This document shows positions 1 through 64,000 of a DNA stretch of 64,000 nt, piece by piece (the stretch's first letter is position 1; each line of letters opens with the position of its first letter). This stretch comes from Lycocorax pyrrhopterus obiensis. Taxonomy: Eukaryota > Chordata > Aves > Passeriformes > Paradisaeidae. The notes under the pieces are model-generated. The model did not search any database. It had not been told where the DNA came from and saw only the letters and a program-made list of their open reading frames with translations. The stretch lies in assembly GCA_014706295.1 (NCBI GenBank), contig JACSVZ010000001.1, positions 40,360,383-40,424,382 of the forward strand, written 5' to 3'. Position numbers and translations under genes: made by a program.

Positions 1-532
1 GGTCTACAGTAGTTTCATCAGGAGACTCTATGAAATGCAGGGAAAAAGCATCTTTCTTCCTCTATGCAACAACATATATAATTGGAAAAATTAAACAATC
101 CATTCTGTCCACAGTATTGTGAACTAATTTTAAAACACCATTTTAGAATAATTTTGTGCAGACTTTAAATAGATTATTATATTTTATATAATTATTTTAC
201 GTGTTTCTGCAAATGCTAGAATTAAAGACTAACTACCATGCTTTGTTGGTGTTTTTAATACCTTCCAAGGACAGGCATTGCCCAAATCGTGTTAAATAGT
301 TCCTGGAATCATTATGCTTAAGTCACTTCTCTATTCAATGAAACTTTCTGCTAACATCAATAAGAACATTAAAATGGCACATATATGAATATATCTATAC
401 ATATATATGTATATAAATCCACTTCCAATGTATCAGTTTGACCTATGGCCAGCAATTTTCGCCACTTTGCTTAGAAGCAACCACCAATCATATTGACAAA
501 AGTGAATAAACCGTACTCTGGCATTTACTTAC
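1..532. other. FARP1 intron (partial), PH1-PH2 side
   Basis: This is the 5' part of the intron that follows the last FARP1 exon in the window. It is AT-rich, with an alternating ATAT/TATA stretch around 380-415. I see no coding signal. The remaining FARP1 exons (inter-PH linker and second PH domain) must lie beyond base 1. Confidence 0.8.
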
Positions 533-645
533 TATTGTCAGGTGGGCTGCTTGCCAGTAACTCTGGGGCAGGGCCACTGCTTTTCTCTGCCAGGTCTATT
601 GCCATCTGGATGTCCTCAGTCCATTTGTCCATTTCAGCACGGGTA
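533..645 (-). CDS. FARP1: FARP1 exon: end of PH1 domain and start of inter-PH linker
   Basis: The 113-nt exon starts after TTGTTAG (phase 2 carry-in: AG plus T makes Ser) and ends at AATA|GTAAGT with one base carried over. It encodes TRAEMDKWTEDIQMAIDLAE, the C-terminal helix of the PH fold with its invariant Trp, followed by a Ser/Pro-rich linker (SSGPAPELLASSPPDN). In FARP1 this linker leads to the second PH domain, which is not in the window. Conservation with the mammalian protein is high through the helix. Confidence 0.95.
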
Positions 646-984
646 CTAACAATGAAAAGTCAGGTTTTATTCACTTTCATACAGGCTGACAGCAAACTCT
701 AAGAAACAGACACAAGCCGAGCTTACTTTTAACTGAAATAAATAAATTCAGACACAAGATGCTACTTTTTTTTTCCTGATAGCTTAGTTATGGTTCTAGC
801 TTGCACAATTGTCACTCTATTGTGTCCCATCCACTTTTTTCTTAACAAGTGGCTTTCACAAAAGAATATACCTTTGAGGAGATTATTTTAGGAGCTAATA
901 CAAACAAAATGATGCCTCTCTGTCCCACTGTGATAGCTGCAGAGAAATACAATGCACGTGTGGACTTTGTCTCCACTGAATTAC
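646..984. other. FARP1 intron, 339 nt
   Basis: This short intron lies within the PH1 coding region. Only splice signals are seen: donor AAG|GTAATT at the 985 side and acceptor TTGTTAG at the 645 side. There is a short T-run near 767-776. Confidence 0.85.
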
Positions 985-1067
985 CTTGCAGCAACAACGA
1001 TGGACTGGTGTTGACCTCGTAGTGTCAGACAGTGAGGAACTCCCCATTCCTCCTCACTTTCTTCCAT
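985..1067 (-). CDS. FARP1: FARP1 exon: middle strands of PH1
   Basis: The 83-nt exon runs from acceptor TATCTCTCAG to donor GCAAG|GTAATT, entering in phase 0 and leaving in phase 2. It reads MEESEEEWGVPHCLTLRGQH then QSIVVAA, the central beta-strands of the first PH domain. The initial Met here is an internal residue, not a start. The next exon continues directly with the PH C-terminal helix. Confidence 0.95.
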
Positions 1068-2125
1068 CTGAGAGATAAAAGGCCAAATGCAGTCAGATTG
1101 CAGGAAGCAATTATTTATTAAGGTGAAACAGTGAACTGAATGAGCTCTTACCATTGGGGAAAAGAAAACTAGGAGAAATGCTCACAAACAAATTTGAGCT
1201 AGGTATTGAGGAAAAAAACAGTGCCTTGCAAATTGGAAGAACGGTAAGTTCTGCAATAACCTCTTAAACCAAAAGCACGGCTTTGTCTGCCTTTTGTCAA
1301 AGAAAATAGTGGTATTTTTATCAGAAGAGTGATTTATTGTACAAAAGGATGTGTTAAAGGCTGGGAGTGCTCTGGAAACTGCAGCATAGTAGAGTTCTGT
1401 TGTGAGCAAAGCCAGGCCAAATGGCCATCAACAACTGAGCAGATGCCTTGAAATGCTAGGTAAAACTTGAAACCTTGCAAGTGTTTAGAGAAAATCAGTT
1501 ACTGTGGTAGTGACTACTGAACTCAATTCTCAGGACAATAGTATAGAATAGATACAAACCAGTGGGAAGTTCCATTGAAAGTAATGGAGGGAATGAAAGT
1601 GTTTTGAAATCAGCAAAAATATTTTTGGAACAATACAAAAAGAGGTAAATAGGTGCTATTGGCTTGAACTGGCTGTTTTCCAGAAGAATTGCAGTAAGAG
1701 CTCCAAATGACATTTTACTGCCAGATTCCACTACTTTGGCTTTAAGATATAGAGCTGGAAACATTAGGAAATGCTTTTTTATAGAAATTAGATTGTCACT
1801 ACTGTTTACTTGTCTTGTATGTGTCTATAATGAATTGGTGATGAATTACTTGTAAGAATCATGGTCAAGTTAATGGTTGAAAAAAACTAAAGAACCCATC
1901 TCCAGAGAAGTTTGCATTGTGAGGAAGCAGCCCTCAAAAATGCCTTTTCCCCCTCACTTTTGCTGCGTGATCACGTCTGTGCAGAAGGCTGCAGGAACAG
2001 ATGCCAAACTCAAGACAGTATCAGAGAACACCCCCCCCCCCACCTTGCTTAATTCATCAAGCAATTAAGGTGGGACCACAAATGGCCACTTAAGCACGAA
2101 TCCCTTAAATTCTCACAATACTTAC
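1068..2125. other. FARP1 intron
   Basis: The intron is 1.06 kb. It contains an 11-base poly-C run at 2031-2041 close to the upstream exon's donor. No exon or transposable element was recognised. Confidence 0.8.
2031..2041. repeat. Poly-C homopolymer (11 C)
   Basis: An uninterrupted run of 11 C on the plus strand (poly-G in the FARP1 transcript), about 85 nt inside the intron from the donor at 2125. It may be polymorphic, and G-runs near donors can act as intronic splicing enhancers. Confidence 0.9.
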
Positions 2126-2215
2126 TGTCATGCCATACAGTGGAAGATGCCCATGGACTTTAAACTGATTGGATGCTGTCAGTCCTCTACTTGTGTACAA
2201 CAAGATATCATTAAA
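2126..2215 (-). CDS. FARP1: FARP1 exon: PH1 strands after the first beta pair
   Basis: The 90-nt exon is phase 0 at both ends, with acceptor CTTTTTAG and donor ACA|GTAAGT. It encodes FNDILLYTSRGLTASNQFKV then HGHLPLYGMT. The FNDxLLYT pattern is the typical second and third strand of a Dbl-family PH domain. It follows the EFIRLGSLSKL exon without a gap. Confidence 0.96.
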
Positions 2216-4156
2216 CTAAAAAGCAAGAATAAGCATCATTAGAATGATGTTGGTTGGCATGTATGTATGTGAAAAAAAGAATCAGAATGGTGAATACAGG
2301 AAAGCTGAGTATTTATATGGCAATCCTAATGCATGAATCCAAAATACTGGCTTCCACAATATTCCACCACCTAATGTTAGTACCTGTTATCTTCCCTGCC
2401 TTCCTTTCCAGCTAGTTTTAGGTATGTTTCCATAATTTTCCACTGGGTATTTTCCAGTGCCTTCTAATATTCCCTTTGTGATCTCTGGGTCAGAACTATC
2501 AAGCCTCAACAGCAGTGAAACAGAGTGGTACATTTCACACTCTGCTGCACTTCGAAGCTATGGAAGGTGTGTGTTTCACCAGTATTTTCTCCTGCTTTGA
2601 GCGAAGAGATAAGAAAACATGCCCAAGAGGTGTGTCCAACTCAGCCCTTACAAACAGAGTGTCTTTTACTCCCCATATTCAGAAGGAAGCTGGGAGACCT
2701 GTTTTAAGGTAGATGGTTTAAGCTAAAAATACCAAGGTGAAGAGACTGAGAATCTCAATTTGTAGAGCTTCCTGCAGGTAACAACAGTCGTCTGAAGCAT
2801 GTCAAATGACCACCTGCATTTTGCTGCCATAAAATAAACAGAGTATTTTCACTGGGCTACCTGGGTCAAAGGGTATTTTTCTCAAACCAGATGGTTGCAT
2901 TAAGAAAATCACAGTCTGTGGTGTGAAACAGAGCTCTCACCACAGACCTCTACAGTGCAGCAGCAGTAATTCATGAAGCTTTGTGGATCAGCCACTAGAG
3001 GGGGATTTAATTTTGCCAATGATTACACATGTATGTGGAATCCCACAGTACTGACCTGGGATTTTACCCCCAAATAGATTCCGGTGCTCAAGACAGATAA
3101 AATATTACTTTGACAGTGCGAGCAACTGACTTGAGAGTCTAGTCATAGATTTTTAATGTTTTATACAGTTGTAATACCAAGGCATCATCTAGTATCTGTT
3201 GGTATGCAAGAAAACATGCACCGTATTCATTAGTCTTCCTCTTCAGTGCCTTTAAAGGCAGAGGATAATCCTACCCAGGTAGATTTATCGGGTTATATCT
3301 TTGGCCCATTGGAAAGATTAAATGTCAAACACCTTGTAAAAACTAGCACACTCACAAGCTTTTCTACACAGCCACTGCCTTCACCTTTTGCACACAAGAA
3401 GCCAAGGAAGCATTTTTCTGCCATGCTGCACTGACTCTTCAGTGTTTTGTGCACTAAAAAATCTGTGCACTCTGCTGGGCATCCCAGGGCCCCAGTACCA
3501 AGTGCACAGCAGCAATAAGATGGGGAGCTTGGGAGCAAATCAGCTGGCTGGGAAGAAAAGAGAGGAGGAACTATTCAGTGGACTCCTGTGGATCAGAGAC
3601 AGAGTGGGATCACCATAACGTGAAAGTGGTGGGAGAAGACAAACTTCCCTAGTTCAAAGGCCACAAAATGTGTCTCCAAGTACAGGCAGGTCCATCAACA
3701 TGCTGGGCACTAGTGCTGAAACTGAAGGGTTTATGGAAAAATTTGGTTCTGTAATATGTTCTGAGAGCATTATGAGAATTATTGTTCATATCACCAGGAG
3801 TCACTCTTTATCTTCTTTTCTGAATACTATCACTATCCCTGGTGCCACTTTTCATTTTGTAATGACTCTGCTCTTATTTAAAACAAGGTGCAAGGAGCTA
3901 TTATTTTATCATTGTATTCACATTGTCATATGAAAAATAGTTTTATCTGTGTAAGAAGCAGTTACAAAGAGAATATTGCATTTGAACAGAAATCTAGGTT
4001 CTTAACAACCAGCTGCATGGGTGATGTACTTTGCTAATTTGAATAAGGCTGTTTAAAAAGACTCACTGTAATCCAAAATTCAAGTCTAACAGTTATGTCT
4101 AGTAGATGCTTAGAGTTACATTTCACTGTATAAAGAAAAATTGTCTTCTTGCTTAC
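2216..4156. other. FARP1 intron
   Basis: The intron is 1.94 kb. Open frames on both strands here (for example 3293-3538 and 3670-3933) lack splice context or recognisable similarity. I see no repeat element. Confidence 0.8.
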
Positions 4157-4225
4157 CAGAAAGAACATCCGTTGCTGTAAACCTTTTCCAGACAACTTAC
4201 TAAGACTGCCCAGTCTAATAAACTC
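4157..4225 (-). CDS. FARP1: FARP1 exon: start of PH1 domain
   Basis: The 69-nt exon is phase 0 at both ends, with acceptor TTTCCCACAG and donor CTG|GTAAGC. It reads EFIRLGSLSKLSGKGLQQRM then FFL. This is the first beta-hairpin of PH1; the basic loop SKLSGKG is where PH domains often meet phosphoinositides. In FARP proteins PH1 packs against the DH domain and contributes to autoinhibition. Confidence 0.96.
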
Positions 4226-4497
4226 CTGTGGGAAACAAATACAAAACAAAAATGTATCTCCTGCAAAAATGATGATTTTTTGAAGTATGTAAACAGAAAT
4301 ATGACTACTTGGTCATACAAATGACTTGACTATCAGTTACCAAGACTTTTAATTTTATTAAATATGTTAGAAATCTAATTTATAAGATATTTCCATTTGT
4401 AACTGTCTTTACCTGACATTGATTCCTTCAGACAGCTCCCTCTTTCGTCAGTTTTTAATGAGTATTTTTCACAGCACAAATGACACAAAAACTAATG

Positions 4498-4513
4498 ATA
4501 TATATATATATAT
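4498..4513. repeat. (AT)8 microsatellite
   Basis: Sixteen bases of perfect AT dinucleotide repeat in an intron. Confidence 0.9.
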
Positions 4514-5983
4514 GCTCTTGGTTAGCCACTGGTAATCTTCTGTGGTGCATATGGCATACATTGCCCTCATTCACTGCAACGTTATACCAGCTACACAGCT
4601 CCACATCACCATGAGCAGCAGACAAAGAAAGACATTTGTCTGGCAGTGTGAGTTATCCCAGCACCATCCACGTCATATAATACAGCACATTCATTCAGAC
4701 CATAGTGTTTAAGAATGTTTAGGGATGGAAATAAGAGGAAAAGTAGCACATCTGAAACTTTCAAAAAGCTGGATTTCCTGGGCTTACTGTGAACTACGCA
4801 GTAACTCAGCCTTTTATTTCTCTGAAACCCATGAAAATATCATTTTTCATATCATTTTTCTCCCTCCAGCTTCTGCTAAGAGGTTTATATTTATTACAAT
4901 CTTTCTAAGGTCATTCTACTCATAACTGTGGATGTAAAAACCTATATAAAGCACCTAAATCACCTGCATTTTAGGAATAAACTGGCTAAGATTAACCTGT
5001 TCAGAGAACCAAGCTGAACGCCTTAGGCTTGCTGCGGTGTGTCCAGTGCCCCCACCCGCACTGCCTAAGGGCTAAAGGGTGGAAACGTGGCTAGAGGAGG
5101 TTATCCCTACACCACAGTAGGCTCATGCTACCAGAGAGGCCACTGGAAGCTGTTGTTGGCCTCCAAGGAATATTAATCATAATTAGTACCATGTGGTACC
5201 ACCCGATAGCCCCTGGCAGGCTCAGCACCACCACAGCCAGCAGTGGTGACCACTCCAGAGCTGCAGGTCACTGCCACCTGCACGTACAACCAGCCACGGG
5301 AGGCTTTCATGTCCCCCACAGGACCCAGCTCGATGGCAGCAGCAGACATCCCGCTCTGGGACAACCTGAAGAGGATGGGGTTACGGTGGCATTTGCCTCC
5401 CAGCCCTGCCTGCACAAGGGCAGGGACTTGAGTCAGAGCCAGAAGAGCAGCCAAAGGGCTGGAAGCAGCAACACCCTGGGCATGTGCCAGAGCGTGGTGG
5501 CCAATGCTTCTTGCCTTGGCAGGCAAACAACTTCTGCCCCCCATCTGCCTTTTCCTTGAACGTCCTAGGACAGGAAGGCTGCTCAGACTTTAAATAGATG
5601 AGGGTAGCAGAAACACCCAATGACAGCATTTAATTTCATGTGATAGAGAGATGCACTGGCTGTGAAATGTCCCGAGGGACTTGCCAAGGATGTGAACAGT
5701 CTGTGGATCACTAGAAACATGAGCTGTGGCAGCTGCTTGGAGACAGGGAAGAGGTAAAGGGAGGGAGTGGGGAACAGCCACAAATCCAGAAATACCTGTG
5801 CTCAGCACTGCCTTCCCAATGGCACATCAACTTCAAACCTGGCCACATGTTCTGGTTTTGGGTATTACACACAAAAGTCAAGGGAGTGGGGAGGAAACTA
5901 CTTCAGCAACAGACAACTCTCAAGTTTGCACACACAGATACATTTGCCTACAAAAATAAAAAAGGCTACAAATATTACACAGT

Positions 5984-6007
5984 GGCTCATTTCTTCTGAA
6001 ATGAGCC
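5984..6007. repeat. Perfect 10-bp inverted repeat with 4-nt loop
   Basis: GGCTCATTTC at 5984-5993 is followed by TTCT and then its exact reverse complement at 5998-6007. It would form a hairpin in RNA of either strand. It is isolated in intron sequence and its function is unknown. Confidence 0.85.
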
Positions 6008-6457
6008 TTTGCTTTTAAAAAAGCTTGATAAGTAAGACAGAGATGTTGGTATCCTTACACCAGAATTAAAAGTGTTTACTTAAGGCAACAGTGTCTCAAA
6101 AATTATTGCCTAATGGTACATGTAGACTGAAGAGACTGCTCCTCCCCAGGGCCATGAGTTTCAAAGCAAGGCATGGTGAAAGGGCTGAAGGTCCTCCAGC
6201 ACAAATACCTTACTTGCCTTTAATCTGTCAAGCTCTAGCATCGAGGGCTGGGAAAAGAAAATAAGGGCAGCATGAAATGTGCAACTGCTCAAGTTCTGAA
6301 TGCTGTGATAAATACTCCATTTTTATTGCCTCTGTAAAAGATAGTGGAAATTGCCTAAAACTGTCCAAATCTATATAAAAGACAGAGCTTAAAAAATCAG
6401 TAAAAAGGTAATAAAGAGGATTGCCTTTTCCTGCTTTAAAGGTGCTGTTTTCTATGG

Positions 6458-7058
6458 TGTGCTGGTTTCAGCTGGGGTAGAGTTCATTTCTTCACCATGG
6501 CTGCTGTGGGGCTGTGTCTTGGATTTGTGCTGGGCACAAGTAGCTGAACTCAGGGTTGATAATAAAGAGATGGTTTTGTTATTGCTGAGCTGGGCTTACA
6601 CAGCGCCAAGACCTTTTCTGCTTTTCCTACTGCCACGCTGGTGCGGAAGTTGGAGGTGCATGGGAGACTGGGAGGAGACACAGCCAGGACAGGTGACCCA
6701 AACTGACCAAAGGGATATTCCAGACCAGATGACATCATGGTCAGTATGTAAAGTGGGGGAAGAAGAAGGAGGAGGGAGACATTTGGAGTGATGGAATTTC
6801 AAGTCCCCATTACAGGTGATGGGGCTCTGCTCTCCTGGAGGTGGCTGAACACCTGCCGGCCCATGGGAAGCACTGAATTAACTCCTTGTTTTGCTTTGCT
6901 TGTGTGTGTGGCTTCTGCTTTGCCTATTAAACTGTCCTTATCTCAACACACGAGTTCTCTTGCTTTTACCCTTCCGATTCTCTCCCCAGTCCTGCTGTTG
7001 GGGCAGTGGGCAAGCAGCTGTGTGAGTCTTGGCCGCTGGCTGGGGTTAAACCATGACA
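6458..7058 (+). mobile_element. Solo LTR of an avian endogenous retrovirus, about 601 bp
   Basis: The element begins TGTGCTGGTT and ends AACCATGACA, the TG...CA ends of an LTR, and resembles an LTR family widespread in bird genomes. Internal marks are a TATA-like TATGTAAAG at 6745-6753, a purine-rich stretch just after it, and an ATTAAA poly(A) signal at 6926-6931. The flanks TATGG (6453-6457) and TTTGG (7059-7063) could be a 5-bp target-site duplication with one mismatch. No internal retroviral region or second LTR is present, so it is a solo LTR left by recombination. It lies antisense to FARP1. Open frames inside it are not genes. Confidence 0.85.
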
Positions 7059-7210
7059 TTTGGCATTATTATGTTTACATCTGACAGTTTTTGGTGACAG
7101 AAAAAGGTTTGTTTGAGGAAAGGCAATTTCAAACCCTAATAAACAGGATTTTAAAACATACCTAATGATTTGAAATTGTATCAAATCTTAATCCCAATTC
7201 TGTTACTTAC

Positions 7211-7341
7211 CCTTCCTGGGATCACCAGATTGTCCATGCCTATCAAGTCTTTCTTCAGTTCATGCAGCTTCTGGAAGTTCTCCATCTTTATCATATTACC
7301 ATGAAGCTGAGCCACCATTTCAGAAATCTCAGCCAAAGCAG
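7211..7341 (-). CDS. FARP1: FARP1 exon: end of DH domain and DH-PH connector
   Basis: The 131-nt exon has acceptor CCATCTAG, enters with two bases completing an Ala codon, and ends in phase 0 at AGG|GTAAGT. It encodes AALAEISEMVAQLHGNMIKM, then ENFQKLHELKKDLIGMDNLV and IPGR. These are the last DH helix and the start of the connector to PH1. The LHELKKDL stretch is characteristic of FARP proteins. Confidence 0.96.
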
Positions 7342-9341
7342 CTAGATGGACAAATCCATAAAGTGCTTATTAAAAATTTACAAGAATGTTCAAAAAGAAA
7401 TACGGCTTTTGTCGGCAGTACCCAGCTAATGAACCTTCTTGTGCTGCTCTTCTCCTCTAGAGTGTAAAGCTACTCAGGCAGACTAAAACCCACACAAACT
7501 CTGGACATCATCTTATACAGTGGAAGGGGTGGAGTGTTGTGATGAAGAGACAGTCTATTTCCTAAACCAAAAGTTTGCTCTATTTTAGTCACAGGAACTT
7601 TATAAGTACAGTAGGGTCAATCCAGAGCACCAATGAATGAGTTTCCATAAAGGACTTAAATTCCTACAACTCTGATCAATCTAGGGATGCTCTTTATGCA
7701 TGAAAAAAATGCATTTTTCCCCCTGCTTGCAGCACACTGGGTCAGGTTCCTATTTGAAAACAGCAAGAAATGGCAGTGTCACTTATTGTATCATTTCAGA
7801 TGGCAAACATCTCGGGGTTTGTCCTCAGTCCAATCCTCGAGAACAACTAAAGGGCTGCACATCACTGAGCCACCTCACGGCTCTACTTCATTCTCTCCAA
7901 AGACACTGCCTGTGCCATCATGTATGGGAGCACCAGCCTTGATACACCTGGATGGGTGGGCAGCCTCTGAATGGGCCAAAGACACGGGCTGACTTCAGTG
8001 CCAGAAGAGCAGTTACAGCCATTTGTGTTAAAAAACCACAGCCACATGAACAGTAACAGTGGTTCCATTTTCCTTCTTAAATCATTGCTCAGTTCATCCA
8101 CCTGCTAGTGGGAGACCTATGCTCTCTGCTGGGAATCAATTCACTTTTTTTTTTTTTTGCTTCTTTTAGACTCTGACCTTTAAGAAGAATCTGTAAACAC
8201 CTTAGTGAGAGACTGATCCCAGAGTGATGGGGTCTCTAAGTCACACTGTCCTTCTCATGTTCTCTTATTTTCACCTGCAAATCCTATGTTCGTATTCTTT
8301 TCAAAAGTGGAGCAGGAATCAGACTGCTACTCTCTCTGGGGAGAGGAGAATGGACACATCATCCTCATCCTCTAGCCTTGGCTGAAAGAAATGCAGGCAC
8401 TACTTGCTGCCTTGTTGGAGATCATTCAGGCAGCAGCGACATTTGGGCCAACACCTGTGTCACACAGCACTCCAGTGTCACCGGTCTCTGACTGTGGCAC
8501 TTCCTATTGCCACAGGTCAGGTTAGCTCTGCATTCTGGGCACTGCCTGCTGTGGGTCTCATCCCACAGAATCTGAGGGAGCTCAGCTCACACCTCATGCC
8601 TGGGAGCAGTCGTGCTGAGCACTGCTCCCTGCCCAAGTTCTTGCACGGATCTGCACCAATGCTGTCCAGATAACGGAGTTATCCTTAACCATGAGGGGGA
8701 TGAGGGTGAGGAGGAAGGAGAGCAAACCATCAGAAAGAAACGGCAGGCAGCGAGTTCAGGCTACAGGAGGGAAATTTCTTCATGTTTGAAAAAAAACCAA
8801 CCCCAAACCCAAAACCAACCCATGCTGGCTGCTTTGAGCTCCTGAAACAAATCACGGAAATGGTAACAGAGCAAACTGTATGTCTTAAAAAAAAAAAGAC
8901 AAATAACACTTAAAGACATAATAATAGCAGCCCTACTGGGTCAGACCAAAGGCTCACCTGGGCTAGTATTTTGTGTTATTAGAGGATCTCTAGGGAAAGC
9001 TAGGAACAACACAAGCACATATGGTATGTTCCCTGTGCTCTCTCCCAGCCTCCCAACTGTTTTCAGTTCAAGAGACTTCCTGAACCTGCTGTCATTTCTG
9101 TGTGTTTAATAACCCCCAGCAGAATTCTCTTCCAAGTACCTGCCCAGACTGTGGCATAATGTGTATAGAAGAGCAACCTTAATCCTACTGTTTATGGTGT
9201 TCTGCGAGCTGGATTTTGCAACTCAATCCTCTCTTGATGTAGGCTTAAAAAAATATATTTTTTTTTCTCCAGCCGTGCACCTCTAATGGATTTGGATGCC
9301 ATTCCCCAGCTCCAGGAACTGACGTGTTCTCTCTTACTTAC
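7342..9341. other. FARP1 intron
   Basis: The intron is 2.0 kb, with a T-run at about 8147-8159 and an A-run near 8888-8898. A degenerate ancient repeat may lie at about 8928-9175. No extra exon was recognised. Confidence 0.8.
8928..9175 (+). repeat. Possible ancient interspersed repeat fragment
   Basis: The stretch around CTACTGGGTCAGACCAAAGG and the following CTCACCTGGGCTAGTATT resemble an old, diverged interspersed repeat seen in bird and reptile genomes, perhaps a LINE (CR1/L3-type) relic. I recognise it only by pattern memory; boundaries and family are uncertain. Confidence 0.4.
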
Positions 9342-9579
9342 CTCTTGAATCCCTGAAGTCTATGTGGCTTGGAGGGTAGTGCTTGCAAAGCCTCTCCATT
9401 ATCTGCTTGTAGTGCATAAGCCTGTGTAAAGGTCTGAGGAGGAAGGTATTGAGAGGCAAGTAGCAGACTTTCTGTAGTTCAAAATCTCTGCAAAACGCCT
9501 CCAGCTTGCGAGAGTTCTTGATCCCATTCTCCAGCTCCATTAAAATCTCATTGTGCTTTCTCAGGTGAACTGTCAGTTG
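9342..9579 (-). CDS. FARP1: FARP1 exon: core of DH domain
   Basis: The 238-nt exon has acceptor GCATAAAAG and donor AGAG|GTAAGT, entering in phase 0 and leaving in phase 1. It starts QLTVHLRKHNEILMELENGI and contains FCRDFELQKVCYLPLNTFLL followed by RPLHRLMHYKQIMERLCKHY. The LLRPLHRLMHY segment is the conserved third block of the Dbl-homology domain, which helps form the GTPase-binding surface. It ends in PPSHIDFRDSR. The acceptor lacks a good pyrimidine tract, but reading phase and similarity across the junction support it. Confidence 0.94.
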
Positions 9580-12234
9580 CTTTTATGCATGAAAGAAAAG
9601 AGGAGGCTCTCTCTTAACAATCACTGAGAGACATGACTCAGCCCATACCTAATCCAATAACACATCCAGCTAGCACAGCAGTGGGGATTTTGCAAACAAA
9701 ATCACTGTATAATACAATGGCTCTGATAGTCACTTGCCAAGGAGAAAAGGCATTACTCATTTGAAGCAGACACCCCCACCCCCTCTGCATTACTGGGAAA
9801 ACAAAAGTACATGATTCAAAAAAACTAAGTCTCTTATCAGTGAGAAATCCAAAGGCAAGGAGATGACATGAACACAGCTCATGCAAGTAGGTGCAATGGA
9901 GACAACCAAAAAATGTGAATGGGATTTTCTAAAAGGATGAAGGGATTTAGATGCCCCAGTTCCCTTAGGTGGTTTTGGGGAACTGAGATGCAGGCAAATG
10001 GACTTCTAGCTTCTGCTCTCCTCTTATTAACAAGAAGTTGCATCGCCTGGGAAACTGAACAAACACAAAACCAGAGGCGTTGTCCGACAGAAATGAGTAT
10101 GATACAAGCTCTTCATCCTTGGACTACATCCTCTTCTCCTTAGTGCTGTTTCTAAATAATCCCACTGGCAGCAGGGGAGCTGCACACCAGCAATGAATGA
10201 GGTTTGCATGAAATACGTAACTCCATTTAGGTCTCAGCATCACAGATATTCACAACTCCCCCTTAAAACAATTCTGCAGTATTTTTTAAAACAATTTATA
10301 TGGGGAATTAATTGTGTTTTGCAAAAGGTGAACTGGTTCTTCAAGATATATAGAGCTTCTCTGAGCAGCTAACTACAGTTTTCCAGTATATGGTAGAATA
10401 TTAAGCAGCTGCAAAAAGAAACTGAATGCATAAATTGAATGGACTTGAGAAGACATTCTGGCTTAACACGAAGTTTGTGCTTTTTGACACATTTCCAGTC
10501 AACTCTCTCTCTCCTGTGATTTGTGACATGTTTACCAGAAACATACCTTCCCTAGAGCCAAGCTGCTTCCTCCACACACTACATATTCATTTTACAAGTC
10601 TGTAACTTAGAAAAAGACACAGCAGACCCTCTGGGCTGCTACAGAGGCTGCCCATTAATTACTTGCTCTTAACTTCTTTCCTATGTTAGTTAAACAAATA
10701 GTGTCAGTTTGCAGATCTCTTAACAGGTCTCATGGTAAGTAAATACAGTTTTATCTAACTTTATTGTTTCTTGTCCAGTTCTTTTAAGTTGAACTAGCTT
10801 TTGCCTCTTTCCTCCACATATCAGTTGATCAGAGGTGGTGGATCTCAAAGCAAAGAGATCTTCCCTCTAACGGGAAAGGGAAAATGGGAAAGGTGAAAGC
10901 ACACTGCCAGGTCTAAGTTACAGTGAGGACTATACACTGCCTTTAGACTAGTGCCCCAGAAGGACCTGCAGACAGCAAAGAACAGACAATTTAATGTTGC
11001 AGGATACCAAGAGCAGAGACAGAGTCTGTCAGAAGCTCTCTGGTATTCTAAAAAACGTTTGTGGAGAGATGCATACTTTCTGAGTGCAGGGGTGGAGGTA
11101 GAAAAATCCCCTCTCCATTTCTTCCAATGCATCTGAATTACAGCTTGAGGGGAAAAAGCAGTTCCTGTCTAAGTACAAGGCTGCCTTATTGGTGACAAGG
11201 CTGTCTGTGCTGGGGATGGTAAATTGAGATTTCTGTGTTCCCTTTTTCTGATCTGCTGTATAATCGCTCGTGCGTCACTTCACTTCCCTGCGTCTCTCTC
11301 TGTCCTTCTGAAAGATAAACCAAGTCCTGGTGAACATCTCGGGAGAGCTGTAATGATTAAACTGCCCTTTCCTCCAGCCAAGGACTCAAGGCTGCTCCAT
11401 TTACTAACTGCAGAATGCCCAAGTGGCCATTCCCAAGGAAAGATTCATTGAAGAGTTTCAAAATCACTCTGAGATCCACATGCTGAAGGTGAAGTGCCAT
11501 GTTTTGCCCCACACCGACCTGGATGTGTAGGTACATTACAGTAAGGTGAGCTTACATCCATACTGTACGAGTCCATAGGGTTTTCACAGGCTCCTGTGTC
11601 TGCATTCCACGCTGTTTTCTCAGTAACACAGAGCATCAAGAATAATGCTCTGGCCAGGCCAAGAACAGTTGCAAAGTCTGCTGAACATTACACCGAGATT
11701 TATGGTTCATACATGTATTTTTACTTCTAGTTTTAAAGGGATCAGAGGCAATTATTCTCATGATTCAAAAACCTTTCACCTACCTTGGCACCGCAGTGCA
11801 CAAATACAACTTTACCAAGTCAAATCAATATCCAGTTTATGGTCACTAATCCTGCAATATCTTAACAGGAATATTTGCATGAAAAAGGCACATTCAGCAT
11901 TTGAACAGTCTCTTCAGCCACACAAATTCCAATGCTTTGCCTTCTTATTTGAAGGAAAAAAGAATTGGAAATGAAATATTCCCAAACTTTTGTGTTTACT
12001 GCTTCTGTATTAGAAGAGTGGAGGAAAGGGGCTGGACAATTTAAAATCGGCTTGCAATTCTGAAATCCCAGGGAGATCCACCAAATGCTTTCTACGTCAT
12101 CAAAGGAAACTTTCATAGCATAATCCTTGGTTACAACTGGTAAAAACAAGCACAAGAGGCAACATCATATGAAAATGAAAAGCATGCTAATGTTAATCCA
12201 TGTCAAAGCTTAGTAGTTATAGGATCATTCCTAC
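9580..12234. other. FARP1 intron
   Basis: The intron is 2.65 kb. Open frames on both strands have no recognisable similarity and no supporting splice context. No repeat element was identified. Confidence 0.8.
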
Positions 12235-12316
12235 CTTCATACTCTGAATGTTCTTTAGCATAACATCTCCGATTCTTTGGTAATCTCCTTTAATGTGAGC
12301 ATTAGAGCGGCCTTCC
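12235..12316 (-). CDS. FARP1: FARP1 exon: DH domain middle helices
   Basis: The 82-nt exon has acceptor TTGCTGACAG and donor AAG|GTAGGA. Its first base completes the Trp of the upstream exon and it ends in phase 0. It reads EGRSNAHIKGDYQRIGDVML then KNIQSMK. The RIGDVMLKNIQ helix is part of the DH bundle. Confidence 0.95.
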
Positions 12317-15300
12317 CTGTCAGCAACAGAAATGCCACACACTTCAGTCATGCAATAAAACTGCATAATCACTTGTAAGCACTGAAACTCAATAGCTCAT
12401 TTCTTTTAAAATCCTGACCCCCATGCTCCTTCACCCAGAAGCACGTGAAGAATCTTCCTGACAGACAAGAAATTCCCAGGTACAGTACACCCTTCACCCA
12501 GCCTGCCTTTCACTCCTAACAACAGAGAGGGCAGGCACTTAACAGAAGGATTAGACTTTGAAAGAAAATTGCTAGCATTTTGAACACACCAGAGAAGGCT
12601 GGAAATGGTTTGGGGAAAAAGGAGACATCAAAATCCCATGAGAATATGTAATCTTAGGGCAGAAGGTTAATGCTGTTCAGATACAATGACTGAACCCCAG
12701 AACAGGACCTGGGGGTTATTCTTCCCCTGAAAAAGCTTTCTGCTTGTCCAAGGGACAGTGGGGTAAAAAAAAAAAATCCATCCAGCATCTGGCTTTGACT
12801 CATGTTACATACTGGCAGGAATTTTCATTCAGTATGTCACTCATGGTATTGCAAATGCAAACTGCTGCCTCCCACCCAGCCAGCTGCACTTTGGTGAGTG
12901 CAGCACTCAGGAGAAACACAGCTCCTGATAAAAAAGATATTCCTGTATCTAAATCCATGTGTGAGACAGGCAAGGATAGCATGCTCTGAGTGAAACCAAA
13001 CACATGTTTTTTGAAAAATCATGACTATAAGAACCTAACTGTTACAGATCTGTTCCAACCAAGCTACACTTTCAAAAGAAAATCACTAGGAGTGTGTGGG
13101 GAGAAGCACTGTCCCCCTCCCCTTTCCAATTTCATCTTTCAACAGACAAAGAGACTCCATTGATAAACAAGAGATTACTCCATGTTCATTTGAACAACAC
13201 CCAGTTTCATAGGCTGTCTTTAATAATTTTCTATTTTGCTAACTCTCCCAGGCAGCCACATGCCTATTTAGGCAAGGAAAACCAGTTCTCAACAAGATTT
13301 CTTAGTGTTTTTTCTGAACCCAAGGGTTTCACTGGGGTAGGAAGTTGGGTTGTGTCAGTGGTAACTCTAATTACCATCACTGTTTTGCAAAAACATTATG
13401 TAATATAAACACTATTTGCCATAGTCAAATCATGCCCAAGAAATGGTCTAAACTGAAAGTAACAGCAGAGGTACCTATGGACATCACAAGACTACAGTTT
13501 TCGCATTACCTGAGGACAAAAGTACAATTTCCGTCTCCAGAAAGCCTCTGTCTGTCAAATCATCTCCACTCCATGCTGTTCCTTACTTCTCCCTTCCCCC
13601 ATGTCCTACCCATCCAGCAGCTCTCCCCACTGCGATTTCCTCTGACAGGTTGTAAATAAAACCTTCCAGCCACTAAAGCTCTGCTCCAAGTGGTGCAGAT
13701 CAAAGTGCCCCTGATTGAAAACCACAACCATTTGAAGTCCAAGGCAGTAGCACCACACTGGCAGGAAGTAAGGGAAAGCCACCCTCCACCCATGGAGCCA
13801 GCATGCAGCATCCCCTCCTGAATGGTTCACGCTGGGCCTCTACACACAAGCTCAGGAATGCCAATGCCAGATGAAATTGTGCTGCTGCCAGCAATGGCAT
13901 GGTATTCAGCAATTATCTCTATAAGAATTCTTGCTTTACGTGTTACTCTCTAACTCTCTGGCACTGCCTGGATCCTTTTCCATGTCTCTACATTTGATTT
14001 CATCTAATGGACTTTGGCAGTTTTGTGCCGAAGTATGAAATATATAGTTATCTACTTACTGCCAAGAAAAAAATCTTAAGTACATCATTACAGGCTGCTT
14101 TTTCTAGAGACTGCTTTTCTGATCTAAAGGCTACAATACAGATGGGCTAGAATATACATTGCAAATTTCTTATCTACTAACTAGCTACTCAGAGGCTGAG
14201 CCCAAGCCCACCAAAGTCACAGTGAGCGCTTCCAACAGCTAATATTTAGTGTGGTTGTTCATGGAAACAGGTCCTTATTTCCTAAAAGCTGACCCGCTGG
14301 ACCCTCTTCAGCACCACCAGCACTGACTGCTTGCACAGCATCTCACCACATCAGTCACACACAAAGCATCAGGAATAGTCCTCCTTATTGGCCTCGGCCA
14401 CAGACTTTTCAGGCTTTCAAAACTTACTCTGCATCTTGGCAGAGTGACAGAGACAGAGAGAAGGGGGCTCCCCAAAAGCAACAGCCTCTCTCCAGCTGTT
14501 GGCTGAACAGTGAAGAGCTGAATGGTACCAGAGCCCTCAGCCCAGGCCGACAGAGATGACCTGTGCTGCACACAGATGCATCCTGCTGGAAGAAATAAAC
14601 CCAGGGTTTTCTTAGAAGAAAATACAGAAATGTGATGGCTGTGTACTGCTCCTTGTTCCAGCAAGTTAGTTATTTGTTAGTTATTTACTTCCAGGCAAAT
14701 AAATCCCTTGCAACAGAGATGATTTTCCCAGTGGGGATGGTGCACAGGCATGCAGGCTTTGAAGCGGACAGAGAGGCAGGGAAAGCTGAAGCTGGGCATG
14801 AGGGAACATGACAGCTTCCCATCTGCCTCCTAAACCCCAACCTCCACTCTACCCCAGCTCCATGCTGGGACCCCAGAGCAAACCTTATGCTACACTGCCA
14901 TCTTCCCCAGCTCCTCAACATGCAAATCCCAAGGAAACAAGAAGAAACACCAAGAAAAGAGCATCCAAACACACAGAATATAAAAACAAAACTTAAACAC
15001 ACAATGTATCAGATGATGTCTTACTGCTGCAACAGCCCAAAGCACAGGAGCAGAAAAGAGAGCTCTCCCTGTGGTGTATGTTTTGAATAACAACACTCAG
15101 CTTGCTGAGAGGGAAGAAGCTGCTCATTTGTTGTGCATCAATGGCTAAATTGTTCTTCTTACTCCTTGTTTTCACGGGTCACTGTTTGAACATGGTATCT
15201 ATCTGCCAGTGACAAGGGACAAAGCTCAGGGCCTAGGGTCTCACAGCTTTTCATCAGGAACTGATTTATGATGCCCATCTCCATAGAAGATGTAGGAGCT

Positions 15301-18300
15301 GTTTTCCCCACACATAATGTGCCCTTCCTCCACTGACATTGTGGGGGGAGGTCTAAAGCCACTGAAAATGATGCTGAAAAATGAGGACATTATTGTATAA
15401 TAAGGTCATTTCCCATTTTTATCCAAGTAGTCCCTTCCTTTTTACAGCAATCCAAGTGTGCAATAGCAAGAAAAGAGGAGACTGACTTATACCTGGTAAG
15501 AAATTCAGACACTGCCTTACACATATTACTCCAAAGAGCCATCAGCTGGACTTACAGGAATTACACAAGCAGCCCTGTCAGATTTTCGAATTACATAAAG
15601 TTCTTAGTGTATATAATTGAAAAAATAATGGAAAGAAATCTCAAGTCAGCCCATATCCTTAATCAGAAGGAACAGAAATTCAATGGGGATGGTGGAAAGG
15701 CAAAAAAGAAGAGAAAGATATCTCAATAAAGTTTTTTTTTTGAGGTAAACACAGAAGTCTTTCATTGCAGTCCTTGAATTGCAGCCAAAATAATAATAAA
15801 TCAATTGCAACAAATTATATTTACAATGTGTGACCGTGTGTTACATGCTCAGGAACTCCTTCCTGAATACAACAGCTGGTTCTTTGAACACCTAGATGCT
15901 TTGAAGTTTTTTATTACTTTATTATTAACTAAAGTTCTAATATTAAAAAATACCTTAAACATTCCCCATTACATTTTCTTTAAATAAGTAAAATGCTTTT
16001 TAATTGGAAAAGAAGAGTCAATAAAAGCAAACACCCCCTTCCTTGCTCACACGCTGCTGTTACACAGCGCTTCTTACTGCCCTGCCCATTCCAGCCGGCA
16101 CTGCAGCTGGACTTTCAGCAGTAAGTGGTGCATGACACGCTGCTCAGAGCCTAAGAAACGCACTGCTGAAGCCATCTGAGCTTCCCAGAGTCATACCAGA
16201 GATTGTGCATACATTTAAAGACTTTGAGATGGCTACCCCTGTTGTGGGAGAAACCTGATCTACAGCAAACATGCATCAGTAATGCTTTTAAACGGTAAGA
16301 GATCTGAGCAAGTAACATCACTGCACAAAAATACACTGTAAATGCAACAGCATTCCACATCTTGCTGTGGAACAGCCTCAGAGCTGATCCTGGGCATATC
16401 CTGCCAGGAGAGCTGCAGAGATGGACGCAGCGCGGCTCTAGCTCTGACTAATAGATCCTGGATGTGCTATTTCTCTCCCACGATTTCCAGTTAATTCGGG
16501 CGTAGCACAGCTCCAATCCCCAGAGGTACCCCAAAGTGACTTCAGCAATGAAAACTATCCTCTCAAAATCGAGCACAGTGTGCTGGCACCAAGCCCCTCT
16601 CAATGTCTTGGTCTCAGGGATCCACAGTGCATAACTCAGAGGTTTGTACAACACATACCTCATTTCTGTACACAGGACAAAGACACTTTTGAAATCATCC
16701 TCCTCATGCCTCCTCACCAGACATGCAGAACCAGCCGAGCAGTCAGCACTCTGCTTTTGAGGAGGCAGATAAGGACTGCTGCCTTGTTTATATAAACTGT
16801 CTATCAGGCTGCTCTTCCTCAGCACAAGTATTTCTTCTCAAACAAAAAATGGTTCATAAATCAACATTTGGCTCATCTTCCTGCACCTCCCTGAGTGCTT
16901 TTTTATTAGAGGTTTTCAATTTGGCTTCCATAAATCCTGACTGCGCCTTCTCCTTTCATATGCTAAGATCTAAGAGCTCTCTTTTTTGCAAATTACCAGC
17001 CACACATTCCCATCTGGTAACACTGAGCAGCAGCTTTCCTCAGAAAGATCTGGGAGTCAAACTACCAGCTTCCCTGGAAGCAGATGAGTCTGCCTGCACT
17101 TCTGGGAAGTATGTAACGCTTCTCCTTCCTAGCACATGGGTAAGGCCCAAAACACAGACTTGTACTACCTGATGAAGGCTTCCTTGGGCAGAAACAGCTA
17201 TCCTGGCTTGCCCCAGCATTGCTCTCTATGCTGCTCAGTGGTCAGCCAAAGGGGGATACTTATGGTTCTCCATTTCCCACTTTCTGTCAGCATTTACAGA
17301 AACCAGTGTGGAAACTTTTAATACATTTAAAGGGGTGTGGAAAGATGAGCTCAATTTTTTTGGATGGAAAACGGTGCTTGTGGCCCAAATGAATAGCTTA
17401 TTAAACAGCTGAGGTAAAAGGAGTAGAACCTAACTGATGTCTCAGACTCAGCTGCCCAGAAGCTGATCAAGTCCATCACGCTTCACCTGCACTGCCCACA
17501 CCTCTTCCTCCTTGCCATAAAATCTCACCGGCCCTGGGAAACAGGAGCCAGCTTTAAGTCACTGACATATGCCTCCCATATTTTCTCCCAGCAAAAAGGC
17601 TTGTGAACTTCTGGCCTTGCACCGAAAGCCTTGCTGAGGAGCAACCTGCATGAATCCTGGCAACCAGGACCAGGATCTGGATGCCCAAGTGCCGGATGCA
17701 GCTCTTCTGGCACTTGCTCACAGAACAGCCTGACGTGCGCTGTTCCCTCTCCCACCCTGAGGCAGCTTCCTGCTCTTCTCCTCTTCTCTTTCCTTCCTGT
17801 GGGAAAGGGCAAAGCACCATGCCTGCCTGCATCCACCAAAGGTCATCCTTCCTCTCCTCAAACCACACGGCCTCCAGTGGGGTATTTCACCTGTTCCCAG
17901 GAGCATGGCCAGTCTCCAGAGCTCAGCACAGTTGGGGCAACTGAGGAGATTCATGGGCTGCTTTACTGGCCCTGCAATAGCACAGGCAGGGCTGGAAACA
18001 TGGCCCAGAGCATGGTATCACTGATCTTAGGATGCTGCGCAATAAAACCACCAGGAATCTCCTCAGTTTCATGGCCAGAAAGAAACTCTGGCTGAGAAAA
18101 ATGCACTGAATTCCTATATTCTGCAGATGGCTATTGGTGTCAGTACCAATCTATGTTGTATTAGAAACTATCACTACACCCTGGACACTGAGATGTGCTG
18201 CTCTTAGGAAATGCAGCACTACAGAGAAAAATGGGTGAACTGTGTAAAGAAACAGATCAGACCTGCCAGAATCTATAACCAGGTCAAAAGGATACTGGCC

Positions 18301-21300
18301 CTTAAGATGTTCTGTCGCAAACAGCCTGCCCCTGACTGCAGATTCAAACACTTCAGAAGTCTTCAAGCAAGCCAGAAATGCTTTTAATAATATACACAAT
18401 CTGGGTTTCTTCCAGCCAAATACTAAAAGTCTACAGACGTTTTAACAAATTAAAAGCGTGGAGACATCTACCAATTGTTATGTACAATCCCCCCGAGCCT
18501 TGCTCTCCTCACAGCTCTCCTCAATATGATCCAAGGCCTAAGAGAGCAGGGAATGACCTCCTGTTAGATCTTCCAACATGCAGCATGAAAACTTGAAACA
18601 AACCTTAGAGAACTGCGCTTATGCCTGTGTAGAGCGAGCAGGCTGAATTGCACTTTAAGTTGATAAAACCCAGCATCCTACTCACTAGGGGAACACAGAT
18701 GACTGGTTGCAGGAGGCTCTCTCTCTTCAGACAAGCTCCCACAGCACACGTGGGTAGCTAGGGGTTTCCAGCAGCTTGATGAAGTCCACAACCCTTTCAT
18801 TCAAAGGCCCTTTTTTTGTAGGACACGTCACCCTCTGACAAACGCAGAGCAAGCTCATGTCTCAGGACAAGTGTCCCACCTTCCTCCCGCCATCCACCTG
18901 CCTGGAAATTCAAGACCTGACACTGAAGAGTCAGACTTAAATGACCTGGCTTGAATCCTGCCCACACCTGCCTGCAGCTGCGCCACCACCTCAGCCAGGC
19001 CCATGATTTGCTGGGCAGCTGGGAGCAACCTGCCCGGAGGTGGTGAACACAGGCAGAGCCCACTGCCTTAAAAACACCTGGGGCCAAAGACTGAGGTACC
19101 ATTCTGGCAGTGTGGACATCGAGCTAAGTGACCTTGACCATGCTGTTGACGGAATTCCCTACCACATTGCCACGAGCTTCTTGTAGATGCTGAGGGGCTG
19201 TTTAATTTTGTCACTCACTGTTTAATTAAACACTAATCTCTACAGGATAGAGTTTATTGCTTGCGGCTTATCTCAGCATCTGTGGCATGATATAGAAACA
19301 CCTCCAAAATAATACCTGTCAGCAAGTCTGCTTCCCTTCCCAAGGCACATATTCAAACCTTCCAGAACTTTAACAGCAACCATGCCTGCAACAGGGGTAT
19401 TACATTAGGTGCATCCAGGCTGTTGGTTGCAAACTGAATGCAGACCACAGGCAGGAACGTGACTGTTTTTTTGTCAAATGATTCAGAGCAGCTGACAGAG
19501 AATTCCCAGTGGCTTTACACTAACTGTGGAAGGACATGCAATAGCTGAGCTGACAAAGTCAGAATGAGGTGCCCAGCTGGGACAAAGTTACCTCAGCAGA
19601 ATATTTTTGAACAAATTTGGATTGCAAAGTAACTTTGCAGCACATCAGCACTTTAAATCACAGGGTAAGTGCAGTTTAAATACGATACTAGAAACTTTAA
19701 ACTGTTTACCACCCTGTGAAACCTTAGGACCCAAGGAGAAGCTGGAAAACAAAAGGTTTATTCAGCTCTAAAAGAAGCTGACTGAAAAGAAGAAACAAAG
19801 TAAAAGCATGGAAACTCTAAAAGCCTAAATACTTTTTCTTTCTTTTAACATAACTGGCCCTTCCCTCTACTTACTACAATGTCACCTTTCCACAGCAGGC
19901 TGGTAGTGCAGTATCATCCAATCTTTGAAAAACATCACACCTGAACAGGAGGTTTGCATCCACCTCTAATGCCACCAGAAGGATATAGGGGAGTATCTCT
20001 ATTTCAACATGTGCCCCAGGAATCAGCACCCAGTGAGATTAGACTGGTCTGACAGAGAGCAGAACTTGGTCTTTACTAACTGTATAAATTTTCCTTTTCT
20101 GCCCACCTTAACCCCAACTAGTTGGGGATTAACTCCAACTACTGTTAATCTTACACCAAGGTTGAAGAAATCAGTGTTTTGTAACATCTGAAAGAACCTT
20201 CTTGGAGTACCTGTAATAAATAGTGCAATGCAATTAACAACAGAACGGCCCAATGAAAAAAAGAGAGATACAGGCAGGGTGGCTGTGCAGAACATGCCTT
20301 AGGAGTAACTATGTTAGTTATATATAAATACACATACAAACTATATATATAAATATAAATAATTATATTAGGAGTAATAAGTTGACCAAAGTCCTGAGTG
20401 AGGATGTCAGCTCTAAGAGGCAGTACCACATTCCCCTCTTCCCAGAAAACACCTGCTAATTCTGCAACTGTGCAGGGTGGGTTTGGACAGCACTAGTCTG
20501 CAAAGTGCTGTGCCCTCATTCAATGATCTCAGCACATCACAAGAGCTAAATTCACACACTCTGAGCCTGTGTTTTGCTTTTGTTTTGATTCATTAGTTAA
20601 AGAGGCACCCATCTTAATTAAACTGATTAACACCCATTAGGTCTGCCTGCTTTGCTTTCACGTGACTTTCATTGTCACTCTTCTAACTGAGAAGGAAAAG
20701 CTCAGCTCCCAGAACCAAAGTTACAAAAATTGCATACACAGAGCAAAACAATCGAGTCCAGACAGGTCTAATCAGGGCAAGCAGAAGGCTTCTGCTTGTG
20801 CTGCTGCCTCTGCTAAGATATCAGTGGTCAATTAAGAGTCTTGCCAGGGAACAATTACTCAATTCATAGCTATTTCATAAAAATGCCATGTTTTACTGTC
20901 ACTATCATGTTAAGAATAGATAATTTTCAAGCCCAGTGTCCTCTTCCAACACTGTCAATTTGTAGAGTGCGAGGTAGACCCTGAGAGTGTCACAGCTGCA
21001 ATGCTGCAGAATGAGAAGCTGGTCTGTGAAATCCTCCCAGCCTGTACCTATTTTGACAGAAACAGAACCTGGTCCTTCGCCTCTCCCTCTTTATTACTGA
21101 TAAGCCTTGCTTGCAGCATGTTCTTCAAAAGAGCTGCCATGTAGAAACACTGACATTTGGCAAGAGAAAGCTTCATCCAGAATGATGATCTCATTTGCAT
21201 ATGTCTGTAACTGAGATATCTGAACAACAGAGTTTGTCGAGCAAACATGAACAAAGCACGATTCAATAAACCCTGTCTGTTAATAACCAACATCTGTGAC

Positions 21301-21408
21301 TTTCACAAATTAAGCACTACAGCAGATCACAAGGAGTTAGCAAAAAGGGAATGCAAAAATGCTAAACTGCATGAAATAATACAGATAAATAACAATCAAC
21401 AGTCTTAC
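12317..21408. other. FARP1 intron, 9.1 kb
   Basis: This is the second-longest intron in the window. It includes an A-run at about 12766-12777, a T-run near 15731-15740, a GC-richer part around 16000-19100, a 16-bp palindrome at 20112-20127 and TA-rich sequence at 20320-20375. The longest frames (17631-18095 plus, 16448-16825 minus, 16723-17172 plus) have no recognisable domains and overlap frames on the other strand, so I do not call them genes. Confidence 0.75.
20112..20127. repeat. 16-bp perfect palindrome
   Basis: CCCCAACTAGTTGGGG reads the same on both strands and is centred on an SpeI-type CTAG core. It lies in an intron; function unknown. Confidence 0.85.
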
Positions 21409-21542
21409 CATAGAGCAAGTCTCTGCTCAATTTCCTTGAGAAAACCAGTGTGAAATTTGTGCAAAGGTTCAAAGTTGGAGAAAATTAGATTTTTCAGTGT
21501 TTCAGGCATGCAATCCTCTTTACTCACTGCACTCTGAAACCA
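21409..21542 (-). CDS. FARP1: FARP1 exon: DH domain N-terminal helices
   Basis: The 134-nt exon has acceptor TCCTTTGTAG and donor CTATG|GTAAGA, entering in phase 0 and leaving in phase 2. It encodes WFQSAVSKEDCMPETLKNLI, then FSNFEPLHKFHTGFLKEIEQ and RLALW, whose final Trp is split over the splice site. The IFSNFEPLHKFHTGFL region is the second part of the DH bundle, following the first conserved helix on the upstream exon. Confidence 0.96.
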
Positions 21543-23703
21543 CTACAAAGGAAAAAAGAAGCAAAATTATCAGTGGGTGGAATGCAGAAGGTATGATCAT
21601 TTGCTGTCTTTATGTACCTAACCCAAATACTCCTCACAGCTAAGCCAGCAAGGATCTTATTTAGCTGGCACTAGGAATACAACCCAGACTATCCCTGACA
21701 CTCCTGTGTGCTGAACTGGTGCTCTTACCAGAGATCAGGCCCTGCATCGTTGAAAAAGGAAATCCTTGCTCCTTTGCCATCACTGATCAAATCCCAAAAA
21801 TTCTTTTCAAACCCAAACTGGTTAGTCAATACAAACTGAATTTGCAAATGCTGGAGGTGCAAGAGAGTTTGCAACACTTGCAAACAATCCAGTAAAAGCA
21901 AAAAAAAGTATGCTGTGCATTTTCTTTTTGCCGAGTTCCGTCTGAAATGCCTTTGGCAGGAGTTGGTTCAGTAAGCACCCACACCCATGTTGCTGTGTGC
22001 ACACAGAGGACATCACTCTGCAAAGTGAACAAGTGGAAGATGCTGCTATCGCGAAACAGGAGCGGCAGTGCCAGACACTGCAAAGACTGAAACAGGCTCC
22101 TGCTCAGTCTTGCTCCATATTCTCTATATTTCGCCCTAATAGACTATGGGTCACATAAAACCACAGGACTAGGCAGCCTGCCAAGGTAGCAATGCCTATT
22201 ATCTTCAACACGGTAACACTGCTCCCTCCTCACTGCCCTGAGGGGTTCCAGGTATCTGTAGTTGACTTCCAGCAGTGCCTAGAAGGCTGTTGGGACCATA
22301 GAAGGATGTTACAGCATTCTTGCTTGACACTGCATCAGCTGGAGCCGAGCCAGACCTGGGATGAAGAGAGATCCCTCCCGAGCTTCACTCTCCCCTGCTT
22401 TATCTCAGCACCAAGAAGTGCTAAAGTTGAAGCACATCTACCAAGTCTCAAATTTCATGCACAGCAGTTGTTCCTTTTCCAACTATGTTGGCTACTTGTT
22501 CACTCTCAGTGGCCTCCTGGGCCAGTCATTCGTGGAGCACAGCTGATACAACTGTATGCTAATCATCAGGCCTGTCCCTCTTGGTGATCCAGCAAATTCA
22601 AATTTGCCTACCACAAGAATAAAGGACAGGGTGGGAAACGGGGTTTAGCTCTGAAGAGCTAAAACTTTTTGTTTCTGCAGACACTGGGTGAAATATTAGA
22701 TGAAAACAGCGTATCTGCTGTTGAGACTGCAGCAGTGACTGCAGAACTGTCCCACAGAACCTGGCCTCTTCTCTCAGCAGGCTGGCTTCCCAGAAAGCAA
22801 GGGTGCATAGCAGTGGGGCCACAGCTACCTCGCTGCCTGTAAAAACCATGTTATACTGGCTCTGTCTAAGCTGGGCTCTGATCAGCTGTCATGTGGGATC
22901 CTGGAACAGAAAAAAAGCTGGGGAGAAAGTGTGTCCCTGGTTCCCAACTGGTCCCAAAGCTCTCCCCTGAAGCATGCCCTCCTTTCCACAACACTCAACA
23001 CAGGAGTTGGCAATGCACCTTACTGGGTGATTTAAGAGCCGAGAGGTCTGGAGCTGGCCAAAATGCCATGAAGGGGTTTGGATCCAGTGCCATTTCACAG
23101 AAAATAGTTATTTCAGACCAGATCTTGCACACATTATTCTTGGAAGTGAAACAAGACTGTTGCTGTGTGTGCAAATATGGCAGCTATTTGCCTTGGTGAT
23201 TTTAACAACCACACTCTGATCAGATGCTACAGATGAATGACTCATTGAACACACAGTTTCACTTACTGAAAAATCAGAATCATTCAAATAGGTACTCCAC
23301 AGTATTTCATGTTAAATGGAGGGCATTTAATACAGTAGAAAACATTTATATGTGCCCCTAAGGAGCTACTTCAGTTTTAAGAGAAGTCATTGAAAACCCA
23401 CAGGCATTTTTAGTAATTATAACCACAAAGCATGAGAGCAAGAAAATATAACTGAAGTATGTCCCAAGTTCCTCAACCTGATACAGTTTCTTAGTGCATG
23501 TTACTAACCGCAGAACAAACCTCTACTCTCTGATTTTTGTGTCATTTCCTCCCTGGAGGAGCCCTCCTGTGCACGGCAAAGAATACCTACAGTGCAGAAT
23601 ACAAAAGTAGCATGGAACAGCTAGGATGCTAAATGGAGCAGATGAAATACCACCACTGACTAGAGCTTCACGTGTTTCGTGAGTAACGCTCAAGTAAACA
23701 TAC
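21543..23703. other. FARP1 intron
   Basis: The intron is 2.16 kb. No transposable element, RNA gene or exon was recognised. The 131-codon plus-strand frame at 22192-22587 looks accidental. Confidence 0.8.
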
Positions 23704-23793
23704 CGACGTGATGACTTCAAGGTCCTTCAGGTATGTTCTCTCCGTGGTCGCCACTTCTTTAGCAATGAAGTAAGCTTTCTCAGTTGGGAACCT
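23704..23793 (-). CDS. FARP1: FARP1 exon: first conserved helix of DH domain
   Basis: The 90-nt exon is phase 0 at both ends, with acceptor TTCACAG and donor ACGTCG|GTATGT. It reads RFPTEKAYFIAKEVATTERT then YLKDLEVITS. The AKEVATTERTYLKDL helix is conserved region 1 of Dbl-family GEFs; its Glu normally contacts switch I of the GTPase. This is where the catalytic half of FARP1 begins. Confidence 0.97.
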
Positions 23794-25251
23794 CTGTGAA
23801 TTGCAAGCACATTAGGTTTTCCTCTGCTTTTATGGAGAAAAAACCCGTAGATAATAAATCACGAAGAGAGTTACAAACCAGTGACCCTTGCTTATGGTTA
23901 TATCGTGACTCATGCTTGAATGTTCCTAAGCCCTGAAGCCCTAAAAACAACCCTTCCTTGCAAACACAAGAGAACAAGCACTTTCTATGCATTTTTCTCT
24001 TCTTTTTCTGCCAACATGATTTCTACAGCTTTGGGGTGCTGATGTTCCTTTCAGTCTATTCCTGGAACAGGACACATTGGGAACTTTATGAAGAAATCCT
24101 TTGCAGGCTAGATGACCATTTGAATCAAATGTCAAATTTGACAAAATGACAAAAATTTGTGTCTGATTATTGTAAATTTTATAATCAGGATGATAATCCA
24201 CAGGAAAAATACTTTCAAAAAAATTCAAACCTGTAAGATTTTCCCAGGCTGGGCAACCTAACAGTGGGAGACTAAGTTACTGATTTAAAATTTCTTAATT
24301 CTGAAGAGCCAAAGGAACCCAGCTGATCTTCTTCTGTGTTGCTCAGGAAGCAAAAATTAAGGAAAAAACATCTATAGATCTTTTTCCTTTGTTTCCTCCC
24401 TGAAGACAAATGATGCAGTGGAAACACTGTGAATGCCCTGCGAAGGGAGTCTGTGTGGGCAATTCCTAGGCAGAATGCACCCCCATAGGAACCATCATCA
24501 GCTGGTATACACAGCAGTCACTGGCTGCTCTATCTTGGACTGGCACAGAGAGTCCTGACTCTCTTAACTGATTCTCAGCTTTTCTTCTTCTCAAATTTCT
24601 TTCACGTATCTTGCTAACTACACACAGTGTGAATAGAGATCTTCCTTACACAAACTCCCACTTTCCAGCAAAGCCATCGGAGCTCCTTTCTTCCTTCTGA
24701 GACGCTCCAAGCTGAGGAGAAAAAAACAGGCCACAGAAGGACAAAAAGCAAGCCCCTCTCACCCAGCAGCAGAGGAGGGATGAGCCAGCAGGCACCCAGA
24801 ACACCCTGGCTCAGACAAACACTTTATCTTCAGAAAGCAGTTTTGGATGCGATGCTCCCTTATGGCTTTGCTGCAATGATGGGTCTGAGCCAAAGCCAAA
24901 CACTCCCAGCTGAGTGCTGCAGGCTGTGGCTCAAAGAGAGCATTTTCTACTCCCACAACCAGATGCTTCCAGTGGTGCTCCCAGCAGAGACAGACCAGAG
25001 AGCCTGGGTTGGACACTCCCACAACAGGCTCAACACTGTTCCTTTTCTTTCTGTTACCTGTAAACTTTCTCTCCAACAATGGAGCTGACTGTTTTGTTAC
25101 AACAAACTACCAGACTCCACTCCCTAAAAGCAAGTTAGATTTACAGGAGACCCTGTCCAAACAAGCTCCTGAGGTTTCAACCAACAGGAATGGCCCAGAT
25201 TTATCACAACACATCAGAGAGGAGAGACAAGGCCAACTTCATTCGCCTCAC
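23794..25251. other. FARP1 intron
   Basis: The intron is 1.46 kb. Nothing beyond the splice sites was recognised. Confidence 0.8.
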
Positions 25252-25439
25252 CTTTCTTTTGACCTCTTCCTCATCATCAGCCCTGATGCATGACGGGTCA
25301 TTCAGCAAAGGGCTGACCAAGGGAGATGACTGCTTGGCATCAGGGCTCAAGTTTGGAGATAAAGTCATATTTGCCACTGATGGTCCTCCTTGGGAATTGA
25401 TGGAAAGCTCTGAAAGGTGAGGGCTGCCAGTCAGAGAAC
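25252..25439 (-). CDS. FARP1: FARP1 exon: linker between FERM-FA and DH
   Basis: The 188-nt exon has acceptor TTTCTTAGCAG and donor AAAG|GTGAGG. Its first two bases complete a Gly codon from the upstream exon and it ends in phase 0. It encodes SLTGSPHLSELSINSQGGPS, then VANMTLSPNLSPDAKQSSPL and an acidic/basic end (DDEEEVKRK) that leads into the DH domain. This is low-complexity, Ser/Pro-rich sequence, probably disordered and phosphorylatable, and well conserved with mammalian FARP1. Confidence 0.95.
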
Positions 25440-25716
25440 CTGCTAAGAAAAATGATAAAAGAGAAATCAATTAGGACAAGCTTTCTCAAGAAAGTACCAC
25501 AAGGAATTATAATCTTAAATTGCAGCATGTGAAATTATGCTACAGGACACAGCCATCAGGGTCCTCAAACTAGCACAAATGGCCTTGAAGCCAGAGGAAC
25601 TGCATCCACTTGCATTCACCATGGGACTGGCTAAGTGTCTTTTAGCTGATAAAACTGGCTGAAATTACTATCTCTGTAGGGAAGGGATCAAGGTACAGAT
25701 GACAGAGCTGCAATTC

Positions 25717-25915
25717 TTTACAGCTAGAGTGGTGAGGCACTAGAACAGCTTGCTCAGGGAAGCTGTGGATGTTCCATCCCTGGAAGTGTTCAAGGCCAGG
25801 CTGGATGGAGCTCTGAGAAACCTGGTCTAGTGAAAGGTGTTCCTGCCCATGGCAGGGGGGTTGGAGCTAGGTGGTCTTTAAGGTCCCTTCCAACCCAGGC
25901 CATTCTGTGATTCTA
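25717..25915 (+). mobile_element. CR1 LINE, 5'-truncated 3' end
   Basis: The sequence matches the 3' end of avian CR1 elements as I know them, with marks such as GTGGTGAGGCAC, CCCATCCCTGGAAGTGTTC-like, AAGGCCAGGCTGGATGGAG and CCCTTCCAACCC. It finishes at ATTCTGTGATTCTA, the typical CR1 3' repeat. It is severely 5'-truncated, antisense to FARP1, and about 280 bp inside the intron from the exon at 25439. Confidence 0.92.
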
Positions 25916-27412
25916 AATATCAACTTAATATAAAAAAAAATCTTCATTGTAATCCACTCTGTAGAAGAGAATAAATACAACAATATGGGAATCATCCCTG
26001 GAGTGCCATTCTTTCTAGCAAAGTAGAACTTCAAACACTCAAATCAGTACTTCACAGGGAACTACAGGACACAAGTTAATACAAATTTATCTAGTTGAAG
26101 TCTAGAGAAAAAGGATGACTTTCTACAGCAGTGTTGCTGCTAAGACCAGTCAGATCTAACATGAAAGGAGAAAACTAATAGTTCCCCAATTTCTACACAC
26201 AACACAAGTATGTATATTATACCTTGTAAGTCTTTCCATGCTCCTCTGATTGTTTGGGATGGAAATGCTAGCATTACATTTACATAAGAAAAGCAATACT
26301 TTTAATGCACAAAGCATGACAATTTCAGATTTTCACAGATAAAAAGTCCCATTTCATTTTGGATTAAAAATATTAAAGAATTAGACAAATAATTACACTT
26401 CCATGGATTAATATACACTACATTAAATATTACTGAAATTAGCATTTTGTCTTCTGGGAAGCAGCCAGATTAATGACTGCACAGAAAGAAAGTTTGCCAA
26501 AAATGCTGAGTGTTCTCCCAGTTATCCCCTCCTCCATACGTCTGAAAATCTAAACCTGTTTTAGAAGAAGAATCTGTCATGTGGAAGAACATTTACAGTC
26601 TGAGCCATTTTGGCATCATACATTAAAATCCAACCAAAAAAAAAAGTGACAAGCTCTTGACTACCACAGCTAACAGGCTGTCTAAGATTAAATGTAAAAC
26701 ACATACATTGCTGTATATAATTAGGGTCAAATACAATTTACTATCATGTGATTGTGTCCTCCCTAAATTATGATAGGTAAATGTTCCTGTTGCTAAAAAA
26801 ACCACAGCTGAGATACTCCAGTAAATATAATATAAAATAAATATAATTAGGCCAGTAGTAAAACCTATTTACTTTCTGGAAGAACTCAAGATTTATTGCT
26901 AGAACATCAATGTTTTCCAGTTCCAAACCAGTTCACGTTTATAAATCATTCCTTTGAAAAGAGAAGGAAAAAACAGCACAGTTATCAGTTTACGTAATCA
27001 TGACAGTTATGTAGCCTATTATAAATCAAAGTCAAAGCAGTATTTGTCTGAAATAAAGGTCTGTATTATTACAGCTAGCAAGAAAGGATTTACCAACAGT
27101 TTCACACTAAATCAATGTGCAGTGAAATTTGAGAAAATGCCACAGCTTGTTACACAAATGTCAATTTTATTGACACTAGCACACAACTGCATACAGTATT
27201 TTCCAAAGAAATGGAAACAGATTAATAGCAAGGTTGCAAGGTTAAAAGTACTTAACTACATTACAAAAGACATAAGAAAAGTGATATCACCTCAAACGTG
27301 GAAACAAAGAAATTCTGGCACTATGCCTGTCATATGACAGCGAATAAATGATTTGCACCTCTGTGAGACGTTCACAGCATTGTAGTCTAGAAGTTAAATA
27401 GCACCTATCTGT

Positions 27413-27458
27413 GATAGATAGATATAGATATATTGACATATCTACCTACCTATCTATA
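27413..27458. repeat. Imperfect GATA / CTAT tetranucleotide repeat
   Basis: GATAGATAGATATAGATATA is followed by CTACCTACCTATCTA, so the two halves are nearly inverted copies. It could form a hairpin and may vary in length. Confidence 0.8.
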
Positions 27459-29773
27459 ATCCTAGATCTAAGTTCTGATGGAACTTTTATCAGTACAACT
27501 CAAGTATTTCAAACTACAAAATATCAAAAGGACAACGAATTAGAAAGATGCCCTATCTTACAGTTGGAAGACATAACTTGGGAAAAGTATTATGGAAGTA
27601 TCACAAAAAATGTGCCCGGTGGCTCTCAGCACTGCATACACACCCCATTGATTAAAGACTTTGCACATCAATGCATCACTGACATTCTCAAAGTTATTTT
27701 GCAGCAAGCTGAAACGCTGCATCCTCTCTTTTGGTACCCATGTGGGCGTGAGCAGTGACCAAATCCAACCACCACCACCACCTACAAGCAAGAGCTCAGA
27801 CCCCACCTGCCAATACACTGAACAAGTGAAAATTAAAACTAGTTATAAGAAAGTGGCTACATTACAAAAGGGCCTCAAAATGTTCTTACATGAGCACATT
27901 CTGGGGCCTAATTACAACCAACACAGCCATAAATATCAACACATTGAATGTTGCTCTGGGAAATGTGGGAAACAAATTCGTTTTGGTGTGAGAAAGTCAG
28001 TAAGCCATGAAGAAATGAAAATGGAGGTTCTTCCCTCCCCCATCACCAATCAGTCAGGACATGTGCCATGCTGATGGCTCATGGCAGTGCTGCAAAGTGA
28101 CTTTCTCTTCTTCACAGAGGTGAGGAACAAATAACCTGAATTAACAAAGTGTTTCATCTGATCTCCTGCCACAGAAGAATATATTTATACAGGCTCTACT
28201 CATCAACTACATACTGCAGAATATAAACAGAAGCAGAAGGGAGAAGACCAATCTTATTTACAAGGTACTGGAATACCTAAGGATTCATTGATTGACAGGC
28301 AATTATTACCATGTCATTTGCCAGACAGTAAATGCTACTGCACACTGGAGGCCTAAATGGTTTGCAGCTGGTAACATGGAATTGTCTTTGCTCGTACTTC
28401 AAGTGATTTTTATTTAGATTTAGATTTGGGCCATCTTTCAAATTTAATGGAGTCAGTTGTACACACACAAACCAAGAGAAAGTACAAAAGAATGTTTATG
28501 TAAGGATTGTTTAAGTATATACTAAAACCGTATCCTTGGAGGAGTGGGTAGGAATTAATATGCATGTGCTTCAATTATTTTCTAAGCATGGGTTTAAGAA
28601 GAGAAACCAACACTGGTTGATGATACTGGCAAATAATGAGAATGCACTTTACCATGGTATGCCAGATTGGCCCATCAATGCCAAAATACCTGGAGAGGCT
28701 CTCAGTTCCACTGAGCCAGTTTCCTCTCCAGACACTGGAGAAAAGTGCTACAGAAGGGAAGGTGACAAAAGAAGCAAAACTTGATTGAAACCTAACTTGG
28801 GCGGAAAAAAAAAAATCTATGAAATAACAGTGGCATTTTACATGGCCACAGAACATGAAATTATGGGTTACCTTCCTAGCTTTACACGTGTCTCAAATCG
28901 CTCCCCACCAACATACACATTCCATGTGCTACACAAAAAGAAGCCAGCAGCTACAATCAAATACTTAATAGCTATACCTTTGTCAAAATACACATCAGTT
29001 GCTTGCTGCAATTTGGCGGTGGGAAGGCACAGAGTGCTGGCAAGTTGTGGGTGCCCTGCCAGAGAGGGACAGGCTGGGCTCTGCCCTCGGCCACCAGCCG
29101 TGATCCATCCCACTCACTGTACCTGCGTTACTCTAGGCTCCTGTCACACACAGATGTGAACCCATAGGGACTGAGGGTGGTGCCTATGGGGTGCTGGGCT
29201 GAGTGATACTGCTTTAAAACATGGCTCATATCAAAGGAAAAACAGTTAAAATCAGTACTTTCCAGTTGAAGAAAGTCTCTCCCAGAGGTCAATTCACATC
29301 ATAGGTGATCTGAACTGCCTGCTGCCTCTTTCTTTGTTGACTACATAGGCAGCGTAAGATGACTTGAAATCCCTGGTTAGAAACTTTAACCTAACACAGG
29401 GGAGCTCCCTTCCTCGTGAGGGAGAAAAATGGGACTCAGTGTACCCTGATGATACTCCTCCTCCATTCCTTTTCTCCTGAAACTGCTGAATAACAAACTC
29501 AGGCCATTTAGTGCTCTGCATCTGCTTCAAAAGAAACAGTTCCAATCCATACACACTGTTTTTTAACAGAGAGGAAGAGTACAGCAGGGTTAAGATGCTC
29601 ATGGGAATGTTCCTTCTCTGTGAAGTACCAAGAAGTGAAAATGACTCAATTATGGAAACTGAGAGAAAACATCAACCATTATTAAAGGTGACTGAAATTC
29701 TGCTGGAAAACTTCATGTACCATTCAAGATCTCATCAAGTCAACTCTTAGGAGTTTTATTGTTCTCAAGGTTG

Positions 29774-29799
29774 TTATTATTATTATTATTATTATTATA
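29774..29799. repeat. (TTA)n microsatellite, about 8-9 units
   Basis: Perfect TTA trinucleotide repeat within the 14 kb intron. Confidence 0.9.
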
Positions 29800-32700
29800 A
29801 ATTAAAAACATGTTAAGAGCCAGAAAAGCACCTTTCTCAATACCTGGAAGGTTGCAGGGCTTATTCTCTCTTACTCCTCCATGGCCTGCTCTGCAGTCAG
29901 GGGAGGCTTGTCACATCCATATCCCAGTTACTCAGCTTTAATGTCAGATGAGTGTTTTCTAAACTCCAGTCTGGCAGATGAAACCCAAGTTGTCTCCCCT
30001 TTCTCCTTGACATTACTGAGCATATCACTTATGAAGGCTCTTTAATAAGAAAGTATCTGTCAGAGCTGCCACTGCTGTGGCTACACAGTCTAGCTTAATT
30101 TTCCACTTTCACAGTGGTTGCACACCTCTAACATGTACCTAAACGTTTTGGTCAGAGAAGATGCATAGTACAAAATGGCATGGGGGAGAGATAGCACCAG
30201 ATGAAGCAGCAGGACTTTTCATATGCACTTCACCAATCACTAAAGTACCTTAGATTGAAGAGGAGTTTAATAATGGTGTCCATCCCTTCTCTCCCCAGCT
30301 GTGAATCAGGCACAGTCATGCTGCTAAAGAGTTATGGGATGGAGATTCTGCTCTGTTCTCCCTCAATGAAAGAAATAAATCCCACTGACTTCCACAAAAG
30401 CTTGAGGGGAACCAGTTCATCAAGCTGCACTTCTCTTCCCCATTACATGAATCAAGCTGGAGCAGTGGATACAGTTTGTTAGTTTGAAAAGTAGTTACAC
30501 AGCAGCCATAAATTCACGTACAAACATCCCTGAATGCAGTACCAAAGACTTTGAAGAGGAATAGGAATTAAAAACAAACTCTTGAAGAAATCCAATGTCA
30601 CACACAACCACTAACTCTGCCTGGCTTGAAGAGGAACTTGACAGGGAGAAAGGTTCACTTTGACTCCACAGCTTCAAAATGCAAGCCCATGGCAGTGAGC
30701 AGAATTTAGGAAAATGGTGCACCTTCTCATGAACCAATTTCCTCATATTTAGGACAAAGCATCAGCCAGCAATTGGACAGAACAATTAAATCAGTGACAG
30801 TTTTACAGCAAAATACCAGTTAGAATGAGTAAAAGCCTTCAGGTACAGGTGAAACTAAAAATAATAATAATAAAAAAATTAATTCCATGCATACACAGTT
30901 AAATGGCTTGACATGCTTATAGTCTCATCAAGCTTGGTGTTGATTTAGTAGCCAGCAATCTCTCCAGCTGGTGAAGGTCCATGCTTTATTGGTGTGCTGC
31001 AGTATTAGACAGCGGTGAGTGTGAAATCAGACAGTAACTGCTGTTGGCCTACATCAGGGTATACTCACAGCTTAAGAACAAAGAGGGAGCATTACAGTCT
31101 GGGAAGAATACAAGGTCACTGGGCATCAGTCCTTTGTGTAGCCTTGATCTCTCCAGACAGAAATAGAGCAACCTATAGAAGGTTTTCCTGTTGTACCCAG
31201 GGTTAGGGTTAGTTTGCCTTTGTTTGTCTTTAAACTAACATGACACAGTGCTACAAAAGAGTTGGAAACCTTCAGCCCCCATGTAAGCTTATGCCACAGA
31301 TACTGTCCATTCCAACAAGACATCTCCCCAGGACTGCAGTGATCCTGCTCACGAGCCACAGCAGACGGCCTCGATTGCTGGGTGCAGCCTTCATTAGGAA
31401 ATGAAGGGCAACCTGATTGTGCTCAAGGGAGCCCAAACGCCCTGAGAGACCTTCTCCCCTCGCTTCCCTCTTCTCTTTTGCTCCTCAACATGGTGTGGTT
31501 TCTCTGAGAGTCACAACCTGGCGAGGGTTTTCATTAATTCTGAGGCGAGGAGTGCTCTGTGAGGCAGGATCACTGTAATAGGAGGAATTAGGTACTCTCA
31601 ATACAAAATAGGCATTTCTGCAGTAAAAGGACATTGAGACAGTGCTCCAAACAATGCAAGGAACAGAAGATACACCATGCTTTGAGGATAGACAGAACAT
31701 TGAAAAGGCTTTTTCTCCCAGAGAGGTACATGCTGACAAAACAGTGCATACAATGAAACAAAAAATGTTTCTCTTTAAAAGGTATTAAACAAATGACAAA
31801 AATGAGAATGAAGTCCCCAGCATTGTAAATTTTAAAAACTAATTTTTACTATTGAAATTTATTTTTTAAAAATCTGTGCATGTGCACACACAAATCAGGA
31901 AAGGGCTGGGTAAGTGAAACACTGCCAAGCTTATGAACTTTTGTTAGTGGGTCCAGGTGAATTTTTTTAGCAGGAAAAGGGAAATATAAGGATTCAGCTA
32001 ATCAAATATTTTTAAGTGCCTCATGGAAAAGCAACAGGCATGAGCTCTAACATTCTCTGAACTAAACAGAAAGAACTACCTCTGAGCTTGCTGAAAACCA
32101 TCAAAGGTAAAAGCTTGTTCTCTTCTCAAAACAAGATTTGCAGCATTTTAAAGAAAGCATCTAATCTAATTTTAACAAGCTTGAAAGCTCTTGAATCAGA
32201 AAGCATTCATTTTCCTTCAACCCTCCATGCTCAGTCAGTGACAGCTGTATCATTACTGCCTTTAGACTTGATTTTTATCAGTGTGAACTGTGGATTTTTA
32301 TGGTTCTCAGGGGCCAAAACTTTACAAAAAAAATCGTCAATGAAAATTACATCTTAAAACTCAAACCATTCTTGAGCAAACTATTTACCATTATGTCATG
32401 CAAATTTATGATCCTAAGGTCTTTACCCCCTTTACTGTAATAACGCCACCATTATTTACACACATACTTGTGAAAAACATGCCTGTGAATACACAGCTCA
32501 GCCAGGCACACAGGCTTTCCAGATCTCGTAACATTTAAAAGAAAGTGCTCACTGCTTTTAATAACAAACAACATAAACCAAGCTTATTCTACATGCTCTT
32601 TACAGAACACAGAATTAGAACAAAAGACAAAATACTCTGTAAAACTGCTACATGTCACCCAAACTAGGATTTTTGTTCATATGATGCCTTTGATTTTTAA

Positions 32701-35700
32701 GCAGAAATTCCGTATTTTAAAATACCAATGGCACCACACAGCCTAACCATAACACAGAAGATACCTTTGATCAGGATGCACATGTTGCACAACAATTATT
32801 TCCCTTACAAATAAGTAACTAAGATATGTGCCTTTGTCTAGGCGTATTTCAGTAACTATAGAAACTACTGAAACAGAAGAGGAAAGATCTTGCTAATGTC
32901 AGTTTCCTAGGATTTAAATTTCCTTCCTTTCCAGAACCTGACAGTATGGGCAAAAATTTTCCTAATGTAGCTTGACTGAAACCAAAGTCTGCTGCTACTC
33001 ACATTTGAGAAAAGTTACACACCAGTCTAAGCTTTGGGTCCTCATGATGTTAACGCTGTGCATCTGCCACTTACCATCAGAAGACCCACAACCATCATCA
33101 TCAAGTAGGAGACACCAACAAGCAGCTGGATTTCTGACAAAAGGACTCTTCTCCTACCACTTGTATCTGACAGCAGCTAACAAAAGAAAGGCCTACGTAT
33201 TAAAAATTGTTCCAGAAGATTGATTTTCCCTCATACATTTAGGGCTTCTCTTATTTTTTATGGGGAAGAGGACTGATCCCCTAAATGAAGAGGAAAGAGA
33301 TGAGCTAAAGTATACAGAAGCTGCCTTAAGAAACTATTCATTGACAGAGAGAGAAAGAAGTATTATTGGAAGACTAAAAGGGATTTTGGCTTACTTCACC
33401 TTATTACATGCTTGAACAGAGAACCTCTTTCCTTCACATTCACTGCTCTTTCCAGCAGGTGACAACCATGCTGCTGAATGACAGGGATTCTCCAGTAGTC
33501 CACATTTCTGTGCACAAGGCTGTGACACCCAACTTCCTCAAACGTGTGTAAGTCAGGAAAAACTTGGATTGGTAATTTGTTTTTCATCATTAGAAGTTAA
33601 ATTGCAGCAATTAAAATCTCATTCTAAAGTCGCCTCTGACAGCACTCTAACGGCTCATTAAGATAAATGAGATTAGTCAAACAAACATGGAATTTGACAG
33701 AATTTATAGGTCATGCGTGGTTTTTTTTCCTGTTAAACTGTTCCAGAAATAGCCACAGTTCATGCTAATTGCATATATATCATACTGATGAGATCTGAAT
33801 CACTGGTTTTACCAAAATTCAAAATTGGGTCTGCTTCATCAGTTCAACTGATCAACATAATTCTTGCTCTCTGAGTATCCTATAAAACCACTGGGAATTT
33901 AAACTCTCAGAAAAAGAGTGGAGAGCACACTATGCCAAAGGGAACTGTAAATAAATAGAGCTAGATATTTTTGGTGTGCTTAAGATGTTTTCTATTCTTC
34001 TCTTTTCCTTGTCTTCCTGACCCTGGAGCTCCCCAGAAGAAACTTCTAGTGATTACAGAGACTATGTTTGTGTGTTTATTGTGGGACTGAAGAAGACAGA
34101 ATTTAAAACATCTCTGCTTCTTAGTGAAGAAAAAGAGGGCCTACAAACAGCTTTTAGATCTGTCTCACCCATTTTCTATTTGACTTTCTCTGGTCACTAC
34201 CAAGTACTTGCATGTACAGATAGAGGTGTCAAAACAAGAACTTCTGGCATCAATGCTCCTACTTCAGAATGAACAGAGCTGCTTCAACTAATAAAAGCCT
34301 CACTGCAAAGAAAAACCTGTCCTACAAATATTCAGGGGAGAAAATACAGGTCCTGAAGCAGTCTGGTCTAGTAATACTAGCCCCATTTAGTGAACTAATT
34401 CACAAACCATTGTTTTTTCACTCTTTACTGGATTCTACTGATTACATTCAGCATTACCAATGCTGCTCTGCAGAGAAAATTCTTTCTAGTTTTGCATGCC
34501 CTTTAATCATGAAGAAAACTAATAGCCTGATAGGATTTTTCAAACTATTGACATGCAACTCTTTCATTATGCTCATCTGCCTATAACTCAGCTCTGTATA
34601 GCTCACATAAAGTAAATGCAAATACAGCAAACCTAAAAACTTTCAGTTACACGTTGACGTTTTCCAACTACGGGAATTTATCTTCCAGTTTTTCTTTGAT
34701 ATAACTTGCATTTAGTGTGCACTGCAGTGGTTAGTGGGAACAGCCTGTTACGCTGGCTATGAGACATGGGTGAAACGGCAGCACTTGGTGTAAATCATCT
34801 TCAGAGAACACTCCTCTCTTGTCATGCACAAGGAGTATGTTTGCTAGGGGATATGGACTGAAAACTGAAAACAGTGCAGTCTAGGCCGTTCAGATATCAA
34901 TTATTCAAAGCTCCATACCTGCAATATCCTATGTAAGTCTCGGCTCCTACAACAACTTGCCACTCTCCATCTTTCCTTCATCTACTTATTGACAAATCTA
35001 ATATCCTGGGTCACGGAGGAAAACTAGATTCTAGGAAAGGCTGCCATGAAAAAAAAATTCCAGAAGATCCCAAGAGGACATCACAAGTTTGAGCTGCTGC
35101 TGAGTAGGAAAAAACTTAAAATTGTCTGACATGACCTTTCTATTGCCATTGTAGAGGATGGCTGAATGTGGTCAAGTAGCTGGAATAGCAAAGAATGAAC
35201 CAGAGGGCCTTTTATCCAGAGGTTACCTAGATCTGCACATTATTATGGACAAACCCCTAACTGCTTTTGCAACTCATCTCCATATTTATCCAACTACATG
35301 GACAGAGCTGATTCATCAACCCAACAAGAGGCTTCCTCCACATCCTCTGGAAAGGCAGGAGATGGATGATTCAGGACTACACAATTCAGACTAGACATAG
35401 CTGTTCAATCTCGCTGGGATTCAGCTGCCTCATTTGTAGCAACTGCCTAAGGATATCTGGGCACTTGATGAGTATGGGACTGGAAGTTCATTATTGACAA
35501 TAAAAATTTTAGAACGGTGAATCAAAAGTACCACCAACCACATTCCAAAATCTACTGGAATTGGTGGGAGAATCTGTTAGTTACCCTGTCTGTAACTACC
35601 TGCTATACTTGAGACAAAGGTATGCTTAGATCACTGCTGTTGTCCAGTGTATTCAGATTAATAAATGCTTGCAACAACTAACTAGAACTGACAAGCTCCT

Positions 35701-38643
35701 CTTACCATGAGCACTTTGGGAGCCAGGACAGGAATTCCTCCATCTCATCTCATTTGCAGTCTTGCCCTAAAGGTTTCTGTTCTTTTCTGCAAGGTCCTTC
35801 CGACTGCCCCAGAGAAACAAATTCCCAGATGAATTCTAAGGGACCTGATCCTGTATGAAAATGTCAGATTAAAACTGCTTTCTCACTTCACCATTCTTGG
35901 CAAGGGCTCAGATATGAACCACATGTCTGGTGGAGGAATTTGGCCCACAGACTGTTTTTAATTAAAAGCTTGTCTACTGATATTAAACGGAGCTTCACTG
36001 GCATTAGAATGCTGCAGAAGTAATTAATCCTAAATGAAATTATTTCCTATGTAATTTATAAACTTTACTTCTTCTAACTGGAAGAATTCCAAGTGTTAAA
36101 ACAACAACTACTTAAACATTCAAAGCTGAAAAAATGCCAGATGACAGAAAACAGAGAAAAATCCTCATATTGCATTTTTGAGGATAATATTGAAGTGGAA
36201 AAAGAAAAGCTGTTGAGATACTTTATTAGCAACTAGACTAAATCCAGTTACCCAGTAGGTCTGTTCTTAAAAAGTTATAAATGCAATATATTTGTAGGCA
36301 TACGAGAGAAGAATCAGGCTCGGATACAGTATCTGAAAGGATGCAAAATAGTAAACACTACTTATAAAATTTTATATTCACTTAAATCCAAAGAATGTGA
36401 AATCTATTCACTTTTCTTAAGTAGCAGAAATTACTGAAAATCCTTCTTTTGTTGAAAATCCATTACTTGAACTCTAATTTTACTGGCTAACGAAGCAATT
36501 AATTCATCTGTCCAAATTGCTATTACTTTATACCTACTGGTACTTTTGCTGTACAGGCAAAAAAAAAATAAATCAAAAGGAGAGTCATGCACCCACTTCC
36601 CCATGCTCACACTATCTGCTGATGTGAGCTTCAACTACTTATATTTCATCTTATATATTGTGAACTTCAAGGCAATTATTTTACAGCTATTCTAAATCCA
36701 AAACACAAACCATCCTCTTTTAGAATCATATACAAGCAAGCTTTTCCCTAATTATCAATCTTGCCGTTTGTAGACTCATGCTTTTAACTACAGGAATAAA
36801 TGAGAGTATTCCCTGTCCCCAAAATATCAGTATCTAAAGAGATGCTTTAAATCATTCCTGTTCAAGAATGAGGCATCTAACCTCTAAGAAAACCAACACA
36901 CTAAAGGAGACGAGAGAGTTTATACTTATATTTACACAAAGATGTATTTTACTTGCAAAACAGTAAAGTATATAACAACACATGCCTAACTACTGTAGGT
37001 ATATTTTTAAATATCCTTCACTCAGATTAAACTCTGTTAAAGTGTGCATAGACCAAGGCATTAGAAAAATTAAAAAGACTTCTTATTTTATAATTTTTGT
37101 AAAAACAATCTTGAAAATTTTATATTGTCTAAATTTACAAAGTCCTGTCACTTTTTCATCAGTACTTATGTGAATGGATTCATCATTGCCACATGCATGT
37201 AGTGCATGGTGCAGATCACTGGAAGTGACCTGCAGTTCAATCAATACTGTCGTTCATCACTTAAAATTCTGGGATTTATTTCCATTCTTCCACAAGAAAA
37301 ATATATAAAAGTTAAAAATAAGGCCAATCATAAAGAGTACATCTTGTCTCCCAGATCTAATAACTGTAGGACACTTTCCATGCAGAGGACCTTTCATCCG
37401 TATTTTCTTAATTAACTTAGAGAAACTAAAATCAGATTTTATCAGGATACCTTAATTCTCAATACTTTTAGCTGTGAAAAGGAAGCATACACAGAATTAG
37501 TCTCTTTGTCCTTCTGCCCATATCCACTCTGTGGAAAGAACAGAAGACAATCAGCCTGGAACACAGTTACTCCTATTAGTCTCTTGTGGATGAAAAATTT
37601 ATGAGGTGGCACTACTAAAAAAGTAGCCTACGACAGAGTAATTGGATCCTGCACAGATGAAGATTTTTTGTGATCAAAGCAAAAAGTAAAATTAAACAGC
37701 CACCATCTCCAAACCACCGACCACAGAACTTTGATGTCTCTATAATAATTTCATGAAAGTATAAGTGATTAAAAAATTTCTTGCAATATCTCTCTATATT
37801 AAACTGATAAAGGACAGAAAGGATTGCCTTGCAAGAAATACTCATACCACTCTTCATTAGAACTGTTTTGATCAAAGTTTTTTTCACTTGAATTGTATCT
37901 TTCATCCTGATCTCTTTCTTGCCCAAAGAAGAGTTTGGAGTTTCAAAATCTCCATCACCAAATCAGCCTGTTGAACTCACTGAAGAAGAAGACAATACTG
38001 TCATTTTTCCTGACAATACTGTAATTTTATCCATGCCTGATTTGTACCCTCAGTTCATCAGATTATAAAATGAGTTATGAAGATGAGTAGACCAGACATA
38101 TTCTTGCTATGAAAAAATTTTCAGGCATATTTCAAGATTTCAGCAAGTCTTAGTCTTGAATATCAAGCTGCCTGCATTTGGCCGCAAGTTTGTTTTTTTT
38201 CTCCTAACTCTTTTGAGGCACTCATAAGTTGCTCTCCTTATACGGGAGAGAAAAAGGATTGTAATAGACATACAAAAGAGCACAATGTACCTACTTGATT
38301 TGATTGTTTGTTTTGTCAAAATAATTAGTCAAATATCGAAGAAGCTACAACGTATACCTAAAACATGACTTCATACAAAGAAGATGTGAGCGTACAAAGA
38401 GGTACCTAAATCAGTAATAATTTTCCTCTCCTCCTGCCTTTCAGAGGAGACACAAACTGTTAAGCATCACTGAGACTTATTATTGTGTTCTAGCATCCTT
38501 TCCCTCCGGCTGGTCTGTACAACAATAATGTCTGAAATAGCCCACGCACTGAAATAATTACCAGCCACTCATCACGAGCCCCAGGAGATGCAACCACTCC
38601 AGTGAGCAATCACAGTATCCCCTGGTCTCATACACCCTGGTCC

Positions 38644-39888
38644 CTAGCAGCTGAAGACCTGCACACCATCTTCATCACTGAGGCCGACAGAAACATCCTC
38701 CTCTACCTCCTCATCAAGCTGAAGGCTTCCAAAGGAGTACTTATTTCTAGGCATGGGAGAGGAGCTCAGCACAACAGGGTTTCCAAACACCAGGGGGTGA
38801 GTGAAGGGGTTAATGACTTCTGAGTCAGAATCACTGGATTCTGTCCCACTGCTGGTGGAGCCCTCCATCATCTGGATTGCAGCCATGTGATCCATCATGC
38901 CACTGGCACGCAGCGACTGCATGACTGGGCTCTGCTTTGACTGTGCCCCTGCTGGCATACCATTGGCCATCATTTTGCCTTCTGGAGAGGACACCTTAGC
39001 CACCCCACCTCCTTTGCAGTATCTCTCTGATCTATACTCCTGCCCAGGGGTTGAGGATATCTGGCTTAGGATAAATGGATCTGTAACTGACTTATTGCAG
39101 AGATTTGGGGTTTTCTGCACACAAGGCCGTTGAGAACCTGGAGAATATCGGCAATACCCATGGCTGTCCTCCTCTCCAGTCCTCACCCTGCAGTCGTGCC
39201 CATTTTCTGAGACATAACCCTGAGAGCCAGTTCTGCTCAGGCTCATGTTAGGGCTTGACTCTTTGCTACTGGGAGGCAATGGAGTGGCCAGCGGACTACG
39301 GCTCCCAGGGCCTCTAAACATTTCGTCAACCAGAGAGCTATGCCTTGGCATCCTGGGGCTTCCCCCAGTGTAGAAGGAGAGATTAGCTGTGTTATCATCA
39401 AGGTACTCTTCAGAGAGATACTGGGAAGACTTTAGAGAAGCTGAGGAATCCCTATATCTAGTTCTATTGCGATTTTCATCTCTGTAGTGAATATAGGCAC
39501 CACTGGTCAAATCACCCTCATAATTGTCATTTGTTTGGGAATATGACCGGGTTATTTGTCCTCTGAGGAGATCATACTCGCTATCTACATCACTGCAGTC
39601 AATGAAAGGAATGGAGGTGCTGCTGCCATGAGCAGCCCTGGAAGCTGGACCTGTGCTTGGCTGCTGTGATTGAGGTCTGTTCTGCTGCATCCTATCCTTA
39701 GCAGGCTCCTCTTCTTCCTCCACTGTTGAGACCACTGCTCCATCCACCTTTCTGCCTTCCTTTGGACTCTTCTTCAAGGAAGGGCTCTTGTGCTGTCCAG
39801 TGTCTTCTGTGGAAGCTTTCAACTCCTTTCCTTGCCGGCAGCTCTGCACTGCTGCAGCATCATTGCTGTCTCCATAGGCTCTAGCACT
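38644..39888 (-). CDS. FARP1: Extended form of FARP1 linker exon with FRMD7-like C-terminal tail
   Basis: From the acceptor at 39888 the frame runs through the internal donor at 39651 and stays open to TAG at 38644-38646, 334 codons past the donor. The tail reads as real protein: Ser/Arg/Tyr-rich, probably disordered, with stretches such as IPFIDCSDVDSEYDLLRGQI, HYRDENRNRTRYRD, MPRHSSLVDEMF and ESSDSDSEVINP. It ends with GSLQLDEEVEED and a short C-terminus (VQVFSC). ESSDSDSEV and GSLQLDEE resemble the last part of FRMD7, a FERM-FA protein without a GEF domain. Used as a terminal exon it would give a FARP1 form with FERM and FA but no DH or PH. A weak donor after 38667 (GATG|GTGTGC) is in phase with the exon at 25439 and would instead give an in-frame 328-residue insert. 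The open frame is certain; the transcript form is inferred. Confidence 0.8.
   Translation of the reverse strand, partial: SARAYGDSNDAAAVQSCRQGKELKASTEDTGQHKSPSLKKSPKEGRKVDGAVVSTVEEEEEPAKDRMQQNRPQSQQPSTGPASRAAHGSSTSIPFIDCSDVDSEYDLLRGQITRSYSQTNDNYEGDLTSGAYIHYRDENRNRTRYRDSSASLKSSQYLSEEYLDDNTANLSFYTGGSPRMPRHSSLVDEMFRGPGSRSPLATPLPPSSKESSPNMSLSRTGSQGYVSENGHDCRVRTGEEDSHGYCRYSPGSQRPCVQKTPNLCNKSVTDPFILSQISSTPGQEYRSERYCKGGGVAKVSSPEGKMMANGMPAGAQSKQSPVMQSLRASGMMDHMAAIQMMEGSTSSGTESSDSDSEVINPFTHPLVFGNPVVLSSSPMPRNKYSFGSLQLDEEVEEDVSVGLSDEDGVQVFSC
39651..39888 (-). CDS. FARP1: FARP1 exon: Ser/Glu-rich linker after FA (standard form)
   Basis: The 238-nt form has acceptor TTATCATTCCAG and internal donor CACAG|GTCCAG, entering in phase 0 and leaving in phase 1. 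It reads SARAYGDSNDAAAVQSCRQG, then a Lys/Ser-rich part, VEEEEEPAKDRMQQNRPQSQ and QPSTG, matching the mammalian linker QSCQQGKE...EEEEEVVKD...PQPPQPSTG. The donor has a strong CAG but C at +3, C at +4 and A at +5, so it is weak, and read-through gives the extended exon. Linker residues are probably disordered. Confidence 0.9.
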
Positions 39889-39998
39889 CTGGAATGATAA
39901 TACAGGGAAGGCAAGGGGGAGACAAAGGAAAAGACAAAAGGGGAGGAAGGGTGGGAGGGGAGAGGTTTGGGAGGGACGGGAGACAGATGGAAAAGGCT
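39889..39998 (-). promoter_or_regulatory. Long pyrimidine-rich tract before the alternative linker exon
   Basis: On the FARP1 strand the roughly 100 nt before the exon are almost all C and T, with several CTCTCC, TCTTTT and CCTCCC motifs. It is much longer than an ordinary polypyrimidine tract and resembles binding sites of PTB- or PCBP-type splicing regulators. That it controls the extended versus short exon is inference. Confidence 0.55.
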
Positions 39999-40905
39999 AC
40001 ATGTAATTACGCACAAGAATTTTGCACCGAATCTGCAGCAACATAGGAGTCTCTTGAAAACAGAAGAGGCAACCCAAGCCTCAAATAATTAGAATTAAAA
40101 AAAAGGTTTCTGATCTTGAAGAACAGAAAAAACACATAGGCTAAACAAGGAAAGAGAAGGCAGACATAATGCAGCAATAATGTAATAAGGGGTATTGGAG
40201 GTGTTTCCACGCTCTAAGGCAGCCGTTAACACTCTAAGAACATCAACCTGTTCACACTACTCTGAGAAGTTGGAGGAAAAGACAAAAACATAAGACAAAT
40301 TCTGCACAGCCTAATAAGGTACAGTAAAAAAGTCATGTGTGGGCTTTTGAGCACCCCACATTCACTCCCTGGAGCACACCTGCCACTAGTTCTTAGACTG
40401 GCTTTTCTGCACACATCTGCCCAGCAGCCATGCTCCATCTATCTGAGCTTGTCTTAGCAACATTAAAATGCTACAGGCTATTCGAAATGGGCTCCATCTA
40501 CAAAGAAATTCTCTGAAGTTCCTAAATTTGCAGAAAGGAGAGAGCCTGTCAATATCAAAAGGAAGTGATGCATGGAAGGTGAAGGTTCAGGTAGCATTCT
40601 TAAATGCATTAACCCAGTAGCTTGCTCCTGACATTTAAGCTCTACCTAACATAAGGTTATGTGATCAAAGGTTCACCGCCACAGACACAGATGAGCACAG
40701 AGAAACACTGGCAGGTGGAGAAACCACAAACCCCGAGTCAGGAAAATGCAGCTTCCTGATCTGTGTCCTCTGAAGGCTGCCCCAGGAGAGCCATCAGCCC
40801 ATGTGTTTGGGATGCCAGCAACGGGAGAGACCAGAGCCAAAGGGCGGAAGAGGGCGAGGCCACTGGCACTGTCTGTGCTCGTGGGAGTGCTGTTTTCTGT
40901 GCTTA

Positions 40906-40955
40906 CATGTGTGTGGCTGTGTGTACATGCACTGTATGTGTGTATTCACATGGGT
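40906..40955. repeat. TG/CA-rich imperfect simple repeat
   Basis: Imperfect TG dinucleotide stretch with ACATG interruptions. In the FARP1 transcript it is CA-rich, a type bound by hnRNP L, which may matter because it lies in the intron just upstream of the alternative linker exon. Confidence 0.6.
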
Positions 40956-41540
40956 GCCTACACGTGAATACGTGCTCAGCCTTATTACCAGCTGGACCTG
41001 GGAACTTGCAGCTGCTGCAGACTGTTGGGCTTTTGGACTTGTGAACTAACGCACAGCAGCTATCAACATAAGATAAATACATTTGGTGTCTACCAGAGAT
41101 AATGGCTTAGAAGGCCAGAGCTGCAATTTTTGTGAGGAATTAACTGTTCTCCTCCCTGGTTAATACTAACCTAACACCTTGAAATGGGCAACCAAGACCT
41201 CCCAGAGAAGAAAAGTAATTACACTTCCCCCAGATGCAATACCCAGCTACAACCTAGGAAGGACCCTGGCAGCAACACCGAGGGTTGCAATTTTTCAGAT
41301 GGTCATTAGTACAGCTCAGACAAGCTCACTATTCATATTTGTCTGGTTGTCTGTAAGCAATGTTGTTTCACTCTGCAGAACCTAAAGCTTATGACACCCA
41401 GGGCTCCTTAGCTCCCAGTTAAATGGTAAGCGAGCAGAAAACTATGCTCCTAGGGTTTCAAAACAGCAATCAGTGGAGGGTAATCTAACAAGAAATGCTT
41501 AAAAGGATTTCATTTCCAGGGTTTCATCAACATCACTGAC

Positions 41541-41616
41541 TTGTTTTGGCACCTCTGTATGCTGTTCTGAAGGCTGTGCAGTCAGACTCCTGATGGAATG
41601 AATCTTGCTGTGTTTC
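41541..41616 (-). CDS. FARP1: FARP1 exon: end of FERM-adjacent segment
   Basis: The 76-nt exon has acceptor TTATCTCCAG and donor AAACAA|GTCAGT, with one base completing Arg and ending in phase 0. It encodes KHSKIHSIRSLTAQPSEQHT then EVPKQ. KHSKIHSIRSLA is the conserved end of the FA region in FARP1; the following residues diverge. The donor is unusual (A at -1, C at +3), but phase and the match of the next exon support it. Confidence 0.88.
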
Positions 41617-42362
41617 CTGGAGATAAAAGGAAAATCACATAAAGAGCTATTTCAGGGTTTTTTTTCTACAAACAGGAATCAAGAGACATGCCTCTTTTAA
41701 AACAAAAGCTTTGAATAACAGCTTTCATAAAAGTTTGCTCCAAAACAGATTAACATTCCTCCTTTCTGTAAAATTTAAATGTGCTGTGTGTCGCAAACGT
41801 ACCACTGTAAGAAAAGAGAGAGGCGCTGAAGCAAAAATGGTCTATCAGGTAAGCATGAATCATAAGCAATGGACTGTTGTCGTGGTCTTTGTGGCATTTT
41901 GGCCATTACTTTGAGGTCACCATGAGCATGATGAGTTCAGACAGAACTGGCTCTAGCAAGCTGGAAGAGTTTCGGTTTCCCTGGAGACCTCTCCCTTGAG
42001 CTGGGCTGTACTTCTCCTTACTTCCAGTTTTATTCTGAGCTGAATATGTCTGTTCACATACATTAACCACATCCCAGCAAAGAGGGTGCAAATCAAATTG
42101 GGAGAAAGTTACCTGTGACAGTAGGACACTCACTGCTGAAAAACAGATTGAAGACTACTGATTTTAAGTGAACTGTAAGTTCTGAAACTTCTGCCAAAAC
42201 ATTCAGGACCACGGGGATATTACATATATGATAAACTATCAAACCAGCAGAGAAGGAATTTTTCCCTTGGACTGGTACCAAGACCTCAGAATATAACCAA
42301 CTGGAAATCATGACTTTTCTTAGATTATAACGAATTGGGATAATTGATTTATTTCCTCTCAC
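41617..42362. other. FARP1 intron
   Basis: The intron is 0.75 kb. Nothing beyond splice signals was recognised. Confidence 0.85.
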
Positions 42363-42431
42363 CTTTCAAACTGCACTTTTTTGTGCCCTCCTTCCTTAAC
42401 ATAGTCAAGAACTTGCTTCTGAGTTCGACCA
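42363..42431 (-). CDS. FARP1: FARP1 exon: FERM-adjacent (FA) segment
   Basis: The 69-nt exon has acceptor TTTTTTTCCAG and donor GAAAG|GTGAGA, entering with one base and leaving in phase 2. It reads SGRTQKQVLDYVKEGGHKKV then QFER. The FSGRTQKQ motif, split over the upstream junction, is typical of FA segments that follow FERM domains and regulate them by phosphorylation. Confidence 0.96.
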
Positions 42432-44063
42432 CTGGAAAAAAACCAGAGTTAAATTATTTAATACAATATATCACCTGGCCATCATAAACACGTTTTTTGG
42501 CTTGCATATAAAGCCACAGCAACCAGAAAAGTATTTGTCACTATCTGCAGAAACTCATGTTAAGATCATATGGAAGGGGACCTGGTCAGATACACACAGA
42601 TTTTACCATTTTGCATGTCACTTGCCTCCTTTTTTTTTGCTATGGAGCTACTTTTTGATGCCATTTCAGAACTGCTTAAATTCAGTTGTGTGGGCCCTAC
42701 AGGGTCCTACATTACTGGGAAATTACTCACTACAATGGAAAGTGAAGCAGGGGTTAAGCTTTCATCTCATGAATTAATATATTCTTGAATCCTTTTCAGT
42801 CAAATGCCAGCCTTATCTGATATTGGTAAACCCTGGAACCAAGATAAAACCTCCTGACACGCACTTCGTGACTTAGTTGCTACTATAAAACACACCTTTT
42901 CTGCAAAGATTTAGGCTGGAAATCCCTTTCTCCCCCTCTGCTACAGGGTGTGAAGTAGTGAGAAAGCCCAGCGCTGTCTATTGTGCAAAGCTATAAACTC
43001 CAAAGCAAACTGAGAGCAGCACAGGAAACCTACACCTCAAGAATGATCAATTGAGAGCCAAATTCTTCCAATTCATTAGAGGCTTTCAGGGCCTGGAAGA
43101 AGCTCCTGAATGTAGTAACACAGATCAAAGTGAGTGGAGGATGCAGCCAAAACCTACTTTCCAAAGCCTGAGGTAAGGTGAATGCACCTACAGTTTTCTA
43201 TCTATTCAGGCAGAAACGTAACAAGTTATATTGCTTGTTTACCCAACATAGGTCCTTCCATCTTAATTAATTTACTTTGCAGGCCCCAAACTAAGTGGGA
43301 AGAAAGGTAGAATGGCTATATATACACTATGTTCTTGTACAAGGCATCTAGAGTGCATCATTTATCTCAGCAAAGAGCGTTTACGGCTGTACAGCTTGTA
43401 TCAGCTTCACAAACAAAATAAACTGTATAAATAAAAGGATTCCCCCCGGCATACAAAATGCAGTATCTACAATGATGCTTCTACCAGTGTAAGGAAAAAA
43501 AATGCCCAACACAATAACCCAACTATTAAAAGCTTTCCTACAGTTCTAACAATACTGCAGGTACACTTGGTCTCAGCAGAGGTGGCCATCTCCCACAAAT
43601 CCTTTGCAAGCGTAAAGGTCTCAGCATAAAGAAAATTTGTTGCTTTTAACTGCATAGAGATGGGTTTTACCACAGTGACATACAACAAAAGTACAAATCT
43701 CTACTCTGATACATAGGAAAGACCCCATCCTAGGAGCAGAGGATTCAAAGAGTCCCAAAAAATTGCTAGCTAGTGTTGCTTAGGACACAGGTGAATTTTC
43801 TTATGCAAAACCATCTGGACCCTATATACTTTATACCTTACCTCCAGAAAGCTGCTTTGCAACAGCTAGTACAAAATTAATGCAGGGTTTTCCCCTACAG
43901 TGTTCTTTGCACTGTTTTGGCTGAGAAGATGCAATGGAAAATACAAAGCAGCAAACTACAATGCAAAAAAGGTGAGCTGAAAATAACAGGTTTACTCCTA
44001 GACCATTATGGATGTGATTTTGAAATGGAGAGGCAACAAAGGTGGAAAGAACGCACGTCTTAC
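42432..44063. other. FARP1 intron
   Basis: The intron is 1.63 kb. No repeat element or extra exon was recognised. Confidence 0.8.
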
Positions 44064-44227
44064 CTGAACCTAAATGAAGAACCTCTAGAAAAAAGAACAG
44101 GTTTAGGCTTTGGTTTAGGTTCCTCAAAAAGCCTGAAAAAGGCATGATGCTCCACACAGATCTTCCAGAAAGACTTGCAAAAATCTCGACTGGCCATAAG
44201 GAATTCCAGGGTGTCCTGGAATGAACT
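44064..44227 (-). CDS. FARP1: FARP1 exon: FERM F3 lobe C-terminus
   Basis: The 164-nt exon has acceptor CAATTTTCAG and donor TTCAG|GTAAGA, entering in phase 0 and leaving in phase 2. It reads [20 protein letters not shown], then [20 protein letters not shown] and [14 protein letters not shown]. It covers the last strand and long helix of the PTB/PH-like F3 lobe ([17 protein letters not shown]). The KPKPKP and GSSFR segment starts the FA region. Confidence 0.97.
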
Positions 44228-44754
44228 CTGAAAATTGGGATAGCATTTGCAAGGTAAGCTAGTAAGCAACATAGATTAGAGAAATGCATTGACAAATCAG
44301 GCACTACGCTAAAAAAAATAAAGAAAGCTTCTTCCCAACTTACTGGCTTTCGGGCTTAACAGGCCCTATGCTTCCAACTTTGAGACATCATTGGTCTGCC
44401 TGTCAGTATCAAAGCTATTGCTCAAACTTCCTTTCACTGACAAATATGACAGAGATAAAGCAGTGGTTTGAATGTTAATGAGAAGAAGCTGATTACATGC
44501 TTTACCTAAAGAATTGATACAGTACCAAAGTTGCAACCAGAAGATGACTCTGAGACATTCTATTATGATTGATTCAGTTTACATGTCCTTTGCTAGGACT
44601 GCTCACCAGAGATGCCAGGTTGATGTGCACAGCACCAACAGTGAACAAAAGCAATTAAAATATTCATGAGGTGATAAAAACCATGTGCGATCTGTGGGTA
44701 GAAATTTACCAAATAACCTTTTGTCAACTTCATCAATTCCTAACAAGGACTTAC
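44228..44754. other. FARP1 intron
   Basis: The intron is 527 nt. Nothing beyond splice sites was recognised. Confidence 0.85.
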
Positions 44755-44850
44755 ATTCACATCAGGCCGTAGTTTGATAAGAAAACGTTTCCTCTTGAAG
44801 CTCAGCTTTCGAACCTTAGCCCAGTTGAAGGCATTGATCTTGGTGTGACC
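44755..44850 (-). CDS. FARP1: FARP1 exon: FERM F3 lobe strands
   Basis: The 96-nt exon is phase 0 at both ends, with acceptor TTCTCTGTAG and donor GTGAAT|GTAAGT. It encodes [20 protein letters not shown] then [12 protein letters not shown]. [23 protein letters not shown] is a hallmark of FERM F3 lobes. The mammalian protein has Phe where His occurs at the second residue. Confidence 0.97.
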
Positions 44851-47490
44851 CTACAGAGAACAAAGACAGCTGGGTTTAATCATTCCAGATCTGAATGGAA
44901 AAATCTAAACCACTAAAGAAAGCTTGTCATAAATTAATCATCTGTTCACTTAACTTGAAATGATGCTATTTCTTATAATTCAGCCTCTGGTAATGCAAAC
45001 CATAAACATCTGGCGCTATGACTGAAGGCAGGCACTTATGGTTAAACTCTTGCAATACAGGACTAGGCATAGTGAGTTATCGTGAAAATATTCAACCCAG
45101 TATCACAAAACAGAGTGCACCAGATTTTGCCATCTTGTGCCACTATGCAGACTCAAGATTTTCCGTGGACTAAATCACCTTCCAAAGGTGCCTCACTCTA
45201 TTTCCACCAGTGACAGAGAATGCAGGGAATCCAGACACATCACCTCACTTTGATGAGGTAGATTTCCTCCCTCTTTGTGTGTCTGCAGGGCAAAACAAAT
45301 ACCCCTTTAAATATTGCTTAACTGTGGAAAACTACAAGTTTTGTATTGGAAGTACAAAATACTGTGCATGTTTTGACCTTTCATAGGGAGTACCAGAAGC
45401 AAAAGCAATCTAAACAAATTATTTGTCTCTAAAGAGCCACAAAATGATTTTCTTGGAAAAAGCAACCAATACCATAAGCAAACAGCAAAAAGGAAATTAT
45501 CTTCATAATACTACAACTCCCTGCCACTACATCATCAGCCCCTACCCTCCAAAAGTTTCATTCTTAATCTATGTCAGCAGGTAATGGAGGTGTTATTTTA
45601 AAATATTCATTACAGCAGTTTGTTCAATGAAGACTTCAACACAAGAATTCCTAGAGCACAGCACAGAAGTTTCAGAGAACTACTACAGAATTGCTAAATG
45701 CAGAAACCCACGTTGATTCGGGCACCATCACCAGACAGCTGTAGGAGTAACGACAGTGTAATGATCTCTGCTAAGTCAACCAGCTGTCTAAGAATCACAT
45801 AATTAATCTACTTAAAATAATCAGCAGCACTGACACTGATTTCTAAATAAATGGTAGACTTTAAAATAAGTCTGACTGCAGCTTATGCCATTTGTGAGTG
45901 AACCTTTATTTTCATTGGGGTCATTCTAAGGAGATCCTCATATTTCAATTTCTATCAGTTATAACCAAAATAAAAATAAGAACATAGCCCTTGACCTATG
46001 AAGTGGCTGAAAGAAGCCCTAAGCCTACTGACAGACGCCAATCGCTGGGCAGACTCCAGCAGGTCAGGGCCCGACTTCCTTTTCAGCATTCAGTCTTGGA
46101 GCATGACCCAGTAAAATTTCCAAGCTTTTCAGAAACTTTAAAAACAAAACAAAACTGTTGTGAAAGTCCCAAACACATTAGGTCAAGAAGAGATGACTTC
46201 AGACCTTGACAAATCAAGCCTCAGGCCATCAACCTGCAGCTACACTTTATGGAAGGATCCCAGCTGTCTGCTGGGACTCTGAGGTCCATGCTGCTTTCTG
46301 TGGACACATACTTTCACCTTGAAGACAGTCTTAATTTATAAGGCTTGGCAATTCATTAATTCAGCTGATGCAAATGCTGTGGAGGAGCAGGGGAAGGGCC
46401 CGAACATACAATTGCTTGAGTTATGTGCATTTCTAACAATGTCCTAGTGTTCTCATGCTTCAGCCTATGCTTCAGTTTTGGGGTTCTACTACTAACTCAT
46501 TTAGTTGATCAGGGATCTTTTTAATTTGCTGCCTCTTTTTGGTTGTTTGTTTGGTTGGGTATTTTTAACTCTGCATTTGGGTCAGACATTTCTGGACTTG
46601 TTTGTTGCTGTTACTTTTCTTTATGAAAGGACTTAGAAGTACTTTGTAAGGCTGGAAACACTAGTATTTTAATTATAGTCAAACAGTTAAAATGAATAGT
46701 CTTTCTAGACAATTGTAAAAAGTGACATTTTAAAGAAGAGCTTACTTACTGTTTTTAATGCACCATGAGGTAAGCATCTAAAGTGAAAGAAGTTGACACC
46801 AGCTGACTGCCTATAGCTTCACAATTGTAAAAGCCCAATTTGTTATTTATCTAAGGGGAACTGCAGAATGAGATTTTGATAAATTTACTAATGATGCTTC
46901 ATGAATATTTACTAGACTGACTGGGGTAGGAAAGGAGAAGAAAGAAATAGAAGGAAAACACTTTGGATCTTTAAGGGAAAGAAGTAAGATTCATGGATTC
47001 AGCAAGGTACAATGGCCAAGGCTGGTCAAGAAAAATGTAAGAACTCTGACAAAGTAACACAACAGAGAGCTTATATTTACTGCCTTCATCCTTCTGCATG
47101 GATTCCAGCTGTCTGTTGTTTTACTTGTCTCTGCTTCTCACCCATTTAATATGCACCATGCCTGCAAGACCTACCTGCTCCTACATGTAGGAGAAGTCAG
47201 CATAACCAATCTGCAAACTGTGAGCCATGGCCCAGTTTGCATCTTGAACAGCACGTTGTGGATGCAGATGGAGTTCTACACTGCACATCCACATAAGGTA
47301 GGAGTCCCTACCTAATGCAGGACCTAATGCAGCTATAACAGGTTTAAGATCATTCTTAGAAAAAATTTTGGAAGTTCCTGCATTTTCCCAACTGAATACT
47401 TGTAGACATGGCTGAGTTCCTGAATTCTTACTGCTGCCAGAAATCTCTCAGCTTTATGAAGTACAAAATCACGTCCCGAGAGGCTCTAAC
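44851..47490. other. FARP1 intron
   Basis: The intron is 2.64 kb. There is a 16-bp palindrome (CTCCTACATGTAGGAG) at 47178-47193 and a short direct repeat of CCTAATGCAG near 47310-47330. No transposable element was recognised. Confidence 0.8.
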
Positions 47491-47638
47491 CTGAAACACC
47501 AGAATGCCTGTGTTGGCAACAGCCAGGTTGATTTTTGTCCCCTCCCTGTCCTTGGCTGGATGCAAGCGTATCCCGTACATCTCCAGCCGACGGGCAATCT
47601 CCAAAAGCTGGAAGTCAGACTCTGCTGGTGTCTGTCCC
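47491..47638 (-). CDS. FARP1: FARP1 exon: FERM F2-F3 junction
   Basis: The 148-nt exon has acceptor TTTCTCAAG and donor TTTCAG|GTTAGA; one base completes a split codon and it ends in phase 0. It reads [20 protein letters not shown], then [20 protein letters not shown] and [28 protein letters not shown] closes the F2 helical lobe and begins F3. The split codon at the 5' end becomes Met instead of the Ile of mammals (NHMGQ versus NHIGQ). Confidence 0.96.
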
Positions 47639-48794
47639 CTTGAGAAAGAAAACAGAGAACACTCACAAGCTTGTCACACCTTTTAATAGAGATCAAGAGG
47701 TCCTCCAGAGAACAAAGAGACATTTGATCAAAGAGACTGAAAACCGTCAGAGGTATAATATCTGTATGGTTTTTCTATGTCCCCAGACTAGCACCAGCTA
47801 GAACAACAACTTAGTCTAAACAAATATCAAAGAACACACAGATTTTACAGTCTATTATAAATTTTGATTGCTCCAATGCTGGAGACACCTGATACAGCTA
47901 GATTTTAAACCATTAGCTCTAACAGAATTTACTACCTCCCTTTGTTTTTTCCACTGGAAAACATGCCATATTCCTAAAAAAAACCCCATAACTGGAAGTG
48001 TGTAATGATACTATTCATTGTAAAAGGGAATGTAATACCAAAATGAAGTAAAACAGAAGGCATGAAAACCTTACCATAAATCTTGGGAAGCTATAAGCAC
48101 CACATTAATTTTGATGAAATTACGCAAAGCTTTGATTATTACTGCCACAGAAATCACTACCACTCACCTATTATTCAACCTAGCTCAAAAATGAAACTGT
48201 TCACGTCTTGAAGTGTTCTCAACAGCTAAAAAATACTTTTCTATGCCTTATTGGTACTTCTGTTCATCATCTTCCTAGTTCAGGTCTTTTCTCCAGACAT
48301 TAGGATACCAACTTGCATCATCATCTTGAATTCTGTTCCCCCAAATCCCTAATTCAGCAAGTACTCTGTGCTTTTCCTAAAACTATCACCAAACCCCTTC
48401 TTCAACCTGTCTCAAAATACAGCACGGAAAGGTTGAAAGGCAACATTCAGTGTCCTTGAAAACAAAGGACTACTGTCAGAAGTGCCTGACTGATCAGTTG
48501 TGATTTGCAATCATACCTGCATGCACAAAATCAGCAGTGAAGCATTTTGTATGAAATAGACTGTAAAATAACAGCATGCTTGAATGAATATTGAATCAAT
48601 TGTGCTTTGAACATCTTGTTATGATGATGGGAAAAAGGCAGGAGTAACCTTCAGAAAGTTCATAGGTTTTAACAGTTTCTGAGAAGCAATCTTTAAGAAA
48701 CTCAGAGGTCCAGACCTCTTTCGTTCTTCAGATCTAGCATATACATATATAGTTAGAACTACTCTGCAGAATAACAAAACCAAAAAAGTCTTAC
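47639..48794. other. FARP1 intron
   Basis: The intron is 1.16 kb. Nothing beyond splice sites was recognised. Confidence 0.85.
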
Positions 48795-48909
48795 ATGTGG
48801 TTACGGTGAAATTCCATGATTTTGTCTTCTAGTGCTTCTTGATGAGGTATATACTTGTTCTTCGCTAAGTGTTCACGATCTATGGTTTCATCAAAATCCC
48901 CAATCTCAG
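48795..48909 (-). CDS. FARP1: FARP1 exon: FERM F2 lobe
   Basis: The 115-nt exon has acceptor TTCTCCACAG and donor CACAT|GTAAGA. Two bases complete a Ser codon and two are carried forward. It encodes EIGDFDETIDREHLAKNKYI then PHQEALEDKIMEFHRNH. The SEIGDFD motif and the LxxNKYIPxQ segment are typical of the acyl-CoA-binding-protein-like F2 lobe. Small differences from mammals (ETI for EAL, HQE for QQD) look like normal divergence. Confidence 0.96.
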
Positions 48910-51900
48910 CTGTGGAGAATTTTAAGAGAAGTCTATTAAAACACTATATTACATCTGAATAATCTGGTCAATCCAAAAGACCCGGACAGCTGGGAAGAGG
49001 GCAGAGAAGCAAACATAGTTCCTTGCAACCTGTGTCATGGTTTTATGATTCAGATTCCCACTACATTATCTTCCACATATTACTCTCTTCTGTGTTAGTA
49101 TTCGACACGAGAGAAGAAGCCCAAGGATTTCTCCCATCTACCACAACCAAGTTGCCGGATGTCAACTGAAGAGACGAAGCCATCAGTGCTACCTTTACTT
49201 GTGTGGGGGATAAGGGCAGGGGTAACAGGGAGGGCAGCACTAACTGAGCAGAACTCATCCATCTCTCTCACACTCTCTCATGGTGTGCAGGTGCCTTTCC
49301 ATGGAGCAGCCAAACACTAGCTTCCTCTCCAGACCCATGTCCCACACGGTAACCTTTGAGAGAAAGTCAGAAAGATGGTTCTGTTTGCTTGTTTGAACAC
49401 AGGCTTGTAATCCACCTCATGGGATTATGAAACATTTGTCTTCCTCTAATTCTGCAGCAGTTTGAGACACATTCTGTCTTCCTCCTCCTCAAAGCTGCTT
49501 CCATCTGCTGCAGTTATTCAACAGTGTGTGTGCAACAGTATGGCACACCCACCTTCCATTTTGCAGCCCATTCAGTGAAATTTCCTTTTCATGGTAGGTG
49601 TGGGGGTGAGGGGCAGGCAATCTATCTGTGGGTGCCAAATTACTATCTTGTTGCCTGCTATTCTTGGAATGTCTCTGAAAGTCTAGTTTTTCCACTGAAC
49701 AGGCATAGCAGCTTCTGCCTGCAAACCTGATGGGAGTAATAGCAACATTGCTGCAACAAAGGCTGCTACCTTGGCAACGTCAGGGAAATCAAAATACAGT
49801 GCCCTCAAATTAAATGCAGGTTGCAGTCAGGCACGTTGTTGCACAGTTGACCTAGGATATGACAGACCCAAGCTCAGATAAACACCTGCTTCATCCTCGC
49901 CTCAGTTCCGCCCATGTAAATGAACCCTTAATCCAGTTCTGTTCAAACTAAGTATGTTCAGAAAAAGGAAAGGTTTCAGATCACGTTTAAAACACCGTAT
50001 TTCTGACAAACTTGGATCAGATGTACCTTAAATGCAGAGGGGAAGCAACAGCCTTGTGTAGGCACTGAAAATGAGGAACCAAAGCATCTGTGAATGACAG
50101 AGCAGTAGCTTTTTTGACCCAAACTGCCTGCAGACACATGATGACATTTTTTACTTTGAAGGTCAGAGGTGGAAAAGAGTTGAAAACCGAGACTGTCTGA
50201 TTTCCATCCCCTCATTCACCCCATCTGCTCTCAATCATTCCTTAAAACAGTAGAAATACTACAGAACCTTTGAGAATTTCCTTTTTTTAAATTGTCCTGT
50301 TTATCCCCATCTCAGAGACAGCTCTCTCCTTCCAATTTTACTCATTCCAGACTCACAAATCTTCAGGGTCTGTTTTTAACCCTAACTCAAATAAAAGGCA
50401 AGTTTCTGTTCTTCAGTGAAGCCATAAACCCACCTAAGTTTGCAACACCTCAAATAACATGGGCCTGGATTCTTCAAAATGCAGTTCAAAACCTCCATGT
50501 CTGTGTACACAGATGAGCTTAACACACCTCCTGTCGGGCTTTCTTCAGAGTCAACAGCACAGAAGACTCTTTCTCCACCTCTATATGATTTCTAAATTGT
50601 TCTCAGCATTTTTCAACTGCTAATCCATTATCCATTATCAAAATTATCTTCCTGGCTTTTAAGTTACTGCTGAATTTGTTCTCTCTGACCTCATACTCAA
50701 CAAGCTTTTACTTCCCGCCTTACCCTCCTTTTCCACCTTAAATTACTTTCTAGCAGCAGTCCATTGAGAATGAGAGGAAGTTATATTGTAAATATTGTCA
50801 GCCTCACGTGTAACTATTCTTTAAAATCTTTTCATGAGATTTAACCAAAGACTTATTTATACTGCTGATGGTTTTTCTCTTACCTTGCAAGTGCATTACA
50901 CTGTGCTGTATTGTGTCTGCATTAGCACTTCTGATATATCTAATGCTCTGTATTTCAGCTCTTTTCCTCTTACCACAGAATCACAGAATTGCTTCATTTG
51001 GAAAAGACCTCTAAGATCATTGAGTCCTACTGCTAACCCAGCACTGCCAAGTCCACCTGTAACCATGTCCCTGAGTGCCACATCTACACTTATTTTAAAT
51101 ACCTCCAGTGATGGTGACTCCACCACTTCCTGGGGAAACCTTTTCAAATGCTTGAATTTCTTCTTTCCGTGAAGAAATGTTTCCTAGTATCCAATCAAAA
51201 CCTTCCCTGGTACAACTTGAGGCCATTTCCTATTGTCTTATCACTAGTTACCTGGGAGAAGAGACTGACCCCCACCCGGCTGCACCCTCCTTTCAGGCAG
51301 TTGTAGAGAGCAATAAGACCCCCCCAATCCTCCTTTTCTCCAGGCTAAACAACCCCAGCTCCCTCAGCTGCTCCTAATAAGACTTGGGCTCCAGAACCTT
51401 CCCCGTCGTCCTTGACCTTCTCTGGACACACTCCAGCACCTCTGTCTGAGGGACACAAAACTGGACACAGGATTTGAGGTGTGGCCTCACCAGTGCTGAG
51501 TACAGGGGGACAATCACTGCCCTGGTCTGCTGGCCACACTATTCCTGATACAGGCCAGGATGCCATTGGCCTTCTTGGCCACCTGGGAACACTCTGGCTC
51601 ATGGTCAGTCCATCTTCATACTTCACACTCACTGTAGTGCATCGTTTGCAGTACCCAAGTGTCCTCTCACTTCTAACACTTTTTACAACGCTTCTAAGGT
51701 ATTTTTAAATTGAATGTTTCAAATACAAATTTCATTCTGTAATATACATGCTAATTTAGCAGAAACCTATTTGCTGTCATATTATGATTTTATGATAAGT
51801 AACAGTCTATAACATTGACATAAGCTTGCATACGTAATATATGGGCCTCCTGGAGTCAGATATTCCCCATGGAAACTGCTCATTGGCACAGCATTAGTAA

Positions 51901-54210
51901 GACATACAATAACTAACCTGCATTCTCAATCTTTCCCCTTCGATACCATTACTCTTATCATCTGTTTACTTTGATTTTTATTGCAGACAAATACATAATA
52001 TTTCTTTTGCTACTGAAAAATAAGATAGGGACAAAATAAATAAAGACAGCCATAGCAGGTAAGCTATAGACTCTTAGCAGAGAAAATTTTCACAGAAAAA
52101 TGTTCATGAGATACAAGATGGACAAATAAAAAAGACAATTGCAAACTTCTAGCAGAGGTTTCTAGCAAACACTGCTATGCAAAAAAGGGAGAGGGGAAAA
52201 ATCACGAACAGCAAAAAAAGAGGCCAGATTACAGTCAGGAGATGTGGAGGGGAAGCACTGCAGAAGCACCATGAGGCACAACATCCCTCTGACCAAACTG
52301 GCAGTTCAGATTCTGTGAACACTGTTTCACTTCTGCATGATGAATCTCTTCTCTCTCTTCTGACACAGTGAAAAGATTCTGTTTTTCAGTACAAAAGTAG
52401 CTTACCTTGCTCTCCACTTAAGGAGACTACTACTTGATCCCTAAAATCCCAGTTCAGAACCACTCTGCACCTCAAGGTCACAAGTGAAAGGGACAGAAGT
52501 TTCAAATGCACCATGACCACTTCAAGCAAACTGCGTAAAATTATTTAATCCAACAATATAATGCATCTCAGTAGCACAAGAGCAATGGAGATAATTTGCC
52601 ACTCTGCACACCTTGGAAATGAGTGCTTCTCACCAGCCTGCACAGGTGTGTAATGGAGGAATTTTGAAAATCCATGGAATTAAATTTGAGTTTGACTGTA
52701 GAGCAGAGGGACACAGACACCTTGTAAAGGTGAAAGGACATCCAATATTTTATCCTCTTATGCTGTTGCTTTAGGAAAACAAGCTAGCAGTTGAACTCTG
52801 AACAGTTTGGACTCCAGAGCTGAAGACAGCTCAGTGAAGAACTTGAGTAATTAAAAAGGTCCAAGTAAGACATGAAATAGGATCTAAGCAGAGATCATAA
52901 GGAAAACAATGCATAGCAAGTGTAAGTGCTCAAGAGAATATGATCAGAAAGCAATACCTCAAATGAAGAGAGACACATGCATTAGGGTGTCCACTCCTCA
53001 ACATCTTTCTCTGGTGCACAGATATTTAGAAGGAAAACTCAGTCTCCTAGAATGCAGTTTAGCAAATGAGACTCAATTTCCCCAAATAATCAAGATTTTT
53101 TTTTTTACTGCCTGAGATGAAAGAAAGCTAGAACTAGCTTAACCAAAAAAAGAAATATAGCTGGATTGCTGGACACTATAATGGGAAAAACTAAGAGACA
53201 AAAATCTCACTAGTCAAGGATTTTATTTTTTTAAGCCTATGCTGCCAAAATACACAATTTGAAATTGGTATGAGGACTACAGAATTTCACAGTTTCTTAC
53301 TGCTACTCAGTCACACTGGTCAGTGATGACCATAGCAAATAGAACCATAAAATACCTGCCTTTCCAACAGCAGTTGATGAGAAACTGCCCTAACACTCTA
53401 ACAGACTATGACAAAGGGTCTTGAGATTTATCTGTTCACCTCCAAAGAGCTTCCAACTGTCTTTGTTGACTGTAATTTCCATACAACAGCATTACAGTGG
53501 AGGTACACAATACTGAATTGTACAAAGATCATTCAAAACAATGTCTATTACAACCATTATACTTGCTGCTAAGTGGTTTTTCCTAATGTTATTCTCAAGA
53601 TGAATATCCATAAAGTCTTGAAAGGGAAAACATATACTGTCTTTCAAGTGATGTGGAAACTAAAAGAAGCTTTGATGTCATGAACAAAATTAATGTGTGA
53701 TTCTGCTGGACAGTGTTATTGTGCATACTTTGCAATTAAAAAAGAAAAAAGGGCTTAAAATCTATTGTTTTCTTTTCTTCCCTATCAGTTTCCTCTTAGG
53801 GCTGTGATTTAGTCTGGCATTCTAAGCATGTTTATTTACTACATTCTCTAGACAGCACACAGATCTCTAGGAATGTGAATACCCTGCTGACATGATGCAA
53901 AGTATAATAAAACGGGATTTCAGCAGAATTCAACATGTTTGCCACTGCCTGCAAAGTCTACTTTTTAAATGATCTTTGGCAGCCTATCAAATGCTTTGAA
54001 AATTCAAATCCTCAAATCCAGTGACCAGAAACTCTTCTTTATCTCAAATAGTGAATTATCTGTATTTGAATGCCATTATACAGAAGTACAATAAATTGTC
54101 CAAATGGCTTAAAACTGTCCTTACAGCAGATACTAGCTGGTAACCCTGCAAAGCATGTCCAGCCAATCATCCTGTTTATCTGTCTGGAAAGAAGAAAAAA
54201 GGGAACTTAC
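48910..54210. other. FARP1 intron with CR1 element
   Basis: The 5.3 kb intron contains a CR1 LINE 3' part at 50975-51625. The rest shows no recognised element; an 8-10 base T-run lies near 53095-53107. Confidence 0.8.
50975..51625 (-). mobile_element. CR1 LINE, 5'-truncated, about 650 bp
   Basis: Read on the minus strand, it begins in the end of the CR1 ORF2 region (ATGAGCCAGAGTGTTCCCAG, GGCCAAGAAGGCCAATGGCA) and passes through the usual CAGACAGAGGTGCTGGAGTG-like and GGAGCAGCTGAGGGAGCTGG segments. It ends at AATTCTGTGATTCTGTG, the CR1 3' octamer repeat. A short remnant of the reverse-transcriptase frame (minus, 51345-51632) is broken and not functional. Orientation is the same as FARP1. Confidence 0.93.
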
Positions 54211-54308
54211 ACTGTACTATATGTGAGATTAGGAGGGCAGTGCTGGTATCATTACATGTTAGCCTTCCCTGTGCCAGGTCCTGCTTCACTTGCAACGCAA
54301 ATAGGTAC
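54211..54308 (-). CDS. FARP1: FARP1 exon: FERM F1-F2 junction
   Basis: The 98-nt exon has acceptor TTGTTTTGCAG and donor CAGT|GTAAGT, with the first base completing Arg and one base carried forward. It reads [20 protein letters not shown] then [12 protein letters not shown]. The (R)[18 protein letters not shown] motif is a hallmark of the FERM F2 lobe first helices. The [11 protein letters not shown] helix continues onto the next exon. Confidence 0.97.
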
Positions 54309-56755
54309 CTGCAAAACAAAAGCGAACGAAGAGTTACACAAAGCAGGAGGGAAAGAGGGGAAAGCATAGCAGCTCTGCCTTTGATTGCACGTTCCCTTCA
54401 CTTTTTGGAATCTACAGAAGCGATCTGAATTACCTAAGTTTAGAGGCTAAATAAACCACAACAGATACTGTATTACTGCCATTAGAGCTGTACATGGTGG
54501 CTGCTTTGAAGAACCAAGATATCTCTCTTCTTCTCTCTTCCTCCCTCCCTTGGAACCAGCGCGACAAGATATGACAGTGCTAGCAAATGTGACAGCAATT
54601 AAGTCCTCAGCAAGAGATAATGCAGCTGCTTGTAAACATGAAGAAATGACAGATAAACCAGTGATTTAGAGTTATCAGTTGGTTCTTGTAGAATACAAAG
54701 TGAACTCTAAACTTCCACCCTGGCATTCACTTGGGAATGAGGCACAAAATCTTGATCAAACAACTCTAGCTAGCTAGCTCTGATACCTTTGTGGCCCTAG
54801 TATCTGCACTGTCCATGTACCAGCCCTTTCTAACATTGCCTCCAAACAATTTCAGCCATGCAGGGCAATTCTACACTGCCAGTTTAAATGCTGAGACAAC
54901 AGAAGTCCAAGACATTATTTCAACATTTAAATTTCTTTAAGCTTCAACAGAAATTGAAATGGCTTAGTTCCACTCAGTATCCAATTCTTCACTCAAAAAT
55001 AAAAAAGCTAGCAATGGGCATTTCTCCTACAGCTGGTATGAAACCTGAAGTGGTGAGACACACCTTAACAAGCCTTCCAAAGGCTGCAGCTCCTTTGGAG
55101 AACTCATACTAGGATCTCAATAATTTTAATAAGACCAGATTTTTATAGGTTTAGAGAAAAGCTCTCATTTGAACAGTTGAGTTTCTGAATGAGAAGATGT
55201 AGGTACACTAAACAAAAAGGGCAAGCTGATTTGAGGAGTATGGAAAAGTACTGTGTATGTACAAACTGAAATAATACAGCAGATCTACATAATGTCCTTT
55301 TGAAACCTGCAGACATCTGTCTACCCATAAAAAATTCACCCTGGTAGAGGAACATAGCACAAAAATCTTATAGTTTCTCCTTCTTCAAGTGATGAAGCAG
55401 TTCCCCGTGGATATGCTTTCACATCCTACACACTGCTGTGTATATATATTCAAGTCCCTTAGCATACATATTTAAAATCTAACCATAAAAAGTCATTAGG
55501 ATTAAAGGACACATCTCCAGGTACAGAGAGAGATCACCAAAAATTAATTTACAGTTCACATACTAAGAAACTGATATGCAGAATATCTATTCAGAAACAG
55601 AAATGTTTCATTAATAACATCACATTGTGAGTTTTTATTCATCCCTTTATTCTTTTTACTCTTTCTTTTATTCTTTAGTCTTTACCAAGTAAATATTCCT
55701 TCTTCCTACCCCACATTTTTACTTTTCTCTTTCCAGGCCATCAAGCGATATCAGTAATTTTTTTTTTTTTTATTCCAATGCTCTTATTACCAAAATAAAA
55801 CATGACAAAGATAAACAGTGAGCATCACAGTAGTGGACTTGTTCTTTATAATACAAGTCATAAGGACACCACAGCTCTTTGCAAAGAGGACTTTGTCTTG
55901 TGATAAGATTGAAAATAAAAACTAATAGTGAAAATTCTGAACCTGAATGGAAACATAATTAAAAACCAGTAATACTGTAGACCAGAAAAAGAGTGAAAAG
56001 TTGCAGTAAAGAAATACTGCAACAAAACAATGCTTCAGACCATAAAGGAAGGACCTGATAGTGAGAAAGAACCTTAACAGGTCCCTCACACACATATTTA
56101 CTCACAGAAAAATAGGACTCTTTGTGCCAATACAGTGTGAAATTCAAAGCTTAAATGAAGTTTTTCAAATGCACTGAAAAGCGTTTCAGCATTAGTATTT
56201 AAGGTACTCTGTCTGCGTACGTGCATCTTTCTCTTCATTCTTACTTTTCATTTTATTCCTTCTCCTTTCCATTTCTCCATCTCCAAAGTCACACTTCCAC
56301 CTGTGCAAACCTTTGGCTCTTGTGTTGGCTATACAGACAGGGTCCAGTGCTGCTGCAAATTGGCAATTCACAGAAAACAGCTCTCTCCCAAATGAGGGTG
56401 CAGAGTCACACATGTCCCTTGGCAGAGGGGTACCCCAGGGTGCTGATACATGACTTGGTCATGCCAAACAGAGAACTCTGTTGCCAAGCTGACCTCTCTT
56501 GAGGTTAGTAAAGCTCTCCCAGGACTCCATATCCAAGGAGGCAAAGGACTCCTGGACTTTGCAGAACCTCTCAGCACAGACTGCAGCTGAATCTTAGGGC
56601 CCATTTTTTCAGGTGCATTCAAGGCTGGGACAAATAATACCAAGCTAAAAGTAAGAGGCAGTCATCAATCCTCACCCAGTCATCTCACATTCCATGTTCT
56701 CTCCCCTCTGTCCATCAGAGATTTAACAAGAAGAAGTAGTCATGCAGCTACTAAC
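54309..56755. other. FARP1 intron
   Basis: The intron is 2.45 kb, with a 14-base T-run at 55758-55771 and T/C-rich sequence before it. No element or extra exon was recognised. Confidence 0.8.
55758..55771. repeat. Poly-T homopolymer (14 T)
   Basis: Uninterrupted run of 14 T on the plus strand in an intron (poly-A in the FARP1 transcript). No LINE or SINE was recognised next to it. Confidence 0.85.
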
Positions 56756-56834
56756 CTTGTCAGTTCCTCCTGCAGCTGAGCATGGTCAGGTGGGAAGAAT
56801 TTTACCACAAATTTTACAACAACGTGCTTCGGTC
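56756..56834 (-). CDS. FARP1: FARP1 exon: FERM F1 lobe end
   Basis: The 79-nt exon has acceptor TTTTCCCTAG and donor ACAAG|GTTAGT, with two bases completing Arg and two carried forward. It encodes PKHVVVKFVVKFFPPDHAQL then QEELT. The VVKFFPPD strand is a well known FERM signature near the F1-F2 boundary. Confidence 0.97.
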
Positions 56835-58389
56835 CTAGGGAAAATGTCAAAGGAAGTTAACAAACATCAATAACATGCTGGCCAAATATGCACAATGATG
56901 TACAAGGGATGATTCATGTAACCTGCAGTGCATACAGACATGCTAATGATGCCTTTTCCTGGTCTTAAAATCAAGAGTCGAACACGGTTAGAAGGGAAGA
57001 AGGGATTTTACCTTGGTATTTATTTAAGGATCCTTAGGTGCACCACGTCCAGGTTGAATGCACCTCCATGCACACTGTAATGCCCCCCAAAAGATCTGGT
57101 ATAACATTATAGGTCTTACTAATTAGCATATCTATCAAAGATTCCCCAATGAGAGGCTTGAGTGAGCCCCCTCCCCAAGGAACCTTCCCCTGGATGGTTC
57201 TATCTCACTTTACAAAATGTGTTCTGGAGAGGACCTTGGGGTGTGGGACATATTGCTCCCTAACTATGAAACCTCTAAAATGTTTAGTCTCCTAGCTTGA
57301 CAAACAAGTCCAAGCACGTAGGCAAAAAGCACTAGGAATACAGAAGTTGTAAAAAGGTATAAAGGGGCATAAAAGAAAAGGCAAAAAATCATCATGGTAT
57401 CACTAACCTCTTGTCCTTTGTTGGTATGCAGGATATTTGGAGACTGCCCAATAAAATTTACACACAATAAAAGAGAACAGTAACTTGGTCAAGGGCTACT
57501 CTGCCAAAACCAAGTATGTTTTTAGTAATTACATCAGTTGATCCAATAAAATATATGTGTATCTACTTTCCTTGCTTCAGAACAGGAGGGAGCTAAAATA
57601 CACTCTACTTTTTAAGCCCACTAGCAAATTACTATTTCTGTTTTAAGAGCAGCACATTCATTCCAACTCTTACAAGTATGACCAGTGACAAAAGGACCAA
57701 TGCATCCCTGTCTTGTGAGAGGGAGAGGTGCCAGAGCATACACTCAGACTAATATGAACAGAAAAGCACCTAAAAAAACTGAATCTCAATGGCAAAGCTC
57801 AATAAATTAAGAACTTGGCTGATATTTGACAGAGAAACAAAATAACCAGAACCTTTCCTGTTGACTTCTACTCTTTCCAGAGCTGGTGGCAATTTACAAT
57901 TTCTTGTTCTTTCCCACCACCCACTACAACTTCCCATATCCCAACTCCTCTTGCTCTCCAACAGTCCCAGGTTCGGCAGCAATGTCCCACACGATTAATA
58001 CATCTGCTAGCTCCTTTCCAGTAATAAAGTCTTCCTGTTCTTTTTCTTCCATTCTGATTCCTGCTACTACCAGTCAGCAATGTAAGTTCCTTTAGTCCTT
58101 CTTTTACTGCCCTCTTTCTCTCTACAAAATTGTTCCCTCCATTGCCACCAGTGCCTCTTCTAGTGACTGACTAAAGCCCAGCCTCCCATGGGGTGGGGTC
58201 AGCCTGTTCACACGCTCATGTGACATAACTTCACAGGTACATCTTTTAAGGACAGGCCAGAAACAAAAAATTAATTCCAACAAAATTTAGTGCATAAGGT
58301 TGAGAATATAAAGATTGCAACCAAGAGAGTCCTAATTTATTCAAGTGCTCTCAGACTGAGGAAAGAAACGTCAACAAGGAAGTACTTAC
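56835..58389. other. FARP1 intron
   Basis: The intron is 1.55 kb. The part at about 57077-57400, beginning TGTAATGCCCCCCAAAAG and containing GGTATAAAGGGGCATA, has an LTR-like look but I could not assign it. Nothing else was recognised. Confidence 0.7.
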
Positions 58390-58432
58390 TTCTAATCTGT
58401 TTCATAACAGGCTTCAAAAGATCGAGCCACAC
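58390..58432 (-). CDS. FARP1: FARP1 micro-sized exon: FERM F1 lobe
   Basis: This 43-nt exon is the smallest found. It has acceptor GTTTTCAG and donor AGAA|GTAAGT, entering in phase 0 and leaving in phase 1. It reads VWLDLLKPVMKQIR, matching FARP1 VWLDLLKPIVKQIRR. It is too short to be seen as an open frame, and was found by following the FERM sequence and phase. Confidence 0.95.
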
Positions 58433-61400
58433 CTGAAAACAAAAGAAGGTGGTGTTATCATCTCTAGACAAACTACCAGAGGAGCATTTTTAATTGCAAC
58501 ACCTAGATTATCAGTCACTTATTTATTTTTTCCAGTGTGGTCAATATGCTTTCCTTAAGTATACATGGTGGGTTTTCTCCCCAAAATTCTGGGAGATGCT
58601 CAGGAAGTAGCACTGTCATTGAGCTCCAAACCCCGATTAATCTTGAGAAAGGGAAGTGAATGGAGGTTTTGCTTGCCTTTGAGGTTGGGAATGATGGACA
58701 AATGGAGAAATGAAATGGAAGCAGCCTCCTGGTATGGGGGACACAAGAGGAATCCCAGTGTGAGGTCTGGGCATAAATGTGGAGCTCCATTGCTGGGCTC
58801 CATGGAGATAAAGCAGCCTCCCTCCCACCACCTGCGGAAGGAATGTCCTCTCAGATCACAGGTGTAAAGCAGACAACGGCACAAGGTGGTAGTTCACTTG
58901 ACAACCCATTTTCCAGGACAGTGTGTGGGTCTTTCCTTCAGCTTTCAAAAGCGAAGCAGTGGGGGGAAATACAGTTTTGAGAGCCCATCCCCCCAACCTG
59001 CAGTCTCAAGTCAGAAAGGCTGGGGCCAAATGTTACAGAAAGCCAAGAGACAATCACACAGAAGGTAAAAGCCAGATGAGTCACAGGGCCTGGAGACAGG
59101 TCATAGTCCTCAGCTGGTAACTACCCATGCCCATGATTTATATTTTGTTATCTCACTAAATTGCACAGAGCCTCCCTTGAAGACATCTGGAATTTGTGGA
59201 AGAACACCCTACAACCACCACAAAGGTTAAAGCCATTAAAAACCAAATTAACAGAGTCCTCCTCTAGAAAAAGAGTATGTATTAAAATTATTACTTCTTT
59301 GACCTTTAATAATTTTAGATTATGCAGAGACTGAAACATACTAAAAATACCATTTCCTAAAATCACCTGAGAAGCCAGACAGGAACAGGCCTGTATCACT
59401 GCTGTAACTGCTCCAATGCCAAGTACCATTTTTATCATTACTAATATGAGTGATTCCAATTAGCAGACACCTTACAGCCCTGCCCTTTCTCACGCACTAA
59501 AGTTACTCAATTGAATTCTTCTTACGTTTCTCAGTCTAAAAAAGTATTTTTCTTTTTTTCAGAGGTTAAAGAAACTTGGTTATCCAAGAAAAGCAATACA
59601 CTTTTTATCACGTTAAACTGGTCCTGACACACTTTGACACTTGAATAACTTAAAACTGTTTTGTTTCTGAAAGTTCGCATGTACATAATCTGCAACAAAG
59701 GTCAGGGGCTTTGCCAAGCTTAATGAGAGAGAATAAAAGACACCTTGATTATGAAATAGCCAATTTACAAGATTATGAGAATAATGTCTTTTACTTGATG
59801 CCAAAAAAAAAAAGAGACAAATCTCTCTTCTCCCCAGAAGTGGTTTATGGTACAGCATGAGCACACAAGTGCACCATTCCTTTTCTCTACTTTCACAGCC
59901 ATCCTACAAGCAAGTCACAACATCCTTGAGCAGACTGCTGTATACTGCAAATCCACGTACTGAATGCATGTAGTGAGAAAGGTAGGGCAAAACAACGATG
60001 TTACTACTATCACCAAACCCAAGCAACCAAAACTTCTGCATCATGCAGCTCCCACACTGTATCTAAACACCAACAATCTGAGATTGGTTTATAAACTGGA
60101 AAGGAAAACCAATGTGAGGTCTTAATTAAGATTAATGTTTTTCATTTTCTCCAGAACTACAAGGCTAGATTATTTATTTGTTAAACAAAGGCTGGCATTC
60201 CACAATGGTGACCAGATTTCGGCAGCTGGAGAATTGGGGCAGACATCAAGTGTGATGAAACTCTGTGAAACCCCAGGCTTGGCGACAGTGCCTCATTTTA
60301 TTCCTTGTCCCAGCAGGAAGTGGAGCACTCAGACCCTCCACAATCATCTCCCATGCAGATCTTGTTTGCTCCGAGCATGGCAGGCTTGAATGTATACAGC
60401 TGCCAGGAAACCTGACATACAACTGTCAATATGTCAGATATGAGGTCTGGAGCCTCGCATATTGAAATAAACACAGCCAAATTGTGAATATATGACTTCA
60501 CATACATATGATTACATCCAAACAAATACACTCTAAATATTTATTTTTCCTTTTACATTGCACTCTACACTGCAAAAGCAACTCGTTCTCTTCAGATGAT
60601 ATGAATATAAAATATGCATGTGTGTTTTATTTCTCAGACATACCATTAACTGCAAGGTTTTTTACTTGCACAATGCTCGAGTTCTACATTATGGCCTTTA
60701 TGAAGCTCAGAAAATTTTAAATCCCATGAGAACATTCACCTCAATTGCATCATATAAACTGGTTACAATAATTTAAGTGTAAATAATACTCTCAGAGGGC
60801 TGCTCCACATTGAAACAACAATTCATAATCAAATCTTCTGCTTCAGTTTCTGTGAGTTGCTTTCAGGTGGCTGAAGGCATTAATTCCACTGAATTTCACC
60901 ATTCTTGGGGCACAGATGACTAGATATGGGCAAGGTTTGTGGAGCTCCCCGTTTTTCAGAAGCAGGGACTGGAACAACCAGCAAAAACATGGACTGGTGC
61001 TCTCAGATATTCGGCTAGTACTCCCTTTTGCAAGAGTAGGGGCCAGCTGAGTTGACATGCTCAGTGCACAGAGGCATTTTCCTTCAGGTCAAACTGGCAC
61101 TGGGCTTAGGGGGTTTTCACCACCTTCCTCTTCATCAGAGCCCTGCATCCCCCACTGTGATTGTCTGGACATATTTCCAGCCAGTCAATTCCTGCCACTG
61201 TGAGGGCCTCAGGCAGTGGCAGCACCTCAATCTCTCCTGTGTTCTGCCTCAAGCAAATAAACCACTTTGTTTTCACAAGACTGAAAACTGTTAGTTTACT
61301 TCAGGTCTCTGAGCAAAACGCAGACAGTCATCTATTTAAAACTTAATGACCTGTGAAGTAGAGAAGGTTGATCAAATGACCTTCTCTATTTTCTAGAAAA

Positions 61401-62677
61401 CTAAAAAGCAGCTTTATACACAAAAGATGTTAGGATTTGTTTCAGTTTGACATACACCAGTAATGCCAGAATGTCATTATTAACATGGCTACCTGGACCC
61501 TCTGCTGCAATGGTACAGTACAGTTGCACTGTTTAGAAAAGATACATTAAGCTCTCAAGTTACCTCAAGGATTAGCCAAGGGTATCTGGCAGAATACTAA
61601 CCCTTCTAGTGAACTGTGTTTCATGTAATTCCAGGAGCACACTGTGAAGTAGATTCCTTCTAAAGATTAACATCCATTTAAAAAAATTCCTATTTAATTA
61701 TAGTTAGCCTAGAACACTATGACCACTAGCATTCAGTCTTAATGTCTATTGTCTAATATCTGTGCCTGTACTAAGGCATGACAGACAAGACATTCCTACT
61801 GTTCATTTCATTAAGAAATATTGTTCCTTATGCATATTTTAGCTAGATGGAAAGAACACAGATTTTTTTTTTTAACAGTTGTCCAAAGTCATCTCCTTTA
61901 GGTCATCCAAGCTACTGGTGCAAAATTCACTGAACAGGCATGAAATCCAATGTACATCAGAAAGTACTGGCAAAGCAATCCAGATAAGTAGCACACATGC
62001 CAGTAGGTTACACGATAAGTCTAAAATAAAACAAACTTCAAAAAGAAAGTCACTAAGAAGAAAGACTAAGAAGTTGTTAGCCTATGGCTTTCTCTGCTAC
62101 ATGATGCCAGTAGTGCAATGCCTGAATGTTGCCAGCAGCTGATCTCAGATTCCTGAGTGTCAGGACCAGGACACCTGCCTGTGCCACACAGCTCCTCAGA
62201 AAGGACTTCCATCAATTTTTGGGGGTTCTTGGATTTGCTTTCCTTTTTATTACCCTTGTTGTATTTTATCTATCACTTTTCTTGCCCTATAATGTTTTTC
62301 ATGAACTCTGCCACAACCATTGCAACTTCTCTATCAGCAGAGAAAATTTATTTCTGCACTCCAAATCAAGCAGGACTATATAATCAAGAGCTGAGGCTCT
62401 GCCTTTGGCTTCTGTACAGCAACTTAGAAAAACAAAACGCTTTCCCAACTTGTGTCTGAATCAGCCATTACTTTCAACACAGATGAAATCTGACAGGAAC
62501 AATCAGGTTTTAAAAACATTTCTTCAACTCCAATAGACAAGAACATTTATTTTCTTTTTAAAGTCCTTTCCCTTTTGAAGACTGAGGATTAAATACATCT
62601 TGCAAGTAAGGAGCAGAAAGAGAGAATACTGTGTGCATACAGATGAAAACCAGGTGAACATTAATCCTTTTACATAC
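58433..62677. other. FARP1 intron
   Basis: The intron is 4.2 kb. Apart from A/T runs (for example near 59804-59814 and 61864-61874) I see nothing recognisable. Open frames around 58500-59100 overlap one another on both strands and show no known domain. Confidence 0.75.
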
Positions 62678-62782
62678 CATCATCTTTTTATGATCCGGAA
62701 ATTCAAGGCCAAAATAGTCGCCTTCAACAAGGTTCAGGTGGTTGCAAACAGCATCATGTAAAACTTTCCCTGGAGCTCTTTG
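62678..62782 (-). CDS. FARP1: FARP1 exon: start of FERM F1 lobe (5'-most exon in window)
   Basis: The 105-nt exon is phase 0 at both ends, with acceptor TCTTCTTACAG and donor ATGATG|GTATGT. It encodes QRAPGKVLHDAVCNHLNLVE then GDYFGLEFPDHKKMM, the ubiquitin-like F1 lobe. LNLVEGDYFGLEF is a classic FERM motif. Mammalian FARP1 has KKIT where this reads KKMM. The start codon and about the first 57 residues are on exons beyond base 64000. Confidence 0.97.
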
Positions 62783-64000
62783 CTGTAAGAAGAAAACAAA
62801 GCCTAGGGTTACAAAGATGCTTTTAATTAATGGCAGAAAAATTATTATGCTAAGAAATTACTCAGCAAACAACACTGTCAAAACTGTTTACAAAATCAGT
62901 GGCTATTACAACCATACCCACAGGGCAGTTGACAATAATTACAGTAGTTTTAAAGCTAAAGAATATATCCATCCATCCATGGATGGCAGTTCTGAATCCA
63001 TCTTTAGTGCATTTTTATTTTTTGAGGGAAAAGTACCATGAAATAGAAGAGGTAGAAGACGGGGACTTGGGATATAATTTTCTTATATAATTTCTACTGT
63101 GATTTTTTATTTTATCCCATGGCCCTTCAAGCCATGTCAGGCGGTGCACATCAGTGTGCAACGCAGTGAAACCAGGACATTCACCGACAGACCCGTCACA
63201 CAAAACACCAAGGACCGAGGGTTTGCTGGACGCTGCTTCATACGCAACAGGCTCAAGCCCTGGGTTCTGACTTCATGTGGGCTTATCCCAAGCTTCCTGC
63301 TGGGAGGCACTGAGGCTGCTCCAGGCCTGTCTGTGCTACCCTGGCAGAGCTGGCAAGTAATTTGGAGGAGTCAAACACACTGAAAGCCTTCCCTCTATAA
63401 AGACCAGATGTTTTAGCCCAATATTAGCTCCCAGAGCCACTGCTCTGCTGATTGTAAGGATTCTTTTCATCAGCCCATCCATTAAATCCACACCTGCAGA
63501 AAACACTATAAATTACAGTTCACCAGCCAGTCTTCTGCAAAAAACAGTCTCTGTATAAAAAGGCCAATCACTGAAATCAAATATTTTTGTTCCTTGGACA
63601 AATGCACCTATTTTAACTCAAGAGGCCCTGAAACACAGGTCTATACTCACTTCAGAACAAATAATAACCCACTAAATTGCTCAAACCCCGCTGTTACAAG
63701 AGACCAATCACATACTGGAGAACTGGCCTTGCATTCAACCTACAGACTGGCCCCTTCCCTTTCGGCCCAGTAAATAATCGAGTAAAATGAAACAGTAGTA
63801 ACCAAGTGAAGAAAAGACAACCATTACAGGTGGGCAGACCAGCTGACCTGGCCCTAACCTGAGCCTCAGCTCACGTCCTGGCATCTCCAGGCAGTACCCA
63901 TACCAACAGCCTACTTGAGAGTGGGCAGCTGCTCAATCCCACCTGCTCCCAAATGCATCATAATGCAGTCTGGTCTCTGTTTCACCAGGATACCAAAAAA
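62783..64000. other. FARP1 intron (partial), 5' side
   Basis: This is the 3' end of the intron upstream of the first FARP1 exon in the window. It contains a short ATCC/GGAT run near 62968-62985. I searched for the preceding FARP1 exon (ending near AFEVP) and did not find it here. Confidence 0.75.

Follow-up and report, generated by a model that had tools for sequence, protein, structure and literature searches.

A conserved read-through extension of the FARP1 linker exon would encode a GEF-less FARP1 with an FRMD7-related C-terminus

The FARP1 locus

The stretch of DNA analysed here (64,000 nucleotides from Lycocorax pyrrhopterus obiensis, called the window below) is occupied by the FARP1 locus, which lies on the minus strand (Table 1). 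FARP1 is a nerve-cell gene, and the full-length protein has a Rho-activating half. Eleven exons between 62782 and 39651 carry, in a single frame, most of the FERM-FA region and the linker; the first coding exons lie beyond the window. The DH and PH part of the gene follows in exons that start at 25439 and reach at least as far as 534, and a Leptosomus model (P0070) joins the linker exon (39888-39651) to the exon at 25439 (..QPSTG/SLTGSPHLSELS; here and below the slash marks a splice junction). The FERM domain encoded in the window is 94% identical (288/305) to that of Tasmanian devil FARP1 versus 60-63% to those of two FRMD7 proteins, and on this comparison the locus was assigned to FARP1, with which the frame described below is continuous; FRMD7 was excluded as the identity of the gene. 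One exon of the FA region, 69 bases long, is absent from P0005 (peafowl) and P0026 (sturgeon), models in which the frame stays intact; it is possibly a cassette exon.

Table 1. Features of the FARP1 locus in the window
Feature	Position	Strand	Remarks
Eight upstream FERM-FA exons	44064..62782	minus	62782-62678, 58432-58390, 56834-56756, 54308-54211, 48909-48795, 47638-47491, 44850-44755, 44227-44064
Exon in FA region (SGRTQKQ..QFER)	42363..42431	minus	69 bases
Exon RKHSKIH..EVPKQ	41541..41616	minus	
Canonical linker exon	39651..39888	minus	Acceptor ttccag/AGT, phase 0 entry
Canonical splice donor CAG/GTCCAG	39645..39653	minus	When read through, GT CC belong to the codons for Gly-Pro
Read-through extension	38644..39650	minus	Last two bases of Gly codon, 334 codons, TAG; FRMD7-like C-terminus at 38647-38841
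Two AATAAA hexamers	36222..37280	minus	1.36 and 2.42 kb past the stop; candidate poly(A) signals, chance occurrence possible
Next canonical exon (..G/SLTGSPHLSELS)	25252..25439	minus	About 14.2 kb downstream; from tblastn of P0070 and P0263 and splice context
DH and PH exons of canonical FARP1	534..23796	minus	tblastn extents, not splice-exact

An open frame beyond the linker exon

The sequence-only reading of this DNA had described a 334-codon frame that continues from the FARP1 linker exon to a stop, and this was borne out. Past the donor at 39651/39650 the linker-exon frame stays open for 334 codons and ends with a TAG at 38644, and when the window exons 62782-39651 are joined to the read-through, a single frame of 745 residues results, from which the DH and PH part is missing. 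The read-through frame is thus a confirmed observation. Counted from stop to stop (38644-39996, minus strand) it comprises 450 codons, and the runner-up listed in the window has 174. Of the GT-anchored frames in the rest of the window (19,806, counted on both strands in three frames) none reaches 334 codons, the maximum being 170, which excludes a chance open frame. Read-through at ten other FERM-side FARP1 donors gave between 0.3 and 39 codons in the respective frame. An artefact of one assembly was also excluded, relatives of the tail being present in many species.

The linker exon product including the tail is 414 residues long. A Pfam match to Ski2_N (E 0.12) failed the cut-off of that family and was taken as noise; solved structures yielded no match at E values up to 10, and a scan of viral contigs found no relative. 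An AlphaFold2 model of the Xenopus protein P0244 (32 alignment rows) was of low quality, the FERM domain included (mean pLDDT 41.2), and contained neither helix nor strand beyond residue 353, which gives a faint hint that the tail may be disordered.

The canonical donor

The donor at the end of the linker exon scored -3.2 bits, the lowest of 14 FARP1 donors (the others ranged from 1.35 to 7.22), and 36% of the GTs on the minus strand outscore it; the scoring relied on approximate base frequencies, with three of the 14 donors entered by hand, and the set covers donors down to 21411. At the junction the Gly residue is followed by Pro in 131 of 164 relatives, by Leu in 22 and by other residues in 11 (the pattern matched 164 of 179 rows, in at least two of them, P0057 and P0074, at the wrong place). 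Where this Pro is kept, the coding demand of the tail fixes positions +3 and +4 of the intron as C. We infer that such a poor donor permits regulated read-through, by which the ratio of the two forms could be adjusted.

Conservation of the tail

A search with the 414-residue exon product gave 124 matches, of which 120 were listed. This search takes candidates of at most 1.75 times the query length, and therefore a second one was performed with the spliced 745-residue protein, in which the tail was scored alone; it returned 102 proteins. The tail is conserved among jawed vertebrates, from elephant shark to birds and including human. Its closest named relative is in the song sparrow, Melospiza melodia (P0241, identical at 325 of 334 positions). 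Identities to the window (tail versus linker exons) were 97 versus 96% in song sparrow, 92 versus 92% in peafowl, 70 versus 68% in gecko, 64 versus 64% in Tasmanian devil, 58 versus 52% in human, 56 versus 40% in Xenopus, 59 versus 48% in sturgeon, 57 versus 46% in elephant shark (322 tail positions aligned, only 48 linker positions), 51 versus 31% in coho salmon and 39 versus 32% in Sparus. In all ten species the tail was thus at least as similar as the two linker exons, the values for song sparrow, peafowl and Tasmanian devil being nearly tied.

In an alignment of 82 non-redundant tails one residue was kept in at least 75% of the rows at 77 of the 334 positions, and in at least 90% of the rows at 33. 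In the non-placental forms seen, conservation reaches the C-terminal end and the stop, and the GSLQLDEE..VFSC terminus is retained in shark, frog, bird and partly in Tasmanian devil. The placental tails seen, P0250, P0253 and P0254 among them, have lost much of this terminus; a shorter acidic end stands in place of GSLQLDEE..VFSC, and the ESSDS block is largely kept.

GEF-less FARP1 in other vertebrates

Sorted by Pfam and counted by hand, the 102 proteins comprised 48 with a FARP1-type FERM and neither RhoGEF nor PH, one FRMD7, 13 in which RhoGEF or PH was present and 40 for which Pfam gave no domain. The named sources of tail proteins include human, orangutan, Tasmanian devil, Xenopus, elephant shark, sturgeon and many teleosts. 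P0244, P0249 and P0250 were found in a Pfam scan to have FERM and FA domains, DH and PH being absent; these findings support the earlier proposal of an alternative terminal exon that would give a GEF-less FARP1. Human P0250 (797 residues, 21 members) and orangutan P0254 ('FARP1 isoform 12') are by sequence the same isoform as the frame in the window, and so are Xenopus P0244 and elephant shark P0249. Unlike the frame in the window, the human and orangutan models carry the label partial and have a shorter C-terminus without GSLQLDEE. As annotated models of it exist for human, orangutan, Xenopus, elephant shark and other species, the isoform as such is not new, and here the sequence-only reading, which left annotation open, needs correction. 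FARP2-named entries were found neither among the matches listed (120 of 124) for the exon product nor in the 102 proteins of the tail search.

Five proteins (P0253, P0261, P0273, P0276 and P0283) contain the whole FERM-FA-tail frame in 762-813 residues. The longest contigs carrying them, whose 'lgn' label presumably marks assemblies of public reads, are 3695, 2974, 2821, 4544 and 2720 bases long, respectively, and intron-free. Because the same exons cover 24 kb in the window, these contigs are most simply explained as spliced RNAs, from other species than that of the window; gene models, in turn, are not transcripts. Two partial proteins, P0016 and P0040, run from the FA-end exon straight through ..VPKQ into the tail.

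A 2025 review citing Li et al. 2021 (PMC12294458) states that Farp1 intron retention may yield an 800-residue isoform in mice, which might be unrelated to Alzheimer's disease. The size fits that of the mammalian models of about 790 residues. Such retention and the poor donor could also be read as signs that the tail is only the start of a retained or unspliced intron, devoid of protein function and visible owing to the weak donor. We regard this as very improbable, as both the 57% identity to elephant shark, which exceeds that of the translated linker, and the long open frames of the relatives would be hard to explain without translation.

Internal donors in the tail

In 'isoform 2' of mouse FARP1 (P0263, 1278 residues) and in models from Rhynchocyon, Orycteropus, elephant and Pyxicephalus the interior of the tail is joined to the GEF part. 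The mouse protein has the first 232 tail residues, counted between the STG junction and the join, as in the window tail; it differs in that an internal join ends its tail and the RhoGEF and PH domains are retained. In the GEF-bearing proteins with a partial tail (P0263, P0260, P0265, P0270 and P0291) the internal joins vary by species. Thus, in an amendment to the sequence-only reading, internal donors of some species place part of the tail in GEF-bearing forms. Two models in which the whole tail is followed by the GEF part (P0242 and P0245) look like artefacts. Within the tail of the window four GTs (39515, 39008, 38960 and 38666) have matching phase, and all of them score above the canonical donor.

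It could be argued from the five models and the four in-phase GTs that the tail is mainly an optional linker insert of GEF-bearing FARP1, included when the weak donor is skipped and left through an internal donor, and that the form ending at the stop is a minor one. This seems to us unlikely, as conservation in non-placental species extends to the C-terminal end and the stop, parts that the insert forms skip, and the intron-free contigs end with the tail.

Relation to FRMD7

FRMD7 is the gene of an eye-movement disorder. The order of the ESSDS and GSLQLDEE motifs and their distance from the stop had been given rightly in the sequence-only reading: counted back from the C-terminus, ESSDS begins at 65 and GSLQLDE at 28 residues in the window, and at 66 and 33 residues in human FRMD7, in identical order. 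FRMD7 had also been described there as a FERM-FA protein without DH and PH, with which the Pfam scan of turtle FRMD7 (P0299) agrees.

In tblastn against the whole window, run without low-complexity filter or composition correction, human FRMD7 residues 636-709 matched positions 38871-38647 with an E value of 2e-6. Composition-corrected tblastn of the tail alone gave weak matches (E 0.014 for human FRMD7, 0.003 for turtle and 0.006 for P0233). Turtle FRMD7 was also a match of the tail search, with an E value of 1.0e-4 against 5.8 billion proteins. FRMD7-named entries were absent among the matches listed (120 of 124) for the exon product and numbered one in the 102 proteins of the tail search. 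A Cricetulus griseus protein named FERM, RhoGEF and pleckstrin domain-containing protein 1 (P0240) is 77% identical to the tail region of human FRMD7, and from its sequence it looks like a misnamed FRMD7; no FARP1 tail was recognised among the matches listed (120 of 435) in the search yielding it.

Profile comparison of the FARP1 tail with FRMD7 by hhalign gave a score of 58.6 over 63 columns (56.4 with another form of the alignment), for FRMD7 rows selected by SLQLDE and a start anchor (113 of 121, 39 of them non-redundant), which favours a shared C-terminal motif, and for FARP1 tails cut by pattern (151 of 177, giving the 82 non-redundant rows with the window included). The tblastn search with human FRMD7 and the tail search are unaffected by this selection. 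Control scores did not exceed 22.7 in 200 column shuffles and 36.3 in 200 shuffles of eight-column blocks, and were 14.4 and 11.8 for reversals. The first 255 tail columns scored 21.2, inside the range of the shuffles. Hence of the FRMD7-like tail proposed earlier the last approximately 63 residues stand and the rest does not, and homology between the C-termini of the FARP1 tail and FRMD7 is real but limited.

According to a table in PMC3163398, intron 11 of FRMD7 follows c.1050. This nucleotide corresponds to residue 350 of FRMD7 (..DVSKQ/VEDLRLAYGGG); the boundary in the window is ..EVPKQ/SARAYGDS, and both are phase 0. With place and phase of the intron identical, FRMD7 exon 12 is thus the counterpart of the linker exon in its read-through form. 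The two proteins thus share a FERM-FA region followed by a tail without DH and PH, the ESSDS..GSLQLDEE arrangement near the C-terminus and the place and phase at which the last exon starts. They differ in that FRMD7 is a separate gene and the middle of its tail is without detectable similarity. In the literature on FARP1 isoforms, intron retention, FARP2 and FRMD7, the titles and opening lines of abstracts among the matches listed contained nothing on the function of the tail or on kinship with FRMD7.

Discussion

A similar gene layout has been described in Caenorhabditis elegans. According to excerpts of the published work, frm-3 produces FRM-3A, without GEF and PH domains, and FRM-3B, with them, the latter made by splicing inside the last FRM-3A exon; each of them rescues GABA-A receptor clustering, and FERM-FA is enough (PMC7260190). 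The anatomy of the window agrees with this layout: a single gene would produce a FERM-FA protein that lacks the GEF part, together with a GEF form spliced from the last exon of the former. The C-terminus of FRM-3A is described as having no recognisable domains, and the likeness to the FARP1 tail is one of gene layout, by description. Other excerpts report that FRM-3 binds LIN-2/CASK (PMC6920096), that CASK and GABRA2 are partners of FRMD7 (PMC9200781), that FRMD7 requires both FERM and C-terminus for binding RhoGDI-alpha and activates Rac1 through it (PMC3742540), and that in Neuro2A cells FRMD7 without its C-terminus is mainly nuclear (PMC3163398). The DH-PH-PH part of FARP1 is stated to be autoinhibited, and the FARPs were termed possible pseudo-GEFs (PMC6041286, excerpt). 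The parallels with the worm protein, FRMD7 and pseudo-GEFs would favour a scaffold role of GEF-less FARP1.

Alternatively, the short form might compete with canonical FARP1, its FERM-FA region taking SynCAM1, plexin or lipid sites without GEF activity. A protein with FERM and FA but no DH and PH would be expected to compete for FERM partners at high expression. Nevertheless, a pure competitor would have no need of a conserved 334-residue tail, and in the sources cited above FRM-3A rescues and does not block, and FRMD7 is reported as an activator of Rac1. Competition thus appears to be an improbable main role, and we prefer the scaffold to a mere competitor.

We therefore consider it fairly probable that the linker exon runs past its poor donor into the conserved 334-codon tail, and that the product, a FERM-FA protein without DH and PH, acts as a membrane scaffold of the FRMD7/FRM-3A kind and not as a Rho GEF. 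The exon boundary and the end motifs shared with FRMD7 make a scaffold role like that of FRMD7 likely. Read-through at the weak donor would yield FERM-FA-tail FARP1, the weakness of the donor would make the balance between both forms open to regulation, and the read-through transcript would terminate at an intronic poly(A) site. The FERM-FA region would bring the short FARP1 to the membrane, where the tail may add FRMD7-like partner binding or localisation; canonical FARP1 would be the GEF form from the same gene.

A broader scenario seems to us possible rather than probable. A FARP ancestor could have made a Rho GEF as well as a GEF-less synaptic scaffold by splice choice inside one exon, as worm frm-3 does, and FRMD7 would be its read-through form, frozen; FRMD7 would have kept only the scaffold, and vertebrate FARP1 both forms. 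GEF-less FARP1 could then be a second FRMD7, so far overlooked, with CASK, RhoGDI or GABA-A receptors as binding partners and perhaps a modifying effect on nystagmus; the Gly-Pro codons required by the tail would keep the donor weak and so hold the switch.

FRMD7 shares its end with FARP1, where it is the alternative one, and the exon boundary is common to both. Should GEF-less FARP1 act as a scaffold, part of the effects of FARP1 loss of function may be independent of GEF activity, FARP1 could partly substitute for FRMD7, and the results obtained with worm FRM-3A would gain a direct vertebrate counterpart.
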